64,000 nucleotides of DNA from Xestospongia muta (Eukaryota > Porifera > Demospongiae > Haplosclerida > Petrosiidae): positions 9,117,156-9,181,155 of the forward strand of contig OY848918.1 of assembly GCA_963693285.1 (NCBI GenBank). Direction: 5' to 3'. Each line of letters starts with the position of its first letter. Position 1 is the stretch's first letter. The translations under genes and the position numbers were made by a program. Below the pieces are notes generated by a model, which was given only the letters and a program-made list of their open reading frames with translations, did not search any database and was not told where the DNA came from. Positions 1 to 64,000 of the stretch are shown piece after piece.

Positions 1-440
1 AATAATAAATCTTCTTACTGAAGCTTTGCTATTAGCTTAATTCTACTAGATGCGTACTTGTTGCGACATACTGGAATTATCTGTGTCAGTTACTTTATTC
101 TTAACACAAGACACTATCTACTGTTTGATTTTAATATGTGGTAATGTTGTTTTGAATAGATGTTTGATTTGATCTTTATTATAATTACATATAAGTAAAT
201 TCCTCTTAACTTAAGAATTGATGTAATTTATGTATGTTATACAAAAGAGCATATCAAAATCAAATGTCAATGCAAAAACAAAATGCTAATGTTTTGCTTG
301 GAATTGAACATAATGTGGATTAGTACCTAACACTGTACCTGCTTTTATTTGTATGCACAAGATTTGTACTAAAGCAATTAACTTTGGTGTGATGTAGATA
401 AAATCTGTACCTGTAAGTTGATAAACTAACTAATAATATT
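1..440 (+). repeat. Diverged flank of the satellite family
   Basis: No gene is seen. The stretch aligns by eye, in order, with 56280-56650: both share AAGCTTTGCTATTA, AATGCTAATGTTTT and GCAATTAACTTTGGTGTGAT blocks. It is also a distant relative of the satellite unit that follows (shared TACTTTATTCTTAA and AAGACAC blocks). It is best read as an older member of the same dispersed family next to the young tandem array. Confidence 0.6.
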
Positions 441-3400
441 TATGAGTACAAAACATGTTATTGTCAAGTCACGCCACCTCTCCTAGAGTGTGTATGAATA
501 TTACTAAAGGATGGATAATAATAATGAAACACCTTAATTCATCTGGACAAGAGCTTCTCATGACATACTTTATTCTTAAATTTGAGACAAGACACAACAT
601 ATTTAAAACTCCATCAGTTCTTAAAGAAAGATGAATTCACTTCAATATAATAATACATACCAAAATCTAACATCAACACTTTGCCTGTATTTGGACATAA
701 TGTGGATTATAGTATTATCTAATATTGTATTTACTTTCAATTTTATGTCAACAATATAATCTACATATAATTATAATTAGTTTTGCGTGTTATATGGTGT
801 CAAAGACACTTGAGAAGCTTCTCAACTGACCAAGTATAGTTATGAATATTATTATTTAATATCAATGAAAACTGACTCCTTAATTCAGTCAAACTTGCTC
901 GAAGATATTTCCACTTTTTTTTAGATAGACTTGCATTAGGATATCATATTTATATTTGCAGATTACTATCTTACTGTAATCTTTTGGAAGAAGTGTTGTA
1001 TAATTAATTATCACTGTAATTAATATTTCATGATATTAGAGATGATATGATGATAGCGATGGACCAAGATGATCAAAAGTTGTTAATAATAAGCTATGAA
1101 AATGAAAATTTTATAATTCTTAGTTATGCACTACATGATTTACTGGTAACTACTAAAAAGTTTACTTTAGAAATGAACTTATTTTATTTACATCTACATA
1201 CCTGTAAGTTGATAAACTAACTAATAATATTTATGAGTACAAAACATGTTATTGTCAAGTCACGCCACCTCTCCTGGAGTGTGTATGAATATTACTAAAG
1301 GATGGATAATAATAATGAAACACCTTAATTCATCTGGACAAGAGCTTCTCATGACATACTTTATTCTTAAATTTGAGACAAGACACAACATATTTAAAAC
1401 TCCATCAGTTCTTAAAGAAAGAGGAATTCACTTCAATATAATCATACATACCAAAATCAAACACTTTGCTTGTATTTGGACATAATGTGGATTATAGTAT
1501 TATCTAATATTGTATTTACTTTCAATTTTATGTCAATAATAATCTACATATAATTATAATTAGTTTTGCGTGTTATATGGTGTCAAAGACACTTGAGAAG
1601 CTTCTCAACTGACCAAGTATAGTTATGAATATTATTATTTAATATCAATGAAAACTGACTCCTTAATTCAGTCAAACTTGCTCGAAGATATTTCCACTTT
1701 TTCTTAGATAGACTTGCATTAAGATATCATATTTTTATTTGCAGATTACTATCTTACTGTACTCTTTTGGAAGAAGTGTTGTATAATTAATTATATTTGT
1801 GGGTACACTGTAATTAATATTTCATGATATTAGAGATGATATGATGATAGCGATGGACCAAGATGATCAAAAGTTGTTAATAATAAGCTATGAAAATGAA
1901 AATTTTATAATTCTTAGTTATGCACTACATGATTTACTGGTAACTACTAAAAAGTTTACTTTAGAAATGAACTTATTTTATCTACATCTACATACCTGTA
2001 AGTTGATAAACTAACTAATAATATTTATGAGTACAAAACATGTTATTGTCAAGTCACGCCACCTCTCCTGGAGTGTGTATGAATATTACTAAAGGATGGA
2101 TAATAATAATGAAACACCTTAATTCATCTGGACAAGAGCTTCTCATGACATACTTTATTCTTAAATTTGAGACAAGACACAACATATTTAAAACTCCATC
2201 AGTTCTTAAAGAAAGAGGAATTCACTTCAATATAATAATACATACCAAAATCTAACATCAACACTTTGCTTGTATTTGGACATAATGTGGATTATAGTAT
2301 TATCTAATATTGTATTTACTTTCAATTTTATGTCAACAATATAATCTACATATAATTATAATTAGTTTTGCGTGTTATATGGTGTCAAAGACACTTGAGA
2401 AGCTTCTCAACTGACTAAGTATAGTTATGAATATTATTATTTAATATCAATGAAAACTGACTCCTTAATTCAGTCAAACTTGCTCGAAGATATTTCCACT
2501 TTTTCTTAGATAGACTTGCATTAGGATATCATATTTATATTTGCAGATTACTATCTTACTGTAATCTTTTGGAAGAAGTGTTGTATAATTAATTATCACT
2601 GTAATTAATATTTCATGATATTAGAGATGATATGATGATAGCGATGGACCAAGATGATCAAAAGTTGTTAATAATAACCTATGAAAATGAAAATTTTATA
2701 ATTCTTAGTTATGCACTACATGATTTACTGGTAACTACTAAAAAGTTTACTTTAGAAATGAACTTATTTTATCTACATCTACATACCTGTAAGTTGATAA
2801 ACTAACTAATAATATTTATGAGTACAAAACATGTTATTGTCAAGTCACGCCACCTCTCCTGGAGTGTGTATGAATATTACTAAAGGATGGATAATAATAA
2901 TGAAACACCTTAATTCATCTGGACAAGAGCTTCTCATGACATACTTTATTCTTAAATTTGAGACAAGACACAACATATTTAAAACTCCATCAGTTCTTAA
3001 AGAAAGAGGAATTCACTTCAATATAATAATACATACCAAAATCTAACATCAACACTTTGCCTGTATTTGGACATAATGTGGATTATAGTATTATCTAATA
3101 TTGTATTTACTTTCAATTTTATGTCAATAATAATCTACATATAATTATAATTAGTTTTGTGTGTTATATGGTGTCAAAGACACTTGAGAAGCTTCTCAAC
3201 TGACCAAGTATAGTTATGAATATTATTATTTAATATCAATGAAAACTGACTCCTTAATTCAGTCAAACTTGCTCGAAGATATTTCCACTTTTTCTTAGAT
3301 AGACTTGCATTAAGATATCATATTTTTATTTGCAGATTACTATCTTACTGTACTCTTTTGGAAGAAGTGTTGTATAATTAATTATATTTGTGGGTACACT

Positions 3401-6400
3401 GTAATTAATATTTCATGATATTAGAGATGATATGATGATAGCGATGGACCAAGATGATCAAAAGTTGTTAATAATAAGCTATGAAAATGAAAATTTTATA
3501 ATTCTTAGTTATGCACTACATGATTTACTGGTAACTACTAAAAAGTTTACTTTAGAAATGAACTTATTTTATCTACATCTACATACCTGTAAGTTGATAA
3601 ACTAACTAATAATATTTATGAGTACAAAACATGTTATTGTCAAGTCACGCCACCTCTCCTGGAGTGTGTATGAATATTACTAAAGGATGGATAATAATAA
3701 TGAAACACCTTAATTCATCTGGACAAGAGCTTCTCATGACATACTTTATTCTTAAATTTGAGACAAGACACAACATATTTAAAACTCCATCAGTTCTTAA
3801 AGAAAGATGAATTCACTTCAATATAATCATACATACCAAAATCAAACACTTTGCTTGTATTTGGACATAATGTGGATTATAGTATTATCTAATATTGTAT
3901 TTACTTTCAATTTTATGTCAATAATAATCTACATATAATTATAATTAGTTTTGTGTGTTATATGGTGTCAAAGACACTTGAGAAGCTTCTCAACTGACCA
4001 AGTATAGTTATGAATATTATTATTTAATATCAATGAAAACTGACTCCTTAATTCAGTCAAACTTGCTCGAAGATATTTCCACTTTTTCTTAGATAGACTT
4101 GCATTAAGATATCATATTTTTATTTGCAGATTACTATCTTACTGTACTCTTTTGGAAGAAGTGTTGTATAATTAATTATATTTGTGGGTACACTGTAATT
4201 AATATTTCATGATATTAGAGATGATATGATGATAGCGATGGACCAAGATGATCAAAAGTTGTTAATAATAAGCTATGAAAATGAAAATTTTATAATTCTT
4301 AGTTATGCACTACATGATTTACTGGTAACTACTAAAAAGTTTACTTTAGAAATGAACTTATTTTATCTACATCTACATACCTGTAAGTTGATAAACTAAC
4401 TAATAATATTTATGAGTACAAAACATGTTATTGTCAAGTCACGCCACCTCTCCTGGAGTGTGTATGAATATTACTAAAGGATGGATAATAATAATGAAAC
4501 ACCTTAATTCATCTGGACAAGAGCTTCTCATGACATACTTTATTCTTAAATTTGAGACAAGACACAACATATTTAAAACTCCATCAGTTCTTAAAGAAAG
4601 AGGAATTCACTTCAATATAATAATACATACCAAAATCTAACATCAACACTTTGCCTGTATTTGGACATAATGTGGATTATAGTATTATCTAATATTGTAT
4701 TTACTTTCAATTTTATGTCAACAATATAATCTACATATAATTATAATTAGTTTTGCGTGTTATATGGTGTCAAAGACACTTGAGAAGCTTCTCAACTGAC
4801 CAAGTATAGTTATGAATATTATTATTTAATATCAATGAAAACTGACTCCTTAATTCAGTCAAACTTGCTCGAAGATATTTCCACTTTTTTTTAGATAGAC
4901 TTGCATTAGGATATCATATTTATATTTGCAGATTACTATCTTACTGTAATCTTTTGGAAGAAGTGTTGTATAATTAATTATCACTGTAATTAATATTTCA
5001 TGATATTAGAGATGATATGATGATAGCGATGGACCAAGATGATCAAAAGTTGTTAATAATAACCTATGAAAATGAAAATTTTATAATTCTTAGTTATGCA
5101 CTACATGATTTACTGGTAACTACTAAAAAGTTTACTTTAGAAATGAACTTATTTTATTTACATCTACATACCTGTAAGTTGATAAACTAACTAATAATAT
5201 TTATGAGTACAAAACATGTTATTGTCAAGTCACGCCACCTCTCCTGGAGTGTGTATGAATATTACTAAAGGATGGATAATAATAATGAAACACCTTAATT
5301 CATCTGGACAAGAGCTTCTCATGACATACTTTATTCTTAAATTTGAGACAAGACACAACATATTTAAAACTCCATCAGTTCTTAAAGAAAGAGGAATTCA
5401 CTTCAATATAATCATACATACCAAAATCAAACACTTTGCTTGTATTTGGACATAATGTGGATTATAGTATTATCTAATATTGTATTTACTTTCAATTTTA
5501 TGTCAATAATAATCTACATATAATTATAATTAGTTTTGCGTGTTATATGGTGTCAAAGACACTTGAGAAGCTTCTCAACTGACCAAGTATAGTTATGAAT
5601 ATTATTATTTAATATCAATGAAAACTGACTCCTTAATTCAGTCAAACTTGCTCGAAGATATTTCCACTTTTTCTTAGATAGACTTGCATTAAGATATCAT
5701 ATTTTTATTTGCAGATTACTATCTTACTGTACTCTTTTGGAAGAAGTGTTGTATAATTAATTATATTTGTGGGTACACTGTAATTAATATTTCATGATAT
5801 TAGAGATGATATGATGATAGCGATGGACCAAGATGATCAAAAGTTGTTAATAATAAGCTATGAAAATGAAAATTTTATAATTCTTAGTTATGCACTACAT
5901 GATTTACTGGTAACTACTAAAAAGTTTACTTTAGAAATGAACTTATTTTATCTACATCTACATACCTGTAAGTTGATAAACTAACTAATAATATTTATGA
6001 GTACAAAACATGTTATTGTCAAGTCACGCCACCTCTCCTGGAGTGTGTATGAATATTACTAAAGGATGGATAATAATAATGAAACACCTTAATTCATCTG
6101 GACAAGAGCTTCTCATGACATACTTTATTCTTAAATTTGAGACAAGACACAACATATTTAAAACTCCATCAGTTCTTAAAGAAAGAGGAATTCACTTCAA
6201 TATAATAATACATACCAAAATCTAACATCAACACTTTGCTTGTATTTGGACATAATGTGGATTATAGTATTATCTAATATTGTATTTACTTTCAATTTTA
6301 TGTCAACAATATAATCTACATATAATTATAATTAGTTTTGCGTGTTATATGGTGTCAAAGACACTTGAGAAGCTTCTCAACTGACTAAGTATAGTTATGA

Positions 6401-9400
6401 ATATTATTATTTAATATCAATGAAAACTGACTCCTTAATTCAGTCAAACTTGCTCGAAGATATTTCCACTTTTTCTTAGATAGACTTGCATTAGGATATC
6501 ATATTTATATTTGCAGATTACTATCTTACTGTAATCTTTTGGAAGAAGTGTTGTATAATTAATTATCACTGTAATTAATATTTCATGATATTAGAGATGA
6601 TATGATGATAGCGATGGACCAAGATGATCAAAAGTTGTTAATAATAACCTATGAAAATGAAAATTTTATAATTCTTAGTTATGCACTACATGATTTACTG
6701 GTAACTACTAAAAAGTTTACTTTAGAAATGAACTTATTTTATCTACATCTACATACCTGTAAGTTGATAAACTAACTAATAATATTTATGAGTACAAAAC
6801 ATGTTATTGTCAAGTCACGCCACCTCTCCTGGAGTGTGTATGAATATTACTAAAGGATGGATAATAATAATGAAACACCTTAATTCATCTGGACAAGAGC
6901 TTCTCATGACATACTTTATTCTTAAATTTGAGACAAGACACAACATATTTAAAACTCCATCAGTTCTTAAAGAAAGAGGAATTCACTTCAATATAATAAT
7001 ACATACCAAAATCTAACATCAACACTTTGCCTGTATTTGGACATAATGTGGATTATAGTATTATCTAATATTGTATTTACTTTCAATTTTATGTCAATAA
7101 TAATCTACATATAATTATAATTAGTTTTGTGTGTTATATGGTGTCAAAGACACTTGAGAAGCTTCTCAACTGACCAAGTATAGTTATGAATATTATTATT
7201 TAATATCAATGAAAACTGACTCCTTAATTCAGTCAAACTTGCTCGAAGATATTTCCACTTTTTCTTAGATAGACTTGCATTAAGATATCATATTTTTATT
7301 TGCAGATTACTATCTTACTGTACTCTTTTGGAAGAAGTGTTGTATAATTAATTATATTTGTGGGTACACTGTAATTAATATTTCATGATATTAGAGATGA
7401 TATGATGATAGCGATGGACCAAGATGATCAAAAGTTGTTAATAATAAGCTATGAAAATGAAAATTTTATAATTCTTAGTTATGCACTACATGATTTACTG
7501 GTAACTACTAAAAAGTTTACTTTAGAAATGAACTTATTTTATCTACATCTACATACCTGTAAGTTGATAAACTAACTAATAATATTTATGAGTACAAAAC
7601 ATGTTATTGTCAAGTCACGCCACCTCTCCTGGAGTGTGTATGAATATTACTAAAGGATGGATAATAATAATGAAACACCTTAATTCATCTGGACAAGAGC
7701 TTCTCATGACATACTTTATTCTTAAATTTGAGACAAGACACAACATATTTAAAACTCCATCAGTTCTTAAAGAAAGATGAATTCACTTCAATATAATCAT
7801 ACATACCAAAATCAAACACTTTGCTTGTATTTGGACATAATGTGGATTATAGTATTATCTAATATTGTATTTACTTTCAATTTTATGTCAATAATAATCT
7901 ACATATAATTATAATTAGTTTTGTGTGTTATATGGTGTCAAAGACACTTGAGAAGCTTCTCAACTGACCAAGTATAGTTATGAATATTATTATTTAATAT
8001 CAATGAAAACTGACTCCTTAATTCAGTCAAACTTGCTCGAAGATATTTCCACTTTTTCTTAGATAGACTTGCATTAAGATATCATATTTTTATTTGCAGA
8101 TTACTATCTTACTGTACTCTTTTGGAAGAAGTGTTGTATAATTAATTATATTTGTGGGTACACTGTAATTAATATTTCATGATATTAGAGATGATATGAT
8201 GATAGCGATGGACCAAGATGATCAAAAGTTGTTAATAATAAGCTATGAAAATGAAAATTTTATAATTCTTAGTTATGCACTACATGATTTACTGGTAACT
8301 ACTAAAAAGTTTACTTTAGAAATGAACTTATTTTATCTACATCTACATACCTGTAAGTTGATAAACTAACTAATAATATTTATGAGTACAAAACATGTTA
8401 TTGTCAAGTCACGCCACCTCTCCTGGAGTGTGTATGAATATTACTAAAGGATGGATAATAATAATGAAACACCTTAATTCATCTGGACAAGAGCTTCTCA
8501 TGACATACTTTATTCTTAAATTTGAGACAAGACACAACATATTTAAAACTCCATCAGTTCTTAAAGAAAGAGGAATTCACTTCAATATAATAATACATAC
8601 CAAAATCTAACATCAACACTTTGCCTGTATTTGGACATAATGTGGATTATAGTATTATCTAATATTGTATTTACTTTCAATTTTATGTCAACAATATAAT
8701 CTACATATAATTATAATTAGTTTTGTGTGTTATATGGTGTCAAAGACACTTGAGAAGCTTCTCAACTGACCAAGTATAGTTATGAATATTATTATTTAAT
8801 ATCAATGAAAACTGACTCCTTAATTCAGTCAAACTTGCTCGAAGATATTTCCACTTTTTCTTAGATAGACTTGCATTAAGGTATCATATTTTTATTTGCA
8901 GATTACTATCTTACTGTACTCTTTTGGAAGAAGTGTTGTATAATTAATTATATTTGTGGGTACACTGTAATTAATATTTCATGATATTAGAGATGATATG
9001 ATGATAGCGATGGACCAAGATGATCAAAAGTTGTTAATAATAAGCTATGAAAATGAAAATTTTATAATTCTTAGTTATGCACTACATGATTTACTGGTAA
9101 CTACTAAAAAGTTTACTTTAGAAATGAACTTATTTTATCTACATCTACATACCTGTAAGTTGATAAACTAACTAATAATATTTATGAGTACAAAACATGT
9201 TATTGTCAAGTCACGCCACCTCTCCTGGAGTGTGTATGAATATTACTAAAGGATGGATAATAATAATGAAACACCTTAATTCATCTGGACAAGAGCTTCT
9301 CATGACATACTTTATTCTTAAATTTGTTACAAGACACAACATATTTAAAACTCCATCAGTTCTTAAAGAAAGAGGAATTCACTTCAATATAATAATACAT

Positions 9401-9700
9401 ACCAAAATCAAACACTTTGCTTGTATTTGGACATAATGTGGATTATAGTATTATCTAATATTGTATTTACTTTCAATTTTATGTCAACAATAATCTACAT
9501 ATAATTATAATTAGCTTTGTGTGTTATATGGTGTCAAAGACACTTGAGAAGCTTCTCAACTGACCAAGTATAGTTATGAATATTATTATTTAATATCAAT
9601 AAAAATTGACTGCTTAATTCAGTCAAACTTGCTCGGAGATATGTCCACTTTTTCTTAGATAGACTTGCATTAGAACATCTGATTCATATTTGCATCAGTA
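420..9700 (+). repeat. Satellite array, 12 units of about 790 bp with a five-unit higher-order repeat
   Basis: Using the ATG of ACATGTTATTGTCAAGTCAC as marker, units begin at 455, 1246, 2040, 2831, 3631, 4425, 5216, 6010, 6801, 7601, 8395 and 9197, giving lengths of 791-802 bp. Five-unit blocks recur at exactly 3970 bp (1246 to 5216, 2040 to 6010, 2831 to 6801, 3631 to 7601, 4425 to 8395). The block match breaks near 8725. Units differ by a 12 bp indel (TTTGTGGGTACA present or absent) and by GCG/GTG changes that tag their position within the block. Each unit holds an ORF of up to 79 codons, but this is interrupted by TGA in the units at 455, 3631 and 7601 and is judged non-coding. Edge units (455 and 9197) are the most diverged, as expected of unequal crossing-over. 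Confidence 0.95.
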
Positions 9701-9895
9701 CTGTAATGACATTTTATTAAGTACAGAAGTAATTATTGATACCAGGGTGCATCTTAAATTAGCCTTGTTGTAAATTTTAATAATCATGTAACCAAAGTAA
9801 AGATAACAATACAATAGATATTAGAGCTTGTAATACAAATATCCTCTTCTATTGAACGTTATCTCCATTGAATTATTTAAAATTCCTATTTCTGA
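9700..9895 (+). repeat. Distal end of the satellite family
   Basis: Short AT-rich stretch without a gene. Its blocks (AGTAATTATTGA, CATCTTAAATTAGCC) match 56820-56860, which follows the diverged satellite copy there. It therefore appears to be the far end of the same element. Confidence 0.45.
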
Positions 9896-9898
9896 CCA

Positions 9899-10556
9899 CA
9901 TTAAACGAGCATGTATCGGATATAATGCGCATTCCTGCTTGCTATAAAAGGGGGTGGGCTGCCCAGAAGAAAGTGACGCCTACCAAAGAGTGAAATGGCG
10001 GCAATATTCAAACCTAGATATCGTTCTAGATAGTAGCCATACCAACCTGAACAACCCACGCAAAACATCTATAACAGTTAGCTCAAGGTACAAACAGGTG
10101 TTATCTCAATTACACGGTTGATAATAATAGATAACAACTTTTATTGCTGTACTGAATTATACATAGCAGAATCAAAGATGGCTGACATAAGACCATAGTT
10201 GTCTAAATCATATTGCCCAGCAGGAGTTAGAACTTTTCTAACATGGTCCAACCTTCTCTTGAACACATTCGTCCCCTCTAGACTGTCAAGGTCGATCACA
10301 AGAGAAAGTCTTACACGTTTTCTACTGTTCGCCATTTCACTACAGAAACTTACACGTATCCAAAAAAACGGGAATATCTACACTGAACATACGCATAATA
10401 TTAATTAAGCAGCTGTTGCAACAGCTACAGGAAGTACATATTATGATGTAAACAGGAAAAGAAACACAGCTTCCATTTTTTCCATATTGAAAAGTTTTGT
10501 GTGTGCCATTTTGTGGGCAACCCAGCCCCCTTTTATACTGCGCATGCTCGTTTAAG
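9899..10556. repeat. Inverted repeat with two inward-facing TATA promoter-like arms
   Basis: The left arm (9903-9965) and the reverse complement of the right arm (10510-10553) share AAACGAGCATG, a GCGCA block, TATAAAAGGGGG and GGGCTGCCC or GGGTTGCCC, in the same order. Each arm points inward and is followed by an ATGGCG start in a GTGAAATGGCG context (about 9991 on plus, 10335 on minus). The plus-strand reading frame stops after 12 codons; the minus-strand one is 64 codons. It may be an inverted duplication of a promoter and first exon, or a foldback element carrying a promoter. Confidence 0.55.
10141..10335 (-). CDS. Hypothetical 64-residue protein behind a TATA box
   Basis: Not recognised. 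The protein begins MANSRKRVRLSLVIDL and has a charged, non-repetitive composition (KRRLDHVRKVL in the middle), unlike the low-complexity ORFs nearby. A TATAAAAGGGGG sequence lies about 200 bp upstream on the same strand, inside the right arm of an inverted repeat. The second arm starts a similar GTGAAATGGCG context on the opposite strand, but that frame closes quickly. It could be a small gene, a first exon whose splice donor was not identified, or a decayed element ORF. No domain or signal peptide is visible. Confidence 0.3.
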   Translation of the reverse strand: MANSRKRVRLSLVIDLDSLEGTNVFKRRLDHVRKVLTPAGQYDLDNYGLMSAIFDSAMYNSVQQ

Positions 10557-10559
10557 AAG

Positions 10560-10960
10560 TCATCACTTCATAATTTATTATGCTAGCTAGAGTGTGTAAT
10601 ACAATTGTTTAATAAGTAAAGTCCTAACATCATATGTTTAATATCGGGTTAAGAGTATGAAAGGATGGTAATTAAGTCATTTTGAATGCACTCCTCAGGG
10701 TTGATTCTGTCATGTGGGACTAAATAGTATAGTAGATGATGACAATCTAATGCATATTATATAGAGAAATTAAAACTGTGTCTCTTTTCATTTTGCAATC
10801 AGGTTAATTAAGATGTTAATAATTATATACTCTGAAATATTGCATATTGTGTATAAAATGACAAAACAGTCCTGTTGCAAAAGATAATAAGAGCTCCTAA
10901 TGCAAATCCATCTAAGAGAAAGTAGAATAATAAATTAACAAAATTAATGATTATAGAATC
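10560..10960 (+). repeat. Two dispersed repeat blocks, no gene
   Basis: The part at 10570-10670 is the reverse complement of 26115-26215 and 42835-42925 (ATGTTTAAT, AAGTCCTAA blocks). The part at 10720-10875 recurs in the same orientation at 33165-33325 and inverted at 56790-56940 (AGATGATGACAATCTAATG, CTTTTCATTTTGCAATCAGG). No reading frame is supported. Confidence 0.55.
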
Positions 10961-11945
10961 ACCACTATCTTTTCTAGTGTTAAAATTGAATCAAGAACTC
11001 CAATGTTTGTTAAGTAAGTAAATGTTTAACAATATCTTCTCTAGTATCAACATATTGAATCAAGTACTCCTCTTTAGTAAGTTTTTAAAAATACTTTCTC
11101 TAGTGACATCACTGGATCAAAAAATCCAGTTTGTATCAGTAAGTTCTGAACAATATCTTCTCTAGTGTCAATTTTGATTCAAGATCTCCAGTTTGTATCA
11201 GTAAGTTCTTAACAATATCTACTCTAGTGTCAATTTTGATTCAAGATCTCCAGTTTGTATCAGTAAGTTTTTAACAATATCTTCTCTAGTGTCAATTTTG
11301 ATTCAAGATCTCTAGTTTGTATCAGTAAGTTCTTAACAATATCTTCTCTATTGTCAATTTTGATTCAAGATCTCCAGTTTGTATCAGTAAGTTCTTAACA
11401 ATATCTTCTCTAGTGTCCATCTCCAGTTTGTATCAGTGAGTTCTTAACATTATTTTCTGTAGTGTCAATTTTGATTCAAGATCTCCAGTTTGTATCAGTA
11501 AGTTCTTAACAATATCTTCTCTTGTGTTAATTTTGTTTCAAGATCTCCAGTTTGTATCAGTAAGTTCTTAACAATATCTTCTCTAGTGTCCATCTCCACT
11601 TTGTATCAGTGAGTTCTTAACATTATTTTCTCTAGTGTCAATTTTGATTCAAGATTTCCAGTTTGTATTAGTAAGTTCTTAACAATATCTTCTCTTGTGT
11701 TAATTTTGTTTCAAGATCTCCAGTTTGTATCAGTAAGTTTTTAACAATATCTTCTATAAATAGTGTCCATCTCCAGTTTGTATCAGTAAGTTTTTAACAA
11801 TATCTTCTCTAGTGTCAATTTTGATTCAAGATCTCCAGTTTGTATCAGTAAGTTCTTAACAATATCTTCTCTAGTGTCAACAATGAACTAAGTACTCCAG
11901 TTGCAATAAGTTCTTTCTAGTGTCAACATTGATTCAAGAACTCTG
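10960..11945 (+). repeat. 62 bp minisatellite with 40-odd bp deletion variants
   Basis: About sixteen repeats share CCAGTTTGTATCAGTAAG and TTCTTAACAATATCTTCTCT blocks. The full period is 62 bp (for example 11162 to 11224). Shorter units lack the ATTTTGATTCAAGAT portion and recur in a pattern (near 11415, 11590 and 11765), so a multi-unit block was itself copied. The first and last units are most diverged. A shorter relative lies at 20225-20530. No gene is seen. Confidence 0.85.
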
Positions 11946-11984
11946 AAAGAAACAACCTGTATTTCCAATCATGTCTTAATAGTA

Positions 11985-12290
11985 TAACTTACTCTCTCTC
12001 TCTCTAAAAAAATTAAATCCAAAAGTCTTCACATTTTTAAGTACATTATCTTTAATTTTCTCTTCTCTTTCCCAACAGTGTGGGCTACAATGTAGTACTA
12101 CCTCCTGTCCATGTGGTGTTGCTCGGGGTCTCAATATTTCTTAACTTTTGAGATGCTAAATGTACTACATCAAAATGATCAAAAGCTGTTCTCTATGTCT
12201 TTGTAACTTTCCTTTCACTTTTTTTTAAATAGATTTAACAATCTGTGTTGCTATTAAAGACTCTACTACCACAGACTAGAGAAAGTGGAC
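11985..12290 (-). pseudogene. Decayed element with a (TC)n lead, copy 1
   Basis: A CT run is followed by a segment nearly identical to 20555-20860 (AAAAGTCTTCACATTTTTAAG, CCCAACAGTGTGGGCTA blocks). Read on the minus strand, the second copy keeps an 80-codon frame while this copy has in-frame stops. The product is not recognised. The linkage of minisatellite, CT run and this segment is the same at both places, so all three moved together. Confidence 0.4.
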
Positions 12291-13110
12291 ATATCTTACA
12301 GCAAATTTAACTGAGTTAAGCAGTGGGCTTTCATTGATATTAAAATAACTATATTCATGACTATACTTGGCCAATTGAGCAGCTTCTCAAGTGTCTCTGA
12401 CAAAGCTAATTACAATTGTCTGTAGATTATTGTTGACATAAAATTGAAAGTAGATGGAATGTTAGGTAATACTATAATCCACATTATGTCTAAATACAAG
12501 CAAAGTGTTGATGTTTGATTTTGGTATCTACATACCAAATCAAACAATTATTGCATGTATGTATTATTTATTATATTGAAGTGAATTACTCTCTGTTTAA
12601 GAACTGATGGAGTTTAAATATGTAAGAATAAAGTATGTTATGATAAACACTTGTCCAGATGAAATAAAGTGCTTCAGCATTAATATTTATTATTCACATT
12701 TTAATAATATTCATACACACTCCAGGAGAGGTGGTGTGACTTGACAATAACATGTTTTGCACTTAAAAATATTATTAGTTGGTTTATCAACTTATAGCTA
12801 TAGGTACATAGATGTAGATGAGGCAAGTTCATTTCTAAAGTAAACTTTTTGGTAGTTACCAATGAATCATGTAGTATATAGCTGAGAATTATAAAGTTCC
12901 TCAAAGATGCAGAGATTTTTCTATACTGTATGTGGTGATACAAGATGTTCGTTTTCATAGCTTATTATTAACAGCTATTGGTCATCTTGGACCATCTTAA
13001 TCTTCACATTATCTTTAATATCATGAAACATCATTTAATGTACCTACAAATATAACTCTTCACAAAACACTGTTCTTTCAAAAGAGTGCAGTAAAGATAT
13101 AAATCTGCCT
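12290..13110 (-). repeat. Inverted, diverged copy of the satellite unit
   Basis: The reverse complement matches the satellite unit along its length: CACTCCAGGAGAGGTGGTGTGACTTGACAATAACATG at 12719-12755 is the complement of the unit's marker region, and GAGCAGCTTCTCAAGTGTC and TTGACATAAAATTGAAAGTA also match. Many substitutions and indels show it is much older than the array. Confidence 0.8.
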
Positions 13111-13530
13111 AGCCTACTCTTCATTGGTAGATCTAGCTATTGACTTTATCATGTATTAGGTAGGTTGTGATCACAGATATAATGGAAATGGTTGAGTTTA
13201 CACCAAAAATAGGATGCTGGCTGAGAGTATCCATAACATATTCTTGATTGCTGCCAAACATAATTTGTTCCATTTTAGTAAGAACTTGCACCTGGAGATA
13301 GGAGAATAAACTATGATCAGTGCATGCCAACCCACTGCATGGGCAAAGCTAGATCCAGTTGATCTGGCATAGTCCAGACCTTTTTACATAAACCATTGCA
13401 GAAACTTGTTATATATTTTGGGTAGCAAAATCAACTGTCTTTCACTTAATAAAAATATAACTGCATAGCAAATAGCACATAAACTTAGCTTACAAGTATG
13501 TATAATCATATACTCATGAATAAAAATTGC
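13110..13530. other. Intergenic sequence downstream of TRIM-A
   Basis: No gene or clear repeat is supported. A 65-codon minus-strand frame at 13133-13330 has no recognisable features. The stretch probably contains the 3' end and terminator of TRIM-A. Confidence 0.4.
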
Positions 13531-15633
13531 TTAGTACACTACTAGTCTATTGTTCCAAAAATCACAAACATATAAATATCCTTCTCTGTCAAAAGTTATT
13601 CCAAATGGGCCATAAAACTGATCCATGTCGCTACCCTGTCCTCCAAAAAAACGTACAAACTGACCATCAGTTGTAAAGATAGAGATACGATGATTAACAG
13701 TCGATCCAATTGCCACATTCATTGGACAGGATTCTGTAACATATATTAGATCGTTATAATCGATTACAATCCCTGATGGGTGACTGAGTTGACCACTACC
13801 ATACCCATAAGCACCAAATTGAGACAAAAATTTTCCCTCAGGAGTAAACCTTTGGATACGATGGTTATATGTATCAGCCACATACACTATCTGACCTTGT
13901 CTGTCGATAGTAACATCTCTCGGATAACTAAGCTGTCCATCGGCTGAACCATTGGTACCAAATGTATGGGAAAAGGTTAGGTCTGGGTTTAAGACTTGTA
14001 TGCGATGGTTATATTGATCTGCAATATAAATCTTGCAATTTGTAGGAGAAATACTAATACCACATGGGTCATTAAATTCTAATTGACCGTTACCTTTCTT
14101 ACCAACTGATGAAACACATTTTCCATCCATAGATACCATTTGGATCTTGTGATCATCAACAACAGCAATCGTGTTATCTGGAGTAATGGCTATGCCACGA
14201 GGATTTATGAACTCAACATTTTCAGTTCTATACCACGATGACAAAAAATTACCCTTCTTTCCCAAAGATTTTACTTTCTTTTTATTTTGATCCAGTATTG
14301 TCAGGCAGTGTTCATCCTTTTCACTTACTATAAGATGTCCATCATTAACTGCTACAACAGCGTATGGTCTTTTAAGATCAGTTATAGTATGTGTTGGGAT
14401 GATGCTATCAACATAGGGATTAAAAGGAATCACGAATGAGGTGCTATCAACTTGGACATTATTAACTTGGACATTGACTTGATGATGACCACGACTTACA
14501 GTGCTACATTGTATTGTATACACTCCAGGATGGGTGGTGGTAGCGATTGTAGTAGTAATGGGTGTAGCTGTACCAGCTGATACTATGCTACAACTGAGTG
14601 ATGATAGAGGAACTCGAAGTAGACTGGAATCAGATAATTGGATAGATAAAGGGAATGAAACTGCTTTATCTTTAGTCATAGTAACACAATTGCTATCAAT
14701 CTCCTTCACTTTACACTGTTGTAGACATACAATGTTTCCAAGTGCATTAACATCGATATCTTTGTTAAAGTTAAAATGGATATCGACTTTTTCTATGGGA
14801 GTTAACTCTTCAATATTAACTCCTTGAGTCACATTTTTCATACGTTCCGTCATTTGTTTTTTAGAAGTCACCACACGCTGAGGATTGCCTATTTTAAGAC
14901 TCTTTTCCACAATTTCCTGGCATTCCTTGAGTTGAGCTAACTTTATTTTAGCTGATTTCTTTTGCTCTGATAGTACCTGTAGTTTTCTACCAGAAACTGT
15001 GTCTACCTCTTTTGTCAGCTGTCTCTCGCACTGGTGAAGAGCATCAACTATTTCTTTTACTGTAACATGTATCTCTCCTTTGACGACTTCTCCTTGTGCT
15101 CTGATTTCATTCTCTCTGTCAGAAAGAGCAACCAGGACACCTTCAACAGCAGCAACATTGCTACTAACTCCCTTCAGATCAGCTTCCAACATATGATAAT
15201 GTTTTGGATAGCAGGAAATGATTGGGTGATATTCATGATCTTTGTGCATATGTTTTACACAATCATGACAAATAACTTCTTCACATTTTTCACAAAAGAT
15301 ATCCAACATTTCATTATGACTATGACACTTTATTCCTTGCTCTTCAGAAAGCAATTGAGAGCCAGAGGTTAATAATGCTTTTTGAAAAGCTGCAGGAAAT
15401 CCAGGTACTCCTGTTGGTTCAGGTAACTGAGTATGATGACGACAAATGGGACAAGAGATGAAGTAATTATCTCCTTGAGGATCCTGTGGTAGACCCTCCA
15501 GACATTGTTGACAGAAAGAATGGAAACAAGGTAAGATCTTAGGGTTGGTACAGAGGTCTTGACATATAGCACAGGTGAGCTGTTCCTCTATTTTCTTGAG
15601 AGCTGGATTGTCACACACTGTTCTCTTTGCCAT
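13531..15633 (-). CDS. TRIM-A: RING/B-box2/coiled-coil/filamin/NHL E3 ligase lacking B-box1
   Basis: Intronless 700-residue protein of the TRIM-NHL (TRIM2/3/71-like) family, expected to act as a RING ubiquitin E3 with NHL-mediated target or RNA binding. The RING has C21, C24, C36, H38, C41, C44, C61 and C64, the complete C3HC4 set. One B-box of type 2 spans about 102-138, coiled coil about 145-260, filamin-type domain about 285-415, and six NHL blades about 416-700, the last ending NNRLVVY. About 70 residues that hold B-box1 in the paralogues here are missing between RING and B-box2. The start is the Met of MAKRTVCDNP, which aligns with MAE starts of paralogues. A GACCATATAAAG element lies about 116 bp upstream. 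The insertion SCPMNVAIGSTVNHR in blade 5 resembles one in the gene at 49244-55408, suggesting closer kinship with that gene's NHL. Confidence 0.9.
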   Translation of the reverse strand: MAKRTVCDNPALKKIEEQLTCAICQDLCTNPKILPCFHSFCQQCLEGLPQDPQGDNYFISCPICRHHTQLPEPTGVPGFPAAFQKALLTSGSQLLSEEQGIKCHSHNEMLDIFCEKCEEVICHDCVKHMHKDHEYHPIISCYPKHYHMLEADLKGVSSNVAAVEGVLVALSDRENEIRAQGEVVKGEIHVTVKEIVDALHQCERQLTKEVDTVSGRKLQVLSEQKKSAKIKLAQLKECQEIVEKSLKIGNPQRVVTSKKQMTERMKNVTQGVNIEELTPIEKVDIHFNFNKDIDVNALGNIVCLQQCKVKEIDSNCVTMTKDKAVSFPLSIQLSDSSLLRVPLSSLSCSIVSAGTATPITTTIATTTHPGVYTIQCSTVSRGHHQVNVQVNNVQVDSTSFVIPFNPYVDSIIPTHTITDLKRPYAVVAVNDGHLIVSEKDEHCLTILDQNKKKVKSLGKKGNFLSSWYRTENVEFINPRGIAITPDNTIAVVDDHKIQMVSMDGKCVSSVGKKGNGQLEFNDPCGISISPTNCKIYIADQYNHRIQVLNPDLTFSHTFGTNGSADGQLSYPRDVTIDRQGQIVYVADTYNHRIQRFTPEGKFLSQFGAYGYGSGQLSHPSGIVIDYNDLIYVTESCPMNVAIGSTVNHRISIFTTDGQFVRFFGGQGSDMDQFYGPFGITFDREGYLYVCDFWNNRLVVY

Positions 15634-15639
15634 AATAGG

Positions 15640-16011
15640 ATGTAGTGAGCAACAGACTCTTGGTGAAAAACAATCACAATGCTGTAGAGAAATGCTAAGA
15701 AAAGGTGGGATTAAATAATAATGCCACGGTTGCCACCCCTTTTTATGACCATATAAAGAATTACATAAGACTTATGACCTTTAGTGTTTATTGAAATGGA
15801 ATATGAATAATTATAATTTAATGAATTTATTTTACAGTGACATCTTACATTCCTGGAATCAAACATGTGACTTTCATGGAAATATGATTAAAACTATTAA
15901 TGAGAATATTATAATTACTACTAAGTATAGTGCATCCTTTTCCTCCTAAAGACATTTCTTTACTATTTCCAACATAAGACTGCACTAATGAAATGATCTA
16001 TAATATATATA
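15640..16011 (-). promoter_or_regulatory. TRIM-A upstream region
   Basis: Holds the motif CACCCCTTTTTATGACCATATAAAG (15735-15758), shared with the upstream regions of the other TRIM copies. CCATATAAAG is one base off a CArG box and could equally serve as the TATA element. The rest is AT-rich with no gene. Confidence 0.45.
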
Positions 16012-16236
16012 TATTAATTAGCTGAATTAAGATGGGTGGAGCTACTGGCTGATGTGTCTTGTACAAGATGATTTATTCACTGACCTAAGAGATCTTGTCC
16101 GTTCAAAGTAGAGCGTTGAAGTAACTATGAATGACTGAGAACTACTGTTAGTTAAACATACATGTAGTTCTGTTTTACTGGCAGTTTCTGTTTTGTGCTA
16201 GTTACACTGTTTTCACTTCAAAAAAGTGCACACAAA

Positions 16237-17262
16237 ATGAAACTGTTGAGAGCTGTAACAGATACTTTATCTCATGGAGTGATTGCTGGATGGAGCTGTG
16301 CTAATGTACTGTTATTGTAACAAGGTAACAACTTGTCAGTGGCCTTGGTCCAATTTGGAATGGGCGTGGTTATTGGTTCTATTTTGGATTAGATCACTTC
16401 ATTGAAGCTAGATCATTAAAATTAGAGGTAATTACACAAGTCTAACTTACTTTCTGTGCATTAAGTTTAAATTGTTGTTACATGATGGATTAGTGTGATA
16501 TGCCACACCCATTTTACTTTCTCGACCAATATTGTCAATGTATTCAATTTATCAAGTTTACTAAATTGTCACTATCCTCATAATACCACAGTATCCTAGT
16601 CTCAATCTCAGGAGTAATAAAGGGCTACAGTTGCATTGGAATTGATATAATTGGTTACTTAGTAACATGCCCACATGGTTACTAAATTTAGAACGAAATT
16701 TTAGTCTTTAAATGTTACTTTTTTTAGAAAACTTATGTTTAGGTCATAATGATCTATAAGTGATGTGATCTTTAGAAGTGCCACTATTATAAATCCATTT
16801 TATGTTAATGTTATTTTATGAGGTAGTCCCTGTTTATTATCCTCAAGTATGTAGATTGATTTAACTTAATTGCTATCATCTTTATCATTAAAGGATGCTA
16901 TTTCATTGACCAAAAGACCAATTGTACACAATATAATATTGCTTAGTGTTGTAACTCTTCTCATCTATTGTCTTTTCTTCTTAATTCCTCATCTCCGTAA
17001 CACATATACTAAATATCTTCCGCTTATAATATTATTGAGCTTTCTTTCTCATCATTTAAGAGATGCTGATCATAGAGGGGTGTGGTTTGGATTCTTTTTA
17101 ACTCTATTTCTCTATCTATACCTTGGAAACTGTATGTTGCTATGGTGATAGCAATTCCATGGTTGTTACGGATTCCTTGTGTGTTTCCAGTATTATCATT
17201 ACCATATCAATCTTGGAACAAGACAGAAATTGTTTAGAGAAACACTTAAAAGTATATTTTAT
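16237..17262 (+). pseudogene. TMEM267-like pseudogene, copy A
   Basis: Two exons resemble the vertebrate membrane protein TMEM267. Exon 1 (16237-16427) reads MKLLRAVTDILSHGVIAGW and later GVVIGSILD-DHFIEA, but has an in-frame TAA after codon 27 and a 1 bp deletion after GSILD. The donor GAG|GTAATT and acceptor at 16894 join in phase 0. Exon 2 begins DAISLTKRPIVHN and keeps hydrophobic segments and LSHHLRDADHRGVWFG, matching the family's SHHIRDGIRHGLW region, then goes out of frame soon after. The exon-1 lesions are shared with copy B, so inactivation preceded the duplication. The family assignment is from remembered motif similarity, not a search. Confidence 0.7.
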
Positions 17263-18540
17263 ATTTTGTTAATTTTTTTGTGATTTGTTGATTTTTATAT
17301 AATAATTGTTAATGTGAATTTTAAAAACATATGCTGTTCAGTTGCTATCATATATTACTATCATTTGATCACATATATCACATAGAAGTGAAGCTATATG
17401 TTACAATCTAGCTAATATCCTCATAATGATTATTTATTATAGAAGGGTCTACACCATACTGGATTGTTCCACCAGACTTCAGCATTTGATATCTTTAGCA
17501 GAGTTGTAAGTTCTCTACCATCAATCATCTTTATTATTCGATTCTCTCATTTATGTACTGATCAGAACTGGATGTATCTTCCTTTATTTACTGGAATATG
17601 ATAACAGGTCATTGTTTAGTTGACAATTGGTGCTAGAGGAGATGGAACTTTAGTTCTTTCTCCAGGTAAAATGAACTGTTATTAAGACAACTCTCATTTT
17701 AAATGCATTTATAGAGGGGGTGGCTGAATTTATGGATGGTATGGGATTAATAAAGGAACATTAGCAGCTGTTGACTGACCAGTGTTTGCAAGTTAATCCT
17801 GGCAAACTGTTCAAAATGTATTGAGTTTAGATTCAATCTATTAAACATTTTATAAGTAAAGTTTAATGTCACTGTCTGAAATCTGATTGGTTAGTATTTA
17901 CTCTTCTAAACAGGGCCAAATATGGTATGAAACTAACCAATAAGATTTCTTGATTGCTGATAAAGATCACATATTGATTTGTGCTCATCAAAGTTATTAG
18001 TGTTCCTAGAGACGATGTAGTAACTGGTAAGTCTGGTTTGTCTGGTTACTGCGCATGCCCAGTAGAAAACCCGGGAAAAACGTGGTTTAAAAACTGTATC
18101 TGCACTCGTGTCTCTTTTTTCTGACTGAATAACTGCCATTTGCCCCTGGAATACAGAGAGAAGTGCCCATGTCTTTATCTCCTCGAGTGAATCCAGCTAT
18201 TCAGTAACCATATGTGCGTGACAACAATGTCGTTTTACTGTGTGCTATAGGACAGTGTAGCACTTATATATGTCAATTCAAGATTTAAGAGAGAGACAGT
18301 CAAGTAAGTTTCTTTTCCCTACAACCTTCATTTTTGGTACAACTAACACTAGCTACTATAGCCTTCATTACTGAACAAACAACTGTTTTAAAGTAACTAG
18401 CCTTCCCTGACATTCTGCTCAGTTGTAGTCACTTGCAACAACCAGGCTTCCTTGTTGAACAACTTACAATTTGACATTATGTTCTTATTCTTTAGTATTT
18501 TATCAGTTTTATTTTTATTCTATAGAATTAAATACAACTC
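17262..18540 (+). other. Unidentified part of the duplication, copy A
   Basis: AT-rich and collinear with 34722-35990. No gene is supported. A CpG-containing stretch at 18045-18080 has CTGCGCATGCCCAG (NRF1-like) and CCCGGG and could be an old promoter. A 68-codon minus frame at 17933-18139 is not recognised. Confidence 0.35.
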
Positions 18541-18597
18541 TCTCTCTACAAGTTAACTGTCATGTCTATGTCATCTCTATCAAATGATGTCATTGCT

Positions 18598-18715
18598 ATA
18601 TTGTGGAGTGGATTGTTAGTACTCTGTTATATGGACTGGGATTACTATATTGTGGACTGGATTGTTAGTACTCTGTTATATGGACTGGGATTACTATATT
18701 GTAGACTGGATTAAT
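18598..18715 (+). repeat. 57 bp tandem duplication present only in copy A
   Basis: TGGATTGTTAGTACTCTG and ATATGGACTGGGATTACTATATTGT occur twice in tandem here but once in copy B (36066-36115), so copy number changed after the segmental duplication. Confidence 0.8.
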
Positions 18716-18719
18716 GTTA

Positions 18720-19785
18720 TATGAAGTGGGATGTTGTATTAACTATGGTAATCTGTAAGTCTGTTCATGTATGTAGTGTACACTGTCTCATGTATTGGGT
18801 AGTTACATGATGGATGACATATGATGGACTAAAGTGAAGACTTGCATGTTAACGGCACATGACAATATAGACGTCCATCTCCCTATGTTCTGTTACAACT
18901 CCATTCATTGATACATCACTGTATCTAAGGGATTTGTCTGTGTTTAGTTGGGTTATCTCTGTGTGTTAGCTTTGGTAGAAGTCATTTCTGGTCCACAGCT
19001 TGGCTTTGACTCTGATGGTATCTGGGCTATCTAGTTTTTGTAGACTGGGCCACCACTTAGTTTTTATAGACTGGGTCATCTAGTTTTTGATAGGACTACA
19101 TGATCGACAAGGTATCATGTGCTCCTAGTTTTCTTAGGTCTAGATAATTGATATGTTATGAGCATGTAAGCTAGTTTTTTGTGGCCCATCTACTTTTTCA
19201 CCCAGCTTTTTCTGGGTTATCTACGTTTTACCCAGCTTTTACTGGGTCTAGTTTTTCCCCAGCTTTTATTGGGTGTATTATGTCCACATTCACCCTCTGT
19301 ATTATTTTATTTTATTTTTATTTGTTGTTGTTGCTTATCTTGTCTTGTCTTCCTTCAAAACCGTGAGTTACCTTGTCTTTTATATTTTCGTTTAGTAACT
19401 GTACACTATGTGACAGTAACTGTACTACTACATTCTATAACAGAACTAGGCACTAATACAGTTCATTATAAGGAGATGGAAGTCCTAATATATAATATAT
19501 TGTAGAAGCTAGTGTACCTCAGTGTAAGAGGACTAGCTTCTATTATTCTATATGTATATTGCTGCAATCTCCTGCCATAGTTTCAAGGCTTCTTCAAGCA
19601 AACTTTTCTGATATTTGCTTCTAAATTGGGCTAGTGTATTAAGATCACTAAGTTTTCAAAGCAGCTTTGTAATTATTCAGAGTAATGAAATCAGTTTGAC
19701 ATATTTAGAGTTATTTTCAGAGCTTTCAAGTACATTTGAAGTTGCTTCAAAACACAAAGACAGCTTTTATATCAGGCCTTAAAGA
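18720..19785 (+). other. Unidentified part of the duplication with serial small hairpins, copy A
   Basis: No intact gene. 18850-19085 is the broken counterpart of a 76-codon minus-strand frame in copy B (36258-36488). At 19197-19275 three ACCCAG-CTTTT(A)-CTGGGT palindromes follow one another. A poly-T-rich frame at 19179-19505 is low complexity and not accepted. Confidence 0.4.
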
Positions 19786-20555
19786 CTGCTTTCAAATGTT
19801 GCACAATAAAATTGGGCATCAAAGACAGCTTCGTACAACAAGACAACATCTAAAAATCATGCTTTAAAGACAGCTTTTCATAACTGGGAATATTAAAGAC
19901 GGGTTTGGGTCTTGATGACAGCTTCTGTAAATGGGCCTCAAATACAGTTTTCAAATATGGTGCTGTTATATAAAGCATAGACAATGTAACATTTTAATGG
20001 CAGATTTTCCTTTTTAAAAAAGACAGTTTTTGAGTCGGGAATAATTTGCTCACGACAGCTTCAATACAGTTTAACGTTGCATTGTGTTTTGAAAATTGAG
20101 CTTACTTCAATCTACAAGTTTTATTAGTTTATTTGCTAATTTTGTACTTAATCAGTGGAAACAGGTTTGTTAGAGAAGTAGGTTAATAGTTTAATGTATT
20201 CTTGTCACTATACGACTTATTATGTCAACATTGGATCAAGTACTTTAATGTATAGTAAGTTCTTACACTATCTTTTCTAGTGTTAAAATTAAATCAAGAA
20301 CTCCAATGTTTGTTAAGTAAGTAAATGTTTAACAATATCTTCTCTAGTATCAACATATTGAATCAAGTACTCCTCTTTAGTAAGTTTTTAAAAATACTTT
20401 CTCTAGTGACTCCACTGGATCAAAAAATCCAGTTTGTATCAGTAAGTTGTTAACAATATCTTCTCTAACATCAACTATGAACTAAGTACTCCAGTTGCAA
20501 TAAGTTCTTTCTATTGTCAACACCAGTATTTCCAATCATGTCTTAATTGTATAAC

Positions 20556-20589
<34 letters not shown>

Positions 20590-20905
20590 AAAGATTAAAT
20601 CTAAAAGTCTTCACATTTTTAAGTACATTATCTTTAATTTTCTCTTCTCTTTCCCAACAGTGTGGGCTATAATGTAGTACTGTCTCCATGTGGTATTGCC
20701 TGGGGTCTCAATATTTCTTAACTTTTGAGATGCTAAATGTACTACATCAAATCGATCAAAAGCTGTTCTCTGTGTCTTTGTAACTTTCATCTCTCTCTTT
20801 TTAAATAGATTTGACAATTCTGTGTTGCTATTAAATACTCTATCTACTATCACAGACTACTCTATTTTTATGTCCAAACTTTAAACAGAGAGGTAAACCA
20901 GATAC
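19785..20905 (+). repeat. 1.1 kb segment present in copy A only
   Basis: Precisely absent from copy B, where TATCAGGCCT is followed directly by CTACAATATCC (37180-37195). It contains a degenerate repeat of AAAGACAGCTTTT-like blocks (19785-20065), a short version of the 62 bp minisatellite (20225-20530), a CT run (20560-20588) and the 80-codon minus-strand frame at 20611-20853. The last three also occur together at 10960-12290. Confidence 0.7.
20611..20853 (-). CDS. Hypothetical 80-codon frame of a repeated element
   Basis: Not recognised. The frame starts MIVDRVFNSNTELSNLFKK and is open here, while the copy at 12060-12290 has stops in the corresponding frame. A basic stretch KKREMKVTKTQRTAFDRF and the sequence DVVHLASQKLRNIETPG are the only features. 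It lies within the copy-A-only 1.1 kb segment, so it may be an ORF of a mobile or processed sequence rather than a cellular gene. Confidence 0.25.
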   Translation of the reverse strand: MIVDRVFNSNTELSNLFKKREMKVTKTQRTAFDRFDVVHLASQKLRNIETPGNTTWRQYYIIAHTVGKEKRKLKIMYLKM

Positions 20906-21640
20906 AATATCTCTACAATATCCTTGACAATCTAGTTCTGAATATCACCATTGACATTGAATCATCTTTGACTGTCACATCATTCCATATCTAGATAATC
21001 TGTAACTGTATTCCATTCCTTTCTAACTTTTGTTTAATTCATTTTATATTTTTATTTTTATTAAAAAAATAGTTCAAAATCAGTTACATCAAAGATCTTA
21101 CACAATATAGTAAAACTAAGTGACACTTCTTGATATATATTATATGAGCAGTAGATTCATATATAACACAGTATCTTAATGACAAACCTAAAGAGTTCAT
21201 TTATGGCTAAAATTTACAAAATGTAAATGTGTACAAAATGATTGATATATTTAAATGTATTTTTTTAAAGTTACCACAGACAGCTCTGAGTCTATGCAAC
21301 TAGTGGGTCATGATAGCTGTCTCCTATATACATACATTAGTTTCACTAATTCATAATATATATTGATACACACATATCGTAACAGAAAATGACTTGAGAC
21401 GTCTAAACTGACTAGTTTGAGAGTTTCTAAGATAAACATTGTACCTTATATTACATATAGACATTGCTTTACAAAATGTATTCTTTCCAGTAAAAAGGTG
21501 TAAAATAGTTAAAATATTATAATATTTTATGTATTTTGAAAACTTTTAATTATTTGTTAATTAGATCAATTAAAAATCAATTAATGTTGGTCACGCGTGT
21601 GGTCCTGGTGTGAAAATTTGTCACGTGTATTGTTGAGTGA
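20905..21640 (+). other. AT-rich spacer, copy A
   Basis: Collinear with 37190-37930 in copy B. No gene, RNA or repeat is supported. Confidence 0.4.
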
Positions 21641-21840
21641 CTGTCAACTTGAAGCGTGACAGAGTCTCTTGATGATAATATAAGGGACTCCATTTTTCAT
21701 GCCTCTATCTATGTTCTCTACGATTCGTCTCGTCGCTGGATTATCTCGTCACTTCGTTGGATCGACTCGCCTCATCGTTGGATCATCTCGTCTCTTCGTT
21801 CGATCGACTCGCCTCATCGTTGGATCATCTTTTCGTTTTA
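21640..21840 (+). repeat. CpG-rich 42 bp minisatellite, copy A
   Basis: CGACTCGCCTCATCGTTGG and TCATCTCGTCNCTTCGTT alternate; about two units here against about four at 38020-38185. It is CpG-rich in an AT-rich setting. TCACGTG and CACGCGTG motifs lie just before it (21590-21635). The unit is a multiple of three, so reading frames stay open through it, but no gene is claimed. Confidence 0.7.
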
Positions 21841-22210
21841 GTTATGTCATCCTATCTGTTTCTTTACCTTTCTTTTTATTTTTTATTTTTATTTTATTAT
21901 TTATTTTTCATTTGTGTAAAGTTTTTTGTTCTCACTCTTCATTTCTACAGGACTCAACGTGAAAGTTCTACCTGTGGTTGGTCTGATGTTCTTGAATGTA
22001 CTCTGATGTTCTTAGCTGTTCTGATGTTCTTGGTTGCTCTGATGTTTTGACTATTCTCTGGATGTAAAAGATGAGTCGCTCTCCTGCTCATTGGACTCTT
22101 CCTGTCTTCCTTCAAGCCTTCTTTCCTCTTCTTTTATTTTTTTTTAAATTTTATTTTGGGCTATCCAGCCTATACATCATACACACACTCATACAATCTC
22201 TAAAAATTAT

Positions 22211-22281
22211 CTCTCCCTTGCCGCCTGGCGGCCATAAAATTTTTTTAAAAATATCCGTGGCCGCCAGGTGGTAGGGGAGAG
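22211..22281. repeat. 24 bp-arm hairpin, copy A
   Basis: Left arm 22211-22234 (CTCTCCCTTGCCGCCTGGCG plus GCCA) pairs with 22258-22281 with three mismatches. The 23-base loop is AT-rich. The same hairpin stands at 38558-38630 with unchanged arms and a longer A/T loop. Confidence 0.85.
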
Positions 22282-22284
22282 CTC

Positions 22285-23276
22285 TGATTTGTAGGGTGCG
22301 TGTGTGTGTGCTGTGTGTGTGTGTAGGTTGGTTGTCCTTTTTCACTTCCTCTGTCTCTCTTCACTCTCTATCCATTCACTGTCATCACCAGTTCAGTTAA
22401 TAACTACTCTTTCTTTCTTTCCATGCAGGAGCAGCACTGTTGAAAAAGGTGAGCTATCTCTCCATCCATCTATCTCTCATCCATTCTTTAGTAATCCAGT
22501 TGTTCTGTTTCTTTCTCTATGTTTTCTACTTGTGGACTGTTCTGATGTTCTCTTGGGAACTTTTCTTTTACTGAGACTGTCTTTATCTTATTTTTTATTT
22601 TTTTATTGTAATTTTTTTAATGTTTTCTTTTTAGTTTGTTATTATACTGTGTTGTTTTTTTTAATTTAATATGTTGGAGTTGTAAAAAAAAACTTTTTTT
22701 ATCTAAACTTTGTCAAAAACCAATCACCTTACATCAGTTTTAAGATATTATTAATCTTTAATTATAATTATTAATCTTTTTACAACTATTGTAACACATT
22801 ATTATACCAATATAGATCATTTTTTAACTTTAAGAATTTTTGTTTTTAGTAAAATACTATATCAATTAATTAATAATCTTGTTTTTAGTAAAATACTATA
22901 TCATTTAATTAATAATCTTTTTTTTCAATAATTAATTTAAAACCATTAAACGTTTTGCTGTTCACGTTACGCGTGCACAGGTAATATTTTCCCGCCATAA
23001 TAGTGGTGTCACGTGTTTGGTCTTCTTTGCTAGGTGTGTGCTGGCAAACATTTTCGCGCCTGTCCAATCTCTGCATGGTCATTAGTAATGGACTCTCTGG
23101 AGACCTTCTTTGACTAGACTCTCTCCCTCCTTTGACTGAACTATTGAGATCTTCACCTATTGAGATAGCTTAATACTTGTTTTAGTATTTTCTGATGTTC
23201 TCTGGATGTAGAATACGAGTCACTCTCCATCCTTATCTGTTTTATCGAAGGCCAACTACCTTGGAAGTCAATTATT
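22285..23276 (+). other. Spacer before the MULE relic, copy A
   Basis: Pyrimidine- and T-rich with low-complexity frames only. At 22970-23070 a CpG-containing patch has GTTACGCGTGCAC, TCACGTG (E-box) and TTTTCGCGCC, which looks like an old promoter or a transposon end. No gene is supported. Confidence 0.4.
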
Positions 23277-23880
23277 ATGTTTGTAAAAGACTTGAAGTGT
23301 GATCTTCTTCACATCTCTCCTGCAGAGATCATGTCTGATTTTGATCTTCCATTAGTACAATCACTTAAGCTTCAGTTTCATGGTGCTTGTATTCATGGCT
23401 GTTACTTTCATTTTTCCAGTGTCTGCAGAGAAAAGTACAGTCTTGGACTGTTGGAAGAGTACAAGGAAGATGGATCTATTAGGCAATATACAAAAGAGTA
23501 CATCCATTGATTTTGTGGCATCATTTTGTTTGTGTGCGTTGCTTGGGATAGATTAAAGTTGAAATACCAGATTCAAGGTGAAGAGCTACTTAGAATATTT
23601 GACTTAACCTGAATGAATGGTCAGTTTAGATATTGTATGTGAAACTACTTTGCTCACAGTGGTCCCAGAACCAACAACCACTTAGAAGAATGGCACAATA
23701 GATGAAAATGAATTACAAGAAAGGTACACCCTAACTTCTATGAAGTGTTCAAACTCTTACAAAAAGAACGAACTACTACTGAAGTAACTATTCTACAGCT
23801 GCAAGCAGGAGAAATACACAAAGCTAAGACGAAAGATAGTCCAAAGAGAAGATAACATACAATTGCTGAAAGACAAGCTT
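23277..23880 (+). pseudogene. MULE transposase relic, copy A
   Basis: The open part (23277-23510) contains MSDFDLPLVQSLKLQF, then GACIHGCYFHFSSVCR and GLLEEYKEDGSIRQY. These resemble the MULE transposase (DDE) signature of an acidic residue in a DFE/DFD context followed by a GCxFHF block. Further on, in other frames, RTNNHLEEWHN, HPNFYEVFKLLQKER and TILQLQAGE can be read to about 23850; these are the usual downstream part of the protein. The frame is interrupted several times, so it is not functional. Confidence 0.7.
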
Positions 23881-24394
23881 ACTAATAGTAATAGATTCAT
23901 TGACTTGTACATTTCTACAATTAGACATTGTGTTGTATCATTTGAGTTTTGATATTAATTTTTTTCAGATTAGATAACTAATTACATACAATCAGTTCAT
24001 TATCACTTGGTTATATCCTGTTAGACATTATGGGAGGTTTTCAGGTATACAGCCATAGTGTTGGTATTTCAATAACTTTGATATTTTGTAGTGACATCAT
24101 GTAAGGACATATACCCTCCTGGCTGTCTAAGAAAAATAACTCTTACAATACAATGATATTAACCCTTTTGGTGACCATATAAAGTTAAGTTTGCCGCTTC
24201 TCATTTTTGACAAGCTAGGCTCAGCTAATCAAAAAAGAAGGAGGGACAAACTTGTTAGACTATATAGTGACGTTCTCACTGGAGTACACTGTCATTGTCT
24301 TGACTTATTTTATGCTAACATATTATGTAAATTGAAAGAACTAATAATGCGAAATATTATAATATTAATTTGTACTATAACATTTGTCATTTAT

Positions 24395-24395
<1 letters not shown>
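23880..24395 (-). promoter_or_regulatory. TRIM promoter-like module without its TRIM, copy A
   Basis: AT-rich. Contains TATACAGCCATAGTG and GTGACCATATAAAGTTAAG (24172-24189), as found in front of TRIM genes, followed by a decayed palindrome (24190-24260). No TRIM coding sequence follows here. Confidence 0.45.
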
Positions 24396-25214
<819 letters not shown>

Positions 25215-25215
<1 letters not shown>

Positions 25216-25745
25216 CTGTAAACAGACAGAACAACACTACTACTCATTACTGTAAAATAATAAAAGAATTTGTTAATGATATTTTACTCATTGATCCTTG
25301 TCTTGTCTCCCTATATTTACTATGTAGTGAATGAAGGTAACAATCTGTCATATAATATCTCCATTGAACACTAATGACAGATACATCACTCAACTCTATT
25401 AAATGCCCATGTAGTATAATAATGTACATATACATGTATTATAGACCAGTTATCATGTTTTGTCCACTACTTGAATTCATTCATGTTTCAATTAAGGTGA
25501 AATTAATATAGTTAACTTCCAAGACTTAGGGTCTCGGATTTGTGGCATAATATTAATTGTCTCTATTAAGGAGACTAACTGAGTATATTGTTCCATCATT
25601 ACCATATCTGCTAGTTATTAACCGCATGCGCTTGTATCTCCACAGGAAGAAAATATGTACTCAGTAAGGACACGCGCTTAACAAATAGCATTTCCAGATG
25701 TTGTCACTTTTCTGGGTGTGGCTCTCACTTGATCACGTGGAGGAT
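25215..25745 (+). other. Spacer between NOMO and HIRAN-like relics, copy A
   Basis: AT-rich and collinear with 41700-42356 but lacking about 120 bp found there. No gene is supported. Confidence 0.4.
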
Positions 25746-25950
25746 ATGGCTGGTGTTTCTACTGAGTTCTCGTTTGACAGAGTAATTCGAGGTCATCACA
25801 TTTACAAAAAATATGGATGCCTTCAGTTGGAGATGTTCTTCTATTAGTGAAAGAGGAAGCAAATGAACATGACCATTATGCTGTATCTGTGATAAAGGAC
25901 AGATTCATTGTCGGTCACGCACATTGCTTATTAATAATTCATTAAGTGCT
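25746..25950 (+). pseudogene. HIRAN-like fragment, copy A, frameshifted
   Basis: Reads MAGVSTEFSFDRVIRGHHIY, then a 1 bp deletion relative to copy B (run of A before TATGGATG) throws it out of frame; the rest, EHDHYAVSVIKD-like, is in another frame. See copy B at 42357 for the domain argument. Confidence 0.65.
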
Positions 25951-26435
25951 AAATAAAAGAGTTTTGACCAAGATAAACGTGTGCTCTTAACAAACAGTAT
26001 GCACTAATAACCATATGTACCTAACAACCAGCAAATATGGTAATATTAATAGCCATTAGACAAGGATCATGGCACACTTGATATAGTAGGTCCAACACAC
26101 TACATCAAATATGGCGTAATTACTATCCTTTTATACCTTCAAACTCACTATTAAACATATGATGTTAGGACTTTACTTATTAAGCAATTGTACTACTCAC
26201 TCTAGCATAATAGATTAGTCTAGTCACTATAATCTTGAACTAGTAGTCGCTCCTATAAACTCTTACTATCTATAACTAATGTACTTAGTCAGTACATCAC
26301 TACACTTATACTAGATGTAAGGTATTGGAGGGAGAGATTAGTGTTTATAACTCACCATTAACAGCTTGTTGGTCATTTTGGACCGTCTCTATAGCCATAT
26401 TTAACTTTTTGTACCCTTCTGCCATTTTTATGTGA
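25950..26435 (+). repeat. Spacer with a dispersed repeat, copy A
   Basis: 26115-26215 is the inverted counterpart of 10570-10670. The remainder is AT-rich with no gene. Confidence 0.4.
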
Positions 26436-26437
26436 CT

Positions 26438-26770
26438 TTAATTGGGCTGCTCATAAAAATAATTAATTCCACACACTGACATAGGTAGACCAGTTCCTCC
26501 AGTAGGGGTGGTGGTAGTGACTATAGCTGTAACTGTACCAACTGGTACTATGCTACAGCTGACTGATGATAGAGGAGCATGAAGTAGACTGGAATCAGAA
26601 AATTGAATAGACAGTGGAAATGAATTGTTTTGTCTTTGATTGTAGTAACAATTAGTCAATCTCCACTTTACACTGTTGTATATAGATGATCTCTCTAAGT
26701 TTATCACTACAATGCTTTTGTTATGGATAAAATCAACTTTCTCTTTATGATTTAACTCTTCAATTAGGAA
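26438..26770 (-). pseudogene. TRIM filamin-domain relic, copy A
   Basis: Contains NNSFPLSIQFSDSSLLHAPL and SIVPVGTVTAIVTTT, matching the filamin part of the TRIM genes here, preceded by EELNHKEKVDF (compare EELKPKEKADV). It lacks all other domains. Nearly identical to 43158-43490. Confidence 0.75.
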
Positions 26771-26940
26771 ACTATAGAGGACAGATGGGTTTGTTTGATT
26801 ACACTATTATAGTATCATCACCACAAATAAGTTAAATGCACTGACTAAGCTCCACCCAGTTGTTTTGTGGTTTTTATTAAAATTATTCAGTCAATAGCAC
26901 GCATTTATTTTTAAGATAACAATAAAACTCATAACAATTA

Positions 26941-27960
26941 ATACACTACTAGTCTGTTGTTGTCAATATCACAAACATACAAATATATCATTCATTATCA
27001 ATTGTTATTCCAAATGGACGATTGAACTGACCAAGACTGCTACCATATCCTCCGAACGAACGTACAAACTGACCATCAGTAGTGAAGATAGAAATACAAT
27101 TATTATCAGACTCAGTAATGTACACAAGATTCTTATTGTCATTGATTACAATCCCAGATGGAAGATTGAGTTGTCCACGACCTGATCCTTTAGTTCCAAA
27201 TAGAGAATACAATTCTTCATCAGGAGTGAACACCTTGATGCAATTATTGTAGGTATCAGCCACATACAAAAAACCTTGTCTATCAATGGCAATGTTTTGT
27301 AGATGACTGAACTGTCTCTTAGATAGTTCTTTTGTAACAAATGTATAGAAAAAGTTAGATCAGGATATAAGACTTGAATACAATTGTTACTGAAATCTGC
27401 AATATAAATACAGCCAGTCATAGGAGAAACAGCGATTCCACAAGGTTTATATAAGTTCAGTGGTTTGTTACCTAGTTTACCATATGATCTAATACATTCT
27501 CCATTCATAGATATTTTCTGGATTTTGTGTTCATCAGCAACAATAATGTAGCTCTCTGAAGTAAAGGTTATGCCACGAGGCTGAGAGAACTTGAGTTTTG
27601 ACTTTCACTACTCTCTTGATGACCAAAGGATTTAACTTTTCTTCCATCTCCATCTAGTACTATGACACGGTTGTGATGTATTTCACTTACTATAATATGT
27701 CCATCATCAGTCACAGCAACTCCCCATGGATCGTTAAGTCCAGTTATAGTACAAAATGGAGTAATATTATCAAGGTAAGGGTTAAAAGGAATCACCACTG
27801 AATTACCACTATCAACTTGGACATCATTAACTTGAACATCAACTTGATAATGACCACAGGCATTACAATGTATACTATATACTCCAGGATGATTGGTAGC
27901 AGTAATTGTAACTGTCATAGGTGTAGCTCTATCTTCCTCATTCTCTTTTTCTTCCTCCTT
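26941..27960 (-). pseudogene. TRIM-NHL pseudogene (filamin end and NHL), copy A
   Basis: Counterpart of the 3' 1 kb of TRIM-C (43658-44690). The end of the filamin domain and the first NHL blades are readable (27568-27918, 27146-27508, 26988-27269), but in at least three frames. Frameshifts lie near 27600 (KLKFSQPRG region) and 27330-27340 (FSHTFVTKELF region); TATCATTCATTATC also breaks the last blade near 26985. The 5' side stops inside the glutamate tract (27926-27963), after which the sequence is unrelated. RING, B-boxes and coiled coil are absent. Confidence 0.85.
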
Positions 27961-27963
27961 CTA

Positions 27964-28668
27964 TATTTTAAATCAAAATAAGTGGTGAAGATCAAAAAAT
28001 ATCATTGGACTCTAATATTTTTTATTATATTAATAAATTGCATGATTTATCAATAATCATTATTATATAATCTTTTTACACAATTTATTTTGCAAGGTTT
28101 TGACTAAAAATAGTTATTTTGATTGTTCTATTCTGAGTCAGGAAGGGTTGATTATTAACTAATATGGACTTTGTAATATATCAGCTAATTATACTATTAT
28201 AGGATAAATCTTGCTTCCACTCAATCTTGTTTCTCTGCAGTAACATTTGTTCCATGCAATCCATGACAACACAATCATAATTTTTATTATTGATTAACAT
28301 TGCCCAAATATCAACAAGGACAATGTAACCATAAAGAGTCACAACTCACATTTAAACAATGTAGTATGAAGTTATTGCCCATATTATCCAATAAATGATC
28401 TATCAATGAGTTAGCACTTAAATACAGCAAGTGTAAATGTATGTATGCATATACATAATATATATTATAATTATAATAAAACCTGAATCACACAAGATAA
28501 GGTTAAAAGTGTTGGCCCATCTTACAACTGGACTGTATCTATAATCCTTAGCCTTGATTTACTGTAGTTATTGTAGTTTAAAGATCAAATCATGAAGCAA
28601 TAAAATAATACAGCATTATCTATATATTGTACTAAACAGCAATATTTGTATATACAATAAAAATGTAA
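27964..28668. other. AT-rich intergenic sequence
   Basis: Lies between the truncated copy A and TRIM-B. No gene, RNA or repeat is supported. Confidence 0.4.
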
Positions 28669-30924
28669 TCAATACACTACTAGCCTATTATTGTCATAAT
28701 CACAAACATACAAATATCCATCTTTATCAAATTTAATTTCGCATGGATGTTTAAATTGATCCTCACGACTACCTTGTCTTCCAAAAGTACGCTTAAAGTG
28801 ACCATCAGTAGTAAATATAGTGACACGATGATTGCCCAACTCGGTAACATACAGTAAACTATTATCATCTATTACGATTCCTGATGGATGATGCAGTTGT
28901 CCAGGACCAGCTCCTTGTTCACCAATCTGACACAAAAACTCTCCCTCAGGAGTAAACTTCTGAATACGATTATTATAAGTATCAGCCACATACACTAACC
29001 CTTTTCTGTCAATAGCAACAGTTCTTGGTTGTTTTAGTTGTGCCTCAGCTGATCCTTCTGTACCAAATTCACAAGAAAAAGTTAGATCAGATTCTAAGAC
29101 TTGTATACGATGGTTATTATAATCTGCAATGTAAATGTGCCCATTTAATGGAGAAATGGTTATGCCACAAGGGATATTAAATTCCAACGGTCCTTTACCT
29201 AGTCTTCCAAATGATGCAATACATTCTCCATCCATAGATATTTTCTGAATCTTGTGATTATCGGCAACAAGAATGAAATTGTCTGGAGTAATAGCTACAC
29301 CACAAGGAAAAGTTAAGCTGACATTTACAATCTCTCTAGCACTTTTATGACCAATAGCATTTACTTGTTCTCCATCTCTATCTAGTATTGTGACACGGTG
29401 GCCATTTCGCTCACTTACTATAATAGATCCATTATTAGTAAATGCAATCCCACAAGGTCTATTAAGTTCAGGTATTGTGTATAGTGGAGTTATGTTATTA
29501 AGGTAAGGATTAAAAGGAATCACTAGTGAGGTACCTTCAATATGGACACCATTAATGTTGACATTAACGTTATAACGACCACGATTTATATGGCTACAAT
29601 ATATTGTATACACTCCAGGTTGGGTGGTGGTAGTGATTGTAGCTTTGATTTGTGTAGCTGTACCAACTGGCACTACACTACAACTGAGTGATGATAAAGG
29701 AACAGTAAAAAGACTAGAATCAGAACATTGAATAGCTAGTGGGAATGTAACAGTTTTGTCTGTAGTGGCAATTTGATTATGACCAATCTTACTTACTTTA
29801 CACTGTTCTAGAACACTAGGTGATAGGTGAACGATATCTCCAATATGGGATAGTGTATTAAAAATGCTTCTATTTTTGATAAAGTGGATATCAGCCTTCT
29901 CTTTAGGAATGAACTCTTCAATGTTAACCTGTTTAGTCACATCAGTCATACGTTTCATCATTTGTGTTGTAGAAGTCACCAATTGTTGAGGACTGCCTAT
30001 CACAAGACTCTGTTCTACAAATTCCTGGCAATCCTTCAAATGATCTAATATTTTTTCAGCTGGTGTCTTTTGTTTAGATAACTCTTGTAGTTTACTACCA
30101 GTGATTGCGTCTACCTCTCTAGTCAGCTGTCTCTCAGACTGATGAATGATATCAATCATCTCTTCCGCCATGATATGTATCTCTTTTTTGACCACTTCTC
30201 CTTGCTCTCTGATATCACTCTCTCTATTTGTGAGTGAAATTAGGACATCAGTGACAGCAGTGGTACTTTCCCTAACTGGTTTCAAATGTTTTTTCAATTT
30301 TTGACAATGTTTGGGATAGCAGTCAGAGACTAAGTCATAATCATGATCTCTATGAATACGTACAGTACAGTGCTGACAGATGAGGTCTTCACATGTTTCA
30401 CAAAATATCTCCAAAGGCTTATTATGATTAGGACAGTTCATTTCTTGTTTCATGGGAAGTAATTGTGAAGTAAATGTTGCCACCTCATCAAGACTGGTTA
30501 CCATATGGTTAGTGTTGGTAGGAAATTTGTTGTGAAGACTGATACATTTTTCACATAAGAACTTAGCACAATCTTTACAATAACCTGTTGCATTTGTTGT
30601 AGTGCATATGTCACAGGTTACCAGCTGATGACCTGACATTTTGATCATTAGATTGTAGACTTCCTTGAGGTTGTTAATATGAAAAGCTGCAGGAAAGTCA
30701 GCTGCTCCTGTTGGTTTAGGTAACTGGGTACGATGACGACAGGTGGGACAAAAAATGTAGTTATCTCCTTGACAATCCTGTGGTAAACCCTCCAGACATT
30801 GTTGACAGAAAGAATGGAAACAAGGTAAGATCTTAGGGTTGATATAGAGGTCATGACATATAGCACAGGTGAGCTGTTCTTCTAGTTTTTTAAGAGCTGA
30901 GAAGGATACTGCTCCTTCTGCCAT
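28669..30924 (-). CDS. TRIM-B: complete RING/B-box1/B-box2/coiled-coil/filamin/NHL E3 ligase
   Basis: Intronless TRIM-NHL protein of 751 residues when started at the second Met (30922-30924, MAEGAVSFSALKKLEE), which matches the start of its paralogues; an upstream in-frame Met at 30960 would add 12 residues. RING at about 20-62 (CAICHDLY, CFHSFCQQC, CPTC), B-box1 at about 104-141 (CDICTTTNATGYCKDC), B-box2 at about 164-198 (CPNHNKPLEIFCETC), coiled coil about 200-320, filamin domain about 345-480 with no acidic insertion, and six NHL blades to the C-terminal NNRLVVY. All RING and B-box ligands are present, so an active cytoplasmic E3 is expected from family knowledge. It shares only the general layout with TRIM-C and E and is the more diverged paralogue. 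Confidence 0.92.
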   Translation of the reverse strand: MAEGAVSFSALKKLEEQLTCAICHDLYINPKILPCFHSFCQQCLEGLPQDCQGDNYIFCPTCRHRTQLPKPTGAADFPAAFHINNLKEVYNLMIKMSGHQLVTCDICTTTNATGYCKDCAKFLCEKCISLHNKFPTNTNHMVTSLDEVATFTSQLLPMKQEMNCPNHNKPLEIFCETCEDLICQHCTVRIHRDHDYDLVSDCYPKHCQKLKKHLKPVRESTTAVTDVLISLTNRESDIREQGEVVKKEIHIMAEEMIDIIHQSERQLTREVDAITGSKLQELSKQKTPAEKILDHLKDCQEFVEQSLVIGSPQQLVTSTTQMMKRMTDVTKQVNIEEFIPKEKADIHFIKNRSIFNTLSHIGDIVHLSPSVLEQCKVSKIGHNQIATTDKTVTFPLAIQCSDSSLFTVPLSSLSCSVVPVGTATQIKATITTTTQPGVYTIYCSHINRGRYNVNVNINGVHIEGTSLVIPFNPYLNNITPLYTIPELNRPCGIAFTNNGSIIVSERNGHRVTILDRDGEQVNAIGHKSAREIVNVSLTFPCGVAITPDNFILVADNHKIQKISMDGECIASFGRLGKGPLEFNIPCGITISPLNGHIYIADYNNHRIQVLESDLTFSCEFGTEGSAEAQLKQPRTVAIDRKGLVYVADTYNNRIQKFTPEGEFLCQIGEQGAGPGQLHHPSGIVIDDNSLLYVTELGNHRVTIFTTDGHFKRTFGRQGSREDQFKHPCEIKFDKDGYLYVCDYDNNRLVVY

Positions 30925-30960
30925 AATAACCTGTATAGAGACACCTGGTGTAAATAACAA

Positions 30961-32115
30961 TCACAAAGCTGCACAGCCAATTGTTGTTTCCTTAAGCGAT
31001 GCCGAAGCGAATCACAAGAGCTATTCACGTGATGAATTAGATGTTTAGGGAAATAGTGCTTTCTAGAGCGTTATATTATTAATAATATATATTCGTGAAG
31101 TCACCGTGTTACATCCGAATAATTACGTAATGTGAAATAGTCTAGTGTGTATTACTTTTTGTTAATTAAGATAAATTATAATAGTTTCCGATAAAATAAA
31201 TATTAAGATAAAACAAAAGATTGGACAAGTTGTGAAAATAAGTGAGTTGTATTGAGTTTTGGCTGAGGACCAACTCTCTCTCAAAGAAATGTACTGTAGG
31301 TCTCCTTTCAAACAAACACAAGCCCTGCAATGATGAACAAATGACACTAGGTTGATTATGATAGAAGAGGGAACCAGAAACAATGCAGGTAACAGTTTGA
31401 AAATAGGACAGTCAAATTCATCAATCATCACAATAATGTCAGCAATTCTTTGTTCTTCTAGTTTTTGAAGCAAGTAGACATTTATTGCTAGTTCTTTTTT
31501 AATTTCATACATACCAAGAGAACACTGTGTGATACCCATGAAACAGTTTATTATATGAAGATAGCTAAGGTATTGACAAACCTCTGATGTTGATGATTTA
31601 ACAAAATCTCCCTTGTTACATAATACAGAATTCTATGACATGACTGCTCTATATTCAGTTACAATCATGTCAATTGTTAAGTCTTCTGTCAGTTTTATAC
31701 TAAAGGCTATATCATGCATGAGGACACATAGTTGTAAGGCAAATGCAATATAACAAAAGAAACTTTAATCACACTAACTGTTTTAACAGTAGCCTGTAGC
31801 TGTAAAATGGCAGTGACAAGCTTAAATTAATAATAGTTCGGAAATACTTTTCTTAGACAGCCAGGATGGTATATGTCCTTGTTGTAATGTATATGATTTG
31901 ATGATGGGATAGAATTTTAAACAAACTTCTGAACCTCAGGTGAATAGTATAATTGTGTACAGCCTTCTCCACATCTAACAGATTTACAACATTGTAAATA
32001 AACACTAGCTGAAAGAGTTTATCATACATGAGTTGAGAAGTTGGCTGACAAGGATCCACACATTCACCTGAACATATAAAACATAGATCCTCCAGCAAAG
32101 TAAAGTTGGTAGCAA
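30961..32115. other. Intergenic sequence upstream of TRIM-B
   Basis: 30990-31140 has TTCACGTGATG (E-box) and some CpG and may be the TRIM-B promoter; the usual GACCATATAA element was not seen close to this gene. A 125-codon minus frame (31162-31539, containing KKELAINVYLLQKLEEQR and a hydrophobic end) and an 81-codon one (31853-32098) are not recognised and are not called as genes. Confidence 0.35.
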
Positions 32116-32353
32116 TGTTGCTACCAGCTTTGATGACGAGGACGACAAGTGAGACAAGAAATGAAATAGCTATCTCCTTGAGGATCCAATGGTAGATCCT
32201 CTAGACATTGTTGACAAAAAGAATGGAAACAAGGTAAGATTTTACAGTTGGTATAGAGATCAAGACGTATAGCACAGGTGAGGTGTTCCTCCAGTTTTTG
32301 AGAGCTGAGTCAGCTGACAAGGAGGTTCTGCTGTGTAGCGCTTTCTCTGCCAT
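32115..32353 (-). pseudogene. Solo TRIM RING relic
   Basis: Starts with ATGGCAGAG at 32353 like the TRIM genes. After SALK a 1 bp shift moves the reading to another frame, where LEEHLTCAIRLDLYTN, CKILPCFHSFCQQCLEDLP and DSYFISCLTCRP follow. The second RING cysteine is Arg (CAIR) and a TAG follows soon after. Nothing of the B-boxes is left. The upstream element TTTTGTGACCATATAAGA (32431-32448) is kept. Confidence 0.85.
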
Positions 32354-32438
32354 AATAGTGACAGACAGTGAATATAACAATCACAAGGCTGTTGAGAGAA
32401 GGATGCTATCAAAGACAGAATTCCATCCTTTTTTGTGA

Positions 32439-32680
32439 CCATATAAGATATACAGCCAGTGTTGGTGTTTTAATAGTTTTGATAATGTCACTTTATTTTG
32501 TAGTGATATCATATAAGGACATATACCCTTCTGGGTGTCTAAGAAAAGTAAGTCTTACAATATAATGATATTAACCCTTTTGGTAACCATATAAGGTTAA
32601 ATTTGCCCCTCCTTATTTTTGACAAGCTACCTAACAGGCATTAGCTTGACAAAAAAGAAGGAGGGGTAAGTTTGTCGACT
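32439..32680 (-). promoter_or_regulatory. TRIM promoter-like modules and a 30 bp-arm palindrome
   Basis: Two GACCATATAAG or AACCATATAAGG elements (32437-32448, 32585-32596). After the second comes an inverted repeat: left arm 32600-32628 (TTTGCCCCTCC, TTTTTGACAAGCT) and right arm 32643-32673 (AGCTTGACAAAAAAG, GGAGGGGTAAG). Versions of this palindrome follow the same element at 24190-24260, 40553-40625 and 60265-60335. Confidence 0.5.
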
Positions 32681-32794
32681 AGTGACATCCTCACTGGAGT
32701 AGCATTGTCATTGTCTTGACTTAATTTATGCTAACATAGCATGTAAATTGAAAGAACTAATAACATGTAATATTGTAATATTAATTTGTATTAT

Positions 32795-32855
32795 TGTCAC
32801 TTATCGTCCTCTTCTTCCTCTGGATAACTCTCTGGTATTTCCAATATAAGATTGA
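32795..32855 (-). pseudogene. NOMO last-exon relic
   Basis: The last NOMO exon and its acceptor (compare 60474-60535) are recognisable: CCTCTTCTTCCTCTGGATAA and TATTTCCAATATAAG on the plus strand. No other NOMO exon is nearby. Confidence 0.6.
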
Positions 32856-32859
32856 ATTA

Positions 32860-33492
32860 TTGATATTACCTAATAATAGATAAATAGGTCTAAAGTGAGT
32901 TTCTATAATTAATAATATCCATTCATATTTCTATCCATTCAACAACCATTCTTACTTCCATCCATTCATGAAGAAATAACTATGGTAATTATTTACACAG
33001 CAGATGTCAAAGGAGTTACTTATCACATCATTCTTATACATCAATAAAGGAATAGTTTTTATTGCAAGGCATACCTAGTACCTACATGTTCCTAGTTACA
33101 AGGGCTAGCTAAGTTAAATGTATACAAGCAGAATTGCAGATCACTGTACAAATCCTGTAGTAATATTGTACCAAATAATAGCAGATGATGACAGTCTAAT
33201 GTATGTTATAGGGAGAAATTAGGACTGTATCTTTTCATTTTGTAATCAGGCTAATTAAGATGTCAATAATCACTCTCTCAAATATTGTATATTGCATATA
33301 AAATGACATAACAGTGCTGTTGATCAACCATTAAATATACTAGTCAAAAAGTTAAAAAGAAATCAGTATAAAAAGTGGTCCCATACCTACTCTCTTCAGC
33401 AGTATTATAGAAATAAGTCATGATTATGTTATAACTTATTAAGTATTGAGTAATAAGTATACAGCTGTCATCTGCCTACACACTTATGAATA
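32860..33492 (+). repeat. Dispersed repeats before copy B
   Basis: 32975-33165 recurs at 47150-47330 (AAAGGAGTTACTTATCACAT, TTTATTGCAAGGCATACCTA). 33165-33325 recurs at 10720-10875. No gene. Confidence 0.55.
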
Positions 33493-33727
33493 ATTAATTA
33501 GCTGAATTAAGATGGGTGGAGCTACTGGCTGATGTGTCTTGTACAAGATGATTTATTCACTGACCTAAGAGATCTTGTTCGTTCAAAGTAGAGCGTTGAA
33601 GTAACTATGAATGACAGAAAACTACCGTTAGTTAAACATACATGTAGTTCTGTTTTACTGGTAGTTTCTGTTTTGGTGCTAGTTACACTGTTTTCAATGG
33701 CCTCCACTTCAAAAAAGTGCACACAAA

Positions 33728-34721
33728 ATGAAACTGTTGAGAGCTGTAACAGATATTTTATCTCATGGAGTGATTGCTGGATGGAGCTGTGCTAATGTAC
33801 TGTTATTGTAACAAGATAACTTGTCAGTGGCCTTGGTCCAAGTTGGAATGGGCGTGGTTATTGGTTCAATTTTGGATTAGATCATTTCATTGAAGCTAGA
33901 TTGTTAAAATTAGAGGTAATTACACAAGTCTAACTTACGTTCTGTGCATTAAGTTTAAATTGTTGTTACATGATGATATTAATTGGTATGTCACACCCAT
34001 TTTATTTTCTTCACTAATATGGGCCAATGTATTCAACTTATCAAGTTTACTAAGTTGTCATTATTCTCATAATACCACAGTATCCTAGTCTCAATGTCAG
34101 GAGTAAATAAATAAAGGGCTATAGTTGAATTGATATAATTGGTTACTTAGCAACACGCCTACATGGTTACTATTTTTAGAAATTTTAGTCTTTTCAGTGT
34201 TACTTTTTTTAGAAAATTTATGTTTAGATCATAATGATCATATCAATGATGTAATCTTCAGAAGTGCCACTATTATGAATACATTATATGTTAAAGGTAT
34301 TTTATGAGATAGTCCCTGTTCATTATCCTCATGTATGTAGATTGATTTAATTTAATTGCTATCATCTTTATCATTAAAGGATGCTATTTCATTAACTAAA
34401 AGACCAATTGTACACAATACAATATTACTTAGTGTTGTAACTCTTCTTGTGTATTGCCTTTTCTTCTTAATTCCTCATCTCCATAACACATATACTAAAT
34501 ATCTTTCACTTATAATATTACTGAGCTTTCTTTCTCATCTTTTAAGAGATGCTGATGCTTTTAAGAGAGGGGTGTGGTTTGGATTCTTTTCAAGTCCACC
34601 TATACCTTGGCAACTGTATGTTGCTATGGTGATAGCAATTCCATCGTTACTACGGATTACTTGTGTGTTTTCAGTATTATCATTACCACATCAATCTTGG
34701 AAGAAGACAGAAATTGTTTAA
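33728..34721 (+). pseudogene. TMEM267-like pseudogene, copy B
   Basis: Exon 1 (33728-33915) reads MKLLRAVTDILSHGVIAGW, has TAA as codon 28 (33809-33811) and lacks one T after GSILD. Exon 2 (34380-34721) is fully open: DAISLTKRPIVHNTILL, hydrophobic segments, LLRDADAFKRGVWFGF, then PWQLYVAMVIAIPSLLR, aligning by eye with the PRRPFLH, HHIRDGIRHGLW and PFWLYVIITSSLP parts of vertebrate TMEM267. A phase-0 intron (donor GAG|GTAATT, acceptor TTAAAG|GATGC) separates them. Because of the exon-1 lesions a full protein is not expected. Confidence 0.7.
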
Positions 34722-36257
34722 AGAAACACTTAAAAGTATATTTTATATTTTATTAATTTTGTTTGTGAGTTGTTAATTTTTATATAATAATTGTTAATGT
34801 TAATTTTAAAACCTTACACTGTTCAGTAACCTTACTATCATTTGATCACATACATATAGAAGTGAAGTTATATGTTACAATCTAATATCCTCATAATGAT
34901 TATTTATTATAGAAGGGTCTACACCATACTGGATTGTTCTACCAGACTTCAGCATTTGATATCTTTAGCAGAGTTTTAAGTTCTCCACCATCTATCATCT
35001 TTGTTATTCATTTCTCTTATTTTATGTACTGATCAGAACAGGAGGTATCTTCCTTTATTTACTGGAATATGATAACAGGTCATTGTTTAGTTGACAATTG
35101 GTGCTAGAGGAGATGGAACTTTATTAGTCCTTTCTCCAGGTAAATTAAATAAATTTATTTATAGAGGGCACGGCTGAATTAATTAGATGGTATGGGATTA
35201 ATAAAGGAACATTAGCAGCTGTTGACTGACCAGTGTCTTCAAGTTAATTGTGGCAAACAGTTCAAAATGTATTGAATTTGGATTAAATCTATTAAACATT
35301 TTATAAGTAAAGTATATCATTTCTACAATAACAATTAGTCTGTGATAGTCTGAAATCTGATTGGTTAGTATTTGCTCTTCTAAACAGGCGCAAACGTGAC
35401 ACCAAACTAACCAATAAGATTTCTTGATTACTGATAAAGATCACATCTTATCAGTTATTAGTGTTCCTACAGACAATGTAGTAACTGGTAAGTCTGATTT
35501 GTCTGGTTACTGCGCATGCCCAGTAGAAAACCCGGGAAAAGCGGTATAAAAAACTATATCCTCGTTTGTGTCTTGTTTTTCTGACTGAATAATTGCCATT
35601 TGCCCCTGGAATACAGAGAGAAGTGCCCGTGTCTTTATCTCCTTGAGTGAATCCAGCTATTCAGTAACCATATGTGCGTGACAACAATGTCGTTTTACTG
35701 TGTGCTATAGGACAGTGTAGCACTTATATATGTCAATTCAAGATTTAAGAGAGAGACAGTCAAGTAAGTTTCTTTTCCCTACAACCTTCATTTTCGGTAC
35801 AACTAACACTAGATACTATAGCATTCATTACTAAACAAACAACTGTTTTAATGTAACTAGCCTTCCCTGACATTCTGCTCAGTTGTAGTCACTTGCAACA
35901 ACCAGCCTTCCTTGTTGAACAACTTACAATTTGACATTATGTTCTTATTCTTTAGTATTTTATCAGTTTCCTTTTTATTCTATAGAATTAAATACAAGTC
36001 TCTCTACAAGTTAACTGTCATGTCTCTGTCATCTCTATCAAATGATGTCATTGCTACATTGTGGACTGGATTGTTAGTACTCTGTTATATGGACTGGGAT
36101 TACTATATTGTGGACTGGATTAATGTTATATGAACTGTCATGTTGTATTAACTATGGTAATCTGTAAGTCTGTTCATGTATGTAGTGTACACTGTCTCAT
36201 GTATTGGGTAGTTACATGATGGATGACATATGATGGACTAAAGTGAAGACTTGCATG
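34722..36257 (+). other. Unidentified part of the duplication, copy B
   Basis: Collinear with copy A. 35505-35545 has CTGCGCATGCCCAG and CCCGGG, a possible old promoter. No gene is supported. Confidence 0.35.
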
Positions 36258-36488
36258 TTAACGGTTCATGACAATATAGACTTCCATCTCCCTATGTTCT
36301 GTTACAAGTCCATTCATTGATACACTGCTGTATCTAAGGGATTTGTTTGTGCTTAGTTGGGTTATCACTGTGTGTTCACTTCGGTAGAAGTCATTTCTGG
36401 TCCACAGCTTGGCTTTGACCCTGATGGTATCTGGGCCATCTAGTTTTTGTAGACTGGGCCACCACTTAGTTTTTATAGACTGGGTCAT
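36258..36488 (-). CDS. Hypothetical fragment, 76 codons
   Basis: Not recognised. The product has IKTKWWPSLQKLDGPDTIRV and EHTVITQLSTNKSLRY, a normal globular composition. The equivalent in copy A (18850-19085) has a stop, so it is not constrained there. It is probably a piece of an unidentified gene or transposon. Confidence 0.25.
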   Translation of the reverse strand: MTQSIKTKWWPSLQKLDGPDTIRVKAKLWTRNDFYRSEHTVITQLSTNKSLRYSSVSMNGLVTEHREMEVYIVMNR

Positions 36489-36589
36489 CTAGTTTTTGAT
36501 AGGAGTACATGATTGACAAGGTATCACGTGCTCCTAGTTTTCTTAGGTCTAGATAATTGATATGTTATGAGTATGTAAGCTAGTTTATT

Positions 36590-37940
36590 GTGGCCTATGT
36601 ACTTTTTCACCCAGCTTTTCTGGGTTACCTAAGTTTTACCCAGCTTTTACTGGGTCTAGTTTCCCTCAGCTTTTATTGGGTGTATTATGTCCACATTCAC
36701 CCTCTGTATTATTTTATTTTATTTTTATTTGTTGTTGTTGCTTATCTTGTCTTGTCTTCCTTCAAAACCGTGAGTTACCTTGTCTTTTATATTTTTGTTT
36801 AGTAACTGTACACTATGTGACAGTAACTGTACTACTACATTCTATAACAGAACTAGGCACTAATACAGTTCATTATAAGGAGATGGAAGTCCTAATATAC
36901 AATGTATTGTAGAAGCTAGTGTACGTCAGTGTAAGAGGACAAGCTTCTATTATTCTATATGTATATTGCTGCAATCTCCTGCCATAGTTTCAAGGCTTTC
37001 TTCAAGCAATCTTTTCTGATATTTCCTTCTGAATTGGGCTAGTGTATTAAGATCACTAAGTTTTTAAAGCAGCTTTGTAATTATTCAGAGTATTGATAAT
37101 CAGTTTGACATATTTAGAGTTATTTCAGAGCTTTTAAGTACATTTGAAGTTGCTTCAAAACACAAAAACAGCTTTTATATCAGGCCTCTACAATATCCAT
37201 AACAATCTAGTTCTGAATATCACCATTGACATTGAATCACCTTTGACTGTCACATCATTCCATATCTAGATAATCAGTAACTGTATTCCATTCCTTTCTA
37301 ACTTTTGTTTAATTCATTTTATATTTTTATTTTTATTTAAAAATTAGTTCAAATCAGTTACATCAAAGATCTTAAACAGTATAGTAAAACTAAGTGACAC
37401 TTCTTGATATATATTATATGAGCAGTAGATTCAGATAACACAGTATTTTAATGACAAACCTACAAAGTTCATTTATGGCTAAAATTTACAAAATGTAAAT
37501 GTGTGAATTAGAACTGAAATTAATGTACAAAATGATTGATATATTTAAATGTATTTTTAAAGTTACCACAGGCAGCTCTGAGTCTATGCAATTAGTGGGC
37601 CATGATAGCTGTCTCCTATATACATACATTAGTTTCACTAATTCATATTATATATTGATACACACATATCATAACAGAAAATGACTTGAGATGTCTAAAC
37701 TGACTAGTTTGAGAGTTTCTGAGAGAAACATTGTACCTTATATTACATATAGACATTGCTTTACAAAATGTATTCTTTCCAGTAACAGGGTGTAAAATAG
37801 TTAAAATATTATAATATTTTATGTATTTTGAAAACTTTTAATTATTTGTTAATTAGATCAATTAAATATCAATTAATGTTGGTCACGCGTGTAGTGCTGG
37901 TGTGAAAATTTGTCACGTGTTTTGTTGAGTGACTGTCAAC
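36590..37940 (+). other. Unidentified spacer, copy B
   Basis: Begins with three ACCCAGCTTTT(A)CTGGGT-type palindromes (36607-36685), then AT-rich sequence without a supported gene. The 1.1 kb segment of copy A is absent at 37186. Confidence 0.4.
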
Positions 37941-38019
37941 TTGAAGCGTGACAGAGTCTCTTGATGATAATATAAGGGACTCCATTTTTCATGCCTCTAT
38001 CTATGTTCTCTACGATTCG

Positions 38020-38185
38020 CTTCGTCGCTGGATTATCTCGTCACTTCGTTGGATCGACTCGCCTCATCGTTGGATCATCTCGTCACTTCGTTCGATCGAC
38101 TCGCCTCATCGTTGGATCATCTCGTCACTTCGTTCGATCGACTCGCCTCATCGTTGGATCATCTCGCCTCATCATTGGATCATCT
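38020..38185 (+). repeat. CpG-rich 42 bp minisatellite, copy B
   Basis: About four units of the CGACTCGCCTCATCGTTGG / CGTCACTTCGTTCGAT repeat, twice as many as in copy A. The unit length is 14 codons and frames stay open (repeating DRLASSLDHL in one frame), but no gene is claimed. Confidence 0.8.
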
Positions 38186-38557
38186 TTTCGTTTTAGTTAT
38201 GTCATCCTATCTGTGTCTTTACCTTTGTTTTTATTTTTTATTTTTATTTTATTATTTATTTTTCATTTGTGTAAAGTTTTTTGTTCTCACTCTTCATTTC
38301 TACAGGACTCAACGTGAAAGCTCTACCTGTGGTTGGTCTGATGTTCTTGAATGTATTCTGATGTTCTTAGCTGTTCTGATGTTCTTGGTTGCTCTGATGT
38401 TCTCTGGATGTAAAAGATGAGTCGCTCTCCTGCTCATTGGACTTTTCCTGTCTTCCTTCAAGCCTTCTTTCCTCTTCTTTTATTTTTTTTTTAAATTTTA
38501 TTTTGGGCTATCCAGCCTATACATCATACACACACTCATACAATCTCTAAAAATTAT

Positions 38558-38630
38558 CTCTCCCTTGCCGCCTGGCGGCCATAAAAAATTTTTTAAAAAA
38601 TATCCGTGGCCGCCAGGTGGTAGGGGAGAG
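38558..38630. repeat. 24 bp-arm hairpin, copy B
   Basis: Arms 38558-38581 and 38607-38630 are identical to those of 22211-22281; the A/T loop is two bases longer. Confidence 0.85.
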
Positions 38631-38639
38631 CTCTGATTT

Positions 38640-39597
38640 GTAGGGTGCGTGTGTGTGTGCTGTGTGTGTGTGTAGGTTGGTTGTCCTTTTTCACTTCCTC
38701 TGTCTCTCTTCACTCTCTATCCATTCACTGTCATCACCAGTTCAGTTAATAACTACTCTCTCTTTCTTTCCATGCAGGAGCAGCACTGTTGAAGAAGGTG
38801 AGCTATCTCTCCATCCATCCACCTCTCATCCATTCTTTAGTAATCCAGTTGTTCTGTTTCTTTCTCTATGTTTTCTACTTGTGGACTGTTCTGATGTTCT
38901 CTTGGGAACTTTTCTTTTACTGAGACCGTCTTTATCTTATTTTTTATTTTTTTATTGTAATTTTTTTAATTTTTCTTTTTAGTTTGTTATTATAATATGT
39001 TGTTTTTTAATTTAATATGTTGAAGTTTTTTAAAAAAAAAACTTTTTTATCTAAACTTTGTCAAAAACCAATCACCTTACATCAGTTTTAGATATTATTA
39101 ATCTTTAATTATAATTATTTATCTTTTTACAACTACTGTAACACATTATTATACCAATATAGATCATTTTGTTTTTAGTAAAATACTATATCAATTAATT
39201 AATAAACTTGTTTTTAGTAAAATACTATATCATTTAATTAATAATCTTTTTCTCAATAATTAATTTAAACCATTAATGTTTTGCTGTTCACGTTACGCGT
39301 GCACAGGTAATATTTTCCGCCATAATAGTGGTGTCACGTGTTTGCTCTTCCTTGCTAGGTGCGTGCTGGCAAACATTTTCGCGCCTGTCCAATCTCTGCA
39401 TGGTCATTATTACTCATTAGTAATGGATTCTCTGGAGACCTTCTTTGACTGGACTCTCTCCCTCCTTTGACTGAACTATTGAGATCTTCACCTATTCTTG
39501 TTTTAGTATTTTCTGATGTTCTCTGGATGTAGAATATGAGTCACTCTCCATCCTTATCTGTTTTATCCAAGGCCAACTACCTTGGAAGTCAATTTTT
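38640..39597 (+). other. Spacer before the MULE relic, copy B
   Basis: T-rich with low-complexity frames; E-box and CpG patch at 39290-39385 as in copy A. No gene is supported. Confidence 0.4.
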
Positions 39598-40165
39598 ATG
39601 TTTGTAAAAGACTTGAAGTGTGATCTTCTTCACATCTCTCCTGCAGAGATCACGTCTGATTTTGATCTTCTATTAGTGCAATCACTTAAGCTTCAGTTTC
39701 CCGGTGCTTGTATTCATGGCTGTTACTTTCATTTTTCCAGTGTCTGCAGAGAAAATTACAGTCTTGGACTGTTGGAAGAGTACAAGGAAGATGGATCTAT
39801 CAGGCAATATATAAAGAGTACATCCATTGATTTTGTGCTATCATTTTGTTTGTGTACGTTGCTTGGGATGGATTAAAGTTGAAATACCAGACTCAAGGTA
39901 TTCAGAATATTTGACTTAACCTGAATGAATGGTCAGTTTAGATATTGTATGTGAAACTACTTTGCTCACAGTGGTCCCAGAACCAACAACCACTTAGAAG
40001 AATGGCACAACAGATGAAAAAGAATTGCAAGAAAGGTACACCCTAACTTCTATGAAGTGTTCAAACTCATACAAAAAGAACGAGCTGCTACTAAAGTCAC
40101 TATTCTACAGCTGCAAGCAGGAGAATTACACAAAGCTAAGACGAAAGATAGTCCAAAGAGAAGAT
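39598..40165 (+). pseudogene. MULE transposase relic, copy B
   Basis: Open for 92 codons: TSDFDLLLVQSLKLQFPGAC, IHGCYFHFSSVCRENY, GLLEEYKEDGSIRQYIKS, a MULE transposase core with the acidic residue and the GCxFHF block. The downstream RTNNHLEEWHN and HPNFYEVFKLIQKERAAT parts are in other frames to about 40120. A stop after LLGMD (39876) and the frame changes make it non-functional. Confidence 0.72.
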
Positions 40166-40490
40166 AACATAAAATTGCTGACATAAAGACAATCTTACTA
40201 ATAGTAATAGATTCATTGACTTGTACATTTCTACAATTAGACATTGTGTTGTATCATTTGAGTTTTTGATATTAATTTTTTTCAGATTAGATAACTAATT
40301 ACATACAATCAGTTCATTATCACTTGGTTATATCCTGTTAGACATTATGGGAGGTTTTCAGGTATACAGCCATAATGTTGGTATTTCAATAACTTTGATA
40401 TTTTGTAGTGACATCATGTGAGGACATATACCCTACTGGCTGTCTAAAAAAGTAACTCTTAAAATGTAATGATATTAACCCTTTTAGTGA

Positions 40491-40500
40491 CCATATAAGG
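40491..40500 (+). promoter_or_regulatory. CArG-type CCATATAAGG element, copy B
   Basis: Perfect CC(A/T)6GG sequence, the shared element found in front of the TRIM genes. Here it stands between the MULE relic and the NOMO relic with no TRIM start nearby. Confidence 0.4.
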
Positions 40501-40559
40501 TTAAGTTAGCCTCGTTCTACTCTTTACTAGAACGCTTGGGTATGAGGCTAAGGTTAAGT
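40498..40559. mobile_element. 44 bp miniature insertion with 9 bp target duplication
   Basis: 40507-40550 is absent from copy A. It begins TAGCCTC and ends GAGGCTA (perfect 7 bp inverted ends), has an inner GTTCTACTC/CTAGAAC hairpin, and is flanked by AGGTTAAGT on both sides (40498-40506 and 40551-40559). A 9 bp duplication is typical of MULE elements. Confidence 0.7.
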
Positions 40560-40754
40560 TTGCCCCTCCTCATTTTTGACAAGCTGACAGGCTCAGCTAA
40601 TCAAAAAAGAATGAGGGACAAACTTGTTAGACTATATAGTGATGTTCTCACTGGAGTACACTGTCTTGACTTATTTTATGCTAACATATTATGTAATTTG
40701 AAAGAATTAATAACATGGAATATTGTAATATTAATTTGTACTATAACATTTGTC

Positions 40755-41709
<955 letters not shown>

Positions 41710-41710
<1 letters not shown>

Positions 41711-42356
41711 AACAATACTACTACTCATTACTGTAAAATAATAAAAGAATTTTTTAATGATATTTTACTCATTAATGCTTGTCTTGTCTCCCTATATTTA
41801 CCTGATCATCTGTCTGAAAATTACTTGTCAATTACATGTTTTGTTTACAAGACCACTACAGAGTATAGTGACCTTGTTGCTAAGTATAGTGTTGCTATGT
41901 ACAGTCATGTGACATTTTATTATCAATAGAGAGTAGTGAATGAAAGTAACAATCTGTCATGAAATATCTCCATTGAACACTAATGACAGATACATCACTC
42001 AACTCTATTAAATGCCCATGTAGTATATGTACATATATACATGTATTATAGACCAGCTATCATGTTTTGTCCACTACTTGAATTCATTTATGTTTCAATT
42101 AAGATGAAATTAATATAATTAACTTCCAAGACTTAAGGGTCTCGGATCTGTGGCATAGTATTAATTGTCTCTATTAAGGAGACTAACTGAGTATATTGTT
42201 CCATCATTACCATAATAATTGCTAGTTATTAAGTCCATGCACTTGTATCTCCACAGGAAAAAAATATGTACTAAAGAAGGACACGTGCTTAACAAATAGC
42301 ATTTGCAGATGTTGCCACTTCTCTGGGTGTGGCTCTCACTTGAGCATGTGGAGGAT
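41710..42356 (+). other. Spacer, copy B
   Basis: AT-rich; about 120 bp at 41820-41940 are missing from copy A. No gene is supported. Confidence 0.4.
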
Positions 42357-42557
42357 ATGGCTGGTGTTTCTACTGAGTTCTTGTTTGATAGCGTAATTCG
42401 AGGTCATCACATTTATAAGAAAGTATGGACGCCTTCAGTTGGAGACGTTCTTCTATTAGTGAAAGAGGAAGGAAATGAACATGACCATTTTGCTGTATCT
42501 GTGATAAAGGACGGACTCATCATTAGTCATGCATATTGCTTATTAATAATTCATTAA
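42357..42557 (+). CDS. HIRAN-like domain fragment, copy B
   Basis: 66-codon open frame starting MAGVSTEFLFD (an upstream Met at 42303 is in frame but less likely). It contains IRGHHIYKKVWTPSVGDVLL, then EEGNEHDHFAVSVIKDGLII and SHAYCLL. This follows the pattern G-x-HxY-x-x-W-x-P-x-x-GE/D-x-L, E-x-x-N-x-x-D-x-x-AVxVxKDG-x-x-xGH seen in HIRAN-like domains of metazoan uncharacterised, often transposon-linked proteins. The frame stops shortly after the expected GH(V/A) motif, so most of the usual protein is absent. Copy A is frameshifted. It may be a relic or a truncated first exon. Confidence 0.5.
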   Translation: MAGVSTEFLFDSVIRGHHIYKKVWTPSVGDVLLLVKEEGNEHDHFAVSVIKDGLIISHAYCLLIIH

Positions 42558-43157
42558 GTGCTAAATAAAAGCGTTTTGACCATGATAAACACGTGCGCTT
42601 TAACAAACAGTATGCACTAATAACCATATGTATCTAACAACCAGCAAATATGGTAATATTAATAGCCAGTATTTCAAGTTTTGTAATATTGTGGTAAGTC
42701 AATGTACATTATAAACATGTTAATCTACTAACTTATAACACACATCATTTCTATGCATTGTTTATATGTGTCTACTTAGACAAGGATCATGGCACACTTG
42801 ATATAGTAGGTTCAACACACTACATCAAAAATGGCGTAATTACTATCCTTTCATACCTTCAAACTCACTATTAAACATATGACATTAGGACTTTAAGTAT
42901 TAAGCAATTATACTACTCACTCTAGCATAATAGATTAGTATAGTCACTATAATCTTGAACTACTAGCCACTCCTATAAACTCTTACTATCTATAACTAAT
43001 GTACTTAGTCAGTACATCACTGCACTTATACTAGATGTGAGGTATTGGAGGGAGAGATTAGTGTTTATAACTCACCATTAACAGCTTGTTGGTCATTTTG
43101 GACCGTCTCTATAGCCATATCTAACTTTTTGTACCCTCCTGCCATCTTTATGTGACT
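42558..43157 (+). repeat. Spacer with a dispersed repeat, copy B
   Basis: 42835-42925 is the inverted counterpart of 10570-10670. About 115 bp (42665-42780) are missing from copy A. No gene. Confidence 0.4.
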
Positions 43158-43490
43158 TTAATTAGGCTGCTCATAAAAATAATTAATTCCACACACCGAC
43201 ATAGGTAGACCAGTTCCTCCAGTAGGGGTGGTGGTAGTGACTATAGCTGTAACTGTACCAACTGGTACTATGCTATAACTGACTGATGATAGAGGAGCAT
43301 GAAGTAGACTGGAATCAGAAAATTGAATAGACAGTGGAAACGAATTGTTTTTTCTTTGATTGTAGTAACAATTAGTCAATCTCCACTTTACACTGTTGTA
43401 TATAGATGATCTCTCTAAGTTTATCACTACAATGCTTTTGTTATAGATAAAATCAATATTCTCTTTATGATTTAACTCTTCAATTATGAA
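43158..43490 (-). pseudogene. TRIM filamin-domain relic, copy B
   Basis: Same fragment as 26438-26770 with a few substitutions, including SFPLSIQFSDSSLLHAPL. It lies directly 3' of TRIM-C on the same strand, as if left by an earlier TRIM copy. Confidence 0.75.
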
Positions 43491-43657
43491 AATATAGAGG
43501 ACAGATGGGTTTGTTTGATTACACTATTATAGTATCATCACCACAAATAAGTTAATTGCACTGACTAAGCTCCACCCAGTTGCTTTGTGGTTTTCATTGA
43601 AATTATTCAGTCAATAGCACACGTTTATTTTTAAGATAACAATTAAACTCATAACAA

Positions 43658-46126
43658 TTAATACACTACTAGTCTGTTGTTGTCAGTATCACAAACATAC
43701 AAATATCCTTCATTATCAACTGTTATTCCAAATGGATGTTTAAACTGACCAAGACTGCTACCATATCCTCCGAATGAACGTACAAACTGACCATCAGTAG
43801 TGAAGATAGAAATACGATTATTATCAGACTCAGTAACATACACAAGATTCTTATTATTATCGATTACAATCCCAGATGGAAGATTGAGTTGTCCCCGACC
43901 TGATCCTTTAGTTCCAAATTGAGAATACAATTGTCCATCAGGAGTGAATACCTTGATGTGGTTATTGTAGGTATCAGCCACATACAAAAAACCTTGTCTA
44001 TCAATGGCAATGCTTTGTGGATGATTGAACTGTCTCTTAAATAATTCTTTTGTAACAAATGTGTGAGAAAAATTTAGATCAGGATTTAAGACTTGTATAC
44101 GATTGTTACCGAAATCTGCAATATAGATACAGCCAGTTATAGGAGAAACAGCAATTCCACAAGGTTTATATAAGTCCAGTTTTTTGTTACCTAGTTTACC
44201 ATATGATCTAATACGTTCTCCATTCATAGATATTTTCTGGATTTTGTGTTCATCAGCAACAATAATGTAGCTCTCTGAAGTAAAGGTTACGCCACGGGGC
44301 TGAGAGAACTTGAGCTTTTGACTTTCACTACTCTCTTGATGACCAAAGGATTTAACTTTTCTTTCATCTCCATCTAGTACTGTAACACGGTTGTGATGTA
44401 TTTCACTTACTATAATATGTCCATCATCAGTCACAGCAACTCCCCATGGATCTTTGAGTCCAGTTATAGTACGAAATGGAGTAATATTATCAAGGTAGGG
44501 ATTAAAAGGAATCACTACTGAAGTACTATCAACTTGGACACCATTAACTTGAACATCAACTTGATAACGACCACAGGCATTACAATGTATACTATATACT
44601 CCAGGATGATTGGTAGCAGTAATTGTAACTGTCATAGGTGTAGCTTTGTCTTCTTCGTCTACTTTTTCTTTTTCCTCCTCTACATCCTCTTCTTTTTCCT
44701 CCTCCTCTTCTTCATCTTCCTCTTCCTCTTCCTCTTCTTCTTCTTCTTCTTCTACCTCTTCCTCTTCTTCTTCTTCTTCTTCTACTTCTTCTTCTTCTAC
44801 TTCTTCTTCTTCTTCTGCTTCTTCTAAATTTTCTCCAATATCAACTGGAACTAGATTACAATTGAGTGATGAGAGAGGAACAGCTAGAAGACTGGAATCA
44901 GAAAATTGAATAGTTAGTGGGAATGAAACTGTTTTGTCTGTAATCTTAATGTCATGGTGATCAATCTTTTTGACTTTACATTGTTGCAGCATGGAAGATG
45001 AGAAGAACACAATATCTCCAATATGACAAAGTGGATCAACAGCATTACTATCACTTTTAAAATGGACATCAGCTTTCTCTTTAGGTTTCAACTCTTCAAT
45101 GTTAACCTCCTGAGTCACATGATTCATACTCTCCATCATTTGTTTTGTACATGACAATACTTGTTGAGGACTACCTATCTCGAGATTCTGTTCCACAAAT
45201 TTCTGGCAATCCTTTAGTTGACTCAATTTCATTTCAGCTAATTTCTTCTGCCCTGATAACACTTGTAGTTTAGTATCAGTGATTGTGTCTACCTCTCTAG
45301 TCAGCTGTCTCTCAGACTGACGAAGTACATTAATCATCTCTTCCACCATGACACGTATCTCCTCTTTGACCACTTCTCCTTGCTTTTTGATATCATTCTC
45401 TCTATTTGTGAGAGAAATTAGGGCATCAGTGACAGCATTGGTACTTTCCCTAACTGGTTTCAAATTTGTTTCCAATTTTTGACAATGTTTGGGATAGCAG
45501 TCAGAGACTAAGTCATAATCATGATCTTTATGAATACGTACAGTACAGTGCTGACAGATGAGGACTTCACATGTTTCACAAAATATCTCCAAAGGCTTAT
45601 TATGATTAGGACAGTTTATTTCTTGTTTCATGGGAAGCAATTGAGAAGTAGTAGAGGTTGCTACCTCATCAATATTGGTTACCATATGATTAGTGTTGGT
45701 AGGAAATTTATTGTGAATATCGATGCATTTTTCACATAAAAACTTGTTACATTCTTTACAATAACCTGTTGCATTTGTTGTAGTACATATGTCACAGGTT
45801 ATCGGTACCTGTTGATGTCCTGACACTTTGATCAGTAGATTGTAGACTTCCTTGAGGTTGTTAATATAAAAGGCTGCAGGAAAGTCAGCTGCTCCTGTTG
45901 GTTCAGGTAACTGGGTATGATGACGACAAGTGGGACAAGATATGAAGTAATTATCTCCTTGAGGATCCAATGGTAAATTCTCCAGACATTTTTGACAGAA
46001 AGAATGGAAACAAGGTAAGATCTTAGGGTTGGTATAGAGGTCAAGACATATAGCACAGGTGAGCTGTTCCTCTAATTTCTTAAGAGCTGAGGAGGAGGTT
46101 CTGCTGGGTACTGCTCTTTCTGCCAT
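43658..46126 (-). CDS. TRIM-C: complete TRIM-NHL E3 ligase with glutamate-rich insertion
   Basis: Intronless. The start at 46124-46126 (MAERAVPSRTSSSALKK) gives 822 residues; an in-frame Met at 46162 would add 12. RING (CAICLDLY, CFHSFCQKC, CPTC), B-box1 (CDICTTTNATGYCKEC), B-box2 (CPNHNKPLEIFCETC), coiled coil, filamin domain and six NHL blades ending DTDNNRLVVY. Within the filamin domain, between VPVDIGE and KATPMTV, sits an acidic tract of about 60 residues, mostly Glu, coded by GAA/GAG triplets (44645-44830). The filamin fold may tolerate it as a loop. CCATATAAGG lies at 46236-46245, 110 bp upstream. The N-terminal part is nearly identical to TRIM-E, but the NHL part matches the copy A pseudogene instead. 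Confidence 0.93.
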   Translation of the reverse strand: MAERAVPSRTSSSALKKLEEQLTCAICLDLYTNPKILPCFHSFCQKCLENLPLDPQGDNYFISCPTCRHHTQLPEPTGAADFPAAFYINNLKEVYNLLIKVSGHQQVPITCDICTTTNATGYCKECNKFLCEKCIDIHNKFPTNTNHMVTNIDEVATSTTSQLLPMKQEINCPNHNKPLEIFCETCEVLICQHCTVRIHKDHDYDLVSDCYPKHCQKLETNLKPVRESTNAVTDALISLTNRENDIKKQGEVVKEEIRVMVEEMINVLRQSERQLTREVDTITDTKLQVLSGQKKLAEMKLSQLKDCQKFVEQNLEIGSPQQVLSCTKQMMESMNHVTQEVNIEELKPKEKADVHFKSDSNAVDPLCHIGDIVFFSSSMLQQCKVKKIDHHDIKITDKTVSFPLTIQFSDSSLLAVPLSSLNCNLVPVDIGENLEEAEEEEEVEEEEVEEEEEEEEEVEEEEEEEEEEEEDEEEEEEKEEDVEEEKEKVDEEDKATPMTVTITATNHPGVYSIHCNACGRYQVDVQVNGVQVDSTSVVIPFNPYLDNITPFRTITGLKDPWGVAVTDDGHIIVSEIHHNRVTVLDGDERKVKSFGHQESSESQKLKFSQPRGVTFTSESYIIVADEHKIQKISMNGERIRSYGKLGNKKLDLYKPCGIAVSPITGCIYIADFGNNRIQVLNPDLNFSHTFVTKELFKRQFNHPQSIAIDRQGFLYVADTYNNHIKVFTPDGQLYSQFGTKGSGRGQLNLPSGIVIDNNKNLVYVTESDNNRISIFTTDGQFVRSFGGYGSSLGQFKHPFGITVDNEGYLYVCDTDNNRLVVY
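44645..44830 (-). repeat. GAA/GAG triplet tract in TRIM-C
   Basis: Imperfect triplet repeat coding for Glu with rare Val, Asp, Lys and Ala. The opposite strand gives artefactual Phe- and Ser-rich frames. Confidence 0.9.
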
Positions 46127-46159
46127 AATTAGCTGTAGAAAGACAGCTGGTGAATATAA

Positions 46160-48261
46160 CAATCACAAAGCTATATAGAGAGAAAAGCTATAACAAAATA
46201 ATTTTAACAAAGACAGAATTCCACCCCTTATGTGACCATATAAGGTATACAGTCATAGTAGTGGTATTTGTCAAAAGCTAAATTCCAAATGACTATATAA
46301 AGTATACAGCCATTGGAAATAGTTTTGATAATGTCATATTTTTGTAGTGACATCATCTAGTCTTACAATATAATGATACCACCCCATTTGCTGACCATAC
46401 AAAGTTAAGCTTGCCTCTCCTTCTTTTGACAAGCTCATGACTTAATTTATGCTAACATATAATGTAAATTAAGAAATAATAACAAGAAATATTATAACAT
46501 TAATTTGTACTATATCACATCTCATTTGATATTAAAGGACTCAGTAATCTTATATCCAGGCTATGGTTCTGTGAGTCTTTTATCCAGGCTGTGTTCTGTG
46601 TAGAAATAATTTAAATCTTTTCTGTAATATCACTACATCAACACTACTATATAATCTTGGGAGGATTTTTATAATTATAATCTTGTTATATAATACTTCA
46701 TATGTGTTCTATGTCCGGAAATAAAAGATAACACAACTTTCTTCAGTGATAGATATCTGCACAATTCAATGATAAATCTTACATGTAAGTCACTAACTGT
46801 ATGTGATAATAGCATCCTTCAAATTGAACATATCTTACATATACCTAGATGGTGATATACTAGCTTTTTTGTGTATGAGGTTTATGGCTTAAGAGCCATG
46901 TTTATCTGCAGGATATATACTAGAGATAGTACATAGTTCCATTATTCCAAAGAGTAGGAGATGGTAAACATCAGAGTAATATGTGGTTTGTGCAGTTTTC
47001 TGTGACAAGACATATTAACCCAGTGACATTTACCATACAAAACAACCAATTGAACAATGTCTAATTATTGATTCCATATGGATTTTGTTTTCTTCAAACA
47101 AAGAATCTGTTCTCAATTTTATTATGTATGACCACTCTATCAGTGTAACTATGGTAATTATGTATACAATAGATGTTAAAGGAGTTACTTATCACATTAT
47201 TCTTATACATCAATAAAGGAATAGTTTTTATTGCAAGGCATACCTACATGTTCTTAGTTACAAAGGCTAGCTAGGTCAAATGTATAGAAGCACAATTACA
47301 GATCACTGTACAAATCCTGTAGTAATCTAATGACACACACATTATTTACCACTGGATGTGATTATTGTGATCCTGACCGTCATCATATAGTTACTTTTTT
47401 GAATTGAAATAACTATACATTTATTATTAAAATATTATGGTATGTAATTGTACGTTTGTGATCATAAATATAACATATATTTCAGAAGGAACCTTTCATA
47501 ATTACACAGAAAATATCAATTAATATTTAATATACAAGTCACATATTACAAAAGTGTTGGTTGGTATTGCATAAAGAATTGCATGAACATAGATTGACTG
47601 CACGTATACTGATGTGATACTAACATGTGCTAGCATCCCATGATCTTAAGAAACTACATGTAATATCAATTGTCATTTAACATCATAGTGTATAACTATC
47701 AATACACAACTATGAAGCTATTCCAAATGTTAAATGTTCAGCTATAAAAAGAACGTGATCCAGCATTGATCAGTATTACAAAGTAACAATTTCCACTGTG
47801 ACTATTACTTTTCTGTCCCTCTAGTAATGTTATGTATTGTATGTTCACAAGTAAATATAATGCAACTGTCAGGTGTGCTAGGCAGTTGGATTACATGTTA
47901 TGTATAACTGTAATATCATTGACTGTAACTATTGAATGTTGTTGTAATTAAGTTAAATTACAAACTGTATTGAAGTGTTTTTATTTGTTTTAAGGATGTC
48001 AGATGGACATCATCAGTCAACATGTTAGAAGACCACCATGAACTTAATCACTTAGCACAAGTTGTTTTTATGGTACTTGAAGACATTTCTAAACCTTCAC
48101 AAAATTGTTTATTTGTCAAAACATATATATGTCAGTCACCCAAGGATTAAGACAATATGAGAAATACTAATAAAAGGAGAACACATATCTTGTAATTCAC
48201 AAGCTTTTAAAGAAGGAAAAGTATAAACCAAAGACTTAACTGTTAATGACAATTAACCTAT
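46160..48261. other. Intergenic sequence with TRIM promoter modules and dispersed repeats
   Basis: 46215-46430 has three successive versions of the GACCATATAA module (46234-46245 perfect; weaker at 46290 and 46394). 46610-46690 recurs at 52365-52455, and 47150-47330 recurs at 32975-33165. The remainder (47330-48260) is AT-rich with no supported gene. Confidence 0.4.
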
Positions 48262-48450
48262 GATTGATCTCTATACCAACCATATCACCATATTGTGTTC
48301 CTATTCTTTCTGTCAACAATGTCTGAAGGTCTACCGCTGCAGCTTTAAGAACATCTCTTGTTCCACTTGTTGTAATCATATCTAGTTACCTCAACCAACA
48401 GGAGCAGCTGACTTCACTATTTATCTATTGTACATCAAAACTGCTGTGGA
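48262..48450 (+). pseudogene. RING relic of a TRIM gene on the plus strand
   Basis: Reads DLYTNHITILCSYSFCQQC, then NISCSTCCNHI, a TAG, and LPQPTGAADF, following the paralogues' DLYTNPKILPCFHSFCQQC, SCPTCRHH, LPEPTGAADF in one frame. The RING His is Tyr and the first Cys pair is gone. It is the only TRIM remnant on this strand. Confidence 0.75.
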
Positions 48451-48604
48451 TAAAAGTTTATGGGAATAGTGAAAATGCAGAGGACCAAATGAATGAAATG
48501 TAATAGACATGTATATAAAATGACATTTTGTTGTTTTATGTCGCAGTAATTGAATTTACCATTTTGTCAACATTTCTTTTTAACTGTCTGCTACTGTAGT
48601 TTTT

Positions 48605-48845
48605 CGTGTATCTTTACTTCTCAGAGCTGTCAATAATTGTCTTCTTGTGCATCAGACTGAGTACATAGCAAAATTGATACATTCTTGATCTTTTGTCAGA
48701 GCTGGTATCATTTCGTTCTAATTTCTTCTAAATCTACTTCAACTAACTCAAGTTGTATCCCGAGCTGATACCAACGACTAGTTTTAGCATGTTCACACAC
48801 CTCAAATAGTTGTGGTACTTGATCTAGAATGGTGCAGGAAAGAAA
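48605..48845 (-). pseudogene. Death-domain relic
   Basis: Reads CTILDQVPQLFEVCEHAKTS, then RWYQLGIQLELVEVDLEEIR, which has the W-x-x-LG-x-x-L-x-L, L-x-x-I pattern of Death domains. After IRT the reading shifts to another frame (DKRSRMYQFCYVL), then to another ending CTRRQLLTALRS, as the C-terminal helices would. With two frame changes it cannot be active. It lies just 3' of the Death/TRIM gene at 49244-55408 on the same strand. Confidence 0.55.
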
Positions 48846-48849
48846 ACAC

Positions 48850-49243
48850 ACAGCCATATTCTATGATGGGAGAGGCAAATGCAGGAAAATCCAGTGCTGA
48901 ATTTCCAACCCTTCATGCATAACCCTTATAGTAATAATAGCCAAAAAGCTCCCTCTTTATTAACACCAACAATGATTGTGTGAATTAAAAGATGAATGCT
49001 AGCCCAGAATATTCTGACAATACTACAGCCCCAGTTTTTGTTCATTTTTGTTCAATAATGTGGCTTGGTAGTTACAAAGTCTAATTTTCTAGGATTTCAC
49101 TTTAGAACTCAGGGTGTAGGCTTACAGAGAATATCAATAATGACATTTTTATATTAAATAAATAACATCTACAGTCTACATAGCAAATATCACAAAGTTA
49201 TGTAATTAAAACATCACAAACTATCATATGATTATAAAGTTGC
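48850..49243. other. Intergenic sequence
   Basis: AT-rich; no gene is seen. It probably includes the 3' end of the gene starting at 49244. Confidence 0.35.
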
Positions 49244-52200
49244 TCAAAACACTACTATTCTATTATTGAACATATCACAAACATATAAATATCCTTCTCT
49301 GTCAATAACTATTCCAAATGGACCATTAAATTGATCAAAATCGCTACCCTTTCTTCCAAAAACACGTACAAGCTGACCATCAGTTGTAAAGATAGAGATA
49401 CGATGATTGAATGTCAATTCAGCACCTCTCCCGAATGCTGCCGGACAACCTTCTGTAACATACAATAGATTGTTCTTATCTACTACAATCCCTGATGGAT
49501 AAGTAAGTTGCCCTATACGAGATCCATAACTACCAAATTGAGACACAAACTTTCCCTCAGGAGTAAAACTTTGGATACGATTATTAGATAAATCAGCCAC
49601 ATACACTCTCTGGCCTTCTCTGTCAATAGCAACATCTCTTGGAAATCTAAACTGTCCATCAGCTGATCCTCTAGTACCAAAGCAGTGGGAGAAAGTTAGA
49701 TCTGGGTTTAAGACTTGTATACGATGGTTATATTGATCTGCAATATAAATTTGTCCAGTTATAGGAGAAATGGCCACACCACATGGGTCGTTAAATTTCA
49801 GTGATTCTCCCCCTTTCTTCCCAATTGATTTGATACATTCTCCATTCATGGATATTTTTTGAATCTTGTGATCATCACTAACAAGAATGAAGTTGTCTGA
49901 AGTAATGGCTACACCACGAGGATGAGAGAACTTGACATTTAAAGACATGACTTTCTTATAATTTTTATCTATCACTGTAACACTGTCACTATCTTTCTCA
50001 CTTACTATAATACTCCCATCATTAGTTACAGCAACTCCATAGGGTCTGTTAAGGTCAGGTATGGTACATACTGGAGTAATGTTAGTAAGATGAGGATTAA
50101 AAGGGATCACTAGTGTGGCATCACCAGCTTGGACATCATTAACAAGGACGTTAACTTGATGACGACCATTGGTCAATGGAGTACACTCTATTGTATACAC
50201 TCCAGGACGGCTATTTGTAGTCACTGTAGCTCTAATAGGTGCATAGTCAGCTTCACCAACCTGCACTATACTACATCCGAACGATGATGGGGGAACATTA
50301 AGGAAACTGGAATTGGAAAGTTGGATAGATAAAGGAAACGATATTGTTTTGTCATTAGTAGTAATATCTTGGCGACCAATATCTGTAATGATGCACTGTT
50401 GAAGAACACCAGGCGAGAAGAATGCTATATCTCCTATATGATGTCGTGTATCTGCAATGTTGCTTGTTTTGCTAAAGTAGATATCAGCCTTTTCTTTAGG
50501 AGTAAGCTCTTCAAACTTAACCTGTTGTGTCACATCATTCACTTGTTCTATCATTTGTTTTGTAGATGTAACCACTTCTTGAGGACTGCTATTTAAAGTC
50601 TGAGCTAAATGTTTCTCACATTCTTTCAATTGACTCAACTTCACATCGGCTAATTTCTTCTGCTTTGATAGCACCCGTAATTTACGTTGACTGATCTCAT
50701 CCACTTCTCTCTTTAGTTTGTCTTTAGACTGGTCAACAATTTTTTTCATTTCTTCTGCCATGACACCTATCTCCTCTTTGACTAGACTTTGCTGTTCTTG
50801 AATCATCTTTTCTTTTTCTGTGAGTTCAGCTAAAATCTTAGAAATTGCAGTGATATTCTCACTAACTGACTTTTGGCTTGTTTTTAAGTTTTGGCAATGT
50901 TCACGATAGTAGGCAGTGACTGAATCATAATTGTGATCTTTATGAATACGTTCTGTACAGTCTTGACATATGAGCTTATCACATGTACCACAATATATCT
51001 CCAAAGGTTTATCATGAGCAGAACAATTCATTGTCTCTAGCTGATGAGAAGATGACACTTGGTTACCTAAAAATGTGTAAATACATGTTAAAAACATAGT
51101 GATTGTTCTATTCACGCTGATAATATCTGTATATATATTATAGTAGAAATATGACGATTTACTTTCTCACATAAATAAAGCAATTTTAGTGAAAGATTTC
51201 TATTGTTAGGCATATCAATACTTTTAGTCTGGACATAACTAGATCTAGGTAAGTTTAATTCAGTTATAGATTGCATGCATATTACATGATTGATTAACAT
51301 GATTACAGCACATACTTTGTATCATTACAGACTGTAATAGTCTACACATTCAAGAGAATAAAGGAACCTTTTAAATCACACTTTCTCATCTTAAACCTCT
51401 GGATTAAATGCTTTAAATCATATACCTAATGAGCTAGATGGTGAAGATGTTGCAATAGCACTATTGATTTCTGATGAAGCACCACAAATTTCACTAGGTG
51501 TTTTAAATGACTTGGTAGAATCGGCATAGATCCCTGTAGCAGCTTTTTCTGATGACACATCATTGTCATCTACATATTACAAAGAAAACAGATGGTCAAA
51601 TTACTGAGCACTGGTTTTCATTTATTACCATGTTAGATAGATAGATTAGAAAATTATAACTTAGTTTATTCATAATACAATTATATTGTAATTGTTCCCA
51701 TAATTATTTTTTGACTCAATTGCTCTACTCCATGTCACCATTCAGCTATTATATACTTTCAATGGAAATCAACTTGCCTATAGTTAGATGTTGACGTATG
51801 TCATTAGCTTTTCTCTTATTATTAACAATAGGTCCTTCAACAGCGGAGATCACAGTTTCCCAGGTGACAGGAGATGGCATAGTTTCTATCCATTCGTTGA
51901 TTACTTTAGAGAGTTTTATGTTATTGTTGTTGGAAACTTCGTCTAAACCATCTATAAAATTTTGTGGAAGACTCAAGGCTAAGCCAATATCTCTCCATTT
52001 GCTGTTGACATCAGCTAATAGATTGAGAAGATCATGATGATCAGGATTCTCCTTTAAAACATCTGAGAAATAGACAGATAAAATTTAAAAAACAAATATT
52101 GGTTTTTGTAAGGAAAGAAGTTAGTAACTGAGAGAGGGAGTTTCTATGTATACAAATAATGTAAAACAATATATAAGTATCTATTATAAAGAAATAGAGA

Positions 52201-55200
52201 GTTGACTTTTATATCAATTTGTCTTCAGTCTTCTTTTAAAATTCAGTACATTTTAAATTAACAAAATTGTTGCATTTTAGGACTAAATATTTTAAGTAAT
52301 AGACATTCTGAGTTGTTTCACAGTGAGATCATGGAGTAATTATATGTAATGCTAATGTACAAATTTAAATTTTTTCTGTAATATTACTACATCAGCACCA
52401 TCAAACATTATTAATTTTGGGAAGATTTTAATAGTTATTATCTTGTTATATGCAAGACTATGCCAGCAGGCAATTGTATCACATGATATGTATACTTGTG
52501 CATCTGTAGTATGTATGGCTATTTGCTTCAACCATTCACTCATTGTAGCATTTCAAGCGATATGGTGATGGGTGTGACTAAACTGTCTCAATAGGTTCTA
52601 CTTTTAATGGATGTTCTGCAGACACTCCTTTGACCTTTGTCAATATTTCACCGTGAAGTCAACATCAATTTAAGGACAATTTTATCAATTACAATTTTGT
52701 TTACAGTCCTTAATGAAAGGCACTAAAGTGCCGAACCTCGCTGTAGTTTCTAAGTTATTTATAAATCCTATGCCAGCTTAGGCCCAGCTATGATGTTGTT
52801 ATTGCAAGAAAATTTATTAACATTCCAGAAGGTGTGGTTATAAAATGGCAAGCTTTGTCATTCTGTATATGCTCATTAATTGTTGCTTGATTTCTAGCTT
52901 TGCCATGTTTGTGAAGCAGTAACTGAATGAAATCACTAAAGTGCCGAACCTCGCTGCAGTTTCTAAGTTATTTATAAATCCTATGCCAGCTTAGGCCCAG
53001 CTATGATGTTGTTATTGCAAGAAAATTTATTAACATTCCAGAAAGTGTGGCTATAAAATGGTAAGCTTTGTCATTCTGTATATGCTCATTAACATTCCAG
53101 AAGGTGTGGTTATATAATAGTAAGCTTTGTCATTCTGTATATGCTCATTAATTGTTGCTTGATTTCTAGCTTTGCCATGTCTGTGAAGCATTAACTGAGT
53201 AAGTGATAGTATCATTCAATTGCCAAGCAAGATTAAGTGCTAATTTCGTGATGAAAAGTTTCTCTGAGTCTTTACATGACCCTTTAAAATGTATCAATAT
53301 TTCATATACAAAATTTATTGTAACTTGAAGATGAAACGTTCTTTGGAAACGTCCCGTAGTACAAATATAAATCGATATATTATCTATTAGTAGCTGTCTT
53401 TTCAGTGCTTGGAGACGTTTCCTGAATGCGTTACTTCGCTCCAAGTCCAAAAAACATTTTTCAGAACTTTTCTAACGATTACTTCGACCAATGGCCTTCT
53501 ATCTTGCTGATCCGTATTCCTCTGAGATTGTTTACAACATACTAAAAAATCTCCACGTTAAGTTTTTTACTTTTCGAGAAACGGCACTTGACCTCTGCAG
53601 CCTGAAAATTCTTTTGCGAGTTTTAAGCTTCTGTTTTTCTTGACGATGTTCTTGGCACTACTGTTGTAAAGTCCACATGCTTTTCTATTCGTTGCTAAAC
53701 GTTGGTAGCTGCTAATGCTTCGGTTGCCAAGTTATAGCAGTTCAAAAAAAACAACTCTGGTAACAGACACACACACACACACACACAAACAGACTACAGT
53801 ACCCTCGCTATGCGCCCACGCACAGCGAGGTTAATTAAGTGCTTGCTATATTATTCAAGAGCTACACATACTTACAATTATTGAAAGTACTAACAATGTA
53901 TACTGTCTTATCACTATGGTATATTGTCTTAATTACAATGGTATACTGTCTTAATTACTATGAAATTTAACAGTTCATTTCCTTAGGACATATGTCTGAT
54001 ATGAAAGGCTGTCAATTATAAATTCCACACCCAGCATCCATGAAAATTCTTGTGTCTAATTAATAAGGTTTCTACTGTCTACCTGGCTGTGATGGGCACT
54101 GCCTTAATCCCTTGGGCTCATTTAGTGATGCTACTATCTCTTCTAAGCCTGTCACTTCATTAACAGCTCACTCGTTAATGGATCAGTCTTCTCTGTGGAT
54201 GCTGGATTGGACCATATTGATTTCTCCAAGGATTGACTCTGCCTCTTCCCGCTCCATCGTCTCACCTCCTTCAGTTGAAGAGAGTGTTTGTGATGAGACT
54301 CATGCCTTAATAAGGTCTCCTTCCTGGATTGCGTTGGCATTTTGTAGCTTGAGCACGTGCGGCTCTCATACAGTCCCTGACTTTGCCGACTTTTTACCAA
54401 TGGCTAAACCAAATTTTCTATGGAATGATATTTATGGTGAATCTTTCTCATCTCTTGTTAAGTCCTGTTATGATGAGGTCGTTCACTGGAGAAGGAATGT
54501 TTTTAAAGTTCCTCATGGAAAGGTTGGCGTTTCTTTCGTACGTAAACAAGCTAGTAGTTTACTACCAAATAGTTGAAACCATGAGTAAGAGATAGACACT
54601 GATTCAACTAAACTAACTGGGTTAGCAAAGTTGAAATAGTATATACTCATGGATCAAGCCATGAACAAGGGTTTATACGTTTTGGGTTTTTGGGATTATA
54701 CATATCAAGTTAGACTAGTTTTGGCTTTGTGGTAACTTAGAATTAAGCTTCCATCGTATTGATGAAACTATATATGGTAATGAAGACCTTGGTTAAAATG
54801 TTTTTTAAATGAATTCTTAGTGTCTTATCCTGTATTGTATACATAAATGACTGTGCATGGATTGGTTAAATCAACCAATTTATTTTCTCATGCACTGTAT
54901 ATTGCAAACAATATTTTGCTAAACATACAGAAGTGGAACTACTTGTTGAAAGCTATGTGTATTCTGTTGCATAGTGAAAGGGACCAGTATTGTGAGACTA
55001 ATAGTTGCATATAACAATTGAATAAAATGAAGCAAGGGACAGACAAATATTTACTAGGTTGTCCAAAATGAGATTGAGCTACCTGGCATGCTTAACAAGC
55101 AGTAAAAACTGTCTTAGACGCATACCTGTTTTAGGTCCAGGATTGCTTTCAATATCACCCGATAAAATGAGGAGGAATGAGAAAAACAATATCAGACAGA

Positions 55201-55408
55201 GTGCTGAGAGTAGGTTTTTACAACCAGATTGTTCAGTAAGGAATTCCGGCCTCCTAGCAGCTCCACCCGTCTCCGCCAGACTAGTATCATTTCTGCATCT
55301 TTTGTTATATGATATTTGGTGACAACACCATAATCCAATGCTACTTCTCCATTGGCAAACATCAATCATGATGGTTGCAATGTTGTGTATCTTACGAGTG
55401 GAGTGCAT
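49244..55408 (-). CDS. Four-exon 2A / Death / B-box2 / coiled-coil / filamin / NHL protein
   Basis: Inferred exons: 55408-55126, 52062-51778, 51569-51426 and 51066-49244, all joined in phase 1, giving about 844 residues. Exon 1 ends in a hydrophobic stretch (CLILFFSFLLILSG) and the 2A motif DIESNPGP, followed by donor CAG|GTATG. Exon 2 is a Death domain (KWRDIGLALSLPQNFIDGLD, VINEWIE, TWETVISAVE) ending in a GC donor (G|GCAAGT). Exon 3 codes 48 Ser/Ala-rich residues. Exon 4 starts GNQVSSSHQLETM and has B-box2 (CSAHDKPLEIYCGTC), coiled coil, filamin and six NHL blades to NNRIVVF. There is no RING or B-box1. By family knowledge, 2A would separate the leader from the Death-NHL product during translation. 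The link between exons 1 and 2 crosses 3 kb of repeats and needs a transcript; exons 2-4 are firmer. Confidence 0.72.
51070..51425 (-). other. Intron 3 of the 2A/Death/NHL gene
   Basis: GT at 51425-51424 and AG at 51068-51067 (donor G|GTATATG, acceptor TTTTTAG|G). AT-rich, no other feature. Confidence 0.6.
52063..52720 (-). other. 3' part of intron 1
   Basis: Acceptor CTATTTCTCAG at 52073-52063. 52365-52455 is a dispersed repeat shared with 46610-46690. No further exon is seen. Confidence 0.4.
52721..53835. mobile_element. Repeat element with AACCTCGCTG ends inside intron 1
   Basis: Begins near GTGCCGAACCTCGCTG (52728) and ends with CACAGCGAGGTT (53820-53832), its inverted counterpart. The 5' portion is a 213 bp tandem duplication (CACTAAAGTGCCG at 52721 and 52934) plus a partial third copy. 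It also contains a 94-codon minus frame (53166-53450, unrecognised) and an (AC)n run at 53768-53786. The near-terminal TCGCTATGCGCCCACGCACAGCGA is a local palindrome. Confidence 0.5.
53836..54084. other. Intronic spacer
   Basis: AT-rich, with TACTGTCTTA repeated near 53900-53960. No gene. Confidence 0.3.
54085..54576 (+). pseudogene. Retroelement-like coding relic
   Basis: A 154-codon frame (54112-54576) ends in KPNFLWNDIYGESFSSLVKS, then CYDEVVHWRRNVFKVPHGKVG and FVRKQASSLLPNS. The EVVHWRRNxFxxPxGKxG block recalls N-terminal parts of sponge and cnidarian retroelement polyproteins; this is from memory and uncertain. It is antisense to the gene whose intron contains it, and no reverse transcriptase follows. 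Confidence 0.35.
54577..55078. other. 5' part of intron 1
   Basis: AT-rich. No exon or repeat is recognised. Confidence 0.3.
55133..55156 (-). other. 2A ribosome-skipping motif
   Basis: Codes DIESNPGP, a perfect match to the D-(V/I)-E-x-N-P-G-P signature, preceded by LLILSG. Skipping is expected between the final Gly and Pro. The Pro is followed by KT and the exon end. Confidence 0.88.
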
Positions 55409-55475
55409 TATATATCAACCGGAAATAATTAACTTTAATAACTGTTATATTTGAACGTCATCTACCGGAAATGAA
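55409..55475 (+). promoter_or_regulatory. Two ETS-like ACCGGAAAT sites before exon 1
   Basis: ACCGGAAAT occurs at about 55419 and 55465, just upstream of the minus-strand start at 55408. GGAA in this setting is the ETS-family core. Function is an inference from position only. Confidence 0.3.
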
Positions 55476-56160
55476 TCAGGCAGTACTAACTTTTTATATA
55501 TTGTGTATATGAACTTTACTAAGTATACAATTCACAATGCTTTGAGAGGTATTATTTGGTATACCTTATGTCAAACAATATCACAACTAATAGAGAACAT
55601 CAAAGCCATCCAGATGACATCTACAAACTAGATTTCAGTGAGAGAAGTCAACGCATACATACTTTGACATTACAGTCTGTAACACACTTCAACTGAGCAA
55701 TTTTATAATTAGGTATCTTAGCAACCACAAATGCTGGTGTAGTCAGTGTCAGAAGAGAACAAGATATGGATGAGAGATAATATGAGCTTGTAGTTAAGGC
55801 TTGCCATGTTTTTTATCCTTATGTTGTTACATCTGTACAGTTTTAGGATCTATTTATCACAAACCAACCTAACTTACATAATGGCTCAGAGGAAAATGGA
55901 CTATCATAACTTAATCGACCAGCTAAGCACTCAACTCTGGTCGTACAAAGCTAAATTGAAACTAAATCATTTGGCCACATTGCATTGCCTAGTAGTAATG
56001 ATACCTTATTTATTAGACTATCCCCTATATTTCCTTTATTTTATTTTAATATGAAAATATGTTAATGAATTATGTGTACCTTAATTATACATACCCACTT
56101 GCAACTTCTACCAGCAGCAAAGACTTAATTAATACACAAATATTTTACATCTATGGACTA
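55476..56160. other. Intergenic sequence
   Basis: No supported gene. An 82-codon plus frame (55806-56054) is AT-rich and unrecognised. Confidence 0.3.
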
Positions 56161-56940
56161 CAGGTTGATAAACTGACTAATAATATTATAGTCTTAAACA
56201 TGTTAATACTATAAAAGATATTATTGTCAAGTCACACCACCTCTCCTGGAGTGTGCATGAATTTTACAAAGGCATGAACAATAAATCTTAATATTGAAGC
56301 TTTGCTATTAACTTATTTCTCTAGACAAGCACTTGTAATGACATACTTGAATTACACAGTCTACTGTTTGATTTTGATATGTGGCAATATGTTGTTTTAT
56401 ATTGATGTTTGATTTGACCTTTATTATAATTACACAAATGTAAATTCTCAACTTGAGAACTGATGGAATTTTATATATGTTATACAAAACAACACATCAA
56501 AAACATACATCAATGCAAAGTAAAATGCTAATGTTTTACTTGAAATTGAACATAATTGTACCTACTGACACTGTACTGCATTTATTTGAATGCAAACGAT
56601 TTTCTAAATCAAAAGCAATTAACTTTGGTGTGATAATGTGAAAAATATTTGAGAAGTTGCTAAATTTTAATTATGTCTAAGTATAGTGGTGATTCTATAA
56701 CCATGAATTTTGTTAATTTAATATTCTATTTTCTCTTAGATAGGTTTGATTAGGACATCTCATTATTTTTTGCAATAGCACTGTTTTATCATTTTATATA
56801 CAGTATGCAATATTTGAGACAGTAATTATTGACATCTTAATTAGCCTAATTGCAAAATGAAAAGAGACAAAGTTCTAATTTCTCTCTATAGCATACATTA
56901 GATTGTCATCATCTATTACTATTTAGTCCCATATTACAAA
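56160..56940 (+). repeat. Diverged satellite-family copy
   Basis: 56162-56265 matches the unit's marker region (TATTGTCAAGTCACACCACC, TCTCCTGGAGTGTG). 56280-56650 matches 1-420, and 56790-56940 is the inverted counterpart of 10720-10875. It shows the sequence that flanks the family when it is not in an array. Confidence 0.75.
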
Positions 56941-57103
56941 CTAGATCCTTTAGTACCAAACTTTGACAGTATCAACCCTCAGAGGTGCATTTAACATCAA
57001 CATCTTTAGAATTTCAAAGAAAGTGCCCGTTGGTTGCAACAAGCTTAAAAATGAAGCTGTCTGGAGTGATGGCTACCTCACTATGACACTATTTTAGCAT
57101 TGT

Positions 57104-57220
57104 ACAGTGAAATGTTCCTGGTAACGGATCTCCTTTGTATGTCCCCTTCTTATTAGTTAATACCTCAATAGATGGGTCATTTGAATTGGTTGCTATGACA
57201 ACCAGAGCACCTGAAATTGT
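57104..57220 (-). pseudogene. Decayed NOMO exon
   Basis: Reads GALVVIATNSNDPSIEVLT, then NKKGTYKGDPLPGTF, against [34 protein letters not shown] of the NOMO exon at 62931-63121. The frame then ends. It lies directly 3' of TRIM-E. Confidence 0.8.
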
Positions 57221-57314
57221 ATCAGTTTGAACTGCAATAAAGAATATATTACTCTATCACTATAATTACTTAAACACTCATTAATTAAACAGAAATTGCA
57301 ATTGTCCAGATTAA

Positions 57315-58347
57315 TCAATACACTATTAGTCTTTTGTTGTTTTGATCACAAATATATAGAGATCTTTTGGCAAATATCATATTGCGAGGACAATTAAATT
57401 TACCGACATTGCTACCACACCCTCCGAATGAACGTACAAACTGACCATCAGTAGTGAAGATAGAGATACGATGATTATTATACTCAGCAATATACAGCAG
57501 ATTGTTATCATCTATAATAATCCCAGTTGGATAATGAAGTTGTCCAGGACCTGATCCTTTTTTGCCTATCTGAGATAAAAACTGCCCTTCATTAAATGTC
57601 AGGATACAATGATTATGATGATCAGTCACATACAGTAACCCTTGTTTGTCAAAAGCAAGACCATATGGAAAATTAAACTGTTTGCTGGTACCAAATGCAT
57701 AAGCAAAAGTTAGATCTGAGTTTAAGACTTGTATACGATTGTTACAACTATCTGCAATATAAATATGTCCAGTTATAGGAGAAATGGCTATACCACAAAG
57801 ACCATCAAATTCCAGTGGTCCACTACCTTGTTTACCAACTGATGTAATACATGTTCCATCCATAGATGTCTTCTGGATCTTGTCATGATCAGCAACAAGA
57901 ATGAAGTTGTCTGAAGTAATGGCTATACCACAAGGATAAAATAAACTGAGTTTTCCAAACGATCTTACTTTCTTTCCATTCCTATCTAGTATTGTGACAC
58001 AGCGTGCATTACTCTCACAGACACTTACTATAATATGTCCATCATCAGTCATAGCAACTCCCCATGGATCGTTAAGTCCAGTTATAGTACGTAATGGAGT
58101 AATATTATCAAGGTAGGGATTAAAAGGAATCACTACTGAAGTACTATCAACTTGGACACCATTAACTTGAACATCAACTTGAAAACGACCACAGGCATTA
58201 CAATGTACAGTATATACTCCAGGATGATTGGTAGCAGTAATTGTAACTGTCATAGATGTAGCTTTGTCTTCTTCGTCTACTTTTTCTTTTTCCTCCTCTA
58301 CATCCTCTTCTTCCTCCTCCTCCTCTTCCTCTTCCTCTTCCTCTTCC

Positions 58348-58391
<44 letters not shown>

Positions 58392-58423
58392 TTCTTCTTC
58401 TTCTTCTTCTTCTACTTCTTCTA

Positions 58424-58463
<40 letters not shown>

Positions 58464-59783
58464 TTCCTCTTCTCCTTCTTCTACCTTTTCTCCAATATCA
58501 ACTGGAACTAGATTACAATTGAGTGATGAGAGAGGAACAGCTAGAAGACTGGAATCAGAAAATTGAATAGAAAGTGGGAATGAAACTGTTTTATCTGTAA
58601 TCTTAATGTCGTGGTGATCAATCTTTTTGACTTTACATTGTTCCAGCATGGAAGATGAGAAGAACACAATATCTCCAATATGACAAAGTGGATCAACAGC
58701 GTTACTGTCACTTTTAAAATGGACATCAGCTTTCTCTTTAGGTTTCAACTCTTCAATGTTAACCTCCTGAGTCACATGATTCATACTCTCCATCATTTGT
58801 TTTGTACATGACAATACTTGTTGAGGACTACCTATCTCGAGATTCTGTTCCACAAATTTCTGACAATCCTTTAGTTGACTCAACTTCATATCAGCTAATT
58901 TCTTTTGCCCAGATAACACTTGTAGTTTAGTATCAGTGATTGTGTCTACCTCTCTAGTCAGCTGTCTCTCAGACTGACGAAGGACATCAATCATCTCTTC
59001 CACCATGACATGTATCTCCTCTTTGACCACTTCTCCTTGCTCTCTGATATCATTCTCTCTATTTGTGAGAGAAATTAGGGCATCAGTGACAGCATTGGTA
59101 TATTCCCTAATTGGTTTCAAATTTGTTTCCAATTTTTGACAATGCTTGGGGTAGCAGTCTGAGACTAAGTCATAATCATGATCTCTATGAATACGTACAG
59201 TACAGTGCTGACAGATGAGGTCTTCACATGTTTCACAAAATATCTCCAAAGGCTTGTTATGACTAGGACAGTTTGTTTCTTGTTTCATGGGAAGCAATTG
59301 AGAAGTAGTAGAGGTTGCTATCTCATCAATATTGGTTACCATATGATTAGTATTGGTAGGAAATTTGTTGTGAATATCAATACATTTTTCACATAAAAAC
59401 TTGTTACATTCTTTACAGTAGACTGTTGCATTTGTTGTAGTACATATATTGCAGGTTATTGGTACCTGTTGATGTCCTGACACTTTGATCAGTAGATTGT
59501 AGACTTCCTTAAGGTTGTTAATATGAAAAGCTGCAGGAAGGTCAGCTGCTCCTGTTGGTTCCGGTAACTGGGTATGATGACGACAAGTGGGACAAGAGAT
59601 GAAGTAGTTGTCTCCCTGAGGATCCAATGGTAAATTCTCCAGACATTGTTGACAGAAAGAATGGAAACAGGGTAAGATCTTAGGGTTGGTATAGAGGTCA
59701 AGACATATAGCACAGGTGAGCTGTTCCTCTAATTTCTTAAGAGCTGAGGAGGAGGTTTTGCTGGGTACTGCTCTTTCTGCCAT
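57315..59783 (-). CDS. TRIM-E: complete TRIM-NHL E3 ligase with the longest glutamate tract
   Basis: Intronless, 822 residues from MAERAVPSKTSSSALKK. RING (CAICLDLY, CFHSFCQQC, CPTC), B-box1 (CNICTTTNATVYCKEC), B-box2 (CPSHNKPLEIFCETC), coiled coil, filamin domain and NHL repeats. The filamin loop holds about 75 mostly Glu residues (58267-58490). Residues up to HIIVS in the first NHL blade are nearly identical to TRIM-C; from there the blades differ strongly (ESNARCVTILDRNGKK), and the end is NNKRLIVY. The change is abrupt at about 58025. CCATATAAAG lies at 59869-59878, 86 bp upstream. The 3' end of NOMO is about 0.7 kb upstream on the same strand. Confidence 0.93.
58267..58490 (-). repeat. 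GAA/GAG triplet tract in TRIM-E
   Basis: Longer than the TRIM-C tract and purer, with rare Val, Gly and Asp codons. Likely length-variable between individuals. Confidence 0.9.
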
Positions 59784-59868
59784 AATAGTGACACACAGTG
59801 AATATAAGAATCACAAGGCTATTGAGAGAAGGATGCTAACAAAGACAGAATTCCACCCCTTTTTGTGA

Positions 59869-59878
59869 CCATATAAAG
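59869..59878 (-). promoter_or_regulatory. CCATATAAAG promoter element of TRIM-E
   Basis: Part of the shared block CACCCCTTTTTGTGACCATATAA, found at similar distance before TRIM-A and TRIM-C. It may act as TATA element or as a CArG-like box. Confidence 0.5.
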
Positions 59879-59934
59879 TATACAACCATAATGGTGCATT
59901 CGAATAGTTTTGATAATATCATATAAAGCTAAGC

Positions 59935-60335
59935 ATGCCCCTTCTCCTTTTTGACAAGCCAATACTTTAGTTTGTCTAAAAGGAGGAGGGTTCATGGAGT
60001 TCCTCTAGTTTCTTGAGAGCTGAGGTGTCTTTGCCAGGTATTACTTTCTCTGCCATAATAGTGACACCTGTGGATATAACATTCACAAAGGTATCAACTA
60101 TAAAGACAGAGATGCTATCAAGATAAAATTCCACCCCTCCTCTTTTTGTGACCATATAAGGTATATAGCCATAGTAGTGGTATTTGAATAGTTTTGATAA
60201 TGTAAACCTATTTTTGTAGTGACATCACATGATATAATGATACTAGCCCATTTGGTGACCATATAAGGTTTAGCTTGCTCCTCCTCCTTTTTGATAAGAT
60301 GACAGGCATCAACTTGTCAAGAAAGGGAAGGGGAA
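59935..60335 (-). pseudogene. TRIM promoter and start-codon stub
   Basis: At 60056 the sequence reads ATGGCAGAG, coding MAEKVIPGKDTSALKKLEEL, then leaves the TRIM family (about 60000). Behind it stand the usual TTTTTGTGACCATATAAGG (60144-60161) and a second element (60257-60268) with the degenerate palindrome (60270-60335). Another palindrome arm pair is at 59937-59992. It is a TRIM 5' end without a body. Confidence 0.75.
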
Positions 60336-60473
60336 GCTTGTTAGACTAGTGACATCCTCACTGAAGTAGCACTGTCATTGTCCTGACTTAATTTATGCTA
60401 ACATAGTATGTAAATTTAAAGAACTAATAACATGAAATATTGTAATATTAATTTGTACTATAACATTTGTCAT

Positions 60474-63400
60474 TTATCTTCCTCTTCCTCCTCTGGATAA
60501 CTCTCTAGTATTTCCAATATAAGACTGAATTATTGATATTACCTAATAATAGATAAATAGGTTTAAAATGAGTTTCTATTATCCATTCATACTTCTATCA
60601 GATCATCCATCAATTCATCTATCATATATCCATACCTTATCAATATTAGCTAAACCAAATACTGCAGCTACTGCTAAAAACAGACCAACAAATGAACCTT
60701 TAAATACAGCACTCTCTTTTGATGATATAACAGACTAAACAAATAGTAATTATAATAAGACTGTCATATAATTGGTGATATTAACATCAAAGGTTACACA
60801 AAAACGGAAATCTGGGAATGAGGCTATAAGGACAATATTTATACTGACCTCATCAGCTGATACATGAAGTGTTATATGTTTATCTTCATCAGCCAAAAAA
60901 GACAGGTTAGTAATACTACTGACAGATATTTTATGAAGTGTGTGACTACTTTCTACTTGAACAGTGTATTCTCTCTATAGATATAGAGATATAATAGACA
61001 TGATGTATAATATGTACTAGTGGTAATCCACTTACTGAAGGGTTTAGTGGTAACTTAGATAGACTAAAGAACCCCATAGGATCAGGTGTTGTTGTATAAA
61101 CTATAGACTCCATATACTTATCACTGTATAACACAACCTAATAACTATTAATAACTAGTACAATCTATATTAATATTAGTACCTTTAATGAGTTCAGTAA
61201 TTCTAGATCATTAATTACTATATTACCAGTCACTGTAATTTTAGTAGGTTTAAATATAGCTAAGAAATTCTCTTCACTGATGTCATTTTCTGTAACCTTC
61301 AGAGTGTGTGTGTGTGAGAGAGATCAATTATTATTCCTTTAACATAACATTTATAACTGACCTTTACAAGTCGAGATATAGGTAGTCCTCTTTCAATAGT
61401 GGACTCTTTGTCTGTAGCCAGTGATATCTGATAGTCACAATGAGGCTACAACAGTGTAAGAGAGAGACTAAATTTTTGCATTAAACATTTTGTCATACCT
61501 GAAGTCCTCTAAATCGATATATACCATCTTTATCAGTGATTACTACATCATGAAACTCATTGCATGGACTGTTAATATCTATCGTAGTTAATACCTTAAG
61601 GATATCAAGATAAAGAGAGAGACATCAATTTACAAATAATACTTACAGTGACTGTTATTCCTTCTAGTGGTGTTCCATTGAGAGAAGTCACTTTACCACT
61701 ACAACTAATGGTATATATAGACAATGAGTGCATAAATATTTTAACTGTTTTTGTACTTACCTGAAGGCAACTCTCTTTGCAGTGAACTCTACTTTCATAT
61801 GTTCTCCTTGATTTAACTCTATAACCTGTAAACACACAGAACAACATGATGACATACAGACACCCACACAGTAATATGATCAGACAAACAAATACAAAAG
61901 AAAATAGTAAATACAACAATAAAATAACAATAAAATAGACAAATACAACAATAGATGACAATACTGACATATTGATGTATGTACCTTGGAGGAAGGCTGG
62001 AATTCAAACTCTCTCAATAATGGTTTTATATAATACTGACCAGGTGACTAAAGTAATAACAAATATATGCAATAATACAATAATGATATAAGACAGTAGT
62101 GTATTGTATATTACTTAATATATGACACTATTATATCATACTATTATTATATCAAATGTACATGTACATCTCACAGTAGTAATATCATATATGAGTCATT
62201 CAAACTACATCATATGAGACATGTACATGTATACCCAATACTATTGTATTAATAGTATTATATCACATGAGTCATTATGTGTATGTGTATACCCAATACT
62301 ATTGTATTGATAGTATTATATCACATGAGTCATTATGTGTACATGTACATCCAATACTATTGTATTGATAGTATTATATCACATGAGTCATTATATGTAC
62401 ATGTATACCCAATACTATTGTATTGATAGTATTATATCATATATATATACATTCAAACTAACTATATCAATGTGAACTAGAACACCATCTTCATTAGTTT
62501 TATTAGAACTTCTCATATCTTCTCCACTAACAGATACTAACACACCAATGAGTGGTTCAGTAGATAACTTATCAATTACCTACAATAATATTATAAATAA
62601 TATTTTAGCTCGTGACTTTAAAATTTATCTGTTTGTCCATTCATCATCTATCTGCCCATCTATCAATTTACCTACCTATTTATCCATCCATCCATCCATT
62701 TGTCTGTTTGCCAGTCCATCCATCCATCCATCCATCCATCCATCCATTAATCTGTCTGTTTGCCAGTCCATCCATCCATCTATCCATTGTACTTTGATAG
62801 TGAGTTGAGATTTCTTCATAGCTTTAAAAGAATATATGTCATTTTCTAATGGTTCAAATACATACTGATCTAAACTAGCACTCTGTAGAGAGTGAGAGAC
62901 ATTTATCAACACATACACACAATATCTTACCACCGTATGGTGAACTGTTCCTGGTAATGGACCTGCTTTGTATGTCCCCTTTTCATCAGTTATTACCTCA
63001 ATAGCTGGGTCACTGGAATTGGTTACTATGGTAACCAGGACACCTGCCAGAGGAGGTTCTATGTGACCTGTGATAAAGAGTCCCTCCATACAATGAAATG
63101 AAGGAACTACCTCTGGACAATCTAAAGGAGAAGAAGGGGGAGAAAGAGAGATATTTGAAGTTACACAGTCTGGTCACTAACCTTCTCCAACAGTATAAGT
63201 CAGTTTCTCTGGTGAACACAACAGTTTTTTAGATTGAGGAGTAATTACAGCTACTGATCCAGGTCTATAATGAAACTCAATACAAGTAGTGTAATAAGAT
63301 GATAAAATTACTTGGCATTAAAAGAATATTGATGGACAATATCATCATCTGATAATCTTGAGTTAGTAATAAATGGTTTTAATATTTGAGTCTCACTTTT

Positions 63401-64000
63401 ATTAGTTTCAGAACTATTAAATATTGAGAAATGATAATAATATATTTAATGAAGAGATAAAACATGTATATATTATAAATTACCTACCTAATAGTTAGTG
63501 ATATATCAACAGGATCACTAGTACCAGGTGGAGTAGATACTGATATATTGACTGTGTGACTTACAGCAGTTATTGTAAGAGGAGCAGGAAGTGAACTATA
63601 AGATTAATAATAATATTATATATATACATATATATATACATTACATATACATATATATATATATACATACCAGTATGATAAACTGGTAATAATTAACCAG
63701 TTAAACCAGTATGAAAATTAAACCAATACATAATACCATACTGGTTTAACTGGTTTACTATACTGGTTATCATATTGCATACTAGTTAGACAAATTGATA
63801 ATACCATTTCATCTTAGTATTGGCTTATTATAATAGCTTATCATACTGGTTTGTCTGGTGATTTATACTAATTTATCATACTGGTTTGACTGGTTTAACA
63901 TGGAAATATTGACTTACGTCAAAAACATGTACATGTTTGCATCAAACTGATGACATGATCTTGGAACAATACTAAATTGTCCTGTTATAAAATGATATGT
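60474..64000 (-). CDS. Nodal modulator (NOMO) homologue, 3' part, 17 exons
   Basis: NOMO is an ER membrane protein with many carboxypeptidase-regulatory-like domains, part of the BOS complex with nicalin and TMEM147 at the Sec61 translocon. Exons read on minus: 63981-63918, 63595-63488, 63413-63312, 63264-63182, 63121-62931, 62882-62793, 62579-62463, 62047-61985, 61825-61761, 61704-61647, 61578-61499, 61445-61362, 61296-61183, 61137-61036, 60974-60849, 60734-60636, 60524-60474. Diagnostic pieces are [50 protein letters not shown], and near the end a transmembrane segment ([15 protein letters not shown]) and a short basic tail. Phases checked at several junctions agree. Earlier exons lie beyond 64000. 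Confidence 0.88.
62226..62445 (+). repeat. 60 bp minisatellite in a NOMO intron
   Basis: About four units of 60 bp containing CCCAATACTATTGTATTGAT and ATATCACATGAGTCATTA. Units differ at a few bases in the GTACATGTATAC part. Confidence 0.9.
62640..62795 (+). repeat. (ATCC)n microsatellite in a NOMO intron
   Basis: Two CATC tetranucleotide runs joined by a duplicated TCTGTCTGTTTGCCAGTCCA block. It adjoins the donor of exon 62882-62793. Confidence 0.9.
63668..63900. repeat. ACTGGTTTAACTGGTT foldback cluster in a NOMO intron
   Basis: AACCAGTTAAACCAGTAT (63692-63709) is the complement of ATACTGGTTTAACTGGTT (63743-63761). Further CATACTGGTTTG(T/A)CTGG blocks follow at 63843 and 63878. The preceding 63605-63668 is an (AT)n/(TATACA)n run. 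Confidence 0.75.

Follow-up and report, generated by a model that had tools for sequence, protein, structure and literature searches.

The 2A-bearing gene in the 64,000-nucleotide stretch of Xestospongia muta DNA analysed here (contig OY848918.1; hereafter the window) probably belongs to a large family of Death-fold, immune-type genes in this sponge. Members of this family would share a first exon encoding a leader and a 2A element, a phase-1 Death exon and variable 3' parts, and skipping at the 2A would free the receptor. Based on sequence comparisons, we give this reading a probability of roughly three in four. The surprise is the genome-wide shared first exon rather than a single chimera.

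The gene comprises four exons on the minus strand (Table 1), at the same coordinates as in an initial annotation of the window. Joined, the exons form an open frame of 831 residues, with all three junctions in phase 1. The initial annotation had described a hydrophobic stretch and DIESNPGP ahead of a phase-1 donor in exon 1, with which the sequence agrees, and a phase-1 joining of the Death-domain, linker and B-box/NHL exons, of which all junctions were reproduced. The exon 2 donor is GC (GCAAGT, predicting a GC-AG intron), a feature absent from that annotation. Exon 1 begins with a MIDxxQWRxxIGxW-type front, which is followed by a variable spacer, the hydrophobic stretch, SGDIESNPGP and the phase-1 donor.

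Table 1. Features of the 2A-leader gene, in positions of the window.
Feature	Position	Strand	Description
Exon 1	55126..55369	-	Leader and 2A; 81 codons plus one base; ATG at 55369; phase-1 donor GTATGC after 55126
Leader N-terminus MIDVCQWRSSIGLW	55328..55369	-	Conserved; family form MIDxxQWRxxIGxW (alignment of 40 distinct leader exons)
Hydrophobic stretch KNLLSALCLILFFSFLLIL	55163..55219	-	Kyte-Doolittle mean 2.27; last residue ten before the final P of the motif
2A element SGDIESNPGP	55133..55162	-	G|P is the bond expected to be skipped (predicted)
Intron 1	52063..55125	-	GT-AG, phase 1, about 3.06 kb
Direct repeats inside intron 1	52721-53198		
Exon 2, Death domain	51778..52062	-	Phase 1 at both ends
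Exon 3, Ser/Thr-rich linker	51426..51569	-	48 codons, phase 1
Exon 4	49244..51066	-	B-box2, presumed coiled coil, filamin-like, NHL propeller; stop codon 49244-49246
B-box zinc finger in exon 4	50918..51031	-	PF00643, E 2.8e-10
NHL repeat region in exon 4	49247..49957	-	PF01436, E 5.1e-26; bounds approximate

By sequence, exon 4 encodes a TRIM-NHL body that has no RING and otherwise resembles those of the local TRIM-NHL array. The suggestion of the initial annotation that the NHL would serve for recognition is plausible. Exon 4 is 51-55% identical to the window's other four TRIM-NHL genes, in alignments that run from their NHL-proximal B-box on. The B-box, filamin-like and NHL parts are common to both, with the filamin match in exon 4 being weak (E 0.003, under the Pfam cut-off). 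In contrast to these four genes, the window gene lacks a RING and carries a Death domain and a 2A leader. Pfam returned no RING match in exon 4 and found a RING in both window paralogs scanned, and a RING-like cysteine pattern is present in all four. Exon anatomy, profile matches and the Pfam scan are all in line with the initial description of a 2A leader on a RING-less Death/TRIM-NHL gene.

The window motif has the core D(V/I)ExNPGP of 2A/StopGo elements. Its exact DNA pattern, D[IVM]ExNPGP, occurs once in the window and 150 times in the genome versus 0 for a reversed control, with about 1.5e-5 and 0.04 matches, respectively, expected by chance from the base composition of the window. Leader matches number 146 genome-wide. 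The window gene is one of many with the same leader, which the initial annotation overlooked. The window leader ends in LLILSG before DIESNPGP and fits the L-rich StopGo classes with A/S/C-G before the D described in passages of PMC12846837. The S in ESNPGP occupies a position where the family usually has L (ELNPGP). In every one of 40 distinct leader exons read, the GT that first follows NPGP is in phase 1, and leader length ranges from 65 to 79 residues. A hydrophobic stretch lies upstream of the motif in all 40 (Kyte-Doolittle 1.63-2.99), at a median of 10 residues from the final P. Queries with the leader against a collection of 5.8 billion protein sequences retrieved no relative and no annotated spliced protein with the leader, and a query with the window protein retrieved no relative there. 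Two matches to viral contigs were short and partial (residues 23-49) and were taken as chance.

Sequence constraint is unevenly distributed along the leader. Over 332 close pairs of 780 among the 40 aligned exons, pN/pS is 0.29 for the N-terminus (columns 1-15), 0.49 for the hydrophobic stretch and 1.08 for the spacer; the value of 0.15 for the 2A is biased low because the exons were chosen by exact motif. The exact motif is present in 79 of 89 leader matches in the part of the genome covered by the listings of both leader and motif. Four of the ten motif-less matches in this set have in-frame stops, one is a 30-residue fragment and four lie upstream of a Death exon with a broken or truncated match, while C4:4802778 fits no such class. 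In-frame stops occur in 2 of the 79 motif-bearing matches and in 17 of all 146, indicating that part of the leader family has decayed.

A Death-domain exon was found downstream at 20 of 24 distinct leader loci read further, nine of which fed the two HMMs used and 11 of which are independent. The four loci without a Death match are L003 and L005 (each with only 1.5 kb read), L024 (a weak CARD-like exon) and L053. The acceptor is in phase 1 in 10 of 10 leader-linked Death exons. Given the phase-1 GT in 40/40 leader exons and the Death exons at 20/24 loci, the predicted joining of leader, 2A and Death domain is supported by paralogs and not by the open frame alone. The parts beyond the Death exon vary by locus and include NACHT, ankyrin or, in the window, B-box/NHL. 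Of the 146 leaders, 35 have a NACHT match within 3 kb downstream on the same strand, 4 have one upstream and 0 on the opposite strand, and the corresponding numbers for Death matches are 24, 0 and 0. A leader is located within 8 kb upstream of 46 of 98 NACHT matches. Widening the range to 8 kb makes the NACHT association less lopsided, with counts of 45 downstream, 20 upstream and 3 on the opposite strand, as expected from dense arrays. In the window gene, neither exon 2 nor exon 4 matches NACHT, and no NACHT match of the genome falls inside the window.

The identification of exon 2 as a Death domain is by profile relationship and is weak but consistent. Exon 2 alone yields no Pfam Death match, even with E values up to 1 allowed. 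A profile of 15 members of the exon-2 family, searched against the PDB, matches FADD Death-domain chains best (best E 0.0043, likewise weak but consistent), and the 14 chains at E up to 1 consist of 11 FADD and 3 THOC1 chains. Pfam Death is matched by eight of the 15 members with E values of 1 or below (best E 0.0016). A related exon family, which cross-matches the exon-2 family, exceeds the Pfam Death cut-off in 3 of 5 exons scanned. Scores were obtained for 150 relatives of exon 2 out of 1709 candidates. A single-sequence AlphaFold model of exon 2 reached a pLDDT of 54, too weak for a structure search.

A neighbouring paralog, L028, follows the order of the window gene over the leader, Death and linker exons, and its intron 1 measures about 1.17 kb. 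The leader exons of the two genes share 94% protein identity with a dN/dS of 0.22, and exon 2 is less constrained (dN/dS 0.65). The linker exon of L028 is homologous to exon 3 and shorter, with conserved splice sites.

Alternatively, exons 1-3 might head a gene of their own and exon 4 might be an independent RING-less TRIM gene, in which case the Death-NHL chimera would not be real. The three exons of L028 are followed by a TRADD-N-like frame (recognized by eye, no Pfam match), and the TRIM-NHL gene at L028 has its own RING. An ATG lies just upstream of the B-box in the window and another in the preceding intron. B-box/NHL frames occur at only the window and L028 among the 24 leader loci, several of which have just 1.2-1.5 kb downstream. 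We nevertheless consider a split unlikely, as exons 3 and 4 are in phase with consensus sites across a 359-base intron, and exon 4 starts shortly before the B-box and without a RING. A very improbable alternative is that the 2A exon is part of a retroelement and only by coincidence close to the Death exon. Odon et al. are said to have described 2As of non-LTR retrotransposons in 2013. Such elements use the same octapeptide, likewise after L-rich stretches, and retroelement-type 2As are present in the genome, with L012 and L022 showing a 2A, a zinc-finger-like stretch and, by eye, endonuclease/RT-like frames. At C4:3350325, C9:3767260 and C9:3787043, the 2A continues into a Cys-rich tail with no donor nearby, and one of these has the same leader start. 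However, the retroelement-type copies read have a different upstream part without the QWR front, and run straight from the motif into the zinc-finger-like stretch with no donor right after it. The window 2A has a donor seven bases past the motif and then a Death exon, unlike L012 and L022, and its reading as a retroelement ORF was rejected. The order, strand and phase of leader and Death exon are repeated on several chromosomes, and the leaders of the window gene and L028 are under constraint. The initial annotation had named a 2A exon joined to another gene or to a retroelement ORF as evidence against its proposal; instead, leaders elsewhere have a phase-1 GT and then Death exons.

A further alternative concerns function rather than gene structure. 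The leader could serve only as a membrane anchor or signal, with the 2A-like end kept for other reasons and no skipping, yielding one fused protein of the secretory route. All 40 leaders measured have a hydrophobic stretch ahead of the motif, which is compatible with this role, and skipping here is predicted from sequence. We consider such a role quite unlikely. Death domains in the ER lumen would be unusual. The 2A is the most constrained leader segment, with the bias from motif-based selection noted above, and nine of ten comparable motif-less leaders look decayed or fragmentary. Furthermore, a similar sea-urchin leader recodes at about 80% in vitro, as reported in a passage of PMC4981915.

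Under the family reading with 2A skipping, most ribosomes would skip the G|P bond. The receptor would then be freed as a separate cytosolic protein whose first residue is proline, and a leader peptide of about 78 residues would be released. Upon failed skipping, the hydrophobic stretch would stay attached, leave the ribosome and direct the fused protein to the ER membrane or into the secretory route, with the unskipped leader acting as a signal anchor. As about ten residues separate the end of the hydrophobic stretch from the bond, this stretch would still be in the exit tunnel at the time of skipping, and the skipped leader should thus, on geometry only, act like a tail-anchored protein. The leader might even be an independent product of these genes. 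Every such gene would then make a tail-anchored microprotein with a cytosolic MIDxxQWRxxIGxW segment and a free Death receptor at a fixed ratio. The receptor would be rerouted to membranes when the 2A fails, for instance during translational stress or when a virus interferes with the ribosome. This two-protein proposal stems from the constrained N-terminal motif, which a plain signal sequence would not need, and we regard it as possible though doubtful.

The nearest precedent are the sea-urchin SpNLR2A genes, likened here by architecture. According to passages of Roulston et al. 2016 (PMC4981915), 2A signal sequences of 26 residues are found on 14/87 NLRs, where an N-terminal hydrophobic stretch leads into D(V/I)ExNPGP ahead of Death/NACHT-type receptors. 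The window gene likewise has a hydrophobic signal fused directly to a 2A ahead of the putative receptor, and by analogy a split between cytosol and secretory route would be expected in both. The sponge leaders differ from those described in these passages by their 65-79 residues, the MIDxxQWRxxIGxW front, a separate phase-1 exon and many more copies, and their 3' parts also include ankyrin and TRIM-NHL types. The Death/TRADD-N expansions of Amphimedon resemble the family in N-terminal Death-like domains, TRADD-N and variable ends such as ankyrin repeats, whereas TRIM-NHL, present in the window gene, is absent from the sponge ends given in the parts of PMC8195603 compared. The terms "2A-like" and "signal peptide" are absent from its main text as retrieved. 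A leader-linked NACHT frame gave 1667 matches, and among the 120 of these listed, the single entry named as A. queenslandica is 43% identical. The initial annotation counted 2A leaders in sponge NLR-type proteins as known; among the open-access full-text papers listed, none reporting this was found. Passages on StopGo in PMC5009743 include none on sponge genes, and PMC5890393 was discarded as a sponge 2A report, as the matched term there belongs to the name of an SH3/PX protein. The literature compared was open-access full text, and we make no claim of first discovery.

StopGo/2A is described as rare in cellular genes in a passage of PMC12846837. We count at least 79 motif-bearing leader matches and nine more leader-like places among the matches listed, and up to 50 further exact motifs, a portion of them potentially in retroelements, lie beyond these. 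If a single animal genome holds roughly a hundred or more first exons of the leader-2A kind ahead of Death-fold genes, this would represent a very large cellular use of 2A. The many natural leader variants offer material for testing skipping and targeting. Immune-type genes led by a 2A are present in both a sponge and a sea urchin, and one may ask whether this reflects deep ancestry, convergence or exon transfer. If the two-protein proposal were true, the entire immune repertoire of an animal would be set up to monitor its translational state.

At all four exons that the initial annotation had proposed for a minus-strand gene with a 2A leader, a Death exon and a RING-less TRIM-NHL body, the splice sites are usable, every junction lies in phase 1, and the joined exons give an open frame of 831 residues. 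The window sequence and Pfam scans confirm these exons, the 2A motif (the StopGo element expected to make the ribosome skip the G|P bond), the phase-1 junctions and the lack of a RING. The interpretation built on them stands in part and is enlarged, as the leader is a genome-wide exon and the leader-Death order recurs in other loci. The leader runs from MIDVCQWRSSIGLW... through a spacer and a 19-residue hydrophobic stretch to SGDIESNPGP. The GC donor of the Death exon is likewise present in the related loci L028, L059 and L070. In exon 4, B-box and NHL repeats were matched, the filamin-like match is weak, and a RING gave no match. The window has four further TRIM-NHL genes, to which exon 4 can be aligned from their NHL-proximal B-box onward at 51-55% identity. 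Pfam recognizes a RING in both of the two scanned among these four genes, and all four carry a RING-like cysteine pattern. The join of exon 3 to exon 4 is the least supported of the gene model.

Features of the window, by position in the window
Feature	Position	Strand	Remarks
Exon 1	55369-55126	minus	leader and 2A; donor GTATGC
Exon 2	52062-51778	minus	Death exon; donor GCAAGT
Exon 3	51569-51426	minus	linker exon
Exon 4	51066-49244	minus	B-box, filamin-like, NHL
TRIM-NHL gene	13531-15771	minus	single frame
TRIM-NHL gene	28669-30960	minus	single frame
TRIM-NHL gene	43658-46162	minus	single frame
TRIM-NHL gene	57315-59810	minus	single frame
Tandem array	408-9694		repeat unit of roughly 790-800 bases; similarity between copies about 97-99%
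Exon-like frame	62676-63173	minus	match to NOMO1-like (BOS complex) domain, E 1.9e-15

The 81-residue leader has at least 146 matches in the 158 Mb assembly containing the window (150 of 170 candidates scored). Exact matches to the DNA pattern that encodes D[IVM]ExNPGP number 150, against 0.04 expected by chance from base composition, and the reversed pattern has none. Comparison of motif and leader covers 100 of the 150 pattern places, and in this part of the genome the exact motif is present in 79 of 89 leader matches. The remaining 21 of the 100 places lie away from any leader match and were all classified by eye. Nine resemble retroelement or unrelated copies (L012, L022, L025, L026, L027, L079, L084, L085, L090), and nine resemble additional leader copies (L011, L024, L080, L081, L083, L086, L087, L091, L092), eight of which have a GT at most about ten bases from the motif, with a degraded or missing leader front in some. 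In the other three (L082, L088, L089) a Cys-rich tail follows the 2A without a nearby donor. All of the first nine except L025 show a retroelement-type 2A followed by a zinc-finger-like stretch, and endonuclease/RT-like frames can additionally be made out by eye in L012 and L022. L088, L089, L082 and L093 (C9:3767260, C9:3787043, C4:3350325) represent three similar 2A copies with a short Cys-rich tail, one sharing the leader start; these are possibly a repeated element carrying the leader.

The first GT after NPGP, usually seven bases away, is in phase 1 in all 40 distinct motif-bearing leader exons (L043, whose start lies outside the fetched piece, was left out), and all 10 leader-linked Death exons of the window type have a phase-1 acceptor. 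Downstream sequence was available for 25 leader loci, or 24 distinct ones since L002 and L028 are one place; they comprise the best matches, the first on contigs 1-3 and others picked by hand, and are thus not a random sample. A Death exon follows the leader in 20 of the 24, just 52-65 bases beyond the motif in ten. Eleven of the 20 are independent, because the other nine supplied sequence for the HMMs (L030, L051, L052, L054, L055 and L056 for one; the window, L004 and L057 for the other). No Death exon was found at L003 and L005 (1.5 kb read), L053 or L024, the last having a weak CARD-like exon, then NACHT. Within 3 kb, NACHT matches lie downstream on the same strand of 35 of 146 leaders, upstream of four and on the other strand of none; with the 150 scored Death matches, the corresponding numbers of leaders are 24, 0 and 0. 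At 8 kb, the downstream, upstream and other-strand counts are 45, 20 and 3 for NACHT and 27, 3 and 0 for Death, and the upstream numbers are as expected from dense arrays. A leader lies within 8 kb upstream of 46 of 98 NACHT matches.

Exon 2 of the window alone has no match to Pfam Death. With a profile from 15 family members of this genome, though, the closest matches among solved structures are FADD Death domains (best E 0.0043), with 11 FADD and 3 THOC1 chains making up the 14 matches at E up to 1. Pfam Death is matched by 8 of the 15 members at E up to 1 (best E 0.0016). A second, cross-matching exon family lies behind other leaders and reaches Pfam Death above the cut-off in three of five leader-adjacent exons scanned (L030, L052 and L055; L051 and L056 fall below). 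An AlphaFold model built from a single sequence had too little confidence to be used.

Leaders also precede NACHT frames (L013, L017, L019, L020, L023, L024, L030) and ankyrin proteins (L021, L051, L054, L056; L054 with a weak, below-cut-off TRADD-like_N match, E 0.0037). Because Pfam scans of L024 and L030 gave no leucine-rich repeats after NACHT, we do not call these genes NACHT-LRR. PMC8195603, whose main text lacks the term '2A-like', reports a Death, TRADD-N and ankyrin theme in Amphimedon. TPR and CHAT frames at L011 (C1:568584) are preceded by a variant leader (MVDISIWRARIGLF...) that includes a 2A.

The paralog L028, immediately left of the window, shares 94% protein identity with the window leader (dN/dS 0.22) and 72% with its Death exon (dN/dS 0.65); its linker exon, which is shorter, has retained the splice sites. 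Past the linker, a frame resembles the pre-ankyrin region of other members, TRADD-N-like by eye and without a Pfam match, and a RING-bearing TRIM-NHL gene lies further on. Since L028 shares the front but continues differently, the window gene looks, from sequence comparison, like an L028-type front (leader, Death, linker) joined to a local TRIM-NHL body. B-box/NHL frames occur in only 2 of the 24 leader loci, the window and L028. The TRIM-NHL array includes segmentally duplicated stretches that are 89-95% alike, among them 21.7-24.2 kb and 38.1-40.5 kb, and two of its four single-frame genes have long insertions rich in Glu close to the filamin part.

Constraint on the leader is uneven. Over 332 close pairs of 780 among 40 leaders, pN/pS is 0.29 for the first 15 columns, 1.08 for the spacer, 0.49 for the hydrophobic stretch and 0.15 for the 2A, the last value being biased because the exons were picked by the motif. 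Retention of the motif in 79 of 89 leaders gives a fairer view. Among the ten motif-less leaders, four have in-frame stops, one is a short fragment, four precede a broken or truncated Death match and one is unexplained; loss of the 2A thus goes mostly with decay of the whole gene. L014, L015, L016 and L018 (C1:14532586, 14541176, 14545862, 14575830), where the 2A ends in NPAT or NPIN before a broken or truncated Death match, appear to be genes in decay whose 2A is gone. A decayed copy can still keep it, as stops occur in 2 of 79 motif-bearing leaders. Of all 146 leader matches, 17 contain stops.

The leader's L-rich stretch, with SG at its end ahead of D, corresponds to one of the StopGo contexts described in PMC12846837. 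For a broadly similar sea-urchin leader, PMC4981915 gives about 80% recoding in vitro and Golgi localization of its non-recoding mutant. The sponge hydrophobic stretch should still sit inside the ribosome tunnel when skipping occurs, because a median of ten residues (40 leaders) separates its end from the final proline. In that case a leader freed by skipping would look like a tail-anchored protein, and a signal anchor would be shown to SRP by the unskipped product only.

Eukaryotic 2A sequences have reportedly been surveyed by Rao et al. in 2025, and sponge NLRs are said to have been treated by Yuen et al. in 2014. Among the matches listed, open-access PMC searches gave no report of sponge genes with a 2A, and the main text of a demosponge NLR paper (PMC12909245) mentions neither NPGP nor a signal peptide. 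2A leaders on receptors are already known in kind from sea urchin. The sponge case is a much larger and probably new form of it, in which the leader front is conserved and the exon layout is shuffled.
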